Shown: positions 1-56,829 of the stretch, piece by piece
How the letters are laid out: each line of letters starts with the position of its first letter
How positions within the stretch are numbered: the stretch's first letter is position 1
IMG/VR virus record: IMGVR_UViG_3300048834_001011
Span: 1 to 56,829 of that record
Reading direction: 5' to 3' (one strand)
From: a virus
Length of the DNA stretch: 56,829 nt
The notes under the pieces: model-generated
The model's input: the letters and a program-made list of their open reading frames with translations, nothing else
The model's database searches: none
Told to the model about the DNA's origin: nothing
Position numbers and translations under genes: made by a program

Positions 1-2
1 GG

Positions 3-383
3 ATGAAGCAGGCCGTGCTCGCGGGCGCGCTCGATGCGCCGGGCTTTGCGCGCGGCGGCGCGGCGCGCCGTCGCCAGTACCTGCAGGTGAAGTGGATTCC
101 ACAGGGCTGGCAGTGGGTCGATCCGGAGAAGGAATTCAAGGCGATGCTGCTGGCGATCCGCGCGGGCCTGATGTCGCGCTCGGAAGCCATCTCGGCCTTC
201 GGCTACGACGCCGAAGACGTCGACCGCGAAATCGCCGCCGACAACAAGCGCGCCGACGACCTCGGCCTGATCTTTGACTCCGACCCCCGCTACACGTCCA
301 AGGACGGGGGCAGCGCAGAACCCAACCGCAGCGCGGTCGCCACCGACGAGGCCGACACATCCGGCAGCACGCCGACTGCCTGA
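3..383 (+). CDS. Phage portal protein, C-terminal part (5' truncated by window edge)
   Basis: This is the C-terminal 126 residues of a lambda gpB-type (lambdoid) portal protein. The portal is the dodecameric ring at one capsid vertex through which DNA is packaged and ejected, and to which the terminase docks. The W-x-P-Q-G-W-x-W-V-D-P-x-K-E motif and the SRSEAISAFGYDAEDVDREIA segment are typical of the end of this family. The rest of the gene lies left of the window, so the ATG at 3 is only the first in-frame Met, not the start. The disordered Ser/Thr-rich tail and the S49 protease following 10 nt downstream fit the lambda head order. Confidence 0.85.
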   Translation: MKQAVLAGALDAPGFARGGAARRRQYLQVKWIPQGWQWVDPEKEFKAMLLAIRAGLMSRSEAISAFGYDAEDVDREIAADNKRADDLGLIFDSDPRYTSKDGGSAEPNRSAVATDEADTSGSTPTA

Positions 384-393
384 AGGATTTCCC

Positions 394-1632
394 ATGACCT
401 TGCTGCCACATCTGGCGGCGCGCCTCTTTGGCGTGCCGCTGGCCATCCATCGTCCAAAACTTGACGTGATCCTGGCCGTGCTCGGGCCCCGGGTCGGCCT
501 TGCCGAGCTGACCGCCGCTCCCGGCTTCACACCGCCGCCACGCGCCGCACCCGGATCACCCACCGGCGTGGCGATCATTCCGATCCACGGCACGCTGGTG
601 CGCCGCACCATAGGGCTGGAAGCCGAGTCGGGCCTGACCAGCTACGCGGGCCTTACCGCGCAACTGGACGCCGCCATCGGCAATCCGGCGGTGTCGGCCA
701 TCCTGCTCGACATCGATTCGCCGGGTGGCGAGTCGGGCGGTGTGTTCGATCTGGCCGACCGCATCCGGGCGGCCAGCCAGATCAAGCCCGTGTGGGCCGT
801 GGCCAACGACATGGCCTTCTCGGCGGCCTACGCGCTGGCGTCCGCCGCCAGCCGAGTGTTCGTCTCGCGCACCGGTGGTGTCGGCTCGATTGGCGTCATC
901 GCGATGCACGTCGACCAGTCGGAGAAGGACGCGCAGGACGGCATTCACTACACCGCCGTGTTCGCGGGCGACCGCAAGAACGACCTCAACCCCCACGAGC
1001 CGATCTCCAGCGAAGCCCACGCCTTCCTCAAGGCCGAGGTGGGTCGCATCTACGGCCTGTTCGTCGAAACGGTGGCCCGCCACCGTGGGCTGGAGCCGTC
1101 CGCCGTGCGCGACACCGAAGCCGGGCTGTTCTTCGGGCAGGCCGCCGTGGCGATGGGCCTCGCCGACGCCGTCGGCACCTTCGACGACGCGCTGACCCAG
1201 CTGCTCGCATCCGTTTCCACCAACCCGACTCCGATGGCTTCGGCCAGGCGGGCGGGCTCTTTCTGCAACCACCCCCAGGAGTCATTGATGAATGATCGAA
1301 CCGACCCCGCTGCTCTTGATCGGCCTGTTGCTGATCCTGCTGGCAGCGTTTCTCAACCGTCCGCCGCCGCCACCCTGAACGTGGCCGACGCCATCGAGAT
1401 CGCGCAGACCTGCCAGCTTGCCGGTCGCGCCGACCTGATCGCGGGCTTCCTCGAAACCAACACCGCGCCCGCCAAGGTGCGCAGCCAGCTGCTCTCGGCC
1501 AAGGCCGATGCCAGCCCGGAGATCGTCAGCCGCATCGCGCCTGACGCCACCCGTCCCGCGCCCAGCAATCCGCTGATCGACGCCGCAAAGAACCTCGCGG
1601 CGCAGTCGTCCGCAATGAAGAAGGAGTTCTGA
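394..1632 (+). CDS. S49 (SppA-type) prohead protease fused to scaffold region
   Basis: A 412-residue homologue of lambda gpC, the prohead protease that matures the capsid. I start it at ATG 394 rather than at an upstream in-frame codon near 274 because an AAGGA motif lies at 383-387 and the earlier start would overlap the portal gene deeply. The S49 domain spans about residues 55-270. Ser143 in NDMAFSAAYALAS and Lys195 in AGDRKND are the likely catalytic dyad. The SPGGESGG motif (109-116) is the substrate/oxyanion region. Residues about 299-412 are low-complexity Ala-rich sequence, the expected place for scaffold. An internal in-frame start lies at 1288. Confidence 0.88.
   Translation: MTLLPHLAARLFGVPLAIHRPKLDVILAVLGPRVGLAELTAAPGFTPPPRAAPGSPTGVAIIPIHGTLVRRTIGLEAESGLTSYAGLTAQLDAAIGNPAVSAILLDIDSPGGESGGVFDLADRIRAASQIKPVWAVANDMAFSAAYALASAASRVFVSRTGGVGSIGVIAMHVDQSEKDAQDGIHYTAVFAGDRKNDLNPHEPISSEAHAFLKAEVGRIYGLFVETVARHRGLEPSAVRDTEAGLFFGQAAVAMGLADAVGTFDDALTQLLASVSTNPTPMASARRAGSFCNHPQESLMNDRTDPAALDRPVADPAGSVSQPSAAATLNVADAIEIAQTCQLAGRADLIAGFLETNTAPAKVRSQLLSAKADASPEIVSRIAPDATRPAPSNPLIDAAKNLAAQSSAMKKEF
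1288..1632 (+). CDS. Nested in-frame scaffold protein (Nu3-like)
   Basis: Within the protease gene, ATG 1288 is preceded at six nucleotides by a strong CAGGAG Shine-Dalgarno at 1276-1281 and shares the protease frame and stop. Translation from it gives a 114-residue acidic, Ala-rich, probably helical protein beginning MNDRTDPAALD and ending in KKEF. In lambda the scaffold Nu3 is made by exactly this kind of internal start within gene C. The family rule and the visible SD make a separate scaffold product likely, but expression is inferred. The scaffold would guide capsid assembly and then be removed by the protease whose C-terminus it duplicates. Confidence 0.65.
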   Translation: MNDRTDPAALDRPVADPAGSVSQPSAAATLNVADAIEIAQTCQLAGRADLIAGFLETNTAPAKVRSQLLSAKADASPEIVSRIAPDATRPAPSNPLIDAAKNLAAQSSAMKKEF

Positions 1633-1633
1633 A

Positions 1634-2014
1634 ATGCCCACCGTATTCACCGAGGCCATGAACCTGGGCGATCTGCTCAAGTTCGAAGCGCCCAACCTCT
1701 ATTCGCGTGACCGCGCGACCGTCGCCTCCGGCCAGAACCTGCCGCTGGGCACGGTCGTCGGCATCGTGACCGCCACCGGCAAGGTCAAGCAGTTCGACCC
1801 CTCCGCCGAGGATGGCACGCAGGTCGCTGCAGGGGTGCTGCTCCAGCCTTGCGACGCAAGCGCCGCCGACCGCACCGACGGCCTGCTCGTCACCCGTCAC
1901 GCCATCGTCTCCGATCACGCGCTCGCGTGGCCCGAGGCGATCACCTCCGCCGAGCAACTGGCGGCCATTGCCCAGCTCAAGGCGCTGGGCGTCCTCGTCC
2001 GCCAAGGAGTCTGA
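1634..2014 (+). CDS. Head decoration protein (gpD-like)
   Basis: A 126-residue protein directly after the protease, with AAGGAG at 1621-1626 and ATG 1634. It has the lambda gpD-like arrangement: an N-terminal arm, then a compact beta-rich domain with segments such as PLGTVVGIVTATGKVKQFDP and a C-terminal VLVRQGV. Decoration proteins trimerise on the expanded capsid and stabilise it against DNA pressure. Position between the protease/scaffold and major capsid genes is the lambda order (C-Nu3-D-E). The product length is close to lambda gpD (110 residues). The call rests on order and general similarity rather than a catalytic motif. Confidence 0.8.
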   Translation: MPTVFTEAMNLGDLLKFEAPNLYSRDRATVASGQNLPLGTVVGIVTATGKVKQFDPSAEDGTQVAAGVLLQPCDASAADRTDGLLVTRHAIVSDHALAWPEAITSAEQLAAIAQLKALGVLVRQGV

Positions 2015-2016
2015 CC

Positions 2017-3027
2017 ATGCAGAACATCTTCGAGAACCCGGCGTTTTCGATGTCGGCGCTGACGGCCGCCATCAACATCCTGCCCAACAACTACGACCGA
2101 CTGGCCCAGATGGGGCTGTTCGTCGACCGCCCACAGCGCTTTCGCTCGATCATCGTCGAGCAGCAGAACGGTGTGCTGACCCTGCTGCCGACGATGCCCG
2201 TGGGCTCGCCCGGCACCGTGGGCGTGCGCGGCCAGCGCAACGTGCGCTCGTTCCACATCCCGCACATCCCGCACGACGACGTGGTGCTGCCCGAGGAAGT
2301 GCAAGGCATTCGCGCCTTCGGCTCGGAGACGGAACTGCAGACCGTGGCGGGCGTGATGGCGCAGCACCTGCAGACGATGCGCAACAAGCACGCGATCACC
2401 CTGGAGCACCTGCGCTTCGGCGCGCTCAAGGGATTGATCCTCGATGCCGACGGCAGCGTGATCTACAACCTCTACAACGAGTTCGGCATCACGCCGCAGA
2501 CCTTCACGTGGGACATCGCCGCGCACGACAGCGGCTTCGACGTCGGCAAGGCCTGCCGCGATCTGCTGCGCTACGTCGAGGACAACCTGCAGGGCGAACG
2601 GATGACCGGCATCCACGTGCTGGTCGGCAAGGACTTCTTCGAGGCGCTCACCACGCACGACGACGTCATCACGGCCTACGAGCGCTGGCAGGACGGTCAG
2701 GCGCTGCGCACCGATATGCGCGCGGGATTCAGTTTCTGCGGCATCACCTTCGAGGAGCATCGCGGCCGTGCGACCGCACCCGGTGGAACCGTGCGCCGCT
2801 TCGTCGAGGAGGACGAGGGCCACGCCTTCCCGCTGGGCACGATGGACACCTTCGCCACCTACTACGCGCCCGCCGACTTCAACGAAACGGCCAACACGAT
2901 GGCGCTGCCGCTCTACGCCAAGCAGGAGCCGCGCAAGTTCGACCGGGGCACCGACCTGCACACGCAGGCCAACCCGCTGCCGCTGTGCCATCGCCCGCAG
3001 TTGCTGGTCAAACTGACGGTGGCGTGA
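2017..3027 (+). CDS. Major capsid protein (gpE-like, HK97 fold)
   Basis: A 336-residue major capsid protein close to lambda gpE in length (341) and style. It starts at ATG 2017 straight after the decoration-protein stop; the open frame continues upstream to 1849, but that part overlaps the decoration gene. Recognisable family segments are AAINILPNNYDRLAQMGLF near the N-terminus, VRSFHIPHIPHDD around residue 80 and a C-terminal RPQLLVKLTVA. It assembles with the portal and scaffold into the procapsid. The stop codon shares a base with the next gene's start (TGATG), so the downstream connector is probably translationally coupled. Confidence 0.9.
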   Translation: MQNIFENPAFSMSALTAAINILPNNYDRLAQMGLFVDRPQRFRSIIVEQQNGVLTLLPTMPVGSPGTVGVRGQRNVRSFHIPHIPHDDVVLPEEVQGIRAFGSETELQTVAGVMAQHLQTMRNKHAITLEHLRFGALKGLILDADGSVIYNLYNEFGITPQTFTWDIAAHDSGFDVGKACRDLLRYVEDNLQGERMTGIHVLVGKDFFEALTTHDDVITAYERWQDGQALRTDMRAGFSFCGITFEEHRGRATAPGGTVRRFVEEDEGHAFPLGTMDTFATYYAPADFNETANTMALPLYAKQEPRKFDRGTDLHTQANPLPLCHRPQLLVKLTVA

Positions 3028-3329
3028 TGGCCTTGATCGAGCGTCTGTACCAGTCGGCCGCCAATGCGGGCCTGACGGTGCGTTGCCGCTGGGTACCTGC
3101 GGGCGGCGAACCCGCCCGAACGCAGCAGGTCGGGTTTTCCGCGCCGGACGACACCGTGTTCGACGGCCTGGCCTTGAACACCGACTACGCGATCACCTAT
3201 CCGGCGTCGGTGTTCGTAGGCCTCGCGGCGCGCGACACCGTGGTGATCGGCGGCCTGACCTACCAGGTGCGCGATGTCCGGGCCGTGGCCGACGGCTCGG
3301 AAATGCGCGCCAAGCTCACAAGGCTCTGA
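3027..3329 (+). CDS. Head-tail joining protein (gpFII-like, tentative)
   Basis: A 100-residue protein whose ATG overlaps the capsid stop as TGATG. It is beta-rich, with conserved-looking segments FDGLALNTDYAITYP and DTVVIGGLTYQVRDVRAV and a C-terminal KLTRL. Small proteins of this kind after the capsid gene are usually head-tail connectors of the lambda gpFII class (phage head-tail joining family), which sit beneath the portal ring and offer the tail a docking surface. The longer open frame upstream to 1812 lies inside the decoration and capsid genes and is not used. Assignment rests on order, size and general resemblance. Confidence 0.6.
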   Translation: MALIERLYQSAANAGLTVRCRWVPAGGEPARTQQVGFSAPDDTVFDGLALNTDYAITYPASVFVGLAARDTVVIGGLTYQVRDVRAVADGSEMRAKLTRL

Positions 3330-3332
3330 CCG

Positions 3333-3779
3333 ATGGCTGCCCACTCGATCCGCGAACAGATTCTGCTCGCGGTGCTTGACGCTGTCCGCGTGCCAGTGGA
3401 ATCGCTCGGGGCCACGCTGCACCGCTCGCCCACGGTGGCCATCAGTAGGGAGCAATCCCCGGCCCTGGTGTTGTTTCCCGAAGCCGAGCAGATCACCGAG
3501 CGCGCCAACGACCGCGTCACGCGCGAGCTCACGGTGCGCCTCGTGGCGCTGGCCCGGGCGGTACCACCCGCGTTCCCCGAAACCGAAGCCGACCGGCTGC
3601 TCACCGCTGTCCACGCCGCGCTCTTGGCCGACCGGAATCTGGGCGGCCTCGCCTTGGGCATCCGCGAACTGGACTGCGAATGGGACGTCGAGGACGCCGA
3701 CGCGGTCGCCGCCTCGATTCCGGCGCGCTACGCGATCACCTACCGCACGCTCAACACCGACCTATCAACCAAGGGATGA
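3333..3779 (+). CDS. Tail completion / minor tail protein
   Basis: A 148-residue protein beginning MAAHSIREQILLAVLDAV, with two N-terminal helices followed by a beta-rich body and an ending (ARYAITYRTLNTD) typical of tail-terminator or tail-completion proteins of the gpU/gpZ type. These cap the tail tube and join it to the head. The gene lies between the connector and the tail tube gene, the expected place. Its stop (3777-3779) overlaps an alternative ATG of the next small gene. The precise role, terminator or completion, cannot be fixed from sequence alone. Confidence 0.6.
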   Translation: MAAHSIREQILLAVLDAVRVPVESLGATLHRSPTVAISREQSPALVLFPEAEQITERANDRVTRELTVRLVALARAVPPAFPETEADRLLTAVHAALLADRNLGGLALGIRELDCEWDVEDADAVAASIPARYAITYRTLNTDLSTKG

Positions 3780-3784
3780 CCCCC

Positions 3785-4006
3785 ATGACCCACATCGTCT
3801 TGAACCGCCCGCACACCCACGCGGGCCGAGCCTGCCAAGCGGGCGAACGGCTGGACGTGGATGGCGGCACCGCCGACTGGCTTGTCGCCAACGGCATCGC
3901 CCGCCACGACCGCCAGCCTGTCCCCGCGCCGCAACCGGAAGCTGACGGCACCCCTGTCGAACCCACCCGACCCATCACTACCCACCGCAAGGAATCCAAA
4001 TCATGA
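3785..4006 (+). CDS. Small phage protein (DUF7210-like)
   Basis: A 73-residue protein starting MTHIVLNRPHTHAGRACQAGERL. Start 3785 is chosen over the in-frame ATG 3776 because AAGGG at 3771-3775 is nine bases from 3785 but directly abuts 3776. The first 40 residues form a small beta-like module (hydrophobic N-terminus, GERLDVDGGTADWLVANGIA) seen in short phage proteins encoded next to tail tube genes. The tail is Pro-rich and probably disordered. The stop overlaps the tail tube start (ATGA). Function is unknown. Confidence 0.65.
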   Translation: MTHIVLNRPHTHAGRACQAGERLDVDGGTADWLVANGIARHDRQPVPAPQPEADGTPVEPTRPITTHRKESKS

Positions 4007-4755
4007 GCACCTACGCATCGTTCCAGGGCCGCGTCTTTCTCGGCAAGCGCGATATCGACGGTTTTCCCATCGAAGTGCGCTCGCCCGGCAACGTGGCCGA
4101 GCTGAAGCTCTCGCTCAAGACCGACGTGCTGGAGCACTACGAGAGCCAGACCGGCCAGCGTTCGCTCGACCACCGGATGGTCAAGCAAAAGTCCGCCACG
4201 GTGAACCTCACCATCGAGGAATTCACCAAGGAGAACCTCGCGCTGGCCCTCTACGGCAACCACGTCACCGGCACCACCGGCTCGGTGACTGCGGAAACCA
4301 TTGGCGGCGCGACGCCGGTCATCGGCGACCGCTACTTCTTCGCGCATCCGAAGGTGTCAGCGGTCGTCGTCACCGATTCGGCGGGCGCACCCGCGACGCT
4401 GCTCGCAGGCACCAATTACACCGTCGACAACGACTTCGGTGCCCTCCAGTTTCTGGATACCACCGGCTTTACCGCGCCGTTCAAGGCGGCCTACACCTAC
4501 GGCGCGGCCACCGAGATCGGCATCTTCACGCAGTCGGTGCCGGAGCGGTATCTGCGGCTGGAGGGCATCAACACCGCGCAGGGCAACGCCAAAGTGCTGG
4601 TCGAGCTGTACCGCGTCGCTTTCGATCCGCTGAAGGAAATCTCCTTCATCTCGGACGAGTACAACAAGTTCGAGCTGGAAGGTTCGCTCCTGGCCGACAC
4701 CACCAAGCCCTATGACGCGGTGCTGGGCCAGTTCGGCCGCATCGTGCAGCTGTGA
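4003..4755 (+). CDS. Phage tail tube protein
   Basis: A 250-residue major tail tube protein that stacks as rings to form the tail lumen. Features are the N-terminal FQGRVFLGKRDIDGFP, a beta-strand-rich first half containing SATVNLTIEEFTKENLALALYG, and a C-terminal FDPLKEISFISDEYNKFELEGSLLADTTKP, the typical last part of this group of tube proteins. The start overlaps the upstream stop (ATGA). The gene is followed directly by the tail chaperone pair and the tape measure gene, the near-universal siphophage order. Confidence 0.8.
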   Translation: MSTYASFQGRVFLGKRDIDGFPIEVRSPGNVAELKLSLKTDVLEHYESQTGQRSLDHRMVKQKSATVNLTIEEFTKENLALALYGNHVTGTTGSVTAETIGGATPVIGDRYFFAHPKVSAVVVTDSAGAPATLLAGTNYTVDNDFGALQFLDTTGFTAPFKAAYTYGAATEIGIFTQSVPERYLRLEGINTAQGNAKVLVELYRVAFDPLKEISFISDEYNKFELEGSLLADTTKPYDAVLGQFGRIVQL

Positions 4756-4772
4756 ACGAGGTGAGGCCAACC

Positions 4773-5174
4773 ATGAGCGATCTGGAAACCCTCATTCCGC
4801 AGGCGGTGGAACTGGTGATCGACGGCGAGCCGCTGGCGATCAAGCCGCTCCGGGTCGGGCAGATGCCCGCCTTCCTGCGCGCGATCACGCCGGTGATGCA
4901 GCAGATTGGTGGCGACGGCATCGACTGGCTGGCGCTGTTCGGCGAGCGCGGCGACGACCTGCTGACGGCAGTGTCGATTGCCGTCGGCAAGCCGCGCGCG
5001 TGGGTCGACGAGTTGGCCGCCGACGAGGCCATCCTGCTGGCTGCGAAGGTGATCGAGGTGAACGCGGATTTTTTTACCCGGACGGTGATGCCGCGCCTCG
5101 ACGGCCTGATCGCGCAGACCAGCGCAGTGGCGGCCACAGCGGCCACGGCTGGTTCGACACCGTCCAGTACCTGA
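4773..5174 (+). CDS. Tail assembly chaperone, short form (gpG-like)
   Basis: A 133-residue protein from ATG 4773, chosen over the in-frame GTG at 4752 because GAGGTGAGG precedes 4773 and the GTG lies inside the tube gene. It has an N-terminal MSDLETLIPQAVELVIDGEP, a helical middle and an Ala/Thr-rich end. Chaperones of this class coat the tape measure protein and recruit tube subunits. A homopolymeric T7 run inside the gene (5069-5075) can shift ribosomes by -1 into the frame that runs to 5380, giving a lambda G/GT-like long form. Assignment is by position, size and the frameshift architecture. Confidence 0.72.
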   Translation: MSDLETLIPQAVELVIDGEPLAIKPLRVGQMPAFLRAITPVMQQIGGDGIDWLALFGERGDDLLTAVSIAVGKPRAWVDELAADEAILLAAKVIEVNADFFTRTVMPRLDGLIAQTSAVAATAATAGSTPSST

Positions 5175-5380
5175 TCGCGCACGGTCACCGGCTGCCGGAC
5201 GTCCTCGACTACACCCTGGCACAGCTGCGCGGCTTCGCCGCCGCCACGGCGCGAGAGGAGGCGGCGCATGACGCACGGCTGCTCTCCCTGATCGCCATCG
5301 GGGCGCGCGGCGATTCGCGTCACCTCGACCAGACCCTCGACAGGCTTCAAGACCGTGCGCATCTCGATCCGCATCGATAG
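4773..5380 (+). CDS. Tail assembly chaperone, -1 frameshift long form (gpGT-like)
   Basis: If translating ribosomes slip by -1 at T TTT TTT (5069-5075), reading continues through YPDGDAAPRRPDRADQ to GWFDTVQYLIAHGHRLPDVL and stops at 5380. The section from about 5150 (FDTVQYLIAHGHRLPDVLDY) has good coding character and resembles the T-domain of phage tail chaperones, yet it has no convincing start of its own. This is the lambda G/GT arrangement: a few percent of ribosomes make a fusion whose T part binds the tube protein. The fusion is inferred, and an alternative slip point further downstream is possible. Confidence 0.62.
5069..5075 (+). other. Candidate -1 ribosomal slippery heptamer (T TTT TTT)
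   Basis: Seven T residues fall exactly in X XXY YYZ register in the chaperone gene, with zero-frame codons TTT (5070-5072) and TTT (5073-5075). A -1 slip keeps perfect codon-anticodon pairing and opens the frame ending at 5380. The rest of this GC-rich gene contains no other comparable homopolymer run. Confidence 0.6.
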
Positions 5381-5999
5381 CAAGGCCGCGCAGGCACAGT
5401 TGCGCCGTTGGGGCGGCGAGTTCCGCGACAAGGTCAAGAAGGCGGTCGCGCGTGGCATCGCCAGTGAGGCCGCCGATCTCAAGCAGGACGTTCGCAGCCA
5501 CGTTGCAGGCCAGATGGCGATGGTCAAGAAGTCCTTCGTCAAGGGCTTCACCGCCAAGGTGCTGGACAAGGACAAGAACCGGCTGCCCGCGCTCTACGTC
5601 GGTTCGCGCATCCCGTGGTCGGGCATCCACGAACGCGGCGGCGTGATCGGTGGCCGGATGTTGATCCCGTTGCACGGGCGCATCGGCCGCAAGCGCTTCA
5701 AGGCCCAGATCGCCGAGCTGATGCGCGGCGGCAATGCTTATTTCATCAAGAACGCCAAGGGGAACCTCGTGCTGATGGCCGAGAACATCAAGGAACACGA
5801 CCGGCCACTGTCGGGCTTCAAGCGCCGATACCGCAAGGCCGAAGGCATCAAGAAGTTGAAGCGCGGCGCGGACGTTCCCATCGCCGTGCTGGTGCCACGC
5901 GTGCAGCTCAAAAAGCGCCTGAACATCGAGCGCATGGTCGCCGGTCGCATCCCGCGCTTGTCGGTGGCTATCGAGAAGCAGTTGCGGCAGGTGGACTGA
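5355..5999 (+). CDS. Phage tail-associated protein (DUF6441-like)
   Basis: A 214-residue basic protein starting at GTG 5355 and overlapping the end of the frameshifted chaperone frame. It has an N-terminal helical half rich in Lys/Arg (SEAADLKQDVRSHVAGQMAM) and a middle with YVGSRIPWSGIHERGGVIGG, a pattern of minor tail proteins encoded just before tape measure genes. A role in tail assembly near the tape measure or tail terminator is likely from position. No enzymatic motif is visible. The GTG start is preferred because residues MRISIRIDSKAAQ follow immediately and no better ATG exists upstream. Confidence 0.6.
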   Translation: MRISIRIDSKAAQAQLRRWGGEFRDKVKKAVARGIASEAADLKQDVRSHVAGQMAMVKKSFVKGFTAKVLDKDKNRLPALYVGSRIPWSGIHERGGVIGGRMLIPLHGRIGRKRFKAQIAELMRGGNAYFIKNAKGNLVLMAENIKEHDRPLSGFKRRYRKAEGIKKLKRGADVPIAVLVPRVQLKKRLNIERMVAGRIPRLSVAIEKQLRQVD

Positions 6000-6000
6000 C

Positions 6001-9000
6001 GTGGCAAACCGGATTTCCGTCCTCGTTGCGTTGGAAGGTGCCGACGAGGGGCTCAAGCGCGCCATCAACTCTGCCGAGCGCAGCCTCGGCGGCTTCGGTG
6101 CCAGCGCCAAGACCGCGAGCGACAAGGCTGCCGCCGGGGTGGCCGAGGTCAAGGCCGGGATGAATGCCTTCGGCGATCAGGTTGCCAAGGCCAAGACCCA
6201 GCTTCTGGCCTTCCTGACCATCAACTGGGCGGCGGGCAAGCTGCAGGAGATCGTCCAGATCGCCGATGCGTGGAACATGATGTCCGCGCGCCTGAAGCTC
6301 GCCACCGCAGGGAGCCGCGAATATACGGTCGCGCAGAAGGAACTGTTCGCCATCGCCCAGCGCATTGGCGTGCCGATCCAGGAAACCGCCACCCTCTACG
6401 GCAAGCTGCAGCAGGCGGTGCGGATGCTGGGCGGCGAGCAGAAGGACGCGCTGTCGATCACCGAAAGCATCTCGCAGGCGCTGCGTCTGTCTGGCGCGTC
6501 GGCCACCGAGGCGCAGTCCTCGTTGCTGCAGTTCGGTCAGGCGCTGGCCTCGGGCGTGCTGCGCGGCGAGGAATTCAACTCCGTCGTCGAGAACAGCCCG
6601 CGTCTGGCCAAAGCCCTGGCCGACGGCCTGAACGTGCCCATCGGGCGGCTGCGCAAGCTGGCCGAGGAAGGACGGCTCACCGCCGACGTGGTGGTCAACG
6701 CGCTGATGAGCCAGAAGGACAAGCTGGCCGCCGAATACGCGCAATTGCCACAAACCGTCGGCCAAGCCTTCACGCGCCTGTCGAACGCCTTCGGGCAGTG
6801 GATCAGCAAGCTGGACGAATCCACCGGTTTCACCAAGAAGCTCGCCGAAGCGCTGACGTGGTTGTCGGAAAACCTCGACACGGTGATGAAGTGGCTGGGG
6901 CGTATCGCCGAAGTGGGCCTTGCGGTGCTGATCTACCGCCTGATCCCGGCGCTGATCATCGCGTGGCAGACAGCGGGCGCGGCGGCGGTGACGGCGGCCA
7001 GCACCACGGCGGCGGCGTGGGCAGCGGCGAACCTGTCGCTGTCGAACGCCATAGCCACCGTCGGCAAGCTGCGGGTGGCCTTTGCCGTGCTCGGCGCGGC
7101 CATCGTCGGCTGGGAGATCGGCACCTGGCTGTCGGAGAAGTTCGAGATTGTCCGCAAGGCAGGCATCTTCATGGTGCAGGTGCTGATGACGGGCATCGAG
7201 CACCTGCGCTTTCGCTGGGAGGTGTTCGCCGCGATCTTCACGTCGGACACCATCGCCGAGGCCACCAAGCGCCACGCCGAACGCCTCACGGAGATGAATC
7301 GAATCTTCGCCGAGATGTACGCCGATGCCTCTGAGGGCGCGAACGCGGCCAAGGGGGCGATGAACACCGCCGCGACCGCCGCCGAGGAGATCGCCAAACG
7401 GTTAGAGGCTGTGCGTCAGGGCACGCAGGAGGCAGTCGGTCGCGGCATCGAGGCGGTTCACGCCGCGCTGGAGAAACTCAAGTCCCGGCTGGGCGAGGTC
7501 GAACAGGCGGTCGGCAAGGCCCAAGGGGTGGTCAACGATGCCACCGCCAAGATGGCCGAGGCCTACAAGGGCTTCACCGCCATCGTTGAGGCCAATCTGC
7601 AAACGCAGATCACGGCGGTGAAGGCGCGCTACGAGCAGGAGAAGGCAGAACTGGAGCGCACCCAGCAGTCGGAAGCCGCCAAGATCACCAAGTCCACGCA
7701 ACTGCTCACCGAAGCCCTGACGCAACAGACCACGCTGCGCCGTCAGGCCACGACCGACACGCTGCAACTGATCGACCAGGAAACGCAGGCGCGCAAAGAG
7801 GCCGCAGCCCGCCAGGGCGCGACCGAAACGGAGCGCGCGGCCAACGTGCAGCGTGTTGAGAACGACATCCTCGCCACCAAGCGTCAGACGCTGGCGCAGG
7901 CGCTGGGCGAATACCGCCAGCACATCGACGCGCTCAACGCCGAGGCCAACCGGCATCTGGCGGAAGTGCAGCGCATCGAGGAGGCCAAGCGCCAGTTGTC
8001 GATGTCTACGGAGGAGCGCATCCGCGACATCCGCCGTCAGGGCATGACGGATTACGAGGCGACCGAGGATCGGAAACGCCAAATCGCTGAGATGCAAGAG
8101 CAAGCACGCCGGGCGCTTGCCAACGGCGAACTGGAACTGGCGCGACAGCTTGCGCAAAAGGCGATGGACATGGCCGCTCAGGTGGCCAGCGCCCAGACCA
8201 GCGAGGCCAAGCGCGGCGAGGAAGCGCGCAAGCAGTCCGAACAGGCGGTGTCGCAGGTCACGCAGCTCGAAGCGCAGTCGCGCGAAGCCTATCGTCGGCA
8301 GGAATACCAGCAGGCCACCGATCTGATGCGGCAGGCCGACCAATTGCGCGCCGAGCTGGCGCAGAAGTCCAAAGAGGCCGATGCGCAGGCCGCGCAGGGC
8401 AAGCAAGGCGTGCGCGACGCCATCGACCGCATCCGCCAGTCCGAGGAAATCCTCAACCAGACGCTGGATGCCGAGGCCAAGGCGCACCAGACCGCCGCAC
8501 GCGAAGCGCTCAGCGCGCGTGACCAGATCCGCCAGACCCTGGAGCAGACGCAAACCCAGATCGACCAGATCACCGCCAAGCTCAAGGATGGCCTGAAGGT
8601 CACGCTGGACGCCGACACCGAGCGATTCGACAAGGCCATCGCCGATCTCGACAAGGCGCTGGCCGAGAAGGAGTACCTGCTCCAGATTCAAGCCGATCTG
8701 CAGGAAGCGGAGAAGAAGCTCAAGGAATACGAAGCGCTACTCAAGGAAGGCAAGACGCTGCCGGTCGATGCCGACGTGTCGAAGGCCAAGGAAGCGCTCG
8801 ATAAGCTCAAGGTCTACGCCGACCAGAACGCACAGTTCGAACTGAAGGTGGCGACCGAGAAGGCGCAGGCCGCGATCACCAACGTCGACGGAATGATCAA
8901 GGCGCTGGATCGCATCCAGACCGAATCGCGCCACACCGTCAGTCACAACGCCGACGCAGCACGCTCCGAGATCATGAGCTTGAACGGGGCCAACACCAGC

Positions 9001-10029
9001 AGCACGCACACCATCTACGTGACCAAGGTGGAGACAAACGCCACCGGCGGTCTGGTCGGCGGTGGCGTGCGCCATTTCGGGGAGGGTGGCGCGGTGGCTC
9101 CGGCGTTTCCCCGGTTGACGGGCGGTTCCGTGCCGGGTTCCGGTCACCACGACACCGTGCCGCGCACCTTGGAGGCCGGTGCGTTCGTGATCCGCAAGGC
9201 GGCGGTGCAGAAGTACGGAGCTGGGCGCTTGGCGGCCCTGGCCCGTGGCGTAGCGCATTTTGCGGTCGGAGGTTCCGTGCGGACGTCTGGCGCGAATCGC
9301 TCGCAGGGCCGTGACCCGCTGCCCAGCACGCCAAAGAAAAACCGAGACGTCGTCGAAGCCGAAAAAATGATCGAACTGGGCTTGCAGGGCCTGCGCGAGT
9401 ACTTGTCGTGGTCGCAAACCAAGTTCGGCGGCAGTCTGGATGCCACCTGGAAGACGTTTCAGCTTTGGAATCCCACGGCAGCGAAGGACAGGACGGCCCT
9501 TCAAGCGATGGTGGATCGCAAGACCTTGACCGCCAACGAGCGCCAGTCCCTGGAGCAGATCAAGCAGCGTTGGCGCTTTGCGATGGCCCAGCCCATGGCC
9601 TACGGGAAGGATCTGGAGCGCGATCTGATCGACTACATGGAGAGCTTGGAAGGCCAGTTCCTCGCGCGCGGCGGCCTGGCGAAGTCCGACACCGTCCCGG
9701 CGATGCTGACCCCCGGCGAGTACGTGGTGAACAAGGGAGCCGTCGCCCGTTTCGGCGCAGGCTTCTTCGAGGCCATCAACAACCTGAGCGCTCCGGCGCA
9801 CGCACTGGCCGGACGCGCGATGGCGGGCATCCAGGGCTTTGCCTCGGGCGGTCTGGTGCAGCCCGCAAGCCGCAGCCTGCCACGTCCGTCGTTCTCCGAA
9901 AGCACGCCCACCCGCACGGTGCGCGTGGAGCTGGCGGCCGGAGCGCAGAAGGTCAACGCCACCGTGGATGCGCGCGACGAAGCGCGCTTGCTGCAACTGC
10001 TGGACGCCGCCCGCGCCCGCACTGTCTGA
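6001..10029 (+). CDS. Tail tape measure protein
   Basis: A 1342-residue tape measure protein (GTG start at 6001, one nucleotide after the preceding stop). Residues about 75-270 match the conserved N-terminal tape-measure domain, including SRLAKALADGLNVPIGRL. Hydrophobic segments occur at about 295-380. A long Gln/Ala/Glu-rich coiled coil runs from about 450 to 970. The C-terminal third has glycine-rich repeats, with two copies of a TPGEYV/LEAGAFV-type motif followed by V(N/R)K.AV, seen in many phage tape measures. Length predicts a tail of roughly 200 nm by the usual 0.15 nm per residue rule. It fixes tail length and assists DNA ejection. Confidence 0.93.
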   Translation: MANRISVLVALEGADEGLKRAINSAERSLGGFGASAKTASDKAAAGVAEVKAGMNAFGDQVAKAKTQLLAFLTINWAAGKLQEIVQIADAWNMMSARLKLATAGSREYTVAQKELFAIAQRIGVPIQETATLYGKLQQAVRMLGGEQKDALSITESISQALRLSGASATEAQSSLLQFGQALASGVLRGEEFNSVVENSPRLAKALADGLNVPIGRLRKLAEEGRLTADVVVNALMSQKDKLAAEYAQLPQTVGQAFTRLSNAFGQWISKLDESTGFTKKLAEALTWLSENLDTVMKWLGRIAEVGLAVLIYRLIPALIIAWQTAGAAAVTAASTTAAAWAAANLSLSNAIATVGKLRVAFAVLGAAIVGWEIGTWLSEKFEIVRKAGIFMVQVLMTGIEHLRFRWEVFAAIFTSDTIAEATKRHAERLTEMNRIFAEMYADASEGANAAKGAMNTAATAAEEIAKRLEAVRQGTQEAVGRGIEAVHAALEKLKSRLGEVEQAVGKAQGVVNDATAKMAEAYKGFTAIVEANLQTQITAVKARYEQEKAELERTQQSEAAKITKSTQLLTEALTQQTTLRRQATTDTLQLIDQETQARKEAAARQGATETERAANVQRVENDILATKRQTLAQALGEYRQHIDALNAEANRHLAEVQRIEEAKRQLSMSTEERIRDIRRQGMTDYEATEDRKRQIAEMQEQARRALANGELELARQLAQKAMDMAAQVASAQTSEAKRGEEARKQSEQAVSQVTQLEAQSREAYRRQEYQQATDLMRQADQLRAELAQKSKEADAQAAQGKQGVRDAIDRIRQSEEILNQTLDAEAKAHQTAAREALSARDQIRQTLEQTQTQIDQITAKLKDGLKVTLDADTERFDKAIADLDKALAEKEYLLQIQADLQEAEKKLKEYEALLKEGKTLPVDADVSKAKEALDKLKVYADQNAQFELKVATEKAQAAITNVDGMIKALDRIQTESRHTVSHNADAARSEIMSLNGANTSSTHTIYVTKVETNATGGLVGGGVRHFGEGGAVAPAFPRLTGGSVPGSGHHDTVPRTLEAGAFVIRKAAVQKYGAGRLAALARGVAHFAVGGSVRTSGANRSQGRDPLPSTPKKNRDVVEAEKMIELGLQGLREYLSWSQTKFGGSLDATWKTFQLWNPTAAKDRTALQAMVDRKTLTANERQSLEQIKQRWRFAMAQPMAYGKDLERDLIDYMESLEGQFLARGGLAKSDTVPAMLTPGEYVVNKGAVARFGAGFFEAINNLSAPAHALAGRAMAGIQGFASGGLVQPASRSLPRPSFSESTPTRTVRVELAAGAQKVNATVDARDEARLLQLLDAARARTV

Positions 10030-10038
10030 GATTCCCTG

Positions 10039-10449
10039 ATGCAACTGAAGAACCTCGCTTCCGGGGTGGCTTTGCCATTGCCCGACGACTTGCTGTGGGC
10101 GGACGAACACGCGTGGTCGCCTGCGGTGGCCAGCACTTCCTACCTGATCACCGGGGCCTTGCTGATCCAGTCGGCCACCCGGCAGGCAGGACGCCCGATC
10201 ACCTTGGTGGGCGCGCCCGACATGGCGTGGGTGACGCGCGCCACGGTCGAGCAACTGCGTGCGTGGGCGGCGCTGGCAGTGAGCGAAGCCACGGGCCGCT
10301 TCGAACTGACCCTCACCGATGGCCGCGTGTTCACGGTCGCCTTCCGTCACGCGGACACCGCCATCGAAGCCGAACCGGTGATGGGTTTCCCGGCGCGTGC
10401 CAGCACTGACTTTTACCGACTGACCCTTCGATTCCTGGAGATTGCCTGA
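10039..10449 (+). CDS. Tail protein, unknown (after tape measure)
   Basis: A 136-residue protein starting MQLKNLASGVALPLPDDLLW. It is mixed alpha/beta, with TGRFELTLTDGRVFTVAFRH in the middle and an ending DFYRLTLRFLEIA that resembles the strand-rich end of distal-tail components. It occupies the slot of the lambda gpM class between tape measure and tail tip genes. Its stop and the next ATG overlap (TGATG). Role at the tail tip is inferred from position only. Confidence 0.55.
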   Translation: MQLKNLASGVALPLPDDLLWADEHAWSPAVASTSYLITGALLIQSATRQAGRPITLVGAPDMAWVTRATVEQLRAWAALAVSEATGRFELTLTDGRVFTVAFRHADTAIEAEPVMGFPARASTDFYRLTLRFLEIA

Positions 10450-13400
10450 TGCCCATCCAATCCGGCGACGTGAAACTGCTGAAGTCCGCCGTGATGGCCG
10501 ATGTGCCCGAAGGCGGCAACGCGCCCACCGGCCTCGTGATCGCCGACGGCGTCTCCAACGCCATCTTCCCCGACATCTCCGAGCTGGATCGCGCCGGGGG
10601 CCGCGTCAATCTGCGCAAGACCTTCGTGCAGGTGGCCACCGACGACACCGACACCTACTTCGGGGCCAACGTCATCGTAGCCGAGCCGCCGCAGGACGAG
10701 CGCGTCAGCGTCACGTTGTTTTCCACCAAGAAAACCTTCGACACCCGCGAGCAGGCGCAGACCCGCATCGAGGCCTACCTCAACAAGGGCCCCGAATGGG
10801 CGGGCTACCTGTTCGAGAACCACATCGCGGGCCAGCGTGTAGTGCAACTTTTCCAGCGCCTTTCCGATGCCGTGCCCAACGTCGGGCAGACGCTGGTCTT
10901 GATCGAGAACGAGGGACTGCCAACGCAGAAGGAGCAGTACGTGCGCGCCACCGCCGTCTCGGTGGTCGAGCGCAGCTTCACCTACAACACCGATCAGGAC
11001 TACAAGGCGGCGGTCGTCACCGTCGCCATCAGCGACGCGCTGCGCTTTGATTTCACGGGCTCGCCCGCCAGCCGAACGTTCACGCGGGCAACCAACAGCA
11101 CGAAAACGCGCGACACGGTGGTGGCCGACGCGGGCACCTACGTCGGCGTTGTGCCGCTGACGCAGGCTGCCAATGTGGGCGACTTCACCATCAAGGGCGC
11201 GTCCATCTACACGCAGCTCGTGCCCAGCGCCCAGACCGAGACGCCGATCTCCTTCGTGCCACCCTACGCTGCAGCAGGTTTGCCGGTACCGGGTGCGGCA
11301 CCCGTGAGCTATACGGCCAGCCACGCCTGGAACACCAGCATCAAATTCAACCTGCCGGGCGGCTGCCTGCCGGGGTCGCTGTCCATCGTCACCGATGGCA
11401 TCACGATCTTCGACGATGCGGGCCTGCTCAAGACCGCCAGCGGCACGCTGGGCACCATCGACTACGCCAACGGCATCCTGAGCCTGAACTCCGGCTCGAT
11501 GTCCAACAGCAAGGCCATCACCTACACACCTGCTGCACAACTGCAGCGCGCGCCGCAAAGCGCGGAGATCGCGGTCACGCCGGAATCGCGCAGCCAGTCC
11601 TACGTCGGCACCGTAAATCCGGTGCCGCAACCCGGCACGCTTGCCATCAGCTACATGGCGCAGGGCCGGTGGTACGTACTGTCGGATGGCGGCAATGGCT
11701 CCCTCAAAGGGCTGGATGCCAGCTACGGCGCGGGCACTTTCAACAAGAACACCGGAGCCTTCGTCGTGACCTTGGGGGCACTGCCCGACGTGGGCTCCTC
11801 GCTGATCCTGACGTGGAACGTGCCGACCCAGGAAACGCAGCAGCCAACTGCCGCCCTGAAGGCATCGCAGGCCCTGCAGCTTGTCCCGCCCGAAGGCAAA
11901 AGCGTTCAGCCGGGCACGCTCACCATCACCTGGCCACACGAGAGCGGCACGGGCACGCGCACGGCGTCCGCCGCCATGTCTGGCGAGCTCAGTGGTGCTG
12001 CAACCGGCAGCCTGAACGTCGCGCAGAACCTCTTGAGCTTTGCGCCGAATGTCCTGCCGCCAGTCGGCGCACTGCTGACCGTGGACTACGTTGCGGGCCC
12101 CAAGCAGGAAGACAGCTTCGCGCACCCCTCGCGCGACGGCCAGGGCAAGGTGCCAGTGACCGCGAGCCTGGGCTCCATCGAGCCGGGTTCGCTGGAAATC
12201 GAGTGGAACACACTGACGGACACCGCCGTGCTCGGGGTCTACACGCTGCAGCAGATTCAGGCGATGGGGCTGGGTCTGTGGAACGGGGTCGATCCCACGC
12301 AATACGCCCGCGACGATGGTGCGGGCAATGTGCTGCGCGCAGGCCAAGTCATCGGTAGCGTCAACTACGCCACCGGGGCGGTGCAGTTCCAGCCCGACGT
12401 CACAGTCAAGATTCCAAGTCCCGTCTACGGGGCGCAGCGCCTTGGCTGGGCGTCGGGCGTGGGCCAGATGTTCCGCCTCAACTACGGCGGCATCAACTAC
12501 GTGGATGCGCCGTCGCTCTACCCGAACGACGAGTCCGGCTACGTCAAGCTGCGCTACAACAGCGCGGGCTCGACCAGCAACCACAGCGAGACGTTCGCGT
12601 TCAGCCCATCGTTTCGGTTGGTGCCCGGCGTCAACGCGCAGGTGGTGACGGGCACGGTGTTGCTGGCCATCGCGGGCAGCCAGCCCTGGGGTGACAACGG
12701 TCAGGGCACGCTGCGCGAATTCACGCCCAGCGGCTGGGTCACGCGCGGCACCATCAACTACCTCTCTGGTGCGGTGACGCTCACCTCGTGGTCGGCGGGC
12801 GCGACCAACAGCATCACGCGCGCCAGTTGCGTGACCACTGTGGGCGAGAACATCTCCAGTGAGTACGTGTTCCGCACCGGTGCTGCGCCACTTCGCCCAG
12901 GATCGCTCTCCATTCAGTTCGCCCGCGCGGTGGGTGGAACCCAGACCGTGACGGCAGGCATCGACGGCACGATCACCGCGTCTGGCGTCATCGGCAGCGT
13001 CGATTACGACACTGGCCTTGTGCGAGTGCGGTTTGGCACCGTGGTCACGGCGGCGGGCAACGAGAGCGAGCCGTGGTTCGATGCCGAGAACGTGCGGCCA
13101 GACGGCAAGATCTTCCGGCCGGAGCCGGTCGCGGCCTCCAGCCTGCGTTACAGCGCCGTGGCCTACAGCTATCTGCCCCTGGATGCGGCGTTGCTGGGCA
13201 TCGACCCGGTACGCCTGCCCAGCGACGGGCGTGTGCCGATCTTCCGTCCTGGAGGCTTCGCCGTCGTCGGCCACACCGGTCGCATCACCGCCTCGGTCAG
13301 CAACGGCCAGACCATCGATTGCGCGCGGGTGCGTCTGTCGCGCGTGCGTGTGGTCGGCCACAACGGCGTGGTGATCCACACAGGCTACGTTACCGATCTG

Positions 13401-14057
13401 GAAGCAGGCACCGTCACGTTCACCGACGTGACTGGCTACAGCCAGCCAGTGACCATCGAGCACCGCATCGAGGACATGGCCGTGGTGCGCGACGTGCAAA
13501 TCAACGGCGAGATCAGCTTCACGCGCCCGCTGACGCACGCCTATCCGCTGGCCAGTCCCGGCGATCCGTTTTCTGGCAGTTTCGTCTCCAGTGCGCTGGT
13601 GGCCGGCGACCTGTTCGCCCGCGTGAACCTCGTGTTCGACCAGAGCACCTGGAACGGCAGCTGGTCGGATGAACTGATCGGCAGCGCCGCCACCGCCACC
13701 TTCAACCACACCCAGTACCCGATCACGGTCACCAATCGCGGGGCGCTCACCGAGCGCTGGGTGGTTCGGATGACCAACAGCACATCGTTCGAGGTCATCG
13801 GCGAGAACGTAGGTGTGATCGCCACCGGAAATACCAGCGCCGACTGCGCCCCCAGCAACCCGGCGACCGGCGTGCCGTACTTCCGTCTGCCCGCGCTCGG
13901 CTGGGGCAACGGCTGGGCCACCGGCAACGTGCTGCGCTTCAACACCATCGGCAGCCAGTTCCCGGTCTGGGTGGTGCGCACCGTCCAGCAGGGGCCCGAA
14001 TCCGTGCCTGACGACCACTTCACGCTGCTCATTCGCGGCGATGTCGACACCCCCTGA
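10449..14057 (+). CDS. Large tail-tip protein with repeated beta modules
   Basis: A 1202-residue protein. The first 200 residues form a distinct domain (MPIQSGDVKLLKSAVMADVP; YVRATAVSVVERSFTYN). From about residue 280 to 900 a module recurs, recognisable by PG(S/T)L.I near its start and a G.I.Y.(T/N)G.(V/L).(L/F) strand near its end, for example at 12350-12390 and 12990-13030. Such repeated Ig-like units are typical of tail-tip or fibre-base structural proteins. No enzyme motif is seen. It probably forms part of the distal tail hub carrying the receptor-binding apparatus. Unusually for this place, there is no recognisable cysteine peptidase or lambda J-like protein next to it. Confidence 0.6.
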   Translation: MPIQSGDVKLLKSAVMADVPEGGNAPTGLVIADGVSNAIFPDISELDRAGGRVNLRKTFVQVATDDTDTYFGANVIVAEPPQDERVSVTLFSTKKTFDTREQAQTRIEAYLNKGPEWAGYLFENHIAGQRVVQLFQRLSDAVPNVGQTLVLIENEGLPTQKEQYVRATAVSVVERSFTYNTDQDYKAAVVTVAISDALRFDFTGSPASRTFTRATNSTKTRDTVVADAGTYVGVVPLTQAANVGDFTIKGASIYTQLVPSAQTETPISFVPPYAAAGLPVPGAAPVSYTASHAWNTSIKFNLPGGCLPGSLSIVTDGITIFDDAGLLKTASGTLGTIDYANGILSLNSGSMSNSKAITYTPAAQLQRAPQSAEIAVTPESRSQSYVGTVNPVPQPGTLAISYMAQGRWYVLSDGGNGSLKGLDASYGAGTFNKNTGAFVVTLGALPDVGSSLILTWNVPTQETQQPTAALKASQALQLVPPEGKSVQPGTLTITWPHESGTGTRTASAAMSGELSGAATGSLNVAQNLLSFAPNVLPPVGALLTVDYVAGPKQEDSFAHPSRDGQGKVPVTASLGSIEPGSLEIEWNTLTDTAVLGVYTLQQIQAMGLGLWNGVDPTQYARDDGAGNVLRAGQVIGSVNYATGAVQFQPDVTVKIPSPVYGAQRLGWASGVGQMFRLNYGGINYVDAPSLYPNDESGYVKLRYNSAGSTSNHSETFAFSPSFRLVPGVNAQVVTGTVLLAIAGSQPWGDNGQGTLREFTPSGWVTRGTINYLSGAVTLTSWSAGATNSITRASCVTTVGENISSEYVFRTGAAPLRPGSLSIQFARAVGGTQTVTAGIDGTITASGVIGSVDYDTGLVRVRFGTVVTAAGNESEPWFDAENVRPDGKIFRPEPVAASSLRYSAVAYSYLPLDAALLGIDPVRLPSDGRVPIFRPGGFAVVGHTGRITASVSNGQTIDCARVRLSRVRVVGHNGVVIHTGYVTDLEAGTVTFTDVTGYSQPVTIEHRIEDMAVVRDVQINGEISFTRPLTHAYPLASPGDPFSGSFVSSALVAGDLFARVNLVFDQSTWNGSWSDELIGSAATATFNHTQYPITVTNRGALTERWVVRMTNSTSFEVIGENVGVIATGNTSADCAPSNPATGVPYFRLPALGWGNGWATGNVLRFNTIGSQFPVWVVRTVQQGPESVPDDHFTLLIRGDVDTP

Positions 14058-14074
14058 GCACAAGGAAATCAGCA

Positions 14075-15343
14075 ATGACCGACCTCACCGTCAAATTCTT
14101 CAACAGCGGGATGACGGGCGCGCCGCAGATCGCCAACAACTGGGGCGATCTTGTGACGATGCTCGACGCCTGCATCGTCAACGGCTTCGCGCTCAAAGCC
14201 ATCGACACGATGACCTTCGCTGATGGCATCGCCACGGCCACCATCAGCGCGGGCCACGCCTATCGGCTCGAGCAGGTGCTGGAGATCGCTGGAGCCGACC
14301 AGCCCGAGTACAACGGGCAGTTCCGTGTCATCGCCACCACCGCGACCACCTTCACCTTCGCGGTGACCGGCACGCCCGTGTCGCCCGCGACCAGCGCCAC
14401 CAGCCTCTCGGCCAAGGTTGCGCCGTTGGGCTGGGAGAAAGCGTTCGCGGGAACTGACAAGGCGGCCTACCGCAGCAAAAATCCGGCTTCGCCGCAGAAC
14501 CTGCTGCTGATCGACGACAGCCTCAAGACGCCCGGCTACACGACGACGTGGGCCAAGTGGGCGAATGTCGGCATCGTCGAAGGCCTGTCGGACATCGACA
14601 CCATCGTCGGCGCGCAGGCCCCGTTCGATCCGAACAACCCGACGCAGAACTGGAAGCAGGTGCAGGCCAACCAGTGGGGCTGGCACAAGTGGTACCACGC
14701 ACGCCAGACCGGCTATGACACTTACGGCGACAGCGGCGGCGGCGGCCGCAACTGGGTACTGGTAGGCGACGACCGGTTGTTCTTCCTGTTCGTCTCCAAC
14801 GCCGCCGGGTACGGCTGGTACGGGCGCAACAGCTACTGCTTTGGCGATATCGAAAGCTTTAAGCCGGGCGACAACTACGCCACTGTGCTGTGCGCCGACG
14901 ATCTGTACTGGAGCAACAACAACCACTACCTCAGCTACCCAGGCCAATACAACGGATACGGGATGGCCTCGTCGCTCGACTTCGCGGGCAAGGTTCTGCT
15001 GCGCAGCCACACCCAGCTCGGCCACCCAGTGCGCTTTGGCATCACATCGCTGAACACCAACAATGGCCAGCAGATCTGCGGGCGCGGGCCGATGCCGTTC
15101 CCGAACGGGACGGACTACAGCCTGTGGCTGCTGCCGACCTACGTGCGCGAGGAGTCGGGCCATATGCGCGGCCTGATGCCGGGGATGCTGTGGATGCCGC
15201 AGGATCGTCCGTACTCCGATCAGACCATCGTCGACAACGTGGTCGGTCAGGCGGGCAAAAAGTTCCTGCTGGTCAGGACGCAGTACAGCTCGGAAACCGA
15301 GGGCGCGCAGATCGCCTTCGACATCACCGGGCCGTGGAGGTAA
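14075..15343 (+). CDS. Tail-tip or receptor-region protein, unknown
   Basis: A 422-residue protein beginning MTDLTVKFFNSGMTGAPQIAN. The first 120 residues include a beta-rich domain (GHAYRLEQVLEIAGADQPEYNGQ) like those in phage proteins that describe parameter fields. The remaining 300 residues are aromatic and glycine rich (WGWHKWYHARQTGYDTYG), suggesting a beta-structured surface protein. It is separated by 17 nt from the large tail-tip gene and by 3 nt from the LamG-like gene. An extracellular structural role at the tail tip is likely; I do not recognise the family. Confidence 0.55.
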   Translation: MTDLTVKFFNSGMTGAPQIANNWGDLVTMLDACIVNGFALKAIDTMTFADGIATATISAGHAYRLEQVLEIAGADQPEYNGQFRVIATTATTFTFAVTGTPVSPATSATSLSAKVAPLGWEKAFAGTDKAAYRSKNPASPQNLLLIDDSLKTPGYTTTWAKWANVGIVEGLSDIDTIVGAQAPFDPNNPTQNWKQVQANQWGWHKWYHARQTGYDTYGDSGGGGRNWVLVGDDRLFFLFVSNAAGYGWYGRNSYCFGDIESFKPGDNYATVLCADDLYWSNNNHYLSYPGQYNGYGMASSLDFAGKVLLRSHTQLGHPVRFGITSLNTNNGQQICGRGPMPFPNGTDYSLWLLPTYVREESGHMRGLMPGMLWMPQDRPYSDQTIVDNVVGQAGKKFLLVRTQYSSETEGAQIAFDITGPWR

Positions 15344-15346
15344 GCC

Positions 15347-16342
15347 ATGGCGTGGTGGGACAGCGTGGCGTCCTTGACGCCGGTCGCGGCGTGGGATGCG
15401 CTGCACTTCTCGGGCGGGCAACTGCAGGATCAGATCGGCAACAACGCGATCACCGTGCAGGGCGACGTGGCCACGCCATTCCCGCTGTACGGACTGTACG
15501 GCCAAGACAAGCCCTGGCCGCTGGCGACGCCGCTGTCCTTGTCCGGCGAGTTCGTGCTGATGGGCTTCGTGATGCACGTCAGTCGCGGGTTGGTGTTCTA
15601 CAAGGCCCTCGCCGACAGCAGCAGCTACTTTCTGGATCAGGAATCCAACGGCTCGATCTACCAGTACGCCAACGGCACGGGCGGCGTGGTGGGCAGCGGG
15701 CCCGCCTGGGCGACGCCGAAGTTCATGGCGCTGGTGGTCACCCCGGCCACTGCCCGCGTCTACATCAACAACGACTGGGCGGGCGCGGCCTTCGCGCGTT
15801 CGTGGGTGGCGGACACCGTGGGTGGCATTGGCTATTACGCCGACGGCTACGAATACAACCTCGGCGGCAGCGAGCGCTTCTTTGCGGCTGGATTGTGGTC
15901 GGGTGCCGCAAGCCTTGCCGATCTGCGTGCGCTGGAGACCGCCTGCCGGGCCGCGCTCGCGGGCCCACCGGTTGGCGTGCATTCCGCTGCCTTGGCCCGC
16001 TGGCACAGCCCGAACACTGAACTGTGGAGCCAGCCAGGCAGCTACCCGCGCCGGGTTCGAGCTGTGGCCAGCGCGCGCCGAGACATCTATTTCGGCGGCA
16101 ACGGCCAGATCACCGGCACCGTCAAGGAAAAGGGCCAACCGGATCAGCCGCTGGTGCGGCAGGTGCTGCTCTACAGCGAGAACACGCACACGCTGGTGGC
16201 CGACACGTGGTCGGATGCTGCGGGCAACTACCGCTTCAAGTGGCTCGACCCGGCACAGCGCTACACCGTGATCAGCACCGACTACCGACAGATGTACCGA
16301 GCCGTGATCGCGGACAACCTTCGCCCGGAGGCGATGCCATGA
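15347..16342 (+). CDS. LamG-like tail protein with C-terminal carboxypeptidase-regulatory-like domain
   Basis: A 331-residue protein. Residues about 10-200 have the pattern of a concanavalin A/LamG-like beta sandwich, including SLSGEFVLMGFVMHVSRG and FMALVVTPATARVYINND, the usual KLRLYVNG-like strand pair. Residues about 245-320 (GQITGTVKEKGQPDQPL; ADTWSDAAGNYRFKWLDP) match the transthyretin-like carboxypeptidase-regulatory fold found in adhesive phage and surface proteins. Such combinations occur in carbohydrate-binding tail proteins, so a receptor-recognition role is plausible but inferred. The stop overlaps the next ATG (ATGA). Confidence 0.65.
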   Translation: MAWWDSVASLTPVAAWDALHFSGGQLQDQIGNNAITVQGDVATPFPLYGLYGQDKPWPLATPLSLSGEFVLMGFVMHVSRGLVFYKALADSSSYFLDQESNGSIYQYANGTGGVVGSGPAWATPKFMALVVTPATARVYINNDWAGAAFARSWVADTVGGIGYYADGYEYNLGGSERFFAAGLWSGAASLADLRALETACRAALAGPPVGVHSAALARWHSPNTELWSQPGSYPRRVRAVASARRDIYFGGNGQITGTVKEKGQPDQPLVRQVLLYSENTHTLVADTWSDAAGNYRFKWLDPAQRYTVISTDYRQMYRAVIADNLRPEAMP

Positions 16343-16734
16343 CCGTCGCCATCACCCAAGAGCACAACGAGGCGCGGCTGGCGGGCACGCTGTCGTTTCT
16401 GGATGCGGGCAGCAACCCCGCGCGCCTGCGCATCTACGGCGGGGCGCGGCCGCCCAATCCGGCTGCGACGCCCACCAGCGCGATGCTGGTCGAGATTGCG
16501 CTGACCAAGCCCGCAGGCACTGTTTCCAACGGGCTGCTGACGCTCACGCAATCCGAGGATGGCCTGATCACGGCCACCGGCATCGCCACGTGGGCGCGGC
16601 TGGTCAATGGCGACGAGGTGACTGCCCTCGATCTCGATTGCAGCGGTATCGATGGCGCGGGAGACGTGAAGCTCGCCAGCACCAATCTCTATCTGGGCGG
16701 CGATGCCCGGATGGTGTCGGCCATCCTGGGGTGA
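16339..16734 (+). CDS. Small tail-region protein, unknown
   Basis: A 131-residue protein from ATG 16339, overlapping the LamG-like gene's stop; GGAG at 16327-16330 serves as its SD. The open frame extends further upstream, but that would lie inside the preceding gene. The sequence is Ala/Thr/Gly rich and beta-like (LAGTLSFLDAGSNPARLRIY; LITATGIATWARLVNGDEV). It is coupled at both ends to tail genes, so it probably belongs to the same tail-tip assembly. Function is unknown. Confidence 0.6.
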   Translation: MTVAITQEHNEARLAGTLSFLDAGSNPARLRIYGGARPPNPAATPTSAMLVEIALTKPAGTVSNGLLTLTQSEDGLITATGIATWARLVNGDEVTALDLDCSGIDGAGDVKLASTNLYLGGDARMVSAILG

Positions 16735-16737
16735 GCA

Positions 16738-18693
16738 ATGCCAGCGAATTCCGGGCAGAACGTCGACCTGCTGTTCGACCGGCCTGCCGCCACCGACGCC
16801 GATCTGATCTTCGGCGCGGACTACGTGCCGCCGCGCAACGATGTGGCGGTGCAGGCCACGCTGCCTTTGCCGGTCGCCAGCATCCACTTCATCCCGCCCG
16901 CGCGGCTGGACGTGCTGGCCGCTCTGCCGGGCTTGACGGTCAGCACGCTCATCCTGCGCCCCAGCGTGCCGCTCAACGTCGGCGCAGCCAGCCTGCCCGG
17001 CGTGGTGCTCACCGGCGAGGTGCGTTACGCCTCGCGCACGCAGCGCCCCACGGTGGGCCAGACGGCGCACGAGTGGCAACAGGCCGCACAGACCGAAGAG
17101 GGCGCGACACAGGGCCAACAGGACGCCGCTGCGACCCCAGCAGGCTGGGGCGCGGTCTGGCAGCGTGCGGAGCGCTCGATGCAAGGCATCGCGCACCGGC
17201 TGCCGCCGGTCTTGGTCGCCGCGCCTTTGCAGCGGCGCACGGGCCAGCAGCAGGCGACCCGCTTGCACGGCGCAACTGGGTTTCTCCACGAGGACGCGAC
17301 GCCCATCGCGCAGATCCGCGTTGGCGTGTTTCAGAACGCCACCCGCCTGCGCGACGCCACCCGCTTTGCGCATCAGGACGGTGACCGTACCAAGCGCGCC
17401 GGGCGGTCAGCGTTCTGGGAGAACGCCCGGCTGCTGACCCAGCGCCAGAGGACGGACTTCCAGATCGCCAGCCGCCGCCCTGTGGGTTGGCGTGGTCGCT
17501 ACCAAGACGCTATGCGCCCGCCACCGGGCATCAGCGTCTGGATCGTGCCCGAGCCACCCGATCCGCCGCGCTGCTACACGCCCAGCAGCCACCTGCTGTT
17601 TGCCGCGCTGGCTCCCGCCAGCGCGCACCTGCTGTTCATCTGCGAAAACCAAACCGAGCCGCCCGATGGCGAGCCGGTGGTCGTTCCCATCCGGAGGGTG
17701 TACTTCGTGATCAACAACGTGACCCTGCACCGACTGCCCGATGGCCTGCCGGTGCCGGTGTTCAATCTCTCACTGTCGCTGGATGCCGCGTCTTGGACGT
17801 GGGGGTTCGATGCGCAACTGCCCGCCAAGGCGGAAAGTCTGGTCGCGCCCGGCGATGCTTCCGGCCCGGTCGAATTGATGGCCAGCATAAACGGCACGCA
17901 GTTCCGCGTGCTGGCGGAAAGCATCAGCCGTGAGCGCAGCTTCGGTGACGCCAGCATCCGCGTCTCGGGTCGCGGGCGCAATGCCGTGCTGGCCGCGCCC
18001 TATGCGCCAGTGGTGAACTTCCAGCAGCCACAGGCGCGCACGGCCCGCCAGTTGATGGACGATGTGCTCACGCTCAACGGAATCCCGCTGGGTTGGAACA
18101 TCGATTGGGGCCTCACGGACTGGAACGTGCCTGCCGGGGTGTTCGTCAAGCAGGGAACGTGGATCGAGGCTTTGGTCGCCATCGCCAGCGCGGTCGGGGG
18201 CTACCTGATCCCGCATCCCTCCGACCAGAGCATCCGCGTGCGACACCGCTATCCGGCAGCACCCTGGGACTGGGCCACCGTCACGCCCGACTTCGTGCTG
18301 CCCGTGGACGCCGTCGCCCGGGAGTCGCTGCGCTGGATCGAAAAGCCCGCCTACAACCGCGTGTTCGCATCCGGCCAAGACGTCGGTGTGCTCGGGCAGG
18401 TCACGCGGGCTGGCACGGCAGGAGATGTACTGGCTCCGATGGTGGTCGATGCCCTGATCACCGAGGCGGCTGCGGCGCGCCAGCGTGGCATCGCCGTGCT
18501 GGGCGACACCGGGCAGCAGATCGAGGTCAGCCTGCGCCTGCCGGTACTGGCCGAGACGGGAATCATCGAGCCGGGGGCCTTCGTCGAGTACCAAGATGGC
18601 AGCGTCACGCGCTTGGGCCTCGTGCGCTCGACGCAGGTCGAAGCCGGGATGCCCGAGGTCTGGCAGACGCTGGGGGTGCAGAGCCATGCATAA
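16738..18693 (+). CDS. Large tail protein, hub-like C-terminus
   Basis: A 651-residue protein. The first 260 residues are unusual, Arg/Gln/Ala rich and repetitive (Q/E-R-T-x-Q-x-A-T-R style). From about 320 onward the protein is well ordered: RRVYFVINNVTLHRLPDG begins a beta-rich domain, followed by VRVSGRGRNAVLAAPYAP-like sequence and a segment TARQLMDDVLTLNGIPLGWNI that resembles parts of tail hub proteins (gp27/gpD-type). The end, residues about 600-650, contains GAFVEYQDGSVTRLGLVRS. It is probably a structural hub component of the tail tip. The repetitive N-terminus may be a late addition. Confidence 0.58.
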   Translation: MPANSGQNVDLLFDRPAATDADLIFGADYVPPRNDVAVQATLPLPVASIHFIPPARLDVLAALPGLTVSTLILRPSVPLNVGAASLPGVVLTGEVRYASRTQRPTVGQTAHEWQQAAQTEEGATQGQQDAAATPAGWGAVWQRAERSMQGIAHRLPPVLVAAPLQRRTGQQQATRLHGATGFLHEDATPIAQIRVGVFQNATRLRDATRFAHQDGDRTKRAGRSAFWENARLLTQRQRTDFQIASRRPVGWRGRYQDAMRPPPGISVWIVPEPPDPPRCYTPSSHLLFAALAPASAHLLFICENQTEPPDGEPVVVPIRRVYFVINNVTLHRLPDGLPVPVFNLSLSLDAASWTWGFDAQLPAKAESLVAPGDASGPVELMASINGTQFRVLAESISRERSFGDASIRVSGRGRNAVLAAPYAPVVNFQQPQARTARQLMDDVLTLNGIPLGWNIDWGLTDWNVPAGVFVKQGTWIEALVAIASAVGGYLIPHPSDQSIRVRHRYPAAPWDWATVTPDFVLPVDAVARESLRWIEKPAYNRVFASGQDVGVLGQVTRAGTAGDVLAPMVVDALITEAAAARQRGIAVLGDTGQQIEVSLRLPVLAETGIIEPGAFVEYQDGSVTRLGLVRSTQVEAGMPEVWQTLGVQSHA

Positions 18694-18907
18694 CCTCTAC
18701 GAACAGTTCCGCCAGCTCATCCCCGACCCGCCGCTGCAGGCGGGCACGGTGGTGGGCGTCGGCTCGGGCGTGGTCACCGTCGCCTTGCCCGGTGGCGGCC
18801 TGATCCGCGCACGCGGTAGCGCCGCCATCGGCCAGAAGGTGTTCGTCCGTGACGATGCCATCGAAGGCGTCGCCCCCAGCCTCACGCTGGAGATCATCGA
18901 GATCTGA
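18686..18907 (+). CDS. Small OB-like tail-tip protein
   Basis: A 73-residue protein starting at ATG 18686, overlapping the end of the preceding gene. It consists of one short helix (MHNLYEQFRQLIPD) and a small beta barrel (GTVVGVGSGVVTVALPGGG; ARGSAAIGQKVFVRDDAIEG), the layout of phage OB-fold tail spike/hub cap proteins. The upstream in-frame extension lies within the other gene and is discarded. It ends the tail operon before a terminator-like hairpin. Confidence 0.6.
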   Translation: MHNLYEQFRQLIPDPPLQAGTVVGVGSGVVTVALPGGGLIRARGSAAIGQKVFVRDDAIEGVAPSLTLEIIEI

Positions 18908-18930
18908 AACCCAACTTCCGCTCACCCCCG

Positions 18931-18967
18931 AACCCGCCTTGGTGCCTCGTGCATCGGGCGGGTTTCG
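18931..18967 (+). terminator. Probable terminator after tail genes
   Basis: AACCCGCC (18931-18938) is repeated inverted as GGCGGGTT (18957-18964), with an 18-nt loop and a short T stretch inside and after the right arm. It lies between the tail genes and the lysis cassette. Confidence 0.5.
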
Positions 18968-18985
18968 CATTTCTGGAGACCCGCA

Positions 18986-19288
18986 ATGACCGAAGAAAAC
19001 CAACCCGCCGCCCTCGTGGAAAACATGCTCCTGCTGCACAAGGAGGACTTCGACGATCTGCTCGAACGCGCCGCCGAGCGTGGAGCCGAGCGCTGCCTCG
19101 CGCATCTCGGCATCGAAAACGGTCACGCCGCGAAGGACATCCGTGAGCTGCGCGACTTGCTGGAAGCGTGGCGCGATGCGCGTCGCACGGCGTGGCAGAC
19201 TACCATCAAGGTCGTGACCACGGGCATCCTGGCCGCGCTGCTGGTCGGTGCCGCCCTCAAGTTGAAGCTGATGGGAGGCGCGCCATGA
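18986..19288 (+). CDS. Small membrane protein of lysis cassette (DUF6127/holin-like)
   Basis: A 100-residue protein with an acidic helical N-terminal half (LHKEDFDDLLERAAERGAER) and a single C-terminal transmembrane helix (TTGILAALLVGAALKLKLM). The position immediately before another membrane protein and lysozyme is that of holin or antiholin genes. Such proteins would set the timing of lysis by forming membrane lesions. The stop overlaps the next gene's start by four bases. Holin function is inferred from topology and context. Confidence 0.6.
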   Translation: MTEENQPAALVENMLLLHKEDFDDLLERAAERGAERCLAHLGIENGHAAKDIRELRDLLEAWRDARRTAWQTTIKVVTTGILAALLVGAALKLKLMGGAP

Positions 19289-19512
19289 CCGTCAAGCCGA
19301 AACTCTCTCTGCTCGACGATTGGCGGCGGGTCGCGCGCCGTGCCTGGAGCATTCGCCTGTCCGTCGTTGCAGCCATCTTCACGGCGGCCGAGGTCGTGGT
19401 GCCGCTGTTCGGCGACGTGCTGCCGCGTGGCGTGTTCGTGCTGCTGGCCTTCAGCGCCAGCATCGGCGCGGCCATTGCGCGCTTGATCGCACAGCCGGAG
19501 ATGCGCCAATGA
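19285..19512 (+). CDS. Holin-like small membrane protein (DUF7940-like)
   Basis: A 75-residue protein from ATG 19285 (ATGA overlap upstream). A basic N-terminus (LLDDWRRVARRAWSIRL) precedes two hydrophobic helices, VVAAIFTAAEVVVPLFG and GVFVLLAFSASIGAAIARLI. This class II-like two-helix topology just before the lysozyme gene is what is expected of a holin. Its stop overlaps the lysozyme start (ATGA), indicating translational coupling. Confidence 0.65.
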   Translation: MTVKPKLSLLDDWRRVARRAWSIRLSVVAAIFTAAEVVVPLFGDVLPRGVFVLLAFSASIGAAIARLIAQPEMRQ

Positions 19513-19920
19513 TCGGGCCGCCGCAACGCCGGACAGTGGCCGCGCTCACGCTGTCCGCTGCAGCGCTGGTCGGCATCGTGCTGCACGAGGGCTACGCCGA
19601 AGGCGCTGGCTCGGGCGCTCACCGATGTGCAGCAGTTTGAGGGTGCGCTCAAACAATGCGTAACCGTGCCGCTGGCCCAGCACGAGTACGACGCCCTGGT
19701 GAGCTTCTCCTACAACGTCGGCAGCCGCGCATTCTGCCAGTCCACGCTGGTCAGAAAACTCAATGCCGAGGACTACACCGGAGCTTGCGCCGAGCTCCTG
19801 CGCTGGCGCTTCTTTCAGGGCAAGGACTGCGCGCTGCCCAACAACGCGCGGCTGTGCGGCGGGCTGGCCACGCGGCGGCAGGCCGAGTACCGCCAATGCC
19901 TCGGGGATGCTGCCCCATGA
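19509..19920 (+). pseudogene. Phage lysozyme (GH24 type), broken by internal deletion
   Basis: The gene opens normally with MIGPPQRRTVAALTLSAAALVGIVLHEGY, a signal-anchor-like N-terminus and the catalytic Glu of the HEGY motif. It then reads AEGAGSGAHRCAAV and stops at 19638-19640. In the +1 frame from about 19604 the rest of a GH24 lysozyme resumes (KALARALTDVQQFEGALKQC, then HEYDALVSFSYNVGSRAFCQ) and runs to 19920. Family members have about 30 more residues between these parts, holding the catalytic Asp and Thr. The simplest reading is a deletion that also changed frame. Upstream and downstream coupling to holin and Rz is intact, so the lesion looks recent. Confidence 0.85.
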
Positions 19921-20417
19921 GTCTGATCCCTTGGCCGTACCGCCTACTGGCCTTGGCTGCGCTGGCCGTCGCGCTGATCGGCTTCGGATGGGTCAAGGGC
20001 GCTGGCCACGTACAAGCGCAGTGGGACGCCGCCGCCCAGCAACAGACCCTGAAGGCTGCCGCCATCCGCCAGCGTCAGGCCGAGGCCACCGTCAAGGTCG
20101 TCACCCAGTACGTCGACCGCGTCCGCATCGTCCGGGAGAAGGGCGACACCATCATCAAGGAGGTACCCGTCTATGTGCCCGTTCAGGCCGATGCTGCTTG
20201 CACTATCAACCGTGGCTTTGTGCGCCTGCACGACGCTGCCGCAGCCGGTGAACTGCCCGAGCCCGCCCGAGATGCTGATGCAGCCGCCGCAGGCATTGCG
20301 CTCTCTGCCGTCGCCGGATCCGTTGCCGCAAACTACCAGACCTGCCACGAAAACGCCGAGCAACTGAGGGCGTTGCAGGCGTGGGTCACGGAAACGAGTG
20401 CAGCCCCGAAAAAGTAA
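19917..20417 (+). CDS. Rz-like inner-membrane spanin
   Basis: A 166-residue i-spanin. It has an N-terminal transmembrane signal anchor (RLLALAALAVALIGFGWVKG) and a periplasmic coiled-coil section with many Gln, Lys and Arg (AAAIRQRQAEATVKVVTQYV). The start overlaps the lysozyme stop (ATGA). Spanins fuse inner and outer membranes in the last step of lysis of Gram-negative hosts. A second protein, Rz1, is encoded inside it in another frame. Together with a holin and lysozyme this completes a standard cassette. Confidence 0.75.
   Translation: MSLIPWPYRLLALAALAVALIGFGWVKGAGHVQAQWDAAAQQQTLKAAAIRQRQAEATVKVVTQYVDRVRIVREKGDTIIKEVPVYVPVQADAACTINRGFVRLHDAAAAGELPEPARDADAAAAGIALSAVAGSVAANYQTCHENAEQLRALQAWVTETSAAPKK
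20173..20367 (+). CDS. Rz1-like outer-membrane spanin lipoprotein, nested in Rz
   Basis: This 64-residue frame lies wholly inside Rz in the +1 frame. It starts MCPFRPMLLALSTVALCACTT, a lipoprotein signal peptide with lipobox L-C-A-C (lipidated Cys19), and then becomes Pro-rich (LPQPVNCPSPPEMLMQPP), the hallmark of Rz1. Embedded Rz1 genes are typical of lambda-like phages. Frame, position and lipobox agree, so I regard it as real despite the complete overlap. Confidence 0.78.
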   Translation: MCPFRPMLLALSTVALCACTTLPQPVNCPSPPEMLMQPPQALRSLPSPDPLPQTTRPATKTPSN

Positions 20418-20460
20418 CTTGGCGCTGGCCAACTTCTGCCTTCCCGACACACCTCGATTC

Positions 20461-21351
20461 TTACGTCCAGACCTCGTCCAGATTCTTTGCCGCCAGCAGC
20501 TTCTCCCGCAGCGCGTAGCGGGACGATTGCATATTGACCTCGCTGTTCTCTGGGCGCGGGATCGGGACAATCGCAGTCGCTGGCCCTTTGAACTTGATCA
20601 TGTACTTCCCGGTGTCGTTGTAAGGAAGGATGGCCTCGACCTCGGCAATATGGGTGATCGCTGCAACGGGAGCGACCTGATAGGCAGAGATGAACTTCAG
20701 CTTCGAGATGTGCTTCGCATTGATTCGAACGGCAAACCAGCAGTTCTCGTTCAGGAAGCGTTGCTTGAATCCTTCCTCGCGTGCAGGGACGACGATGGTG
20801 TCGAACTTGTCGTTCTCCGGACCAACTGGCTGCACCTGATCGTTCGGGTCTTCCTGCTTCGGTGGCGTGAAAGCGTTGATGCCGAGCATTGGCAGAATCA
20901 GCAACATGTCGGCAAGGAACGCCTGGGCCGTGGCCTTCGCAGCGGGGGCCATCGTCGGAGCCGTGGGGTTGTTCTTGTTCAGCAGAATGGCCCGGTCGTG
21001 CTTCTTGGCAAGCGCAACCAGCGCCGACTCCAGGTACTGGACTTCGGTTTTGCCGATCTTGTGGTTGCGGTCGAAGAAGTAGACGCCCCACACCCAACCT
21101 TCCTTGTTCGAGACGTGGTTTTTCAGCCGGTCACCAACGGGGTCGGCCTCGCCGATGTAGATCGTCTCTTCGGCGGCATTGCCGACAAGGATGTAGATAC
21201 CGGCCTGCGAGAAGCCCGGCTCCTGCTTCAACAGATGGAAAAGCTCCTTGTTGAAGACGACGCCATAGCCCGACCAGTTCGACTTGTCGAGGTGACGAAT
21301 ACCCTCGGGGTCACCAGAAGTCGCAAACAACGTAATGGAAAATGGATGCAT
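20461..21351 (-). CDS. GIY-YIG nuclease family protein
   Basis: A 296-residue protein with a GIY-YIG nuclease core at about residues 50-115. GIYILVG and IYIGEADPVGDRLKNH carry the two signature tyrosines and the conserved Arg, and YLESALV supplies the metal-binding Glu. The C-terminal 150 residues contain a separate domain with AEVEAILPYNDTGKYMIKFKG, of unknown role. It is the last gene of the leftward defence operon, four nucleotides after the helicase stop, and converges on the prophage Rz gene. It may provide DNA cleavage for the defence system or be an independent companion. Expression from the same promoter is inferred. Confidence 0.72.
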   Translation of the reverse strand: MHPFSITLFATSGDPEGIRHLDKSNWSGYGVVFNKELFHLLKQEPGFSQAGIYILVGNAAEETIYIGEADPVGDRLKNHVSNKEGWVWGVYFFDRNHKIGKTEVQYLESALVALAKKHDRAILLNKNNPTAPTMAPAAKATAQAFLADMLLILPMLGINAFTPPKQEDPNDQVQPVGPENDKFDTIVVPAREEGFKQRFLNENCWFAVRINAKHISKLKFISAYQVAPVAAITHIAEVEAILPYNDTGKYMIKFKGPATAIVPIPRPENSEVNMQSSRYALREKLLAAKNLDEVWT

Positions 21352-21354
21352 TGA

Positions 21355-24090
21355 TTAACCCCAGGCTGCGCTCATCAGAGTGGCGAGATCGCGCCGCGAC
21401 AGCACCTCGGTGAACTCGCGCCAGTCTTTTTCTGGTGGCATCATCGTGCCGGTGTAGCGCAGGTCAAAGCCCGTCGCGGTTTTCTGCGCGTTGATGTAGT
21501 CGTCCAGCCGCTCACCCAGTGTTTCGATGTCCTCGATCCACTCATCCTTGATGGTGTCCGGCAGCGAGCCGAATAGGTCGTAGCGGTTCTTCATCCGTTC
21601 GGACAGGCGTTCGTAGATCTTCTCGTCCACCGTCTGCTCGAACACGAGGTTAAGCATGTCCACGGTTTCGCGCCGCTGCCCGAAGCGTTTGATGCGGCCG
21701 ATGCGTTGTTCAAGCCGCGTGGGGTTCCACGGCAGATCGATGTTGATCAGCGTGCCGAGGGTTTGCAGGTTCAAGCCTTCGCAGGCGGCATCGGTCGCCA
21801 CCATGACGCGGATCTGGTGCTCAGCCACCATGCGCTTGAGCGTTTCGCGCTCGACACTCACGCTGTCACCACGCTGGTAGAGGCGACTGCGGCCCGCGCC
21901 TGCGTACAGGCCCACCGCTTCCTCGGGATAGCGGGCCGCCAGCGCATCGGCCAGCCACTTAGCGGTGTCGTAGTACTGGCTGAAGATGATGACGCCCAAG
22001 TCACGCCACTGCTCTTTGTCGAGGAAGTGGACGACGGCCTCCATCTTCGGGTCGGCCTCCAGTCGCTCTAGGCGGGCGATCAGGCGTTGCAGCACCTCGC
22101 GTTCCTCGCCCGTCTCAACTTTGACGTCACCTTCCTGCTCTTCGTCTTCCTCGTGCTCGGCATCGCCTTGCAGCAAGCGCCGGGCCGTCGCTAAGCCCGC
22201 GTGGACGCTGGAGCAGATGCGCTGCTCCATCAGGTTTTTCATGAAACCGCTGCCTTTACCGCGTTTGGCCAATGCCTTGCCGAACGCACGTGCTTCGCCG
22301 TAGGCCTGCCTGAAGTCTTCCGACGTGCGCAGCGCCTTGCCCTCGAACAAGGCATCGAAAGCGCGCTGCTCCGATACTTGCCCGCGTTCCGGATGCACGT
22401 CCACGCCGACGCGAGCCAGTAGCCCGGCATCTTCAAGCTGCTGGCGTTTGCGTAGCACGACATGACGTACCAGCGGGTTTTCGCGCTGGAACAGCGTGGC
22501 ACCTGATATGCGGCGCTCCAGCTCCTCTTCCAGAATCTCCCGCGTTTCCTCCGTCAGATCGGCCAGCGAACGGTTGGTTTGCCACTCGCCGTTCTGCAAT
22601 CCCAGGTCTTGCCGGATAGCTGAAAACAAGCGACGGGCGCGAGGCTCACTGGTTGATTCCATGCGCGGAAGCGGCGAGCGCAACAACTCCCACGCATGGG
22701 TGAGCGATTCGACCTCCACGCGGCCCGCGAGAATGTCGAGCACTTCGTCGGGTCGGTGCCACGGCGCTAGATCGTGGCCCAGCACGAAGCGGCCTGGGCC
22801 CTGGTGCAGGATGCCCAGCAAGTCCCATAGATCAGCAGGGTTGGTCTGAATCGGCGTGGCAGTGCCCAGCAGCACATGATCGGCACGGGCGGCGATCTCA
22901 CGCATGAAGGCGAGCAGCTCGTTCGGTGTTCCGGCTTCCTTGCCGAAGCCCTGGCGGGTTCTGGCTTTGTGCGCTTCGTCGAGGATCACTACGCCGAAGC
23001 GCATACCGAGCAGGTGCTGCTTCTCCAGCGAGTCGCGCATCATCAAGCCGGTGGAGACAATGCCGATGCGCAACGGGCAATGGGCAATTTGCTCGCGCCC
23101 GGCAGGCGACAGCACTCGCTCGTCAGCATCCAGCCAGACTTTGCCAACGGTATCCCAACGCGCGGTTGGGATGCCCAGCTTGTCCAGCATTTCGGTCTGC
23201 CACTGCTCGGTCAGTGTGGCGGGAGCGAAGATCACCACCGGACGGCGTGGGCCATTCTCTTTATCCGCCAGCAGGCACAACGTCAACGCGGCGGTAGCCA
23301 GCGACAGCGTCTTGCCCAAGCCCACTTCGTCGGCCAGCAGCAGGCGCACCGTGCCGTACAGACGCTGATGGCGCAAGCACTCGGTTAAGAACCCCTGCTG
23401 CCACGGCTGTAACTGCTGGCCTTCGCGGTATAGCGGCGATTCAATCAGTGCCGCAGGGGCAAGATTTTCGTCATCGTCGATCTCGACGAACTCGATCTCA
23501 CGCCGGTAGCCACGCCGATGTACCTCGCGGATTACGGCCTGCGGGAGGGGCTTGGCGGCGTTCCAGAGGAAGTCGAATTCTTCCTCGATCCACGCCACAC
23601 CCTCCGGCGATTCGTCTTCCCACAGGATTTCATAGTGGCGCTGCCAGCCGTTTCGCGTCTCGTTCATCGACCCAATGAAACCCAGCCTACGGCCATCAGC
23701 CAGGGTAATCACACCTGCTTTGCCATGCACGAAACCGCAGATGTCGTCCGGTGCTATACGCACCGCCTGCCCATGCTTGGCGAGGAAGGCGTCCAGCCGC
23801 CGATAGCGTTCGCGGTTCAGCAGTGCCTCGGCCTCCAGGGCGCGCTCGTTCCAGCGGCCCAGCATCTTGCTCTCGCGCAGTTGCGCCACCTTCAGGTCGT
23901 CTGGGTGGATGTCCACGTTGCAGACGATCTTGACCTCGGGGATGTGCTCCAGCGCCTCGCCAGCCACTTCGAACAACGAGCTGGTGAAGTAGCCTGCAAT
24001 GCGCTTGTAACTCTGCGCACCGGCCAGATGCTGCATCAGGAAGCTGGCATCCAGCCGATGGGTACGCGAAGAGAAGCGCCGGATGCCCAT
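21355..24090 (-). CDS. PLD-nuclease/SNF2-family helicase of defence operon
   Basis: A 911-residue protein. Residues about 20-175 form a phospholipase D-like nuclease domain with H122-x-K124 and GSMNE (S141, N143). A superfamily 2 SNF2-type helicase follows: Walker A LLADEVGLGKT (251-261), DEAH at 371-374, ATPIQTNP and, near residue 800, the motif VI arginines (QRIGRIKRFGQ). A charged helical insertion rich in Glu lies between the two RecA lobes. It lies 11 nt after the DUF1156 methylase stop, so the two are surely co-expressed. The combination of translocase and PLD nuclease suggests an effector that moves along and cuts unmodified DNA, as in related defence systems. Confidence 0.85.
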   Translation of the reverse strand: MGIRRFSSRTHRLDASFLMQHLAGAQSYKRIAGYFTSSLFEVAGEALEHIPEVKIVCNVDIHPDDLKVAQLRESKMLGRWNERALEAEALLNRERYRRLDAFLAKHGQAVRIAPDDICGFVHGKAGVITLADGRRLGFIGSMNETRNGWQRHYEILWEDESPEGVAWIEEEFDFLWNAAKPLPQAVIREVHRRGYRREIEFVEIDDDENLAPAALIESPLYREGQQLQPWQQGFLTECLRHQRLYGTVRLLLADEVGLGKTLSLATAALTLCLLADKENGPRRPVVIFAPATLTEQWQTEMLDKLGIPTARWDTVGKVWLDADERVLSPAGREQIAHCPLRIGIVSTGLMMRDSLEKQHLLGMRFGVVILDEAHKARTRQGFGKEAGTPNELLAFMREIAARADHVLLGTATPIQTNPADLWDLLGILHQGPGRFVLGHDLAPWHRPDEVLDILAGRVEVESLTHAWELLRSPLPRMESTSEPRARRLFSAIRQDLGLQNGEWQTNRSLADLTEETREILEEELERRISGATLFQRENPLVRHVVLRKRQQLEDAGLLARVGVDVHPERGQVSEQRAFDALFEGKALRTSEDFRQAYGEARAFGKALAKRGKGSGFMKNLMEQRICSSVHAGLATARRLLQGDAEHEEDEEQEGDVKVETGEEREVLQRLIARLERLEADPKMEAVVHFLDKEQWRDLGVIIFSQYYDTAKWLADALAARYPEEAVGLYAGAGRSRLYQRGDSVSVERETLKRMVAEHQIRVMVATDAACEGLNLQTLGTLINIDLPWNPTRLEQRIGRIKRFGQRRETVDMLNLVFEQTVDEKIYERLSERMKNRYDLFGSLPDTIKDEWIEDIETLGERLDDYINAQKTATGFDLRYTGTMMPPEKDWREFTEVLSRRDLATLMSAAWG

Positions 24091-24101
24091 GGATCAAGAC
24101 C

Positions 24102-27100
24102 TCAGTCGCCGAAGCGAAGATTCTTCAGGCGCGCGCCCAAAACCTCGGCGGCAGAGCGCACCTCAGGTTCGGGTGCTTTGCGCTCGATGAAAGTGAGCAT
24201 GTCCACCAGCAGGGAGCGAACTTCCAGGAAGTCCGCCAGCTCGGCTCGCAGTTGTTCGACGATAACTTGCGCCTCGGTGTCCTTGAGCAGCTGTTGCAAA
24301 GCGATGATGAGCTGACCCAGCCGCGTCACGCCGATCTCGGTGGCATCTGTCAGATCACGCGAGGCGTATTCGCTTACGCGCTTGAGACGTGCGTTGTTGG
24401 GCCGCATGTCGCCCATCACACGGGTGTAGTCCGTTACGCGGAAGGCCTTAGCAAAGTTCTGGTAGTTGTCCAGCTTGCCCGCGCCTGCGGTTTCCATGTC
24501 CATCATTCGCAGCACAAAGCGTTCGATACCGGTGAGGCGTCCCCAGGCGTCGGCGGTGAGATCCTCGGGCACCAGCAGGCTGGATGCGGTTTCCGCTGCC
24601 TGCTGGACGATTTCGTCCACCACCGTGACTTCACCCCGTGCGCGCGGGCGCAGAGCGAAGGTGGTGACGTCCTCGTCTCCGATGCGTGTGTAGGCGGTCA
24701 GCACCTTGAGGGCTGCTGCATACCCAGCCATCTGCAAGTCGGAGTCTCCCCACACCGGCTCACCGTGATGGGCTTCCACGGCGTCGTTCAGGTGCATCAT
24801 GGTTTCGATTTGCCGTGCCACTTCCTGCCGAACCGCTGGCAGCAGGCGCTGTTTGAAGCCGGTGCGCTCGCCTGCCGCACGCTTCTTGAGCATCAGGATG
24901 ACGGTGCCCTGAACGTAGCCACCTTTCTTCTGAGCGGAATTGGTTTCAGTTGCAACATACCAGGCAGCAAATACTTGCAAACCTGCTGCCCAGAAAATAC
25001 CGATCAAATCACCCCAAACAGCAGTGTCTTGGTGAGTAAACATCACGCATTGCATGCCGTTGTCGGGCATATGTTCGGCCATCGCTTTGTAGGCAGCGAC
25101 CATGCCGCGCCTGAAGTCCTCGCCGGAGCCTTTTACTGCTAGCGCACGGCGAGAGTCCCATACCCATCCGTCGAAGGGTTTTGGCGGATTCCTGCGCAAC
25201 CAAGCAATGAAAAATTCAGTGATTTCGTGGTAGTTGACAGCGTCGGCGTAAGGGGGGTCGGTTACGTAAATTTCCGCCTGAATTGAGTTGTCCGCTGCAG
25301 GACTTGAAGCTACCCGAGTCTCAACTTGTGCAATACCAGGCGCATCCCCAAAACCAATTATTGTGTGATTTTCCAGGTTGGGAACCGCACGTGCAGCGTA
25401 ATTAAATAAAGTGTTTAGCGCTTGGTTGGAAAATGTATTGACTTGATTTTCATGTCGCGAAGAAGTTGCCCATCTGCACAAACGAGAATTCCATTCGTAA
25501 GACTTGGATTGAACAACAAATAGTGCGGAGATGAGGCTTTCATCTTCGATTAGGCTCAAGCTTTTTCTATAGGTATAGTAAAGCAGTAACTGGCGTGGAT
25601 TAAACAAGTGATGCCAATGCGTCCAGCCCCGTTCACGAAATAAGCGCGTCGTCTCGTCACCTGGCTCGATAGCCATATTCGGCACTAGACCCTCGTCCTG
25701 CCAATGACGAAGATTAGCCGTAACAATACGTTCCACCTGCTGCTCACGCTGGTAGTCCGCATCAGTAGGTGCAGCAAAAAAGGTTTCTTGCCGTCCAGCG
25801 TCTAGCGTGTCTTTGGTAATCCACTGAACGCAGTAAAGCCGCTCTTGGAAAATGTCATCTTTCCGTGGTTTGAAGTCATCGGACGCCCACAATCTTAAGC
25901 GGTTTCCAGTGGTTCCATCTTCTTTTCGATAATCGCCGCGTAAGGTTTTTATGGACGTTCGGTAGGTCTTGCCGTCAAGCTGATAGACCATGTCGCCGTC
26001 TTGCTCGGTTCCTTGCCCAGCTGCCGCCATTTCATCCTCTGAGACATTGCTAATAACCTCAAAGGTGAACCGTTTGTTTTGGTGGTCTGGAGAGAGGCGC
26101 GCAATAACATTGCGCATTTTGGATATTACCCATGTGGGCGATATCGGAATCATCCATCCGGTTTCTGGGCAGCGGGCTTCAAGGCAGTACAAATAAGCCT
26201 TCGCCCGGTTACCATTGCTATCGTGCTCAACACCTAGGTCGATGACTTCTTTATCAACGGCCGCCGCTACTTTCCGCTGCGCTCGCTCAATTGCCAGCCG
26301 CCGCTCTGGCGAAGCACCGATGATATTGAATGCCCCCCACGTCAACATACAAGCGATTGGGTTAAGATCAGAAGCGTAGGCATCACAACCTATCCGCGCC
26401 GCCTCAAACGGGATCGAACCACCGCCACTAAAGGTGTCGGCCACGCGAGGACGATGTCCGTAGCGCAGGATGCCAAGTTGCTCAACCAACTCGGGAAGAG
26501 ACTTCACATTCACGCCTAAGTGGGCGTAATGTCGATTGACATCTTCCCAAACTGGGGCATACAGCCATTCCTGATCCAACTCTTCCGGTCGCTTGCCAAG
26601 ACTGGCCTTTTCCTCGTAGCTAGCACAGGTGGCCAGCAACTTGCGATAAATCACCAGCTTCTCGTCGTCACTCAGGCTGCGCTGCCAGCGCAGAGAGATG
26701 CCTTCTGCATCCGCGTCAAGTGGAAAGCGCATCCAGCGAACATCTCCACCTGTGACATCACCTCGCCTGAGCGTGGCCTTAAAGTAGTCCCACGGATTTT
26801 CGAGATGGATTCGCGCGGCAATCTCAGCTGGCGATACGGCGTTGCCGATCAACGCACGACGCGCCAAGCCCTCGTCGTCGAAGGCCATGAGTTTCTCGAA
26901 GATTGCAAGATCGGCCTGAGCGTCGTCGGTGGGCGGCAACAAACAGCCGAGCACAATTGCGCGCACCAGAATCAGAGGCTTGCGGCCTTTCCAGTAGGAG
27001 CCAAGTGCAGTAAGCGTTTGCCCTGCGCCGGCCTTGCGCTCTGTCTGCGATTCGACCGACACCTTCTGCGCGGGGAAAACTGTTTCGATCAGCGCGGGCG

Positions 27101-27146
27101 CATCTTTGAGTGCTAGTGGCGTGAGGGTTGTTGTTGTTCTTTGCAT
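24102..27146 (-). CDS. DUF1156 domain DNA methyltransferase
   Basis: A 1014-residue adenine-specific DNA methylase of the DUF1156 family. I start at ATG 27146 (MQRTTTTLTPLALKDAP); a longer frame to 27326 runs into the macro-domain gene and reads as non-native Arg/His-rich sequence. The DUF1156 region covers about residues 15-110. Motif I, ADTFSGGGSIPFEAA, is at 236-250, and the catalytic DPPYADAVNY is near residue 630. The long stretch between motifs I and IV is the place for the target-recognition region and is markedly AT-richer than the rest (about 24900-26250). It probably marks self DNA for the DUF499/helicase system. Confidence 0.85.
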   Translation of the reverse strand: MQRTTTTLTPLALKDAPALIETVFPAQKVSVESQTERKAGAGQTLTALGSYWKGRKPLILVRAIVLGCLLPPTDDAQADLAIFEKLMAFDDEGLARRALIGNAVSPAEIAARIHLENPWDYFKATLRRGDVTGGDVRWMRFPLDADAEGISLRWQRSLSDDEKLVIYRKLLATCASYEEKASLGKRPEELDQEWLYAPVWEDVNRHYAHLGVNVKSLPELVEQLGILRYGHRPRVADTFSGGGSIPFEAARIGCDAYASDLNPIACMLTWGAFNIIGASPERRLAIERAQRKVAAAVDKEVIDLGVEHDSNGNRAKAYLYCLEARCPETGWMIPISPTWVISKMRNVIARLSPDHQNKRFTFEVISNVSEDEMAAAGQGTEQDGDMVYQLDGKTYRTSIKTLRGDYRKEDGTTGNRLRLWASDDFKPRKDDIFQERLYCVQWITKDTLDAGRQETFFAAPTDADYQREQQVERIVTANLRHWQDEGLVPNMAIEPGDETTRLFRERGWTHWHHLFNPRQLLLYYTYRKSLSLIEDESLISALFVVQSKSYEWNSRLCRWATSSRHENQVNTFSNQALNTLFNYAARAVPNLENHTIIGFGDAPGIAQVETRVASSPAADNSIQAEIYVTDPPYADAVNYHEITEFFIAWLRRNPPKPFDGWVWDSRRALAVKGSGEDFRRGMVAAYKAMAEHMPDNGMQCVMFTHQDTAVWGDLIGIFWAAGLQVFAAWYVATETNSAQKKGGYVQGTVILMLKKRAAGERTGFKQRLLPAVRQEVARQIETMMHLNDAVEAHHGEPVWGDSDLQMAGYAAALKVLTAYTRIGDEDVTTFALRPRARGEVTVVDEIVQQAAETASSLLVPEDLTADAWGRLTGIERFVLRMMDMETAGAGKLDNYQNFAKAFRVTDYTRVMGDMRPNNARLKRVSEYASRDLTDATEIGVTRLGQLIIALQQLLKDTEAQVIVEQLRAELADFLEVRSLLVDMLTFIERKAPEPEVRSAAEVLGARLKNLRFGD

Positions 27147-27160
27147 TACCTGATGAATCC

Positions 27161-28219
27161 TCAATGGGCCGATGCCACTTCGGGCGACAGCCAGCCGTGG
27201 GAGCGCAGCCGCGCTTCGGCAATGGCAAGCTGGCGTGGGGTGAACTGCTGCTTGCGTGCGTTCCAGCCATAGACCTGACGTTCCACGATCTCGTGCTGCG
27301 TGGCACCCTCGCGGCTCATCACCCAATGCACTGTGGCCAGGAGTTCTAGCCCGTAAGGCGACTCGAAGCCTTCGACCAGCTTGGTTACGCGCTCGAAGCG
27401 GGCGCGGCTGATGTCGTGCTGATCCAGATAACCCTTGGCGTCTTCCACCGCGCCGGGCACCAGAGTGAGCGGCTTGTCCGGCGCATCGCCGCCGTCGGCA
27501 TAACCCGCGATCAAATGGCCTTCCACCGCCTTCAGCACATGGCGCAGGTTCTCGGCATAAGGGCCGTAGTGATGCTTGACGTACTGGAGCCGCAGCGGCT
27601 CACCAGCCTCCTGCATGAAGTACATCAGCTTGTGGACTTCCAGCAGGGTGACGAAGGGGTCGAGCAGGCCGCCAAGATAGCGCTGCATCAGCTCCACCAA
27701 GGCGGCGCGGCCCGCCGTCATTTTGGGCACCTCGCGCACGTGCGCCATCTTGTCGTTGGCCGGAGCCCCGTTCGGCTCAAACACCAGCACGCGTACTTCG
27801 GCAAGCTCCGCCAGTGCGCGCTCGATGCGTGGTCGCACCTCGTTCCAGTCCAGCCCGCCCAGGCCTGCGCCCAGCGGCGGGATGGCGATGGAGCGGATGC
27901 CCTTGTTGCGGATGACATTGACCAGATCGACAAGGCCCGCATCGATGTCTTCAATACGGCTCTTGCCGCGCCAGTGGCGCTTGGTCGGGAAGTTGATGAT
28001 GAAGCGCGGCAATGTGAGCTGCCCCGTCTCAAAAACGAACATGCGACCAGGCTGCACGGCTTCGCGTTTGCAGGCGGCCTCGTAAGCCTTGAAGTTTTCG
28101 GGGTAGACGTTCTTGAACTGCAAGGCGATACCGCGCCCCATCACACCAACGCAATTGACGGTGTTGACCAGTGCGTCGGCCTCACACTGGAGGATGTCGC
28201 CCGAGGTGTACTCGATCAT
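27161..28219 (-). CDS. darG: DarG-like macro-domain antitoxin
   Basis: A 352-residue antitoxin from ATG 28219, preceded by GAGAGGAG; an in-frame ATG at 28249 overlaps the toxin gene and is less likely. Residues 1-150 are a macro domain: NTVNCVGVMGRGIA (18-31) binds ADP-ribose and IPPLGAGLGGLDW (about 113-125) forms the second loop. It removes the ADP-ribose that DarT adds to thymidine in single-stranded DNA. The C-terminal 190 residues, with LLEVHKLMYFMQEAGEPLRL and YVKHHYGPYAENL, resemble a Panacea/SocA-like antitoxin fold and likely bind DarT directly. It is located 17 nt after darT. Confidence 0.85.
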   Translation of the reverse strand: MIEYTSGDILQCEADALVNTVNCVGVMGRGIALQFKNVYPENFKAYEAACKREAVQPGRMFVFETGQLTLPRFIINFPTKRHWRGKSRIEDIDAGLVDLVNVIRNKGIRSIAIPPLGAGLGGLDWNEVRPRIERALAELAEVRVLVFEPNGAPANDKMAHVREVPKMTAGRAALVELMQRYLGGLLDPFVTLLEVHKLMYFMQEAGEPLRLQYVKHHYGPYAENLRHVLKAVEGHLIAGYADGGDAPDKPLTLVPGAVEDAKGYLDQHDISRARFERVTKLVEGFESPYGLELLATVHWVMSREGATQHEIVERQVYGWNARKQQFTPRQLAIAEARLRSHGWLSPEVASAH

Positions 28220-28236
28220 GGCTGTGCTCCTCTCAT

Positions 28237-28887
28237 TCAGTAATACCAATCCGTTAGGACTTCGACCGCAGGCCGGTGTCCGTTCGCCGGAAGGGCGTTG
28301 ACGACTTGGCCGTAAACGGCTGCTGATTTGACGCCGATGCGCTCGATCAAATGCCAGGGGAAGCGCTGCTCCAGGAGGAACTCGGCCTGCTTGCCTTCCT
28401 TGTGCGCCCGCCAGTCGCGGGCCTGCACGGCAGTCCAGTTGATCTCGTTCAAGCGCGCGAGGTCGCTACGGTCTTCGAAGAAGTACGAGCCCGCGTTCGA
28501 CAGGGTGAATGCCCAGCGCGCAGCTTGCACGTTGGCCCACGCAACAACCGCGTTCAAGTCAGCTTCAAGATGCAGGATTGGCCCTTGCCCGCCGCGATAG
28601 GTCATCTCCGGATGGTTGCCCTGGTAGATCAGGTAGAGCATCACTGAGCGCGGGCAGAAGTAGAACGGCACGCAGTCGCCGACGTGTAGGTTGGGGTGGC
28701 TGCTGAGGCGCAGTTCGTTCAAGCGTCTCTGCTTGATGCCGGTCATGCCAATAGTGGTGCCCGCCGGTGCGCGCCGCACGATCTCCGCATCGCACCACAG
28801 TAGGCCGTCTGCCACGATTGAGGGCAGGCGATCCACATGGACGATGTGGTAGATCTTGGGCTGCGGCGGAACCAGCACGGCGTTCAT
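28237..28887 (-). CDS. darT: DarT-like DNA ADP-ribosyltransferase toxin
   Basis: A 216-residue DUF4433 protein. It starts MNAVLVPPQPKIYHIVHVDR, whose His and downstream Arg residues (RRLNELRL) line the NAD pocket. KQAEFLLEQRFPW carries the catalytic Glu in the family's usual context near residue 165. DarT ADP-ribosylates thymidine in single-stranded DNA, stalling replication; DarTG systems block phage by modifying phage DNA. The ATG overlaps the DUF3780 stop, so toxin production is tied to the restriction-like genes. All catalytic landmarks are present, so it appears active, neutralised by the following macro-domain gene. Confidence 0.87.
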   Translation of the reverse strand: MNAVLVPPQPKIYHIVHVDRLPSIVADGLLWCDAEIVRRAPAGTTIGMTGIKQRRLNELRLSSHPNLHVGDCVPFYFCPRSVMLYLIYQGNHPEMTYRGGQGPILHLEADLNAVVAWANVQAARWAFTLSNAGSYFFEDRSDLARLNEINWTAVQARDWRAHKEGKQAEFLLEQRFPWHLIERIGVKSAAVYGQVVNALPANGHRPAVEVLTDWYY

Positions 28888-29516
28888 GGCACTTCGTCTC
28901 CGAACAGCCCCAGCGATCCCTGGGCGGCTTCCTGCTCAGATTTGCCACGTCGTGCGCGAGGGGCGAGCAGTTCGCTCTGCGCCACATCGCCCAAAGCGTG
29001 CTTGAGCGCCACGCGCCAGCCCTTGCCCGCATCCATCACCCCGCCGGTGCTCATGGCGGTCATGCCGAACAGCCACCAGCGTTCCTCCGGGCGCAGCGCC
29101 AACCAGTTGCGCACGCCTACGGGAATTTTCTCCATCTCCATCTGTTCGACGGCCCAAGCCAGTACGCACAATTCCTTGCCGAGCAAGCGATCCACCGAGT
29201 TGTCGCCGACCTTCCATGCGCCCGCCTTGATACCGTGCGAGGCCAAGCGGGCATTGAAGGCGCGCTGCACCTCGGCGCGGATGGCCGTCCAGCGCGGGCG
29301 ATCCAGCAGAACACGGTCGATCACCGCGTTGTCGTTGCTTGCGGCCTGCAAGCCGAGGTGTTCGCTGATCTGAACCTTGCCGGTGCTGGCCTTGGGAATG
29401 GTGATCTTGAAGTGATGCGGATCGGAAGTCGCAGGCACGCCAAAACCCAGCGTGTGCAGCACTTGCGCACGCGTCTTGGGCGATGGTGTGTTGCCTGCGG
29501 CCTTGGCCATCCTCAT
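28884..29516 (-). CDS. DUF3780 family protein
   Basis: A 210-residue protein that matches DUF3780 in size and context; this family is typically encoded between a DUF499 ATPase and DUF1156 methylase. Notable segments are TLGFGVPATSDPHHFKITIP near the start, WLALRPEERWWLFGMTAMS in the middle and a low-complexity Glu/Gln/Ala C-terminus. No catalytic motif is obvious. It overlaps the DUF499 stop and the darT start by four bases each, so the three are co-translated. It is probably a structural or adaptor subunit linking the ATPase and methylase. Confidence 0.72.
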   Translation of the reverse strand: MRMAKAAGNTPSPKTRAQVLHTLGFGVPATSDPHHFKITIPKASTGKVQISEHLGLQAASNDNAVIDRVLLDRPRWTAIRAEVQRAFNARLASHGIKAGAWKVGDNSVDRLLGKELCVLAWAVEQMEMEKIPVGVRNWLALRPEERWWLFGMTAMSTGGVMDAGKGWRVALKHALGDVAQSELLAPRARRGKSEQEAAQGSLGLFGDEVP

Positions 29517-32500
29517 TCCTCCTGATTGATGTCGCCCGGCTTCAGCTCGATTCCGGCGAGCTTGGCGAATTCTTTGAGTGCAAAGCCGGTATCGAAGGCG
29601 ATGCCGTCGGCAATGGCGATGTTGAGCGGGGCGTCGGGTTCCTTGAGCACGTCGCGCAGGCTGTTGACCACGCCTTCGATGATGGCGGCGGTGACTTCGC
29701 GCTCCTGGAAGCGCACGGTCACGGTGTTTTCGCCCTCACCGATTTCGACGCGCACCCCCTTGAAGCGTGTGCCCGGCTGATCGCGGAAGCGGTTGATGAC
29801 GCTGAAGACGCGGTCGGTGGTGTCGAGGGCAACACGCTTACTTTGCAGGCGGGCGGGCTTGCTGTCGACGATCTGCACCGTCTTGTCGCCGCTGGCGGGG
29901 ATCTGGAAATCCGCTGTCTTGTTGGCCTCGCCCGCGCGGGCAAATACCAGCAGACGGCAGCTTGCGGAACCGATCTCGAACGGCGCGTCGTAGCGGGTAC
30001 CGTCCTTGGGGTTGGAGCCGTCCAGGGTGTAGAAGATATCGGCGTGTGGTGTGGCGGCCAGGGTGATCCGACGCTTGTCGGCGGCAGGTTCGACCTGATG
30101 ACGAATCTTGAGGTCGGCAAGCCAGCGGGTGGCAGGGCCGGTTTCATATCGCCCAGTGGGTTCCTTCACCACAAAGTAGACCGTGCCTTCGCCGGTGGCG
30201 AAGTTCTCCAAATCTTCAACCTTGTTGTCCTTGTCGGACACGTCGGGTTTGTTCGACCAGTAGACGACCGGACTGTCACCCGCGTGGCGCGGCGTGAGGC
30301 TCAGGACCGTCTCGCCGGTGTCCGGCTTGACATTGACGACGGAAACATTGACGGTAGTCTTGTCCTTGGGGAACGGGCCCTTCTCGATATAACCGTCCTC
30401 GCCCAAGCGCCAGCGGCCTTGCTTCAGGGCCTCTGTTTTCAGCGTATCCAGGCCACTGGCACCCGGCATCCACGGCCAGATCGGCGAGCACTTGGCGCGG
30501 GTGGCGACGTCTTTCCAGGGCGTGCGACGGTTGTCCTTACCGGACGGCCACAGGTACTCCTCGGCCTGTGCGAAGCATTCGTCGAAGTTGTCCTTGCCCA
30601 GTTCTGCGACGAGCTTGTAATCAGCGCGTGGGCTGGACAGCAGTTTTTCGATCTGCGTCTCGGCGGACTGATCGCCCTGGCCGAGTTTGAGGCCTTGGTC
30701 GATGCTGACCTTGCCCAGTTTGTTACTGCCATCCACCGCATCGTTCACGGGAATGTAGAGGCAGTTGTAGGCGGCGGACAGCGCCTTGCCGAAGCGATCT
30801 TCCGACTCTTCGAAGCGGTCGCGGGCTTCTTCGAAAAGGGTGTCGCCCGACTTGAGGCGCTTGTGGATCTGCTCGATGGCGTACAGCTCGCGCAACCGCT
30901 CTTCGACCGCGTCGGCCAGCAGGCTGTCCTGGCCGCTCAACACCAGCAGGTTGTTCTTCTCCTGCTGGTAGTCGAAGAAATTTTGCAACTCGTTGGGCGG
31001 CACCTTGCCGTCCGGCTTGATGACGATCAGGGTGCGTGGGCCACCGAGCTTGAGTTCATCCAGCCGGGGCAGTACCTGCACGTCCTGATAGGCGATCTTG
31101 CTGACCGGCGTGAGGATGCCCGAGAGGCGATTGATGAGTGCCTGATCGACCTTGGGTTGCGGTACTTCCTTGGCGTTGCGCTCGATCTGACGCGAGAGGT
31201 TCTCAGTTTCCTTGATGAAGAAGCGTTGCTCTTCACGGTGGAGGTACCACGCCGATTCACGCAGGCGTTGCAAGGCCTGCAGGAACTCGTCGGGCTTGCG
31301 CTGCGGCGCGGCCAGGAACTCGATCAATTCGCTTTCCGACAGGCCGATACGTCCGCCGACAGCGCGGGACAGACTGGATGACAGCAGCAAGGTCATGAGC
31401 TGCTGCGCAGCATCGCCCGCCAGGTCGGCGTCGATTTGCTCGGCGATGGCATTGCCCGTGTCGGCGATGTCGCGCGTCACAGCCGGCATCAGCTTGGGCG
31501 CAATGCGCTCGATCTCGTCCTTGACTTGCTCGTCGTTCAAGTTGAGATGCTGCGTGCCGATCAGGAAGACGTCGTCGGCTTCGCGCTCATCAACACTCTT
31601 GAGCAGGCGCGCGGTGAACTGCATCAGGCCACGGGTCTGGCGGAAGCCTTCGTTCTCCTTGAACAGCGCGACGAGGTGCTTGAAGGAGGGATGAAAGGGA
31701 TAGGTTTCCCGCACCTGCTCGGCGATCTGCTCGATGCTGCTGGCGACGATGTAGCCGCCATCCTCGGCCTTCTTGATCTGCTGTGCGTACTCTTCAGCGA
31801 CGTCGGAAACGACACGCTCGTCCGGCAGCTCGTCGATGAGGCGCTTCTTCAGGATTTCGTAGATTTCGTTGCCCGCCAGTTGCACCGGCGTGATGGTCAT
31901 GGCCTGACGGCGGGTTTCCTGCTGCAGGTTAGAAATGGCGTCGGCTAGCGCCTTGGTCTGGGCCTTGTAGCTTCCAGACAGGTTGGCGACCACGATGGCG
32001 CAGTTGGGCAGTTCCAGTGCGGCGCTCATCAGGCTGGAGAGGCTGTAGACCGCCATGTTGGCCAGCGTGCCCTGACCGAATACCTGCGTACTGGCGTTGT
32101 CGAGATAGGGCGGCAGTTCGTCAAGCAGGATCAGCGTCGGCTTGTCGCCAATGATTTCCTTCCACTGACGTTGATCGACAGCCTTCGGCCCATTCGCCCA
32201 ATACGGCTTGATGGCTTCTGCGGCTCCAAGCTGGGTGGCGATCTCGCCCCAGATGAAGTTGTCGGGGTTGTTGCGTCCGTTGAACGCCGCAATGCGCGCT
32301 TGGCCGAAGTCGATGCGCGAGGCCAGATCCGCAGGCAGAACATCCTTGCGCAGATGTGCATGGCGGGCAAGCAATCCCAGTGCGATCATCATGTGCGTTT
32401 TACCGCCGCCCATCGCCTGGGTCAGTTCGAAGACAGCCTGATCCGACTTGCCGGACAGACGCAGCAGACCTTCACGGAAAAGCTGATCCATGCCGTGGGT

Positions 32501-32638
32501 GACGAAGTTGCGCGAGAAGAACTCGCTGCCGTCGCCCGCGTCATTGATGAGGTCTGCGAGGTTCTCGATGCCCTGAGCCATCCGGTAGTCCCGAATGACC
32601 GGGTTGAACCGACAGGCTTGCTTGACCGTCTTGATCAT
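29513..32638 (-). CDS. DUF499 ATPase of defence operon
   Basis: A 1041-residue ATPase from ATG 32638 (MIKTVKQACRFNPVIRDYRM). The frame runs upstream to 32995, but that extension overlaps the regulator and lacks coding character. AAA+/STAND-like core motifs are AMGGGKTHMM (Walker A, about 75-84) and LILLDELPPY (Walker B, about 169-178). Helical sequence continues to about residue 600. A C-terminal beta-rich region includes FYTLDGSNPKDGTRYDAPF, a chitobiase-like repeat seen in such proteins. DUF499 proteins are the large ATPases of methylase-helicase defence systems. ATGA overlap with the regulator gene indicates coupling. Confidence 0.85.
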   Translation of the reverse strand: MIKTVKQACRFNPVIRDYRMAQGIENLADLINDAGDGSEFFSRNFVTHGMDQLFREGLLRLSGKSDQAVFELTQAMGGGKTHMMIALGLLARHAHLRKDVLPADLASRIDFGQARIAAFNGRNNPDNFIWGEIATQLGAAEAIKPYWANGPKAVDQRQWKEIIGDKPTLILLDELPPYLDNASTQVFGQGTLANMAVYSLSSLMSAALELPNCAIVVANLSGSYKAQTKALADAISNLQQETRRQAMTITPVQLAGNEIYEILKKRLIDELPDERVVSDVAEEYAQQIKKAEDGGYIVASSIEQIAEQVRETYPFHPSFKHLVALFKENEGFRQTRGLMQFTARLLKSVDEREADDVFLIGTQHLNLNDEQVKDEIERIAPKLMPAVTRDIADTGNAIAEQIDADLAGDAAQQLMTLLLSSSLSRAVGGRIGLSESELIEFLAAPQRKPDEFLQALQRLRESAWYLHREEQRFFIKETENLSRQIERNAKEVPQPKVDQALINRLSGILTPVSKIAYQDVQVLPRLDELKLGGPRTLIVIKPDGKVPPNELQNFFDYQQEKNNLLVLSGQDSLLADAVEERLRELYAIEQIHKRLKSGDTLFEEARDRFEESEDRFGKALSAAYNCLYIPVNDAVDGSNKLGKVSIDQGLKLGQGDQSAETQIEKLLSSPRADYKLVAELGKDNFDECFAQAEEYLWPSGKDNRRTPWKDVATRAKCSPIWPWMPGASGLDTLKTEALKQGRWRLGEDGYIEKGPFPKDKTTVNVSVVNVKPDTGETVLSLTPRHAGDSPVVYWSNKPDVSDKDNKVEDLENFATGEGTVYFVVKEPTGRYETGPATRWLADLKIRHQVEPAADKRRITLAATPHADIFYTLDGSNPKDGTRYDAPFEIGSASCRLLVFARAGEANKTADFQIPASGDKTVQIVDSKPARLQSKRVALDTTDRVFSVINRFRDQPGTRFKGVRVEIGEGENTVTVRFQEREVTAAIIEGVVNSLRDVLKEPDAPLNIAIADGIAFDTGFALKEFAKLAGIELKPGDINQEE

Positions 32639-32832
32639 GAACGCGCTCCGTTGTTGTTCTTGATTTCCTCGGAGTGCTGAATCGCAATGCCGTGCCGCTC
32701 GCAGTAGCCCCGAATCAGAACTTCGACCATGTTCGCGATGGATCGATGCTCCTGATCCGCCGCGATGCGAAGCGCTTCCTTGAGTCCGGGGTCGATACGA
32801 AATGTGAGCGTGGCAGTCTTGACTGTGGCCAT
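32635..32832 (-). CDS. Ribbon-helix-helix (Arc/CopG-type) regulator
   Basis: A 65-residue protein, MATVKTATLTFRIDPGLKEA, with the classic RHH pattern: a beta strand (TATLTFRIDP) followed by two helices (LKEALRIAADQEH, SIANMVEVLIRGYCERHG). Start 32832 has GGAGAGG upstream. The in-frame extension to 33054 runs through the promoter region and is discarded. It is the first gene of the leftward defence operon, overlaps DUF499 by ATGA, and is preceded within 50 bp by palindromes. It very likely dimerises on them and represses its own operon; this is inferred from position. Confidence 0.78.
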   Translation of the reverse strand: MATVKTATLTFRIDPGLKEALRIAADQEHRSIANMVEVLIRGYCERHGIAIQHSEEIKNNNGARS

Positions 32833-32848
32833 AGCCTCTCCAGGAACC

Positions 32849-32874
32849 ACTGTAAATGTACTGCACTTTACAGT
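32849..32874 (-). promoter_or_regulatory. Operator palindrome of defence operon
   Basis: ACTGTAAA at 32849-32856 is repeated as a perfect inverted copy TTTACAGT at 32867-32874 with a 10-nt spacer, 17 bp upstream of the regulator's start. It is the expected geometry for an RHH autorepressor site. A -10-like hexamer could lie within it, but no strong sigma-70 promoter is evident. Confidence 0.6.
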
Positions 32875-32880
32875 ATCGCG

Positions 32881-32904
32881 GCAGTTCCCACAATGCGGAA
32901 CTGC
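32881..32904. promoter_or_regulatory. Second inverted repeat upstream of defence operon
   Basis: GCAGTTCC (32881-32888) and GGAACTGC (32897-32904) form a perfect 8-bp inverted repeat with an 8-nt spacer, six bases from the first operator. It may be a second regulator site or an activator site. Between here and the ssrA-like fragment (to about 33195) I see no supportable gene. Confidence 0.4.
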
Positions 32905-33195
32905 TCTCGTGCTTGTCCCCGCGCCACGCGATGACGACGCCAGACCCGCGTGGCGCGCTGGGCAGTTGGTGGCGGTTGTCGTGGGTAACGGGCATCGAGG
33001 CGTCGGATCGGCAGCAGATGTCCGTATGAACGCGCTATTCCGACGAAGAGCCAAGCCACTCGTGGATGCCGAGTGTGGGCGACCAGACCTTCAAGTGATG
33101 GCGGGATGCGCTTTGCCTGGAAAACGAGCGCCCGATCGGCGCGTCGGAACGCCTGCGAACTGGCAGGCACTCGCCGAATCGAAATGGCCAAATTC

Positions 33196-33274
33196 TCTAA
33201 GCCATGTCCAAAGGGCCGGGCGCGTTACTATTTACGTCGGAGCGCGGACGCGGGTTCGATTCCGGGTTCCACCA
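33196..33274 (+). pseudogene. ssrA: ssrA (tmRNA) 3'-end-like fragment
   Basis: The stretch CTAAGCCATGT (about 33196-33206) and the T-arm GCGGACGCGGGTTCGATTCC (33244-33263) followed by TCCACCACCA recall the last 80 nt of proteobacterial tmRNA, where CTAAGCATGT precedes a GGACGCGGGTTC T-arm and a CCA end. The T-stem is imperfect and no upstream tmRNA body with a tag frame is visible. I read it as a displaced 3' end left by integration at ssrA. A terminator-like hairpin follows, as after genuine ssrA genes. Confidence 0.5.
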
Positions 33275-33349
33275 CCACCTACAAGGGCTCGGATAGTCTC
33301 CGGGCCCTTTCTCTTGCCTGAAATCCCCGCGCCACGCGGGGTTCCGGCC
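33268..33349 (+). repeat. Left att-like direct repeat with terminator
   Basis: It begins TCCACCACCA and continues through ACAAGGGCTCGGATAGTCTC. The last 69 nt match 53572-53640 with three differences. It contains a GGGCTCGG/CCGGGCCC hairpin followed by T-rich sequence (33285-33313), the type of terminator found after ssrA, and a CCCCGC/GCGGGG hairpin (33325-33341). It lies just beyond the 3' end of the recombination operon, the usual place for an attachment site. Confidence 0.65.
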
Positions 33350-33520
33350 GATGGGCTTGCGGATGCCATCCTGCCGCTAGGCTCCAAAACCGGCGTTTTT
33401 CGGGCGTTTTTCCCGCCCAGAGTCGTCTCTGTCTCTGTTTTGCTTGCGGGTAGTCGCAGCCACAAGCCTTCAAAATCAACCACTTACGCGCCCTGGTTCG
33501 CTGTCAACCGCGCCCGCCAG

Positions 33521-33976
33521 TCAAGTATCGAACCGCGCCACGACCGCACGTTGCGCCGTCCAGTCCACCGGCAACGGGTTCCGCTGGAACCACAGCAGGC
33601 TCATACAGCGGGGCTGCTGCCCGGCATAGATCGCCTTCACGATGTCCGGCTCCAGCAGCGTCAGGCGCAGCAGTTCGTTGACCGTGGAATGGTGCAAGCC
33701 TTCGCGCTTGGCGATCTCACTGCCGGTTTCGACCACGCCGTCGTCGAGCAATTGCTGCCAGTAGAACGCCCGTGACAGCGCCGTCAGCAAGGGCTGGTCG
33801 TGCACGGCGGCCGTCTTGGCCTGCACCTGCGCCACAGCAGGCCGCACCACCACGGCCCGCCCGCCGCGCTTTCTGATCTTGATCGGGATGAAGGTCGTGA
33901 GCCGGATTTCGTCGCCGTCGCGCCGCTCGCGCTTTTCCGCCAACCCGGTGGCCTCGATCTTGGGTTTGTTCTTCAC
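33521..33976 (-). CDS. Recombinase-associated HTH-like accessory protein
   Basis: A 151-residue basic protein overlapping the recombinase stop (ATGA). The N-terminal half is Lys/Arg rich (TTFIPIKIRKRGGRAVVVRP). The C-terminal half has an HTH-like segment, GSEIAKREGLHHSTVNELLR, followed by LTLLEPDIVKAIYAGQQPR, a ParB/recombinase-accessory-like pattern. A clearly homologous gene lies at 54284-54736 beside the second recombinase fragment. Conserved pairing suggests it helps the serine recombinase bind or choose direction; this is inference. It is the last gene before the att-like repeat. Confidence 0.68.
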   Translation of the reverse strand: MKNKPKIEATGLAEKRERRDGDEIRLTTFIPIKIRKRGGRAVVVRPAVAQVQAKTAAVHDQPLLTALSRAFYWQQLLDDGVVETGSEIAKREGLHHSTVNELLRLTLLEPDIVKAIYAGQQPRCMSLLWFQRNPLPVDWTAQRAVVARFDT

Positions 33977-35307
33977 ACCGCCTCCGCTTCCAGTTCCTGC
34001 AGTTCCGCGCCGATGGTGCCGGGCAGCAAATCCATGGCCAGTTCCTGCCAGCCGAGGTCACGCCAGATGATTTCCAGCCCGGCATCACCCAGCACCACCC
34101 GCTCGATCAGCAACTGCGCCAGCCGCCGCTGCTCGGCGGGATAGAGCGTGGGCCACATCGCCGCGAGGTTGCGCATCGGCAGCACCACCTGGGGCTCGTC
34201 CATGTCAGGCCGGATGACGTGCATCCGATCCACGACCATCTGCACGATGTGCGGGGCCTGCAGCGCCATCACGATCTGCTCGACAACCAGCGATTCGATC
34301 GGTTCGGCGGGCAACGACCCGTGCCGACTGGCCCACGCACCCATGCGCCGATGCAACACCGGCGTGTAGTAGCAGTACCGTTTGCCCTTCTTGTTGGTGT
34401 AGGTCGGCATCAGCTTCTCGCCGTCGTCGGTGAACAGCAGCCCCGACAGCAAGGGTTCGACCTCGCCGCGCGCCACGCGCTTGCGTTGCCGTGCTTCCGT
34501 TTCGATCAGCGCGTGAACGGCATCCCACTGCGCCTGCGTGATGAGGGCCTGATGCTCGCCGGGGTAGCTCTGGCCCCGGTGATTGATCTCGCCCAGGTAC
34601 ATCCGGTTGTGCAGCAGCTTGTACATCGTCTGCTTGGTCAGCGGCTTGCCCACCTTGCTCAACAGCCCTTCGGTGGCGTAGGTTTTGGCCATCGTCGTGG
34701 TGGAGCCGACGTTCACGAAATCGTCGAAGATGCGCCGCACCAGCGCCGCTTCCTTCTCGTTGACGACGAGCTTGCGCTCGACCACGTCGTAGCCCAGCGG
34801 TAGCGGTCCGCCCATCCACATTCCTTTCTTCTTCGACGCCGCGATCTTGTCGCGGATGCGCTCGCCGGTGACCTCGCGCTCGAACTGCGCAAAGGACAGC
34901 AGGACGTTGAGCATCAGACGCCCCATCGAGGTGGTGGTGTTGAACTGCTGCGTCACCGACACGAACGACACGCCGCGCCGGTCGAACACCTCGACCATCC
35001 GCGCAAAGTCGGATAACGAGCGCGAGAGCCGGTCGATCTTGTAGACCACCACGACGTCCACCTTGCCGTGCTCGATGTCGGCAAGCAGGCGGCGCAACGC
35101 AGGCCGCTCCATATTGCCGCCCGAGTAGCCGCCATCCTCGAAGTGGTCGCCGACCGGAATCCAACCTTCGGCACGCTGGCTGTGGATGTAGGCGCGGCCT
35201 GCCTCGCGCTGTGCATCGATGGAATTGAAGGACTGGTCAAGGCGTTCGTCGCTGGATACGCGGCAATAGACGGCGCAGCGTTTCGGGTGCACGAGCGGCA
35301 GGTTCAT
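33973..35307 (-). CDS. Large serine recombinase (site-specific integrase)
   Basis: A 444-residue serine recombinase from ATG 35307, overlapping the DUF2924 stop. The N-terminal resolvase domain has YCRVSSDERLDQSFNSIDAQ with nucleophile Ser18 and KIDRLSRS near residue 88. The recombinase domain (about 170-300) includes ITQAQWDAVHAL. A zinc-ribbon-like segment follows (LLSGLLFTDDGEKLMPTYTN) but lacks the usual CxxC cysteines. It should carry out att x att integration without host homology. The upstream frame to 35424 lies inside DUF2924 and is not used. A fragment of a relative remains at 54733-54882. Confidence 0.9.
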   Translation of the reverse strand: MNLPLVHPKRCAVYCRVSSDERLDQSFNSIDAQREAGRAYIHSQRAEGWIPVGDHFEDGGYSGGNMERPALRRLLADIEHGKVDVVVVYKIDRLSRSLSDFARMVEVFDRRGVSFVSVTQQFNTTTSMGRLMLNVLLSFAQFEREVTGERIRDKIAASKKKGMWMGGPLPLGYDVVERKLVVNEKEAALVRRIFDDFVNVGSTTTMAKTYATEGLLSKVGKPLTKQTMYKLLHNRMYLGEINHRGQSYPGEHQALITQAQWDAVHALIETEARQRKRVARGEVEPLLSGLLFTDDGEKLMPTYTNKKGKRYCYYTPVLHRRMGAWASRHGSLPAEPIESLVVEQIVMALQAPHIVQMVVDRMHVIRPDMDEPQVVLPMRNLAAMWPTLYPAEQRRLAQLLIERVVLGDAGLEIIWRDLGWQELAMDLLPGTIGAELQELEAEAV

Positions 35308-35786
35308 CGCACACCCGCCTTCTGGCCGCGCAGGCCGAAAAATCGCGGCCCGTTCCACTGCACGCCCGTGATATGCCGAGCCACCGCCGACAGGCTGCGA
35401 AACGTCTTGCCTGCGTACTCGCATTCACCATCCGGTGTGACGACGACGCGATGCTCGCGTTCGTCCCATTCGCGGATCAGCACCGTGCCGGGCATCAGGT
35501 GCTGCTGGCGGCTGTCACCCGCAACCGGGTCCAGCCGGTGCTTGATCTTGGAATGCGCGGCACCGGCTTCGACCAGATGGCGGCGAATGCCGGTCGGCAC
35601 CGCGCCGTAGGCCATCTCCTGAATCCGGTAGGCCAGCCGGGATTCGAGGAAGGGGCGATTGATGTGCTTGGGCCGCCGGGGGAAGTGTTGATCCCACAGC
35701 GCCCACAGTTCGGCCATCGGCAACGCGGGCAAAACCGCGATCTGCGCCGACACGGTGCCGACGCCCGTGTTGGGGTTTCTGGTCAT
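35304..35786 (-). CDS. DUF2924 protein, recombinase partner
   Basis: A 160-residue DUF2924 protein. Family features are LWDQHFPRRPKHINRPFLES and RIQEMAYGAVPTGIRRHL in the helical N-terminus, and GTVLIREWDEREHRVVV plus YAGKTFRSLSAVARHITGVQWNGPRFFGL at the C-terminus, a small DNA-binding-like module. DUF2924 genes are regularly found directly in front of serine recombinases of this type. The start is ATG 35786 with GGAG about ten bases before it, and the end overlaps the recombinase start. It probably assists recombination. Confidence 0.82.
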   Translation of the reverse strand: MTRNPNTGVGTVSAQIAVLPALPMAELWALWDQHFPRRPKHINRPFLESRLAYRIQEMAYGAVPTGIRRHLVEAGAAHSKIKHRLDPVAGDSRQQHLMPGTVLIREWDEREHRVVVTPDGECEYAGKTFRSLSAVARHITGVQWNGPRFFGLRGQKAGVR

Positions 35787-35847
35787 CGAGGAATCTCCAG
35801 TGGTTGAGACATCCGCATTCAGGCGCTGTGGCGGGCAAAAGCCAAGG

Positions 35848-36258
35848 TCAAACCGTGCTCTGTGGCTGTGTAGCCAAGGGCGGTGGCGCGAATCCGACGG
35901 CGGACTCCGTATCGGTGCGGTAGCTGATGGCCTTGCCCGTGACCGGGTGGCACAGCGTGCCGAACGTCACTTCACTGCCGATGCGCTGCGCGACGACGCA
36001 GGTGTCGTCGAGATGCGCCGGAAAAACCCAGCCCCGCACGCCATCGGGCAGATGGGCAAATTCCTCGATGCTTTGCAGTAAGTGGGGTTTGCCGAGCGCG
36101 TCGGCTTCGGCCTGCGCCTGCACGATGGCGTCGGGCTCGTCGCCGACCTCGACGATGGGAATCCACAGCACGTCGTGACCCGCAGCGAACCACAGCAGGA
36201 CTTCGACCTGCATCGACGAGGCGTGCGGGCCGAGGGGATGAATGATGTGATGGCTCAC
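35848..36258 (-). CDS. Conserved small protein of integration operon, unknown
   Basis: A 136-residue protein starting at GTG 36258 (VSHHIIHPLGPHASSMQVEV), chosen because AAGG lies eight bases upstream and the GTG overlaps the stop of the preceding small frame as GTGA. A longer frame to 36333 lies in that upstream gene. Middle segments VLWIPIVEVGDEPDAIVQAQ and HLPDGVRGWVFPAHLDDTCV suggest a compact alpha/beta fold. It lies in the leftward operon between the coiled-coil gene and DUF2924. I do not recognise a function. Confidence 0.58.
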   Translation of the reverse strand: MSHHIIHPLGPHASSMQVEVLLWFAAGHDVLWIPIVEVGDEPDAIVQAQAEADALGKPHLLQSIEEFAHLPDGVRGWVFPAHLDDTCVVAQRIGSEVTFGTLCHPVTGKAISYRTDTESAVGFAPPPLATQPQSTV

Positions 36259-36437
36259 GGGATGACCTTCAGTTCCAGGATGGGATCGGGTTGAACGGAT
36301 ACCGGTTTGCGCGATGCCTTTCGCGCTTGGCACCGGTGGGCCTCACGCGGCATGGGCGGAGTCGGACTGGCGGACACGACCAAGTTCCAGTCCGAGGCGG
36401 ACGGCGGATATGCCACGACTGCCCATGAATCACGCAC
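36255..36437 (-). CDS. Small overlapping ORF linking two operon genes
   Basis: A 60-residue frame from GTG 36437 to the TGA at 36257-36255. Its start overlaps the end of the coiled-coil gene and its stop overlaps the next gene's GTG start, the tiling expected of a genuine operon gene. The sequence (VVAYPPSASDWNLVVSASPT; KASRKPVSVQPDPILELKVI) is Pro/Ser rich. The SD is weak and it has no recognised family, so it may be only the gap between genes. Confidence 0.42.
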   Translation of the reverse strand: MRDSWAVVAYPPSASDWNLVVSASPTPPMPREAHRCQARKASRKPVSVQPDPILELKVIP

Positions 36438-37275
36438 CTGGCATTTCCGACGCCAGCTTCGCGCGGGCGGCTTCGATGTACTCGTGCGGAATATCGATCT
36501 CGTACTTGCTTTCGCGGTGACTGCGGTAGCCACAGGCGTGATCCGCGACGGAGGCGCGGGCCAGCGCGTCATAGAGGTGGTGCAACTGCTCGTAGAGCTC
36601 GATCTTGGCAACCGTGGCTTGGGCGTGCTCGAACGAGCGTTCGGCATCTCGAAGCTGATTTGGGATGGCGGCGATATCGATATCGAGTGCCTGCACCTTG
36701 CCGGTGACGTTCTCCAGCGTGGCGCGCGCCACACGCAGTTCGACATCGAGTTTCGTCAGTGCGTCGGGCAAGACGAACTCGCCCTCGGCAGCCGCCATCG
36801 TTTCGCTGGCGGACAGGGTCTCAGCGGCGATGCGCTGCTCCAGTTCGCCGATACGTTTCTGCAGCTTGGCGATGAGGCTGGAATGCTGCTCGCGATTGGT
36901 CTGAAGGGAGTTGCGACGACGACGTAGTTCGATGATGACTGTGCGTGCGCTATCCAGCTTGACCGGCGCTTCGATGATGTGGCGCAGTTCGTTGAGCTTG
37001 GTTTTGAGCGGGCTGAGCTTGCGCTCCAGGTCACCAGCGCGGTTCTGGGCTGCACTGGAAGCCAGCCGCGCACGGCGCTCCTGCTCCGAGACGGAATGCT
37101 GGTTGCCGCGTTGCTCCAGTTCGAGGGCGTGTTTCGCCTTGGCTTCGGCATCGGCCTTCGCTTCGTCGGCTGCGGCCTGCGTTTCTTCGAGTCGCTGCTT
37201 GACCTCGGCGAACTCGGTCTTGATGCGCTCGTAGTAGCCGGTGGTGGTCTTCTTGCTGAAGGGATTGAATTTCAT
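36430..37275 (-). CDS. Coiled-coil protein of integration operon
   Basis: A 281-residue protein, start ATG 37275 with GGAG eight bases upstream. From residue 14 to about 240 it is almost entirely coiled coil (TEFAEVKQRLEETQAAADEA; LRRRRNSLQTNREQHSSLIA), with a short ordered C-terminus (YEQLHHLYDALARASVADHA). No enzymatic motif is visible. Such proteins are often found near recombinases in integrative elements and may be structural or DNA-bridging. It is part of the leftward seven-gene operon. Confidence 0.62.
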   Translation of the reverse strand: MKFNPFSKKTTTGYYERIKTEFAEVKQRLEETQAAADEAKADAEAKAKHALELEQRGNQHSVSEQERRARLASSAAQNRAGDLERKLSPLKTKLNELRHIIEAPVKLDSARTVIIELRRRRNSLQTNREQHSSLIAKLQKRIGELEQRIAAETLSASETMAAAEGEFVLPDALTKLDVELRVARATLENVTGKVQALDIDIAAIPNQLRDAERSFEHAQATVAKIELYEQLHHLYDALARASVADHACGYRSHRESKYEIDIPHEYIEAARAKLASEMPGA

Positions 37276-37299
37276 GGTCCGGGCTCCGGTGGTCTTGAA

Positions 37300-37611
37300 T
37301 CAGGAATGGGTGATGAACTCGGCGGGATAGCGGGCATCGCCCGGTCTGGCCACGGTGCTTGCCCACAGGCCAGGGCCGAGCGGCTTCTTGATGCCCACAG
37401 GCGCGCCGTGGCGGTGCGGACGATTCGTGGCCTGCCAACCGTGGTGAGTACCGGATGGATCGGTGGATGTGGCGGTCATCACCGCAACGGCCTGTGCCAA
37501 ATCTGTTCGGGCCCAGGGCGAGTTGGTGTCCAGCGTCTGGACGGCATCGGGTTCTTGAAAGCACAGCGCCTTGCGCCAGACCGGATGCAAATGGGACAGA
37601 TTGGAATGGCT
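37300..37611 (-). CDS. Small conserved protein, first gene of integration operon
   Basis: A 103-residue protein from GTG 37611 (VSHSNLSHLHPVWRKALCFQ), preceded by GGAG six bases upstream. The in-frame ATG at 37653 gives a His/Pro-rich extension that looks unlike protein. Middle segments DAVQTLDTNSPWARTDLAQA and HRHGAPVGIKKPLGPGLW suggest an ordered small domain. Unknown function; it precedes the coiled-coil gene by 24 nt and lies directly behind the intergenic control region. Confidence 0.55.
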   Translation of the reverse strand, partial: SHSNLSHLHPVWRKALCFQEPDAVQTLDTNSPWARTDLAQAVAVMTATSTDPSGTHHGWQATNRPHRHGAPVGIKKPLGPGLWASTVARPGDARYPAEFITHS

Positions 37612-38002
37612 CACTGTGTTCTCCGTTGTGGGTTGAGGATGTGCAACGTGCACAAGAGAAATGGTGGCGAAACAGAGACGTTCTGACGATCTGGGCGTAG
37701 CGGGTTTGGGCGTGTTTTGGCGTGCGAGCGCTCCCTACAGCGCCCGTCAGCGCACTCGGACCTGCTGCGGATAGACGGTTTTGCGGCGATGCTTGAGGCC
37801 ATCTGTTGCGGATGTGCATCCGAAGCCATGAGCCACATAGAGCAATGCATGGGCGGTTTGTCCTTGGTTTCAACGATTCGGCCATTTCGGGTGTTTGCCG
37901 CCACGACAGGAACCACGAAAAATCTGTTGCAACGCTCGCCGCGCAGCCCCCACCGATGGAATGTGAGGGACGCCAAGGGCACAACGACCAGAAAGGAAGT
38001 CC
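37612..38002. promoter_or_regulatory. Divergent control region between integration operon and alpA-like gene
   Basis: This 391-nt region holds no gene I can support. It separates the leftward recombination operon from the rightward AlpA/primase genes and must contain their promoters. A perfect TGTGCA/TGCACA inverted repeat with 3-nt spacer lies at 37640-37654, just upstream of the leftward operon. A CGGAT/ATCCG repeat with a 4-nt loop is at 37809-37822. These may be sites for the AlpA-like regulator. Confidence 0.4.
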
Positions 38003-38230
38003 ATGAACACCATCGAACATCCGGGCCTGCTCACACCACGCCAATTGGCGGCCCGCTGGGGCATGAGCGAAAAGACCCTCGAGCGCTGGCGCACGCTGGG
38101 CACGGGCCCGATGTACCTGAAGCTCGGCAGCCGCGTGATGTATCCGCTGACCTCCATCGCGGAACACGAGCAGGGCCGGATGCGCCGCTGCACGGCAGGC
38201 CAAGAACTGTCCCAGTTCCAACACTGCTGA
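38003..38230 (+). CDS. AlpA-like helix-turn-helix regulator
   Basis: A 75-residue MerR/AlpA-type DNA-binding protein with the winged-helix pattern LLTPRQLAARWGMSEKTLER, ending LGSRVMYPLTSIAEHEQGRM. An AAGGAAG motif ends about five bases before ATG 38003. In phages, satellites and integrative elements such proteins act as excisionase or activator of the integration or replication operon. Its stop and the next gene's ATG overlap as TGATG, so it is co-translated with the primase-helicase, which suggests it activates element replication or excision. Confidence 0.75.
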   Translation: MNTIEHPGLLTPRQLAARWGMSEKTLERWRTLGTGPMYLKLGSRVMYPLTSIAEHEQGRMRRCTAGQELSQFQHC

Positions 38231-40368
38231 TGTCCTCGATGCAGACGGCCTCGGCGATCAGCACGACAGCGGTCGCGTATCCGTGGTTCGACTTCAACGA
38301 TGCGGTCGCCGTCGAGCCGCGCCTGGGGAAGGAGGACATCCGTGCCCGGCTGATCGAGCAACTGGAATCGGCGCTGGCCTACCTGCTGCCGCGCGGCAAG
38401 CGACGTGGCGCGCAATTTGTCGTCGGCAATGTGCAGGGTGATGCGGGCGACAGCCTTGTTGTCGATCTCGATGGCGCAAAGCGCGGCCTGTGGCTGGACT
38501 TCGCCACCGGCGAATCCGGTGATGCGCTCGCTCTGTGGGCCACCGTGTGCGGCTTCATCCTTCCCCAGCAGTTTGATGCGCTGCTGGAGGACATCGGTCA
38601 CTGGCTGGTGGTGCCGCGTGTCGTGGTGCCGATCACGGTGCCGTCGAGCGCGCCGCACGATGAGCTTGGCCCCGCCACCGCCAAGTGGGACTACCACGAT
38701 GCCAGCGGCGCGCTGCTGGCCTGCGTTTACCGCTATGACCCGCCTGGAGGCAAGCAGTACCGCCCGTGGGATGTGAAAACACGCTCGATGCGGATGCCGG
38801 AGCCGCGTCCGCTCTACAACCTACCTGCCATCGCCGCCAGCAACGATGTCGTACTGGTCGAGGGTGAAAAATGCGCCGATGCCTTGATGCACCTCGGCAT
38901 CACGGCCACCACCGCAATGGGCGGTGCGGCTACCGCCATCGCGAAGACCGACTGGATGCCACTGGCCGGGAAGACGGTCGTCATCTGGCCTGACCACGAC
39001 GAGGCCGGATCGCGCTACGCCGATGCCGTGATTACGAGGTTGCGGCAGATCGGTGCGAAGGTACGGCGCGTGACCGTGCCTCAGGACAAGCCCAAGAAGT
39101 GGGATGCCGCCGACGCGGTGGCCGAAGGCCTGGATGTGTCGGCGCTGCTGCGCTCGTCCGCGCCGGTCGCCGATGACCTCCAGCCTCTGGAGACCATCCA
39201 GATCTCGCAGTGGCGTGCGTTGGATCGCTTCACCGGCCACCCCCAAGCCCGGCGCTGGCTGGTCGAAGGCGTGTTTCCGCAGGCGCAGGCCGCGCTGGTG
39301 GCCGCAGCAGGCGGTGTCGGTAAATCCTTCCTGCTGCTGGCCTTGGCGCGCGAGGTCGCTGCCTTCGATGGCACCAAAGACCATGCACCGATGGTGTTCG
39401 GCAGTGCATTGGCAGGCCATGGCGTGGCGATTTACATCACCGCCGAGGACGATGCCATCGAGGTGCACAACCGCCTGAACGCCCTGGGCCCGATTCCTGA
39501 CCGGCTCTACGTGCTGCCGCTGCCCGATGCCGGTGGCGCGCAGCCGCTGTTTGCACCCGACCCGGCCACACGCGGCCCGGCCACGACGGCAGCCTGGCTC
39601 GAACTGGAACGGCAACTCCGAGCGATGGCCGGGCTGCGGCTGGTGGTGCTCGATCCCCTGCAACCGCTGTGCGCGCTCGATCTCAACGTGCCCGAGAACG
39701 CGCAGTTCGTCTGCTCACGCCTGGCTGCGCTGGCGGCCCGCACCGGCGCATCGGTGATCGTGTCGCACCACTTCGCCAAACGTGAGGCGACCACACCGGA
39801 GCAGGCGCGCGAGGCGATTCGCGGCACGGGCGGACTGGTGGACGGCGTGCGGTCGGTGTACGCGTTGTGGCAGCCCAAGGAGGAACAGGCCCGCAGGCTG
39901 TGCAAGACCTTGGGCGAGCCCTTCGAGCGCGGGCGCGTGGTGCTGGGTGGCGTGGTCAAGGCCAACGGGCAGGCCGACCTGCACGTCACGACCTTCCTGC
40001 GCGATGCGCGCGGGCTGCTGGTGGATCGCAACCAGGACCTTCGGCGCACGGCGCAGCCGGACATCGAACTGCTCCCTGCATTGAAGGCCGCCATCGCCCG
40101 TGCGGCTGCCGCAGGTCAGCCCTACACCAAGACCGGCGGCAACGGCATCTACGAGCGCCGCCACGAACTGCCGGAAGACTTCCAGCGCATCGGCAAGCAT
40201 CGGCTGACCGAATGGGTCAGCGCACTGCTTGACCGCGAGGAACTGGTGATGGCGATGGCAGAAGGCTCCAAGCTGGTGAAGTGGCTGGACGTGCCCAATG
40301 GGCCCGTCGCCAACGGCGCGGCGCAGTTCGTGACCGGGCACCTGGGGCGCTCGTCCGCTGGCCGATGA
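38230..40368 (+). CDS. TOPRIM/AAA primase-helicase for element replication
   Basis: A 712-residue protein starting at ATG 38230 in TGATG overlap with the regulator. Motifs are a TOPRIM-like VVLVEGEKCADAL (about 214-226) and WPDHDEAGSRYADAV, then a RepA/AAA_25-type ATPase with Walker A AAGGVGKSFLLLALAR and Walker B-like LRLVVLDPLQPLC, followed by VIVSHHFAKRE, where the His is typical. The C-terminal 150 residues have a KRE-rich helical end. This layout matches phage/satellite replication proteins that open an origin and prime synthesis. Just downstream lie repeated motifs resembling an origin. Confidence 0.82.
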   Translation: MSSMQTASAISTTAVAYPWFDFNDAVAVEPRLGKEDIRARLIEQLESALAYLLPRGKRRGAQFVVGNVQGDAGDSLVVDLDGAKRGLWLDFATGESGDALALWATVCGFILPQQFDALLEDIGHWLVVPRVVVPITVPSSAPHDELGPATAKWDYHDASGALLACVYRYDPPGGKQYRPWDVKTRSMRMPEPRPLYNLPAIAASNDVVLVEGEKCADALMHLGITATTAMGGAATAIAKTDWMPLAGKTVVIWPDHDEAGSRYADAVITRLRQIGAKVRRVTVPQDKPKKWDAADAVAEGLDVSALLRSSAPVADDLQPLETIQISQWRALDRFTGHPQARRWLVEGVFPQAQAALVAAAGGVGKSFLLLALAREVAAFDGTKDHAPMVFGSALAGHGVAIYITAEDDAIEVHNRLNALGPIPDRLYVLPLPDAGGAQPLFAPDPATRGPATTAAWLELERQLRAMAGLRLVVLDPLQPLCALDLNVPENAQFVCSRLAALAARTGASVIVSHHFAKREATTPEQAREAIRGTGGLVDGVRSVYALWQPKEEQARRLCKTLGEPFERGRVVLGGVVKANGQADLHVTTFLRDARGLLVDRNQDLRRTAQPDIELLPALKAAIARAAAAGQPYTKTGGNGIYERRHELPEDFQRIGKHRLTEWVSALLDREELVMAMAEGSKLVKWLDVPNGPVANGAAQFVTGHLGRSSAGR

Positions 40369-40382
40369 TGAGCATCGAGGGA

Positions 40383-40412
40383 GGTGAGCATTCCCGATGC
40401 TCACCCTCTCTT
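40383..40412 (+). terminator. Terminator after primase-helicase gene
   Basis: GGTGAGCAT (40383-40391) is a perfect inverted copy of ATGCTCACC (40397-40405) around a 5-nt loop, followed by CTCTCTTT. It lies 15 nt after the stop of the primase-helicase gene. Confidence 0.5.
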
Positions 40413-40434
40413 TAGAGAGTATTCACCGGGAACT

Positions 40435-40608
40435 GGGAATGATTTGTAGATCGTTGATCTGCAAAGGAAATCGCTGAAACAATCGTTCCCACTTCACCCC
40501 TGGGAACGATTCGACCCGGAAACGATTTTTGTCCGCGCCCGCACTGGATTTAATCGTTCCCACTCGGTCAATCGTTCCCAGCCGGGAACTGGGAAGCCGG
40601 GAACGATT
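40435..40608. repeat. Iteron-like cluster of AATCGTTCCC
   Basis: The decamer AATCGTTCCC occurs exactly at 40481-40490, 40552-40561 and 40570-40579, and inverted (GGGAACGATT) at 40502-40511 and 40599-40608. Close variants are at 40435-40444 and 40518-40527. Five exact copies within 130 nt cannot be chance. Such arrays directly after a replication gene are characteristic of initiator-binding sites (iterons). Confidence 0.65.
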
Positions 40609-41285
40609 GGCACGGCATGGCGGATCATTGACCGTGAGGGTGGTGACGATGGTGACGGTCACCGCCTATTGTTATGGTCGGCGCACGCAACCACGCCCCA
40701 GGCGAAAGGGGTCCTTCCTGGCGATATTCCAATACGGGGGGCGCGAGCGCTGCATCTCGCCACCGACAGGCCACGAAACCAGGTTACCGCCCGAGGTTAC
40801 CGGTTACCACCCGCCGACGATGCAAACCGTGGCCATCGGTGCAAACCGCAAACCCCTGCAAACCTTGTTTTGGGTTCGCACGGTAGCGAAGCGTGGCGCT
40901 CACGCCTCCCGTATGGATCACGCTGAAGAAGGACCCATTTTGCCTCGGGGATGGCCGTCACGCGACCGGCAAAACGGTGATCGGCGCAAACGCAGCAACG
41001 GCGCAGGCCTCCGGCCATTTCAATGCCCGATGGCGTCCAATCGGTGAGCGTGGGGGAGTGCTGGCGCAGGGGGAGGCGCTTTGGTGCCGGTCGCGCGCCG
41101 GAAAACGGCCGACGAGAGAAACCCAACACTGGCGCGGGTTTGGCGCGGCTTCGCCGCCTGAAACAGGCAAATCGGCTGACGTGTCGGAGGCGCGATCCCA
41201 AGGGTGTGAGCCGCGCTCACAACCCTGCGCCAGCGCCGAAGGGTATCCAGATACTGGACACCCCGGTGGCGCAATCAGCAGATGG

Positions 41286-41651
41286 TCAGGCCGCTTCCTG
41301 TTCCTCGACGAGGCCGCAGTGAATCACGAAGCCTGTCAGGTAAGGCAGGCCGCGCGGGATGCCGTACTGCTTGCTGGTCTGGCGTCCAATCGTCCAGCCC
41401 ATCCACTTCTGCGTGGCGGCGATGATGGCCTGCGGCAGCGCGCGGCCGTCGTAGATAGCGTTGTGGACGTCGTCCGCGAAGTGGCGTCCGTGGCGGCTGT
41501 CGAGGAAGGCCCGGATGTTGTCGAAGTCTTCGCCCGTGGCGTCGGCGATGGCGGTCATGGCCAGCGGCCAGGCAGTGGCGGCGTGTTCGTTCATCGCGCC
41601 CCAGAAGCCCCGCGTTTCGTTGTGGGTGGCCGGGATGGTGATGTTGCTCAT
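41286..41651 (-). CDS. Conserved hypothetical protein of integrative elements
   Basis: A 121-residue protein, MSNITIPATHNETRGFWGAM, with GGAG about ten bases upstream of ATG 41651. It is a mixed alpha/beta protein with FDNIRAFLDSRHGRHFADDV and a C-terminal PRGLPYLTGFVIHCGLVEEQ. No catalytic motif is visible. Its length, start signal and surrounding genes (DUF3489, primase) suggest a real accessory gene of the element. Unknown function. Confidence 0.6.
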   Translation of the reverse strand: MSNITIPATHNETRGFWGAMNEHAATAWPLAMTAIADATGEDFDNIRAFLDSRHGRHFADDVHNAIYDGRALPQAIIAATQKWMGWTIGRQTSKQYGIPRGLPYLTGFVIHCGLVEEQEAA

Positions 41652-41738
41652 GGTGTTCTCCGTGATGGCGATGATTGAAGTAACGCGCTGACGGAGACGG
41701 AAGCCAAGCCATTTCTGGCTCCCGGCTCCATATTCACT

Positions 41739-42293
41739 TCACGCCACGCGGTAGATGCGCTTGCCGCCGGGCTGCTTGTCGGACACCAGCGTCAGGCCCA
41801 GTTTCTTCTTGAACGCCCCGGCGAATGCGCCGCGTACCGTGTGCGCCTGCCAGCCAGTGGCATCGCAAATCTGGCGGACGGTCGCGCCTTCAGGCCGTTG
41901 CAGCATCCGCACCACCTCGGCCTGCTTGCTGTGCGCCCGCGTGCGCGGTTTGGCGCACGTCGCTTCGGCCGCGGCAACGGCGTCTTCCAGTTCCGCATCG
42001 TTCGGCGCGCCTTCGGCATTGGCGATGATCTGGCCGAGCTTGGCCTCGAACTGACCAATGCGCTTCTTGCCGATGCCGGGGCTCGGGACGCCAAGCGCGT
42101 CATAGCCTGCGGCATTGACCCTCCACAGCGTGCCAAGCTGCCCGATGAGTCCGCGGTTGGCAAGGCCTGCCAGCACCTTCTGGCGCGCGCCGCCGTGGAT
42201 GTTGGACGGGAACCATTCGACGCGTCCATCGGCGTGGTCGAGGGCGTGGGCGAGGATGGCGCGCTGGGTCGGGGTCAATGGGGCTGCTGTCAT
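41739..42293 (-). CDS. DUF3489 protein, HTH-containing
   Basis: A 184-residue protein starting at ATG 42293 (MTAAPLTPTQRAILAHALDH), preceded by GAAGGAG. The frame opens five codons earlier at 42308, which has no SD. The C-terminal half has the DUF3489 pattern KQAEVVRMLQRPEGATVRQI followed by CDATGWQAHTVRGAFAGAFK, a winged-helix-like fold ending GLTLVSDKQPGGKRIYRVA. Such proteins occur widely in prophages and integrative elements. It lies divergently from the excisionase-like gene at 42455. It may be regulatory. Confidence 0.72.
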   Translation of the reverse strand: MTAAPLTPTQRAILAHALDHADGRVEWFPSNIHGGARQKVLAGLANRGLIGQLGTLWRVNAAGYDALGVPSPGIGKKRIGQFEAKLGQIIANAEGAPNDAELEDAVAAAEATCAKPRTRAHSKQAEVVRMLQRPEGATVRQICDATGWQAHTVRGAFAGAFKKKLGLTLVSDKQPGGKRIYRVA

Positions 42294-42454
42294 CGAGTGC
42301 TCCTTCAAGGATGGTGATGTGGGGCTCGATGAACGCGCTGTTTGGCCCGAAAGCCAAGCGTTTCATGGCTGGCGCAGAGATTCCCTGTTAGATTGGAGTC
42401 TTTGCGATTGAATGCGACTTTGTGCCATCCAATTGCCTACAACTGGAGCATGCC
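42294..42454. promoter_or_regulatory. Intergenic control region between DUF3489 and restriction cargo
   Basis: This 161-nt region lies between the leftward DUF3489 gene and the rightward restriction genes and must carry the promoter for the latter. I see no perfect sigma-70 site or long palindrome. TTGCGATTGAATGCGAC at about 42401-42417 contains a short imperfect direct repeat (TGCGA) that may be a regulator site. Confidence 0.3.
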
Positions 42455-42664
42455 GTGACCGAGCCTTGGGTATCCGTCGAACAGATCGCCGAACACTTGG
42501 GCGTCAAACGCGATTCCATCTACCGCTGGATCGACCGCAAGCACCTGCCCGCGCACCGCGTGGGACGCTTGTGGAAGTTCAAGGTGACTGAGGTTGACGA
42601 CTGGGTGCGCGCCGGTGGTGCGGATGACGCCACTGGCAATGAGGCACCCACTGCAGCGCCTTGA
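42455..42664 (+). CDS. Excisionase-type HTH protein leading restriction operon
   Basis: A 69-residue protein from GTG 42455 (TGGAG six bases upstream); an earlier in-frame GTG at 42422 has no SD. The sequence SVEQIAEHLGVKRDSIYRWI then HLPAHRVGRLWKFKVTEVDD is the typical MerR-like excisionase/HTH_17 domain. Such small proteins are commonly encoded immediately upstream of type I-like methylase genes and may control them. It is 35 nt before the methylase. Confidence 0.72.
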   Translation: MTEPWVSVEQIAEHLGVKRDSIYRWIDRKHLPAHRVGRLWKFKVTEVDDWVRAGGADDATGNEAPTAAP

Positions 42665-42699
42665 TGGCTGACTAGAGCAAAGTACAGGACACGAAATTA

Positions 42700-45600
42700 A
42701 TGCTGACTCAAGACAATCTCTCGGACTTGCTGGTTGCCCTCGGTTTCGAAAGGAAAGGCGCGATTCATCGCAAGGAATTCGGCGCAGCCGTGCTGGAGGT
42801 GAACGTCACCAAGAAGGAGATCACCTACCCCGAAGCAGCGGGATTGGTCATCAATGAGCGCCAAACCTGCAACTTCGAAGCCAACGAAAATTTCGTCGTG
42901 CTGGAATGCGTGTGCCGTCTCCTGGAAAAGGGATACAAGCCAGAGCACATCGAGCTGGAACCCAAGTGGAAGTTGGGGCGCGGTGCCAGCGGCGGGCGTG
43001 CCGACATCCTGATCAAGGACAACGATGGCCGCCCATTGCTGATCATCGAATGCAAAACGGCGGGCGGCGAGTTCAAGCGCGCATGGAACAAGACCCTGCA
43101 AGACGGCGACCAACTATTCAGCTACGCACAGCAAATCAGCGAAACCCAGTTCCTGTGCCTGTACACCTCGGACTTGGATGCAGGCACGGTCAGCTACACC
43201 AGCCACATCATCGCGCACCGCGACAACGAGAGGTATCTGGCTGACAACCCGCTGTTCAAGAGCTTCAAGTCAGTCACTGACGTCAAAGAACGCCATGCTG
43301 TCTGGCGGGACACCTACAAGCTCGACTACACCACCAAGGGCATTTTTGAAGAAAACATTCAGCCCTATCACATCGGCAAAGACAAATATTCGCTGGCCGA
43401 CCTGCACGCCATTTCGGCCAGCGATCAGCAGAAGAAATACCACGAGTTCGCCACCATCCTGCGCCAGCACAATGTGTCGGGCCGTGAAAACGCCTTCGAC
43501 AAGCTGGTTAATCTGTTTCTGTGCAAGCTGGTGGATGAAATTGAAAATCCATCCGACCTGAAGGTTTACTGGAAGGGTGTGGCCTACGACACCCATTTCG
43601 ATCTGATGGATCGCCTGCAGCAGTTGTATCAGGCAGGCATGGGCAAGTTTCTCGGGGAAGACATCACCTACATCAACCAGGGTGACGTCAACAACGCGCT
43701 ACGCTTCATCAAGCAGAACCCGGATGCCACGCAGCGTGCGGTGTGGAATCTGTTCATTCAGCAGAAGTTTTTTACCAACAACGATTTCTCGCTGATCGAT
43801 GTTCACAACGAAAAGCTGTTTTATCAAAACGCCGAGGTGCTGCTGAAAATCCTGCAGATGTGGCAAGACATTCGGCTGACCGATCCCCACGGCCACAACC
43901 AGTTTCTCGGCGATATGTTCGAGGGCTTTCTTGACCAAGGTGTCAAGCAGAGCGAAGGGCAGTTCTTCACGCCCATGCCCATCTGCCGCTTCATCATGAT
44001 GAGCCTGCCGCTGGCCACGCTCGTCCAGCGCAGCGCCACTCCGCCCAAGGCCATCGACTACGCCTGCGGCGCAGGCCACTTTCTCACCGAGCTGGCCTTG
44101 CAGCTCAAGCCATTGGTGGAAACGCACCAGCCAGCAGCAGACCTTGCGGCGTATCACAAGGCCTTGTATGGCATCGAGAAAGAGTACCGCCTTTCCAAGG
44201 TCGCCAAGGTGTCGGCCTTCATGTATGGACAGCAGGGGATCAACATCTGCTACGGCGACGGCCTGATCAACCAGCACGAGGCATTTCCGGACATCAAGGA
44301 CGGAAGTTTTGACCTGCTGGTCGCCAACCCGCCTTATAGCGTGCGCGGCTTTCTGGAGACGCTGCCCGAGGAAGAACGCAAGGCTTACACCCTCACCGAG
44401 ACCATCAACGATCTCGAAACCTCCAACAGCATCGAAACCTTTTTCATCGAACGCGCCAAGCAGCTGCTGCGCGCCGACGGCGTTGCCGCGATCATCCTGC
44501 CGTCCAGCATCCTGTCCAACGGCGGCAGCGCCTACATTCGCACCCGTGAAATCCTGATCCAGTATTTCGACATCGTCGCCATTGCTGAATTCGGCAGCGG
44601 CACCTTCGGCAAAACGGGCACCAACACCGTCACCCTGTTCCTGCGGCGCAAGAAGACCGCGCCGGACACCGCTGCGCATTACCGCGAGCGCGTAGAGGAA
44701 TGGTTCAAGGGCTGCGATGCCAGCAAGCGCAAGCAGGTCATCTACAAGGATGAGCATTTGATCGCCCGCTACGCGGCGCACATCAATGTGCCGCTGGACG
44801 ATTACAAGACCCTGCTCAAGGCCGATCCGGATGGGGCCTGGACCGCCCATCTGGAGGCCGTCTACCTCGAGAAATTCAACACCAGCACCGAGATCACCAA
44901 TCTCTACAAGGCCAAATGGTTCAAGGCCTTGAAGCCTGAAGATCAAGATGCCGAAGTCAACAAGCGCTATCTAGCCTTTGTGCAAGCCATTGAGCGTGAC
45001 AAGCTTTACCACTTCGTCATGGCCTGCGACCAGCCCAACCCGGTGCTGATCATTCGCAGCCCTACCGAAACCAAGGCCATCAAGCAGTTCCTCGGCTACG
45101 ACTGGAGTTCCGCCAAGGGCGATGAGGGCATCAAGCTCATCAAGGATGCCCACGGGCGGCACCTCACGCCGTTGTATGACGAAACCAATCGAGATAACAC
45201 CGGGAAGCTCAATTTCAGCATTGCGGCGAATTTCAATGGCACGCTGGCGGCAGTCCCAGCGGCATTGCAAGACGTGGCACGCAAAGCCCCGCTGGTGGAT
45301 ATGTTGGACTTTTCGCGTGCCATCTTTGAAAAGCAGCTCAACTTGGCGATCAAAGGTGGCGTAAAGGTCGTATCCAAGTGGCCTATCGCACCACTGAATA
45401 GCTTGGCCGACATACGAAAAGGAACTTCAATCACCCAGAAGAAAGCTGTGCCGGGGGCCTATAAAGTTGTCGCGGGAGGGATGACTCATGCCTACACGCA
45501 CAATGTATTCAATCGGGCAGCCAACACTATCACCGTCAGCGCCTCAGGTGCCAGTGCTGGCTATGTGGCCTTCTGGCGGGAGCCAATTTTTGCATCCGAC

Positions 45601-46461
45601 TGTACGACGGTGCGTGGAGCTGATGATGAGCATACGGAATACCTCTACCATTTTCTGAAAAGTCGGCAGAGTGAAATTCAGGCGACTTCAAGTGGTGCAG
45701 CGCAGCCTCATGTTTATCCAAAGGATCTTGAGGCCCTACAGATTCCACAGCCTGACCCGACCACACTGAAGAACATTGTTTCTGAGTGCAGATCGATCGA
45801 GGATCAAGTCAACTCTTCGCGCGACACGTTTCAGAATGCCTTGGCCCGCATTGACGCGAAAGTCGCCAACATTTATGGGTCTTCAGCTGCACATTCAGAA
45901 ATCGACAAACTCGCCATCGACATTCAGTACGGCCTGAACGAAGCCATGAATGAGGGTGGTGTTGGCTACAAGATCTTCCGTATGAACGAGATCATCCGAG
46001 GCCAAATGGTGGACAACGGCAGCATGAAGTGCGCTGATATCAGTGCCGAGGAGTTTGCCAAGTACAAGCTCAACAAGGGCGACTTACTTTTCAATCGCAC
46101 CAATAGCATCGAGCACGTCGGCAAGACCGGACTGTTCGATCTGGATGGCGAGTACTGTTTTGCGTCCTACCTCGTGCGCGTGGTGCCCGACACAGGGCAG
46201 GTATTGCCGAAATTCCTTGAAAAGATGATGAATTCAGCGGCCTTCCAAACAGAAGCGAAAGGCAAGGCCTCCAAGTCCATCAATCAGGCCAATATCAACG
46301 CGACGATCATGCGCAATATCAAGGTGCCCGTGCCGTCCCTGCCCGAACAGAAAAAGTTTGTCGCCGGCGTCGAAGCCCTGGAGAAACAGATTGCCGAAGC
46401 CCAGGCGGTGATCGATGGCGCAGCCGCCCGTAAGCAGGCCATCCTGCAGAAGTATCTGTAA
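42700..46461 (+). CDS. Type IIG-like nuclease-methylase-specificity fusion enzyme
   Basis: A 1253-residue single-chain restriction-modification enzyme. The N-terminal PD-(D/E)xK nuclease has D102 in ADILIKDN and E117-C-K119 in LLIIECKTAGG. A helical region follows, then an N6-adenine methylase with motif I DYACGAGHFLTEL (about 451) and NPPYSVRGFLE (about 541). The C-terminal 400 residues are two HsdS-like target-recognition domains separated by coiled coils (AEAQAVIDGAAARKQAILQK at the end). There is no translocase domain, so this is a type IIG-like rather than type I enzyme. The first target-recognition region is AT-richer (about 45360-45960), hinting at specificity exchange. Confidence 0.85.
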   Translation: MLTQDNLSDLLVALGFERKGAIHRKEFGAAVLEVNVTKKEITYPEAAGLVINERQTCNFEANENFVVLECVCRLLEKGYKPEHIELEPKWKLGRGASGGRADILIKDNDGRPLLIIECKTAGGEFKRAWNKTLQDGDQLFSYAQQISETQFLCLYTSDLDAGTVSYTSHIIAHRDNERYLADNPLFKSFKSVTDVKERHAVWRDTYKLDYTTKGIFEENIQPYHIGKDKYSLADLHAISASDQQKKYHEFATILRQHNVSGRENAFDKLVNLFLCKLVDEIENPSDLKVYWKGVAYDTHFDLMDRLQQLYQAGMGKFLGEDITYINQGDVNNALRFIKQNPDATQRAVWNLFIQQKFFTNNDFSLIDVHNEKLFYQNAEVLLKILQMWQDIRLTDPHGHNQFLGDMFEGFLDQGVKQSEGQFFTPMPICRFIMMSLPLATLVQRSATPPKAIDYACGAGHFLTELALQLKPLVETHQPAADLAAYHKALYGIEKEYRLSKVAKVSAFMYGQQGINICYGDGLINQHEAFPDIKDGSFDLLVANPPYSVRGFLETLPEEERKAYTLTETINDLETSNSIETFFIERAKQLLRADGVAAIILPSSILSNGGSAYIRTREILIQYFDIVAIAEFGSGTFGKTGTNTVTLFLRRKKTAPDTAAHYRERVEEWFKGCDASKRKQVIYKDEHLIARYAAHINVPLDDYKTLLKADPDGAWTAHLEAVYLEKFNTSTEITNLYKAKWFKALKPEDQDAEVNKRYLAFVQAIERDKLYHFVMACDQPNPVLIIRSPTETKAIKQFLGYDWSSAKGDEGIKLIKDAHGRHLTPLYDETNRDNTGKLNFSIAANFNGTLAAVPAALQDVARKAPLVDMLDFSRAIFEKQLNLAIKGGVKVVSKWPIAPLNSLADIRKGTSITQKKAVPGAYKVVAGGMTHAYTHNVFNRAANTITVSASGASAGYVAFWREPIFASDCTTVRGADDEHTEYLYHFLKSRQSEIQATSSGAAQPHVYPKDLEALQIPQPDPTTLKNIVSECRSIEDQVNSSRDTFQNALARIDAKVANIYGSSAAHSEIDKLAIDIQYGLNEAMNEGGVGYKIFRMNEIIRGQMVDNGSMKCADISAEEFAKYKLNKGDLLFNRTNSIEHVGKTGLFDLDGEYCFASYLVRVVPDTGQVLPKFLEKMMNSAAFQTEAKGKASKSINQANINATIMRNIKVPVPSLPEQKKFVAGVEALEKQIAEAQAVIDGAAARKQAILQKYL

Positions 46462-46473
46462 GGAGCGGTGACG

Positions 46474-48981
46474 ATGAGCGACTTCCAAAAGCAATACGCC
46501 CTGTGGGATGAGTTCCTGAGCGTCTGGCCCGCATCACGGCTGGCTACGATGACTCTGGACGACTACAGCCAGGCGGGGTCGAAGGACAGCTTTACCTACT
46601 GGATCGAATCGCGCCTGGATGAGCTGGGCAGCATTTGGGGAGGCTCGTCGTTCAAGTTCGGCGTGTTCTCGCGCAAAAATCTCGAAGCCCGCGAGAGTGC
46701 GGAAAACCGCAGCTACTCCGATACCCACGGCTGGTACTCCTCACTGGGTGCCACGGCCGAAGAAGCCTTTGAAAAGGTGCGTGGCTACATTGGGCAGGTC
46801 GCTGCGTTGGCCGCAAACGGCGATCTGGACGGCATTGAGGCTTTCGATCACTTGGGCGAAGCCACCAAGTGGAAGATAGCCTTCCACTACCAAAACCGGC
46901 AAGCGCCGGTGATCGTGGACATCTTCAAAAAGGCACCGCTGGCTGTCTTTGTCGGCAGCACGGCCAGCCAGTCGATGGCCGCTTTGCAGAAGGCCGCGTT
47001 GGCCAAGCGGCCCGAGGGGCTGGGTATTCTGGAATTCGGGCGGCAGGTGTGGGAGGCGTGGAGCCAGAAGAATCTGGCGGTCTGGAAGCTCTCGCACGGC
47101 AACCCGCCTAACTTCACCGACACCGAGCGCCAGCAGTATCTGGATGGGCAATGGGCGGTGATGCACCGTGACACCGGGAAGGAGCAAGGCAAGAAATTTG
47201 CCGAGGTACCGGTGGGCGCCTTGTTCTTCCTGTGCCACGGCAACAGCCCGCAGCGCATCGGCCAATTCACGTCGGCGGCCATGCCCTGCGCCAAGGGCGA
47301 TGGCTGGCTGCAGCGCAGCTACCGCGTGCTCAAGCCCGCGCAGCGCACCGACCGCTACACCGCCAACTCTAAAAATTGGTCACCACAAGGCAATTCGACC
47401 TTCTGGCAGGTGGGCGCGCACGATCTGCCGGAATTCGAATCCACCTTGCTCAAGCCGTTTTTTGGCACCGATCTGGCCGAATTGGCAGCGCTGGCCGGTG
47501 AGCCGATTGAGGCGGCCAGCTTGGGCGATGGCGTGGCACCGCCTCCGGTCGCCACACCGGGCACTGGCAACCCGCGCAACGCTACCTGCTTCAACCGCAT
47601 TTACTACGGCCCGCCCGGCACCGGCAAAACCTACACGCTGATGCAACTGCTCAAGCGTGATTACGAGCCGCAGGCCGCGTCCATCTCCACCGAAGAATGG
47701 CGCACGCAGGTCATTGCCGAGAAGGTGGCCGTGCTGAAGTGGTGGGAAGGGGCCGCTGCCGCACTGTATGACCTGGGCGGCAAGGCCAAGGTGGCGGACA
47801 TTGCGGAGCACCGGTTCATTCAGGCCATGACCGCCGCCAACGGCTCGAACCGCAGTGTGCGGCAAACGCTGTGGCGCACCCTGCAGACCCACACGGTCGA
47901 GGAGTCCACCACGGTCAAGCTGAAAAAGCGCCTGAGCCCACCCGTGTTCGACAAGACGGCAGATTCGGTGTGGCAGTTCGCCGGTGATTGGCAGGATGCC
48001 TGCGCAGATTTAATCAGCTTGGTCGATCAGCTCAACGCAGGCCAACAGGACACCGCCACGGTGCAGCGCTACAGCTTTGTGACCTTCCATCAGTCCTATG
48101 GCTACGAGGAATTCGTCGAGGGCTTGCGCCCCGTGCTGAACGGCGACGCCGAAGCGGGCGAAGTGGAATACGAAATTCGCCCCGGCGCGTTCAAGGAGTT
48201 GTGCCGCAAGGCACGGCAGGCGCCCGATCAGCGCTTTGCGATGGTCATCGACGAAATCAACCGGGGCAACATCAGCAAGATTTTTGGTGAGCTGATCACC
48301 TTGATCGAACCGGATAAGCGCGATCCCCTCGATGGCGGCAAGCCGCCCATCGAACTGACGCTGGCCTATTCGGGCGAGAAGTTTTCGGTGCCTGCCAATG
48401 TGGACATCATCGGCACGATGAACACGGCGGATCGTTCACTGGCCTTGCTGGATACGGCGCTGCGCCGCCGCTTCGATTTCGTGCCGCTGTTGCCCGACAC
48501 GCGCGCCGTGAAAGTGCCCGATGAGCCGCACAGCGCACCGCTGGCGGGCTTGGTGGTGAGCACGGACGCAGGCGAGATCGATGTGCGCCGGTTGCTGGAA
48601 CGCATCAACGAACGTATCGAGGCGCTGTACGACCGCGACCATTGCATCGGTCACGCCTACTTCACCCACCTGTGGAGTACGACGGATGGCGCGCAGCGGT
48701 TCGAAGCCCTGGCTGATACCTTCCGCAATCGCGTGTTGCCCCTACTGGAGGAATACTTCTTCGAGGACTGGCGCAAGATTCGACTGGTACTGGGCGACAA
48801 CCAGAAGCCCGATGCCGCCCAGTTCATCACCGAGAGCGATGCCCACGAGCAGGCATTGAATGACCTGTTTGGCGACGACCACGGGCTCGACAGCTACACC
48901 ACCCAGCGCCGCCATCAACTCCAGGCATCGGCATTCGCCAACCCAGCCAGCTACCTCGGCATCTACCAGTCCCTGGCTTGA
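46474..48981 (+). CDS. mcrB: McrB-like AAA+ subunit with PUA/EVE-like N-terminus
   Basis: An 835-residue protein from ATG 46474, AAGGAG eight bases upstream. The C-terminal half is McrB: Walker A YYGPPGTGKTYTLMQLLKR (about 377), FVTFHQSYGYEEFVEGLRP, Walker B VIDEINRGNISKIFGELI, and GTMNTADRSLALLDTALRRR near 647. The N-terminal half lacks the usual McrB DUF3578 reader; VGALFFLCHGNSPQRIGQFT and TANSKNWSPQGNSTFWQVG have an EVE/PUA-like pattern, a modified-base reader. It should recognise modified DNA, power translocation and call the McrC nuclease. It follows the type IIG gene by 12 nt. Confidence 0.85.
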   Translation: MSDFQKQYALWDEFLSVWPASRLATMTLDDYSQAGSKDSFTYWIESRLDELGSIWGGSSFKFGVFSRKNLEARESAENRSYSDTHGWYSSLGATAEEAFEKVRGYIGQVAALAANGDLDGIEAFDHLGEATKWKIAFHYQNRQAPVIVDIFKKAPLAVFVGSTASQSMAALQKAALAKRPEGLGILEFGRQVWEAWSQKNLAVWKLSHGNPPNFTDTERQQYLDGQWAVMHRDTGKEQGKKFAEVPVGALFFLCHGNSPQRIGQFTSAAMPCAKGDGWLQRSYRVLKPAQRTDRYTANSKNWSPQGNSTFWQVGAHDLPEFESTLLKPFFGTDLAELAALAGEPIEAASLGDGVAPPPVATPGTGNPRNATCFNRIYYGPPGTGKTYTLMQLLKRDYEPQAASISTEEWRTQVIAEKVAVLKWWEGAAAALYDLGGKAKVADIAEHRFIQAMTAANGSNRSVRQTLWRTLQTHTVEESTTVKLKKRLSPPVFDKTADSVWQFAGDWQDACADLISLVDQLNAGQQDTATVQRYSFVTFHQSYGYEEFVEGLRPVLNGDAEAGEVEYEIRPGAFKELCRKARQAPDQRFAMVIDEINRGNISKIFGELITLIEPDKRDPLDGGKPPIELTLAYSGEKFSVPANVDIIGTMNTADRSLALLDTALRRRFDFVPLLPDTRAVKVPDEPHSAPLAGLVVSTDAGEIDVRRLLERINERIEALYDRDHCIGHAYFTHLWSTTDGAQRFEALADTFRNRVLPLLEEYFFEDWRKIRLVLGDNQKPDAAQFITESDAHEQALNDLFGDDHGLDSYTTQRRHQLQASAFANPASYLGIYQSLA

Positions 48982-48990
48982 GGGGGACGA

Positions 48991-50367
48991 ATGGCGCACA
49001 CCCCGATCTACGAATTCGATGCACTGGTGGCTGCCGCCACCGGTGTCACCGATGGCGTGGGGCTGCGCACGGTGCCGCCGCAGGTGTTTGCCTGGCTGGA
49101 AGCGCAGGCGCTGCGCCTGGCCGAGGTGGGTGAAACACCCTGGTTGCGCTTGACTCAGCGGCGTGGGCGACGCGCCGTACAGGTGACCCGTTTCGTCGGA
49201 GTGATACGGACCCCGGATGGCTATCAGATCGAGGTGCTGCCGAAAGTCGGCAAAGCCATTGGTGGGGGCGATGTTGAGGCGCGGCAGTTGCTGATCGAAA
49301 TGCTGCGCTGCCTGGGGGGCTTTCGCCACATCCAGACTGACAGCGCCAAGCTGTTTGCCACCCGCATGCCCTTGCTGGAAGTGTTCATCGCTGAATTCCT
49401 TCGCGCCGTGGAGCATCTCGTCAAACGCGGGCTGCGCAGCGATTACAGGGCGCAGCAAGACAACTTGTTTGCCCTGCGCGGCAAGCTGCAAATGGCGGCA
49501 CACCTGCGGCACAACCTGTGTCGGCGCGACCGTTTCTTTGCCGAGTTCGACGAGTTCTCGCCCAACCGACCGGAGAACCGTTTGCTGCACGCAGCATTGC
49601 GGCGTGTGCTCGCCTGGACGGCCTCGCAGGCCAACCAGCAACTGGCACGCGAGCTGTGCTTCGTGTTTGCCGACGTACCGGCATCGGAACACCCTGCCAC
49701 GGACTTCCAGCGAGTGCGCCTGGATCGGGGCATGGCGCATTACGAGGGGGCGTTGGCGTGGGCACGGCTGATCCTGGAGGATGAATCGCCGCTCACCGGC
49801 GCGGGCGGTCATCATGCGCCGTCCCTGCTGTTTCCGATGGAGGCAGTGTTCGAGGCCTTCGTCGCCAAGCACCTTGCACGGCAACTTGAGCAAGGCTTCG
49901 CGCTGCGCACGCAGGCCCGCAGCCTGTCCTTGGTCAGGCACCTCGAACAGAACTGGTTCCGTCTGAAACCCGATCTGCTGGTGCAGGCGTCGAAGGTCAA
50001 TCGGCTGGTTCTGGACACCAAGTGGAAGCTGATCGATGGCCAGCAGGCCACGGGTTCAGACAAATACGGCCTGGATCAGGGCGACTTCTACCAACTCCAC
50101 GCCTATGGCCAGAACTACCTCGACGGCCAAGGGGACGTGGTGTTGATCTACCCGAAGACGGATGCCTTGAACAAGGCGCTGCCAGTGTTCGAGTTTCCGA
50201 AATCGTCAGGACTGCGGTTGTGGGTGCTGCCGTTCTGCCTGAAGCGGCGTGAGCTCATCCTGCCTGCTTGCGGCAGTCTCGATGGGTGCTTCTCGCGTGG
50301 GCATTCTGCACCGTCAAGCACGGACGCTGCTAGCGATGCCGCTGCTCAAGAAGCGGTCTTGGCATGA
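48991..50367 (+). CDS. mcrC: McrC-like nuclease subunit
   Basis: A 458-residue partner of McrB. Family landmarks are FAEFDEFSPNRPENRLLHAA at about residue 190 and, in the C-terminal third, a PD-(D/E)xK nuclease with RLKPDLLV...RLVLDTKWK (Asp near 326, D-x-K near 340). The nuclease residues all appear intact. The start is ATG 48991, 9 nt after the mcrB stop. The stop overlaps the TOTE-like gene start as ATGA, joining it to this operon. It should cut DNA flanking sites recognised by McrB. Confidence 0.85.
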   Translation: MAHTPIYEFDALVAAATGVTDGVGLRTVPPQVFAWLEAQALRLAEVGETPWLRLTQRRGRRAVQVTRFVGVIRTPDGYQIEVLPKVGKAIGGGDVEARQLLIEMLRCLGGFRHIQTDSAKLFATRMPLLEVFIAEFLRAVEHLVKRGLRSDYRAQQDNLFALRGKLQMAAHLRHNLCRRDRFFAEFDEFSPNRPENRLLHAALRRVLAWTASQANQQLARELCFVFADVPASEHPATDFQRVRLDRGMAHYEGALAWARLILEDESPLTGAGGHHAPSLLFPMEAVFEAFVAKHLARQLEQGFALRTQARSLSLVRHLEQNWFRLKPDLLVQASKVNRLVLDTKWKLIDGQQATGSDKYGLDQGDFYQLHAYGQNYLDGQGDVVLIYPKTDALNKALPVFEFPKSSGLRLWVLPFCLKRRELILPACGSLDGCFSRGHSAPSSTDAASDAAAQEAVLA

Positions 50368-52733
50368 TCGACGCCGATGCATTGGCATCGCTGCGCGCCG
50401 AAAACGCGCGCCTGACCGCACTGCTGGACGCGCACGGCATCGCGTGGCGCTTGCCGCCGCAGGCGCAAACGCCGACGGTTGCGGAGCTCTCTCGGCTGAC
50501 CACCGACGAGAAGGTGGCGCTGTTCCGAACGTTATTTCGCGGTCGCACGGATGTGTATCCGATCCGCTGGGAAGGCAAGACCAGCGGCAAGTCTGGCTAC
50601 GCCCCTGCCTGCGCCAACGAGTGGCGAGCGGGCGTCTGCGAAAAACCGCGCATCAAGTGTGGCGACTGCGCTCACCGCGTCTTGCAGCCGCTGACCGATG
50701 CGGTGATCTACGACCATCTGGCCGGTGAGCACACCATCGGCGTCTATCCGCTGCTGGAAGGCGACACCTGCCATTTCCTGGCAGTCGATTTCGATGAGGC
50801 CGATTGGCGCGAGGATGCAAAGGCCTTCAGCCAGTCTTGCACCGAACTGGGCGTGTCGGCGGCACTGGAGATATCCCGCTCCGGCCAGGGCGCGCACGCC
50901 TGGGTGTTCTTCGCCAGTGCGGTATCGGCGCGCGATGCGCGTCGTCTGGGTACGGCCATCATCAGCCACGCCTGCACGCGCACCCGCCAACTTCAATTGA
51001 CGTCCTACGACCGGCTGTTCCCGAATCAGGACACGATGCCCAAGGGCGGCTTTGGCAATCTGATTGCCTTGCCTTTGCAGAAGCATCCGCGTGAGCGGGG
51101 GTTCAGCGTATTCGTGGATGCCAGTCTGCAGCCGTATCCCGACCAGTGGGCGTTTCTCGCATCCGTTGCGCGGATGCCCGCGCATGACATCGAACCGACC
51201 ATCCTGCGCGCCACGGGCGGCGCGCATCCGCTGGACGTGACCTTCATCGACGACGAGGATCTGGCCACGCCGTGGAAGCGGGAAAGCAAACCAGCCAAGC
51301 TGGCCGGTCTGATGCCCAAATCGCTGACCGTAGTCCTGGCCAATCAGATCTATTTCGAGAAGGCGCAACTGCCGCAGGCGCTGGCCAATCGCCTGATCCG
51401 GCTGGCAGCCTTTCAGAATCCGGAGTTCTATAGGGCGCAGGCGATGCGGATGTCGGTGTGGGACAAGCCGCGCATCATCGGCTGCGCCGAAAATTTTCCG
51501 CAGCACATCGCGCTGCCGCGCGGGTGTTTCGACGCCGCGCGCGACCTGTTGGTGGACAACGGCATTCGCCTCGACCTACGCGACGAGCGCCACGCCGGAA
51601 CACCCATCGCCGTCGGCTTCAGCGGCACGCTGCGCCCAGACCAGGAAGCCGCCGTGGCGGCGATGCTGGATCACGATGCTGGCGTGCTGTGCGCGCCAAC
51701 GGCCTTCGGTAAAACAGTGACGGCCGCAGCAATCATCGCCCGGCGTGGCGTCAACACCGTGGTGCTGGTACACCGAACGGAACTTCTCAAGCAGTGGCAG
51801 GTGCGCATTGCCGCATTCCTGGATGCAGGCAAGGATGTGATCGGCGTCATCGGCGGCGGCAAGAACAAGCCCACCGGCCAGATCGATATCGCGGTGATGC
51901 AATCGCTTTCGCGTCAAGGCGAGGTCGATCCACTGGTGGAAAGCTACGGGCAGGTGATCGTGGACGAATGCCACCATGTCGGTGCAGCGTCCTTCGATGC
52001 CATCCTGCGGCGTGCGAAGGTAAAACACGTGGTCGGCCTGACGGCAACGCCGATTCGTCGCGACGGGCAACAGCCCATCATCTTCATGCAGTGCGGGCCG
52101 ATCCGTCACAAGGCGGCGCAGCCGCTTGACGCGCCGCACGATCTGGCGGTGAAGCCGCAGTTCATCGAGTCTCCGATCGCTCTGCCGTCGGAGGCGGGCA
52201 TTCAGGATGTCTTCCGGCATCTGGCACAAGACGCGGCCCGCACGGCAGCCATCGCCAGCGCGATCACCGACGCCTTCCGGCAAGGCCGTAAGGTGCTCGC
52301 GTTGACCGAACGCACCGAGCACATCGACGCCATTCGCGCCGCGTTGGCGGGTCAGGTGCCGGAACCGTTCGTGTTGCACGGCCGGATGTCAAAAAAGCAG
52401 CGCGCCGCGTTGATCGCCGCACTCGATGCCTTGTCGCCGGACGCGCCGCGCGTGCTGCTGGCCACCGGCAAGCTGGTTGGCGAAGGCTTCGACCATCCAC
52501 CACTGGACACCTTGGTGCTGGCGTTGCCCGTCTCGTGGAAAGGCACGCTGCAGCAATACGCCGGTCGCCTGCACCGGGAACACGCCAGCAAGACCGATGT
52601 GCGCATCCTCGACTTCGTCGACACGGGGCATCCGGCCTTGCTGCGGATGTGGGACAAGCGCCAGCGTGGCTATCGGGCGATGGGGTATCGCCTCGATTCG
52701 GGTGCGCCGTCTGTCGGGCGTTTCGAATGGTGA
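50364..52733 (+). CDS. TOTE-type primase-helicase (conflict system)
   Basis: A 789-residue protein of the TOTE conflict-system class. A short coiled coil at residues 1-25 precedes a cysteine motif (C83, C92, C99, C102) and an archaeo-eukaryotic primase-like domain with D-F-D at 142-144 and SRSGQGAHAWVFF. A superfamily 2 helicase follows: LCAPTAFGKTVTAAAII (about 440), VIVDECHHVGA (about 531), LTATPIRRDG and a C-terminal QYAGRLHREHASKTDVR. Such enzymes are proposed to act on invading nucleic acid. The overlap with mcrC suggests joint function with McrBC, an uncommon pairing. Confidence 0.82.
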   Translation: MIDADALASLRAENARLTALLDAHGIAWRLPPQAQTPTVAELSRLTTDEKVALFRTLFRGRTDVYPIRWEGKTSGKSGYAPACANEWRAGVCEKPRIKCGDCAHRVLQPLTDAVIYDHLAGEHTIGVYPLLEGDTCHFLAVDFDEADWREDAKAFSQSCTELGVSAALEISRSGQGAHAWVFFASAVSARDARRLGTAIISHACTRTRQLQLTSYDRLFPNQDTMPKGGFGNLIALPLQKHPRERGFSVFVDASLQPYPDQWAFLASVARMPAHDIEPTILRATGGAHPLDVTFIDDEDLATPWKRESKPAKLAGLMPKSLTVVLANQIYFEKAQLPQALANRLIRLAAFQNPEFYRAQAMRMSVWDKPRIIGCAENFPQHIALPRGCFDAARDLLVDNGIRLDLRDERHAGTPIAVGFSGTLRPDQEAAVAAMLDHDAGVLCAPTAFGKTVTAAAIIARRGVNTVVLVHRTELLKQWQVRIAAFLDAGKDVIGVIGGGKNKPTGQIDIAVMQSLSRQGEVDPLVESYGQVIVDECHHVGAASFDAILRRAKVKHVVGLTATPIRRDGQQPIIFMQCGPIRHKAAQPLDAPHDLAVKPQFIESPIALPSEAGIQDVFRHLAQDAARTAAIASAITDAFRQGRKVLALTERTEHIDAIRAALAGQVPEPFVLHGRMSKKQRAALIAALDALSPDAPRVLLATGKLVGEGFDHPPLDTLVLALPVSWKGTLQQYAGRLHREHASKTDVRILDFVDTGHPALLRMWDKRQRGYRAMGYRLDSGAPSVGRFEW

Positions 52734-52765
52734 TGTCGGTTGGGTAGGGCGTCGGAACAGGCGGG

Positions 52766-52795
52766 TAGACAATCTATGCCACTCGGTGGCACAAT
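52766..52795 (+). promoter_or_regulatory. Promoter with operator palindrome for toxin-antitoxin pair
   Basis: TAGACA (52766-52771) and CACAAT (52790-52795), 18 nt apart, form a plausible sigma-70 promoter. Within the spacer lies the perfect palindrome TGCCAC-tcg-GTGGCA (52777-52791). A repressor bound there would block RNA polymerase, which is how HigBA-type pairs autoregulate. Confidence 0.55.
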
Positions 52796-52802
52796 AGAGC
52801 CG

Positions 52803-53174
52803 ATGACGCGAGTGTTCAAAACTCGCCACTTCCAGCGATGGATGCGCAAGACGGAGCTCACCGATGCCGTCCTGTGCAAGGCCGTTCAGGAGATGGCGGC
52901 CGGCCTGATCGACGCTGACCTCGGCGGCAGCGTGGTGAAGAAACGCGTTGGGCTGGCGGGGCGTGGCAAGCGTGGCGGCGTGCGCACACTGGTCGCCACC
53001 AACAAGGGCAACCGTTGGTTCTTCGTGTTCGGTTTCGAGAAGAACGAACGGGCGAATGTCAGCGACGAGGAACTCGAAGGCTTGCAGACCATCGCCGCCG
53101 ACCTGCTGGCTCGAACAGGCCCGCAACTGGATGAAGCCGTTGCCGACGGCGCTTTGCAGGAGATTTGCCAATGA
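52803..53174 (+). CDS. RelE/HigB-like toxin
   Basis: A 123-residue toxin of the RelE/ParE superfamily (PF06296-like) from ATG 52803. Key segments are RVFKTRHFQRWMRKTELTDA, GSVVKKRVGLAGRGKRGGVR and LVATNKGNRWFFVFGFEKNE. This is the compact beta-sheet RNase with a basic active-site loop that cleaves ribosome-bound mRNA. The upstream frame from 52740 lies in the promoter. The antitoxin start overlaps this stop by four bases (ATGA). It ends the element's cargo and probably stabilises it. Confidence 0.82.
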   Translation: MTRVFKTRHFQRWMRKTELTDAVLCKAVQEMAAGLIDADLGGSVVKKRVGLAGRGKRGGVRTLVATNKGNRWFFVFGFEKNERANVSDEELEGLQTIAADLLARTGPQLDEAVADGALQEICQ

Positions 53175-53488
53175 CCACCAAGACCAAGAGCCGCATGCTC
53201 GAAGCCGTCCACGAATCGGCCAGCGATCTGCATCGCCTGGGATTCATCGACAAGCGCAAGATGCAGAAATACGACGCGCTGTGCCTGGAGCCGGTACAGG
53301 ACTACGACGCCGAAAAGGTCAAGGCGCTGCGCGAGCGATTGCACCTGAGCCAGGCTGTGCTGGCCAGCGTGCTGAACACCAGCACGTCCACTGTCCGCAA
53401 GTGGGAGGTGGGCGACAAGCGCCCGAGCGGGCCGTCGCAGAAGCTGCTGGACATCCTCGAGCGCAAGGGACTGGAAGCAGTTCTTTGA
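53171..53488 (+). CDS. HigA/NadS-like antitoxin, XRE-type HTH
   Basis: A 105-residue antitoxin from ATG 53171 (a TTG further upstream is in frame but inside the toxin). The N-terminus includes SRMLEAVHESASDLHRLGFI. The C-terminal XRE domain reads LRERLHLSQAVLASVLNTST and VRKWEVGDKRPSGPSQKLLD, the usual HigA/NadS pattern. It neutralises the toxin and binds the operator palindrome at 52777-52791. It is the last gene before the right att-like repeat. Confidence 0.82.
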   Translation: MTTKTKSRMLEAVHESASDLHRLGFIDKRKMQKYDALCLEPVQDYDAEKVKALRERLHLSQAVLASVLNTSTSTVRKWEVGDKRPSGPSQKLLDILERKGLEAVL

Positions 53489-53882
53489 TCCGCCCATTGC
53501 CGCTCACGCCCGCTGCATTGCTATTCAAGCGACGGAGACGGAATTGAACCGGCGTCCGTCCACCACCATACACAAGGGCTCGGATAGTCTCCGGGCCCTT
53601 TTTCTTGCCTGAAATCCCCGCACCATGCGGGGTTCCGGCCACCTGTGCTGCGGGTGACCATCACCCGAAACTCCCGAAATCGGCCATTTTCTCGGCCAGA
53701 GCCGTCTCTGTTCTCCGTTTGGCCTGCGGGTAGGCGCAGATGGGGCTTTAGCAAAATCAACAACTTACGCGGGCAGGTTCATCGTCAACCAAGGCCACCA
53801 GTCAGGCATCGAACGCTGTGACCACATCCCGCCACGCCTTCAAGTCGGTGGTCAGCGAGTGAATCGGACCCTTGAAGCGAAA
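53489..53882. other. Intergenic region with att repeat and recombinase-flank homology
   Basis: No gene is seen. Besides the att-like repeat at 53559-53640, the sequence to about 53815 continues to resemble the flank of the intact recombination operon (33350-33535), for example the shared CTGTCTCTGTT-like, GCGGGTAG and CAACTTACGCG motifs. This marks the start of a second, related element. Confidence 0.5.
53559..53640 (+). repeat. Right att-like direct repeat with terminator
   Basis: TCCACCACCA is followed by a 69-nt stretch (53572-53640) nearly identical to 33281-33349. The conserved GGGCTCGG/CCGGGCCC hairpin and T run are at 53576-53605, and the CCCCGC/GCGGGG hairpin at 53615-53631. Immediately upstream (53533-53557) is GGAGACGGAATTGAACCGGCGTCC, which read on the other strand resembles a tmRNA T-arm. 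Confidence 0.65.
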
Positions 53883-54257
53883 ATGTCGACGATGACCAAT
53901 AGGAAGAAAATCACCGCCGATCTGCAGTCTGCGCTGTCTGGGCAAAGCCCACTGAGCATCGATCTGTACGTGGAAGTTCTGGCCGACTACGAGGACGAGC
54001 TCAAGGCCTCGCTGGACAAGGACGCCGATGACGCCCTGCTGTGCATGCTGGCGGACGACGGTGACGTGGCGATGATGGTCATCGAATGGGATGGCAGCAT
54101 CTACCGGAATGAATACGCGTTGAAAAAGCTGCAGGCCATGTGGCGGCACAGCTTTGAGATCAATGTGCAGACCCTCGTGCCCATCCTCAGTGACCACATC
54201 AGCCAGAAAAACCTGGGGGTGGCAGGTATCAAGTGGCTGCCCGCATCCAGCGATTGA
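53883..54257 (+). CDS. Hypothetical protein inserted in recombinase flank
   Basis: A 124-residue acidic protein; I start at ATG 53883 (MSTMTNRKKITADLQSALSG), though GTG 53859 and ATG 53892 are also in frame and no start has a convincing SD. The helical N-terminus precedes VEVLADYEDELKASLDKDAD and DVAMMVIEWDGSIYRNEYAL, a mixed alpha/beta pattern. Nothing like it lies at the matching place beside the intact recombination operon, so it was acquired by this copy or lost from the other. Function unknown. Confidence 0.55.
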   Translation: MSTMTNRKKITADLQSALSGQSPLSIDLYVEVLADYEDELKASLDKDADDALLCMLADDGDVAMMVIEWDGSIYRNEYALKKLQAMWRHSFEINVQTLVPILSDHISQKNLGVAGIKWLPASSD

Positions 54258-54283
54258 AGCGGGTTGACGGACTGCGGTCCTGG

Positions 54284-54736
54284 TTACGAATCGAATGCGG
54301 CCACCGCCTCCCGCTGCGCCACCCAGTCCGTCGGCAGCGGATTCCGCTGGAACCACAGCAGGCTCATGCACCGGGGCTGCTGCCCGGCCAGGATGCTCTG
54401 GATGATGGCAGGCTCCAGCAGCGTCAGACGCAGCAGCTCGTTGACCGTCGAATGGTGCATTCCCTCGCGCTGGGCGATTTCGCTGCCGTTGCCGACCACA
54501 CCATCGTCGAGCAGTTGCTGCCAGTAGTAGGCCCGCGTCAGGGCCACCAGCAAGGGCTGGTCGATATGGCTGGCGACCTTGCCCGGCGACTCGACCGCCC
54601 CATCTGGCCGCACCACCACTTTGCTGGCGCCGCGCTTCCTGATCTTCAACGGGATGAAGGTGGACAGTTTCACCTGGCCGCCATCCCGGCGCTCGCGGGC
54701 GATTGCCGCTCCCAATGGCTGCACTTTCGACTTCAT
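54284..54736 (-). CDS. Recombinase-associated HTH-like accessory protein (second copy)
   Basis: A 150-residue homologue of the protein at 33521-33976, from ATG 54736 (MKSKVQPLGAAIARERRDGG); the frame upstream runs into recombinase remnant and IS sequence. The C-terminal block GSEIAQREGMHHSTVNELLR and LTLLEPAIIQSILAGQQPRC nearly matches the first copy, and the C-terminal 30 residues align closely. The N-terminal half is more divergent. The reading frame is intact although its partner recombinase is cut. The pair of copies shows that two elements of one family integrated here. Confidence 0.7.
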   Translation of the reverse strand: MKSKVQPLGAAIARERRDGGQVKLSTFIPLKIRKRGASKVVVRPDGAVESPGKVASHIDQPLLVALTRAYYWQQLLDDGVVGNGSEIAQREGMHHSTVNELLRLTLLEPAIIQSILAGQQPRCMSLLWFQRNPLPTDWVAQREAVAAFDS

Positions 54737-54882
54737 ACGGTTTCCTCCATCTCCTGCAGTTCTGCGCCGATGGTTCCGGGTAGCAGTTCCCCGGCCAGTT
54801 CCTGCCAGCCCTGATCGCGCCAGATGATCTCTAACCCGCCATCGGCAATCACCACGCGCTCGATCAGCAACTGCGCCAGCCT
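54733..54882 (-). pseudogene. Serine recombinase remnant (C-terminal fragment)
   Basis: Only the last 50 or so residues remain (LAQLLIERVVIADGGLEIIW then RDQGWQELAGELLPGTIGAE). They align well with the end of the intact recombinase (LAQLLIERVVLGDAGLEIIW). The rest of the gene, including the catalytic Ser domain, is absent: at about 54882 the sequence passes into IS3-type orfA. The fragment overlaps the accessory gene start as in the intact operon. Confidence 0.8.
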
Positions 54883-55082
54883 GAGCAACTGGGTGCGCCA
54901 GAGCGCCCAGGGTGTCGATGTGGGCGGTGCTGCAGGCAAAGCAGCAGGCATCACACCCGAGCAAATGGAGCTGGCGCGGCTGCGCGCAGAAGTGGCCAGG
55001 CTGCGCATGGAGCGCGACATCGCAAAAAAAGCCGCGGCTCCCTTCCGCAGGACACGCTGCGAGGTACGCCTGGATTTACCAA
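54882..55082 (+). pseudogene. IS3 orfA remnant with frameshift
   Basis: Residues LSNWVRQSAQGVDVGGAAGK and ITPEQMELARLRAEVARLRM are the C-terminal half of an IS3-family OrfA; the DNA-binding N-terminus is missing. The run of seven A at 55024-55030 in ERDIAKKAAA is the usual -1 frameshift site. Shortly after it, the expected C-terminus appears in another frame, implying a one-base deletion between about 55034 and 55055. The gene is not functional. Confidence 0.75.
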
Positions 55083-55952
55083 ATGAGAAAGCAGTACCCG
55101 GTGAGCATTTCCTGCGAAGTGCTGGAGGTCAGCGCCAGTGGGTACTTCATTTGGCAGCGCCGCCGTCACGCCAGTCGCTCAGGGCCTGCTGGGCGCCAGA
55201 GCGACGAAGCCTTGCTGGCCCACATGCGGGCCATCCACGCCCAGGTCAAAGGCGAATACGGCTGGCCGCGCATGCACAAGGAGCTGCTGGCGCGCGGGAT
55301 TCGGGTGGGTAAAGACCGGGTGCGCAAGCTGATGAAGCAACACGGCATCAAGGCACGGACCAAGCGCAAATTTGTGGTGACGACCGACAGCAAACACAGC
55401 CTGCCGGTGGCGCCCGATCTGGTGCAACGCCGCTTCAACCCCGAGGCGCCAAATCAGCTGTGGAGCGGCGATATCACCTACATTGCCACCGACGAGGGCT
55501 GGGTGTACTTAGCGGCGGTGATTGACCTGTTCAGCCGTCAGGTGGTGGGCTGGAGTATGCAGGCCCACATGCACACCAGCCTGGTCAACGACGCTTTGAC
55601 CATGGCGTGGTTCCGTCGTCGCCCTGAGGCCGGCCTGATCTTCCACAGCGATCGTGGCAGCCAGTACTGCAGCCATGAATTCCAAGACGCTTTGCGGGGC
55701 TGGGAGATGCGCTCGTCAATGAGCAGGAAGGGCAACTGCTGGGATAACGCGCCGACCGAAAGCTTCTGGGGTCGGTTGAAAACGGCCAGCCTGTACGGCA
55801 GGAAGTTCGCTACCCGGCGTGAGGCCATGGACGCAGTGCTGGGCTGGATGGCTTTCTACAATCACCGACGCTTGCACTCGACGCTGGGGTACCTCAGCCC
55901 GATGCAGTATGAGCACCGCTGGTACGAGGCACAGCGTAAAAAGGCCGCGTAA
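55083..55952 (+). CDS. IS3-family transposase OrfB (DDE)
   Basis: A 289-residue OrfB from ATG 55083 (MRKQYPVSISCEVLEVSASG). Its N-terminal HTH_21-like region is followed by an rve/DDE catalytic domain with ELWSG-like LWSGDITYIATDEGWVYLAA, FHSDRGSQYCSHEFQDALRG and ENCWDNA-like NCWDNAPTESFWGRLKTASL, giving the D-D-E triad. The frame is open and the end WMAFYNHRRLHSTLGYLSPM is typical. OrfB alone could be translated weakly, but the orfA damage means no complete OrfAB transposase. Confidence 0.82.
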   Translation: MRKQYPVSISCEVLEVSASGYFIWQRRRHASRSGPAGRQSDEALLAHMRAIHAQVKGEYGWPRMHKELLARGIRVGKDRVRKLMKQHGIKARTKRKFVVTTDSKHSLPVAPDLVQRRFNPEAPNQLWSGDITYIATDEGWVYLAAVIDLFSRQVVGWSMQAHMHTSLVNDALTMAWFRRRPEAGLIFHSDRGSQYCSHEFQDALRGWEMRSSMSRKGNCWDNAPTESFWGRLKTASLYGRKFATRREAMDAVLGWMAFYNHRRLHSTLGYLSPMQYEHRWYEAQRKKAA

Positions 55953-56068
55953 ACCGTGGGCTAAGAACTACACGTAACAGGGGCAAGGTCATCGTAGGTA
56001 CCTATCCATTTTTTCATTCTTTTTTGCACCTTGGTGACCTACAGATCGAAACGCTCTTGGCACAAGGC

Positions 56069-56074
56069 TATAAT
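56069..56074 (+). promoter_or_regulatory. -10 element of tRNA-Ser
   Basis: A perfect TATAAT lies 11 nt before the tRNA. A matching -35 hexamer is weak (TCGAAA around 56046). Between the IS end (55991) and here there is nothing else I can support. Confidence 0.45.
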
Positions 56075-56084
56075 CGAAGGCTTC

Positions 56085-56174
<90 letters not shown>

Positions 56175-56415
56175 TATATAACCCTAAGTGATTGATTCAC
56201 TTAGGGTTTTTTCTTTGGTGGCTTGTCTTCCCGCCTAAGCACCCGCCCAAAGTCAACTCGGCAGGGCCTGCACTTGATTGCAGCGGGTTCGGGGGAGGGC
56301 TTCAAGGTGTTTCACTTGGCGTGAATCCATGCAAAGCAATTGCGTGAAAAGGCGAATCCCGACCGGGATCGCCTTGCCGGTTGTCGGAATGGGGCATTGT
56401 CAATCGTCGGTGGCC
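56175..56415. other. Intergenic region between tRNA-Ser and SPFH gene
   Basis: Apart from the terminator, this stretch contains no supportable gene. A GGCGAATCCCGACCGGGATCGCC inverted repeat (about 56351-56373) followed by TTGCC may terminate the leftward SPFH gene. Confidence 0.4.
56180..56214 (+). terminator. Rho-independent terminator after tRNA-Ser
   Basis: AACCCTAAGTGA (56180-56191) and TCACTTAGGGTT (56197-56208) form a perfect 12-bp stem with a 5-nt loop, followed by TTTTCTTT. Strong and unambiguous. Confidence 0.88.
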
Positions 56416-56829
56416 TCAAGCCGCTTTCGACGTTCCCTGCACCATCTTCATTGCGGAGCCGATCAATGCCGACACTTCGGTCATGTTGCTGGGGACGATG
56501 AGTGTGGTTGTGGCGTCCGATGCCACCTGGCTGTAGGCCTCGACGGCTTTCTCGGCGACCTTGAGCTGTACGGCCTCCTGGCCGCCGGGCTGGCGGATGG
56601 CAGTGGCGACACGTTCAATGGCTTCGGCCGTGGCCTGCGCCACGGCGCGTATGGACTCTGCCTCGCCCATGGCCTTGTTGATGACCGCCTGCTTTTCGCC
56701 CTCAGAGCGTGCGATGAAGGCCTCGCGTTCGCCGGTGGCGATGTTGATCTGTTCCTGGCGGCGGCCTTCCGACGCAGCGATCAGTGCGCGCTTTTCGCGC
56801 TCGGCCGTGATTTGCGCCTGCATGGCGTG
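56416..56829 (-). CDS. SPFH/band-7 (paraslipin/QmcA-like) protein, C-terminal part
   Basis: The last 138 residues of a stomatin/prohibitin-like membrane protein; the gene continues beyond the right edge. The charged coiled coil MQAQITAEREKRALIAASEG and NIATGEREAFIARSEGEKQA is the typical C-terminal heptad region, followed by VAEKAVEAYSQVASDATTTL and LIVPSNMTEVSALIGSAMKM, diagnostic of the QmcA/paraslipin branch. Such proteins form oligomers on the inner membrane and act with proteases such as FtsH. It belongs to the host chromosome. Confidence 0.88.
   Translation of the reverse strand, partial: HAMQAQITAEREKRALIAASEGRRQEQINIATGEREAFIARSEGEKQAVINKAMGEAESIRAVAQATAEAIERVATAIRQPGGQEAVQLKVAEKAVEAYSQVASDATTTLIVPSNMTEVSALIGSAMKMVQGTSKAA

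Follow-up and report, generated by a model that had tools for sequence, protein, structure and literature searches.

Gram-negative PICIs carry an integrase gene (int), a regulator, a primase-rep gene with an origin, and lambda-like cosQ and cosN (PMC6092414, PMC6739421, PMC9026076). One of them, EcCICFT073, lacks a terminase and has a pair of cos sites, lambda-like in cosQ and cosN and differing in cosB; its cosB is unlike that of the helper, and the protein Rpp redirects TerS (PMC6092414, PMC6739421). The genome record NC_004431 places these cos sites at 1387528 (+) and 1388338 (-), convergent, separated by ~0.8 kb and enclosing a gene that occupies the position of rppA; the orientation comes from that record, the papers' passages being silent on it. 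In other satellites, the PLEs of Vibrio cholerae are mobilised by a large serine recombinase and have ICP1 as helper (PMC6002521), and the cos-SaPIs SaPIbov4 and SaPIbov5 are islands that carry a helper cos (PMC5052747).

The DNA analysed here (the window) is the 56,829-nt IMG/VR virus record IMGVR_UViG_3300048834_001011. It contains a 20.3-kb unit that is bounded at 33.27 and 53.56 kb by direct repeats of CCACCA and carries a serine recombinase, an HTH protein, a primase-helicase, a candidate origin, a pair of cos sites and defence cargo (Table 1). In our reading, to which we give a probability of about 0.77, the region behind the primase gene controls both the replication and the packaging of a 20.3-kb phage satellite, in which the primase would act at iterons, two cos sites would match different helpers, and the part between them could flip at cosN.

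Table 1. Features of the 20.3-kb element, including the candidate origin and the two putative cos sites (window coordinates).
Feature	Position	Strand	Support or remark
Element left end: tmRNA 3'-end-like sequence ending CCACCA, then ACAAGGGCTCGG	33265..33285		Junction common to G001 and G002
Large serine recombinase, CcrB-like but below Ccr cut-off	33973..35424	-	Pfam PF00239/PF07508, NCBIfam, phrog_95 integrase E 4e-102
Coiled-coil protein	36430..37275	-	68% identical in G001 and G002
Small HTH protein, excisionase/AlpA-like	38003..38230	+	phrog_66 E 1e-6; 99%/87% identical in G001/G002
Toprim primase fused to RSF1010 RepA-type helicase	38230..40368	+	Pfam AAA_25, Toprim; phrog_239; PDB 1g8y E 1e-13
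AT-centred palindrome CTCTCTTTAGAGAG, 14 bp, adjoining iterons	40406..40419		Similar palindromes beside relatives' iterons
Seven iterons AATCGTTCCC, both orientations; candidate origin	40435..40608
cos1 cosQ (GGGTCCTTCC)	40709..40718	+	lambda GGGTCCTTTCC; 72 viral contigs
cos1 cosN equivalent (TACGGGGGGCGCGAGCGC)	40733..40750	+
cos1 R repeats GGTTACC x3	40782..40808	+	First starts 42 nt after TACGGGG
cos2 R repeats GGTTTGC x4	40821..40864	-	First starts 42 nt after TACGGGA
cos2 cosN equivalent (TACGGGAGGCGTGAGCGC)	40896..40913	-	G001 has consensus TACGGGGGGCGCGAGCGC here
cos2 cosQ (GGGTCCTTCT)	40927..40936	-
121-aa protein, phrog_8020	41286..41651	-	In phages also near cos and terminase genes
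DUF3489 HTH protein, phrog_10315	41739..42308	-	Homologue just upstream of TerS in phage G403
HTH_17 protein	42422..42664	+
Defence cargo: type IIG R-M, AAA/REase pair, PrimPol-helicase	42700..52733	+
HigBA-like toxin-antitoxin pair, near right end	52740..53497	+	Named from sequence
Element right end (CCACCACCA); start of next, IS-truncated element	53560..53575

Two relatives, G001 (locus L072) and G002 (L073), encode primases 96% and 87% identical to that of the window at the amino acid level, and both carry the unit directly to the right of an intact tmRNA; the element integrates at tmRNA. In G002 the unit occupies 20.53 kb between the tmRNA CCACCA repeats and matches the right-end stretch of the window's element at 91% identity over 977 bp. 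Window positions 53559-54881 are 77% identical to 33268-34124, both being element left ends with the 3' end of the recombinase gene; such elements thus stack in tandem at one site, and because this second left end runs into an IS3 transposase, a third element was once there. To the left, the first 20 kb of the window hold phage late genes, including those for an S49 peptidase and a tape measure. Between ~20.4 and 33 kb, on the minus strand, lies a defence run (PLD-helicase, DUF1156 methylase, DarTG, DUF3780, DUF499), possibly cargo of this left prophage. Within the element's own cargo, the AAA/REase pair may be read as McrBC-like.

The gene order recombinase, HTH, primase-helicase, iterons, cos is that of PICIs. 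Likewise, terminase and a full late-gene set are missing from the elements of the window and G002: no late genes were seen among the ORFs of the complete 20.53-kb unit of G002, and neither the window nor the G002 genome yielded a gpA TerL (PF05876). The gpA TerL of G001 (C106) has no matching cos nearby. Since the element has a large serine recombinase instead of the tyrosine integrase of PICIs, we call it a PICI-like satellite rather than a PICI. It shares this type of recombinase with the PLEs, whose helper is a different one (ICP1), and it differs from SaPIbov4/5, which are Gram-positive and related to a different set of cos phages. The recombinase also raises the possibility of an SCC-like integrative island spread by other means, with the cos sites incidental, as would suit a CcrB-like enzyme and tandem arrays that bear much defence cargo. 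The best CcrB score was, however, 164.5 bits, against a cut-off of 900, so that the enzyme falls outside the Ccr recombinases of SCC cassettes; it also matches the phage integrase phrog_95, and for conserved cos sites no role other than phage packaging is known. We regard such an island as quite improbable.

An initial annotation had read the stretch downstream of the primase-helicase gene as a candidate origin rich in iterons, with three families of short repeats that suggested sites for several replication proteins. For the first family this holds up well. The repeats do follow the gene, whose ORF stops at 40368, and AATCGTTCCC occurs in five exact copies (40481, 40552 and 40570 on the plus strand, 40502 and 40599 on the minus strand) and two one-mismatch copies (40435, 40518). 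Five identical 10-mers in 322 bp exceed local chance, the maximum in shuffled sequence being two (0/300). Conservation in relatives, on whose absence the origin was to be given up, was found: all seven iteron positions are kept in G001 and G002, and 94% of columns are invariant within iterons versus 59% between them. The adjoining palindrome had gone unremarked. AT content peaks at 60% in 40 bp, with no clear AT-rich unwinding element.

The iteron core CGTTCCC recurs right after homologous primase genes in independent lineages: in a Thalassospira group, in the Agarilytica plasmid pSU2 (L254; primase 56% at the amino acid level) and in Rhizobium phage RHph_Y3_1 (L257; 40%), the last with 8 copies versus 0.36 expected; in most of these lineages it is at least 10-fold above local background. 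A plasmid and a phage thereby carry the same iterons behind the same primase-helicase. More distant members of the primase family have other repeats at this place (CGTTGCCA x7, CAGTTTGC x7, CCGTCAGA x4), and no repeats stood out after the primase gene of Wolbachia phage WO. The exact DNA pattern of two iterons had no match in viral contigs, and the region used as a DNA query returned nothing from plasmids and phages. The AATCGTTCCC array, which adjoins the rep gene and is conserved with it, is thus a well-supported candidate iteron origin, and the distribution of its core points to a widespread replicon type. The primase-helicase, whose C-terminal half matches the RSF1010 RepA helicase, would be the initiator that binds these iterons.

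The second and third families call for a different reading. The copies described earlier are present, GGTTACC at 40782, 40795 and 40802 and TGCAAACC at 40821, 40840 and 40857, together with a fourth GCAAACC at 40848 that had been overlooked. As bare words neither is rare (the counts were reached in 11/100 and 12/100 window shuffles, respectively), so it is where they lie and how they are conserved that makes them significant. Both lie between two cosQ-cosN motifs that had also been missed. The interval 40.69-40.95 kb is an imperfect inverted repeat with GGGTCCTTCC-N13-ATACGGGGGG in the left arm and a close variant in the right; both arms align with cosQ and cosN of lambda (NC_001416), giving two convergent cos sites at 40709-40936. 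The first R repeat starts 42 nt after TACGGGR in either site of the window, as it does in both sites of G001, G002 and G314 and in phages that share these R types. A MITE or transposon was rejected as an explanation of the inverted repeat, which occurs at one place per genome and matches phage cos. A literature search for the motif words returned only unrelated texts among the matches listed.

Like these sites, lambda cos has a cosQ of the form GGGTCCTT(T)CC, a cosN core TACGGGG and at least three R repeats at a fixed distance, and the phages that share the site encode a Nu1/gpA-type terminase. The sites described here differ from it in a longer G run, another R sequence and R repeats that all point the same way within a site, whereas lambda R2 is reversed. 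The spacing of cosQ and cosN, a fixed distance to R and, in phages, cognate TerS and TerL genes beside the site are as expected of a lambda-type cos. On these sequence grounds families 2 and 3 are best described as putative R sites, the repeats of cosB to which terminase binds, in a pair of lambda-type cos. The origin reading therefore stands for AATCGTTCCC and is replaced for GGTTACC and TGCAAACC. Because cos2 of the window is altered in both cosQ and cosN (TTCT, GGGAGG), it may be weakened here.

Searches of viral contigs found GGGTCCTTCC-N13-ATACGGGGGG in 72, once each. In nearly all phage loci with at least 6 kb downstream, a gpA-type TerL follows on the same strand, and in most of them a TerS of one family lies upstream of TerL. 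The clear exceptions lacking a downstream gpA TerL are the satellite-type loci L072 and L085; the latter contig carries one cos, of the GGTTTGC type, and its 23.8 kb yielded no gpA terminase. The R repeats after cosN vary among phages (GGTTYGC, GGTTACC, GGTTTCC, GGGAAGCCACC and others), with the first R 42 nt after TACGGGG in the groups close to the window. The TerS DNA-binding domain covaries with the R-site sequence (Mantel r 0.77, 0/5000 permutations), a covariation that is partly phylogenetic, as shared ancestry contributes. Recognition helices and R sites pair as GVSDAAVRKAI with GGTTCGC, GVTDTSVHKAI with GGTTTGC, GVSHPAVMKAI with GGTTACC and GLSRGAIQKAK with GGGAAGCCACC. The GGTTACC pair comes from the one such phage with TerS in view (L211), which a scan for GGTTACC cos sites recovered as a new phage with terminase, along with a cos-like site (L214) and unrelated sequences. 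A single large iteron origin, with all three families as replication-protein sites, would account for repeats that follow a primase-helicase gene and for a first family that by its conservation behaves as an origin. It is nevertheless very improbable, because families 2 and 3 covary with TerS and sit inside cosQ-cosN-R units that are common to phages and there lie upstream of terminase.

The two sites differ in specificity. In the window and in G001, cos1 points rightward with GGTTACC and cos2 leftward with GGTTTGC; G002 has both R types, swapped. The inner 177 bp of G002 are 77% identical to the window when inverted and 63% when aligned directly, and the outer flanks keep their orientation: the inner part is inverted in G002. 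With cosQ and the spacer in place outside the inverted part, the breakpoints lie at cosN. In G314 both R types occur 5 kb apart in divergent orientation. A pair of cos sites is already known from EcCICFT073, which also resembles the element in its order of integrase, regulator, primase-rep with origin, then two facing cos. EcCICFT073, on the other hand, has a tyrosine integrase and a gene between its cos sites, whereas the element has a serine recombinase, and 0.23 kb of gene-free DNA separates its cos sites. What is new is that each of two cosB specificities has its counterpart among the R sites of real phages, while the EcCICFT073 cosB is unlike its helper's.

No Rpp-like packaging-redirection protein was recognised in the element; given this, and with both cosB types matching phages, it is simpler to assume that the element uses the TerS of its helper directly. 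Candidates for an Rpp role are the two proteins encoded next to cos, DUF3489 and phrog_8020. The 121-aa phrog_8020 protein, found beside cos in satellites, is encoded near cos and terminase in many phages (L087/L259-L260, L086, L129, L160), and the DUF3489 protein in several of these; both are perhaps packaging-related.

Phage G403 (IMGVR_UViG_3300002461_000940) has the satellite's early order—recombinase, HTH, primase, cos, phrog_8020, DUF3489—followed by TerS, TerL and late genes. Its recombinase, phrog_8020 and DUF3489 proteins are 52%, 74% and 54% identical to those of the element, and the shared order points to descent of the satellite from this phage family. AcaML1 (JX507079) similarly has primase, cos and phrog_8020 protein in this order, its cos being of the GGTTTCC type; in both phages the primase belongs to the element's family and resembles it over the N-terminal part. 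Unlike the element, both are full phages, in which a single cos goes with TerS, TerL and late genes (in G403 as far as the tail genes, where the reading stopped). The prophage beside the element (1-20 kb) has a tape measure 79-80% identical to that of G403, whose cos carries GGTTTGCA; the neighbouring prophage is therefore of the type predicted to use cos2, and this type is the likely helper class. The assemblies of G001 and G002, possibly incomplete, yielded no cos of a cognate helper. Three element lengths (~61 kb) come close to the 62.7-kb G403 contig, which fits concatemers filling a helper head and may be coincidence.

The resemblance to G403 in gene order and proteins would also suit a decayed prophage that lost terminase and late genes, its cos a relic and the second cos gained by recombination with another phage. 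A visibly broken copy does exist in G166 (L208, C57), where at ~7.8-9.0 kb the primase is broken and the cos mutated. Against decay, a design free of late genes with both cos kept recurs in three elements under selection (26% of third versus 5% of second codon positions differ between the window and G002 primases), and in G314 these two R types recur, differently arranged. We consider decay unlikely.

A phage satellite with its own control segment thus remains the preferred reading. The primase-helicase would probably start replication at the CGTTCCC iterons behind its own gene, and the lambda-type terminase of a helper phage would cut and load the concatemers at one of the two convergent cos. 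Because cos1 (+, GGTTACC) and cos2 (-, GGTTTGC) each match the R sites of a separate phage group, and these groups differ in their TerS helices, each helper would package from its own cos; by this comparison there would be two helper types, with opposite packaging directions. Cuts at both cosN would release an inner fragment whose cohesive ends are alike and which could therefore be re-ligated either way, and the G002 inversion may stem from such re-ligation or from recombination between the cos arms. The full two-way cassette is tentative, and we put it somewhat below even odds: its two cos, of different TerS specificity, would serve two unrelated types of helper that package in opposite directions, and terminase cuts followed by re-ligation would flip it at cosN.

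The element seems to be a small DNA parasite that rides in the particles of other viruses. If the reading is correct, a satellite would widen its helper range through a packaging site of its own rather than a redirecting protein, and the packaged end would be a direct readout of the helper used. The motif GGGTCCTTCC-N13-ATACGGGGGG with R at +42 would serve as a signature for lambda-type cos and cos satellites far from E. coli, and it pairs R sites with TerS recognition helices.
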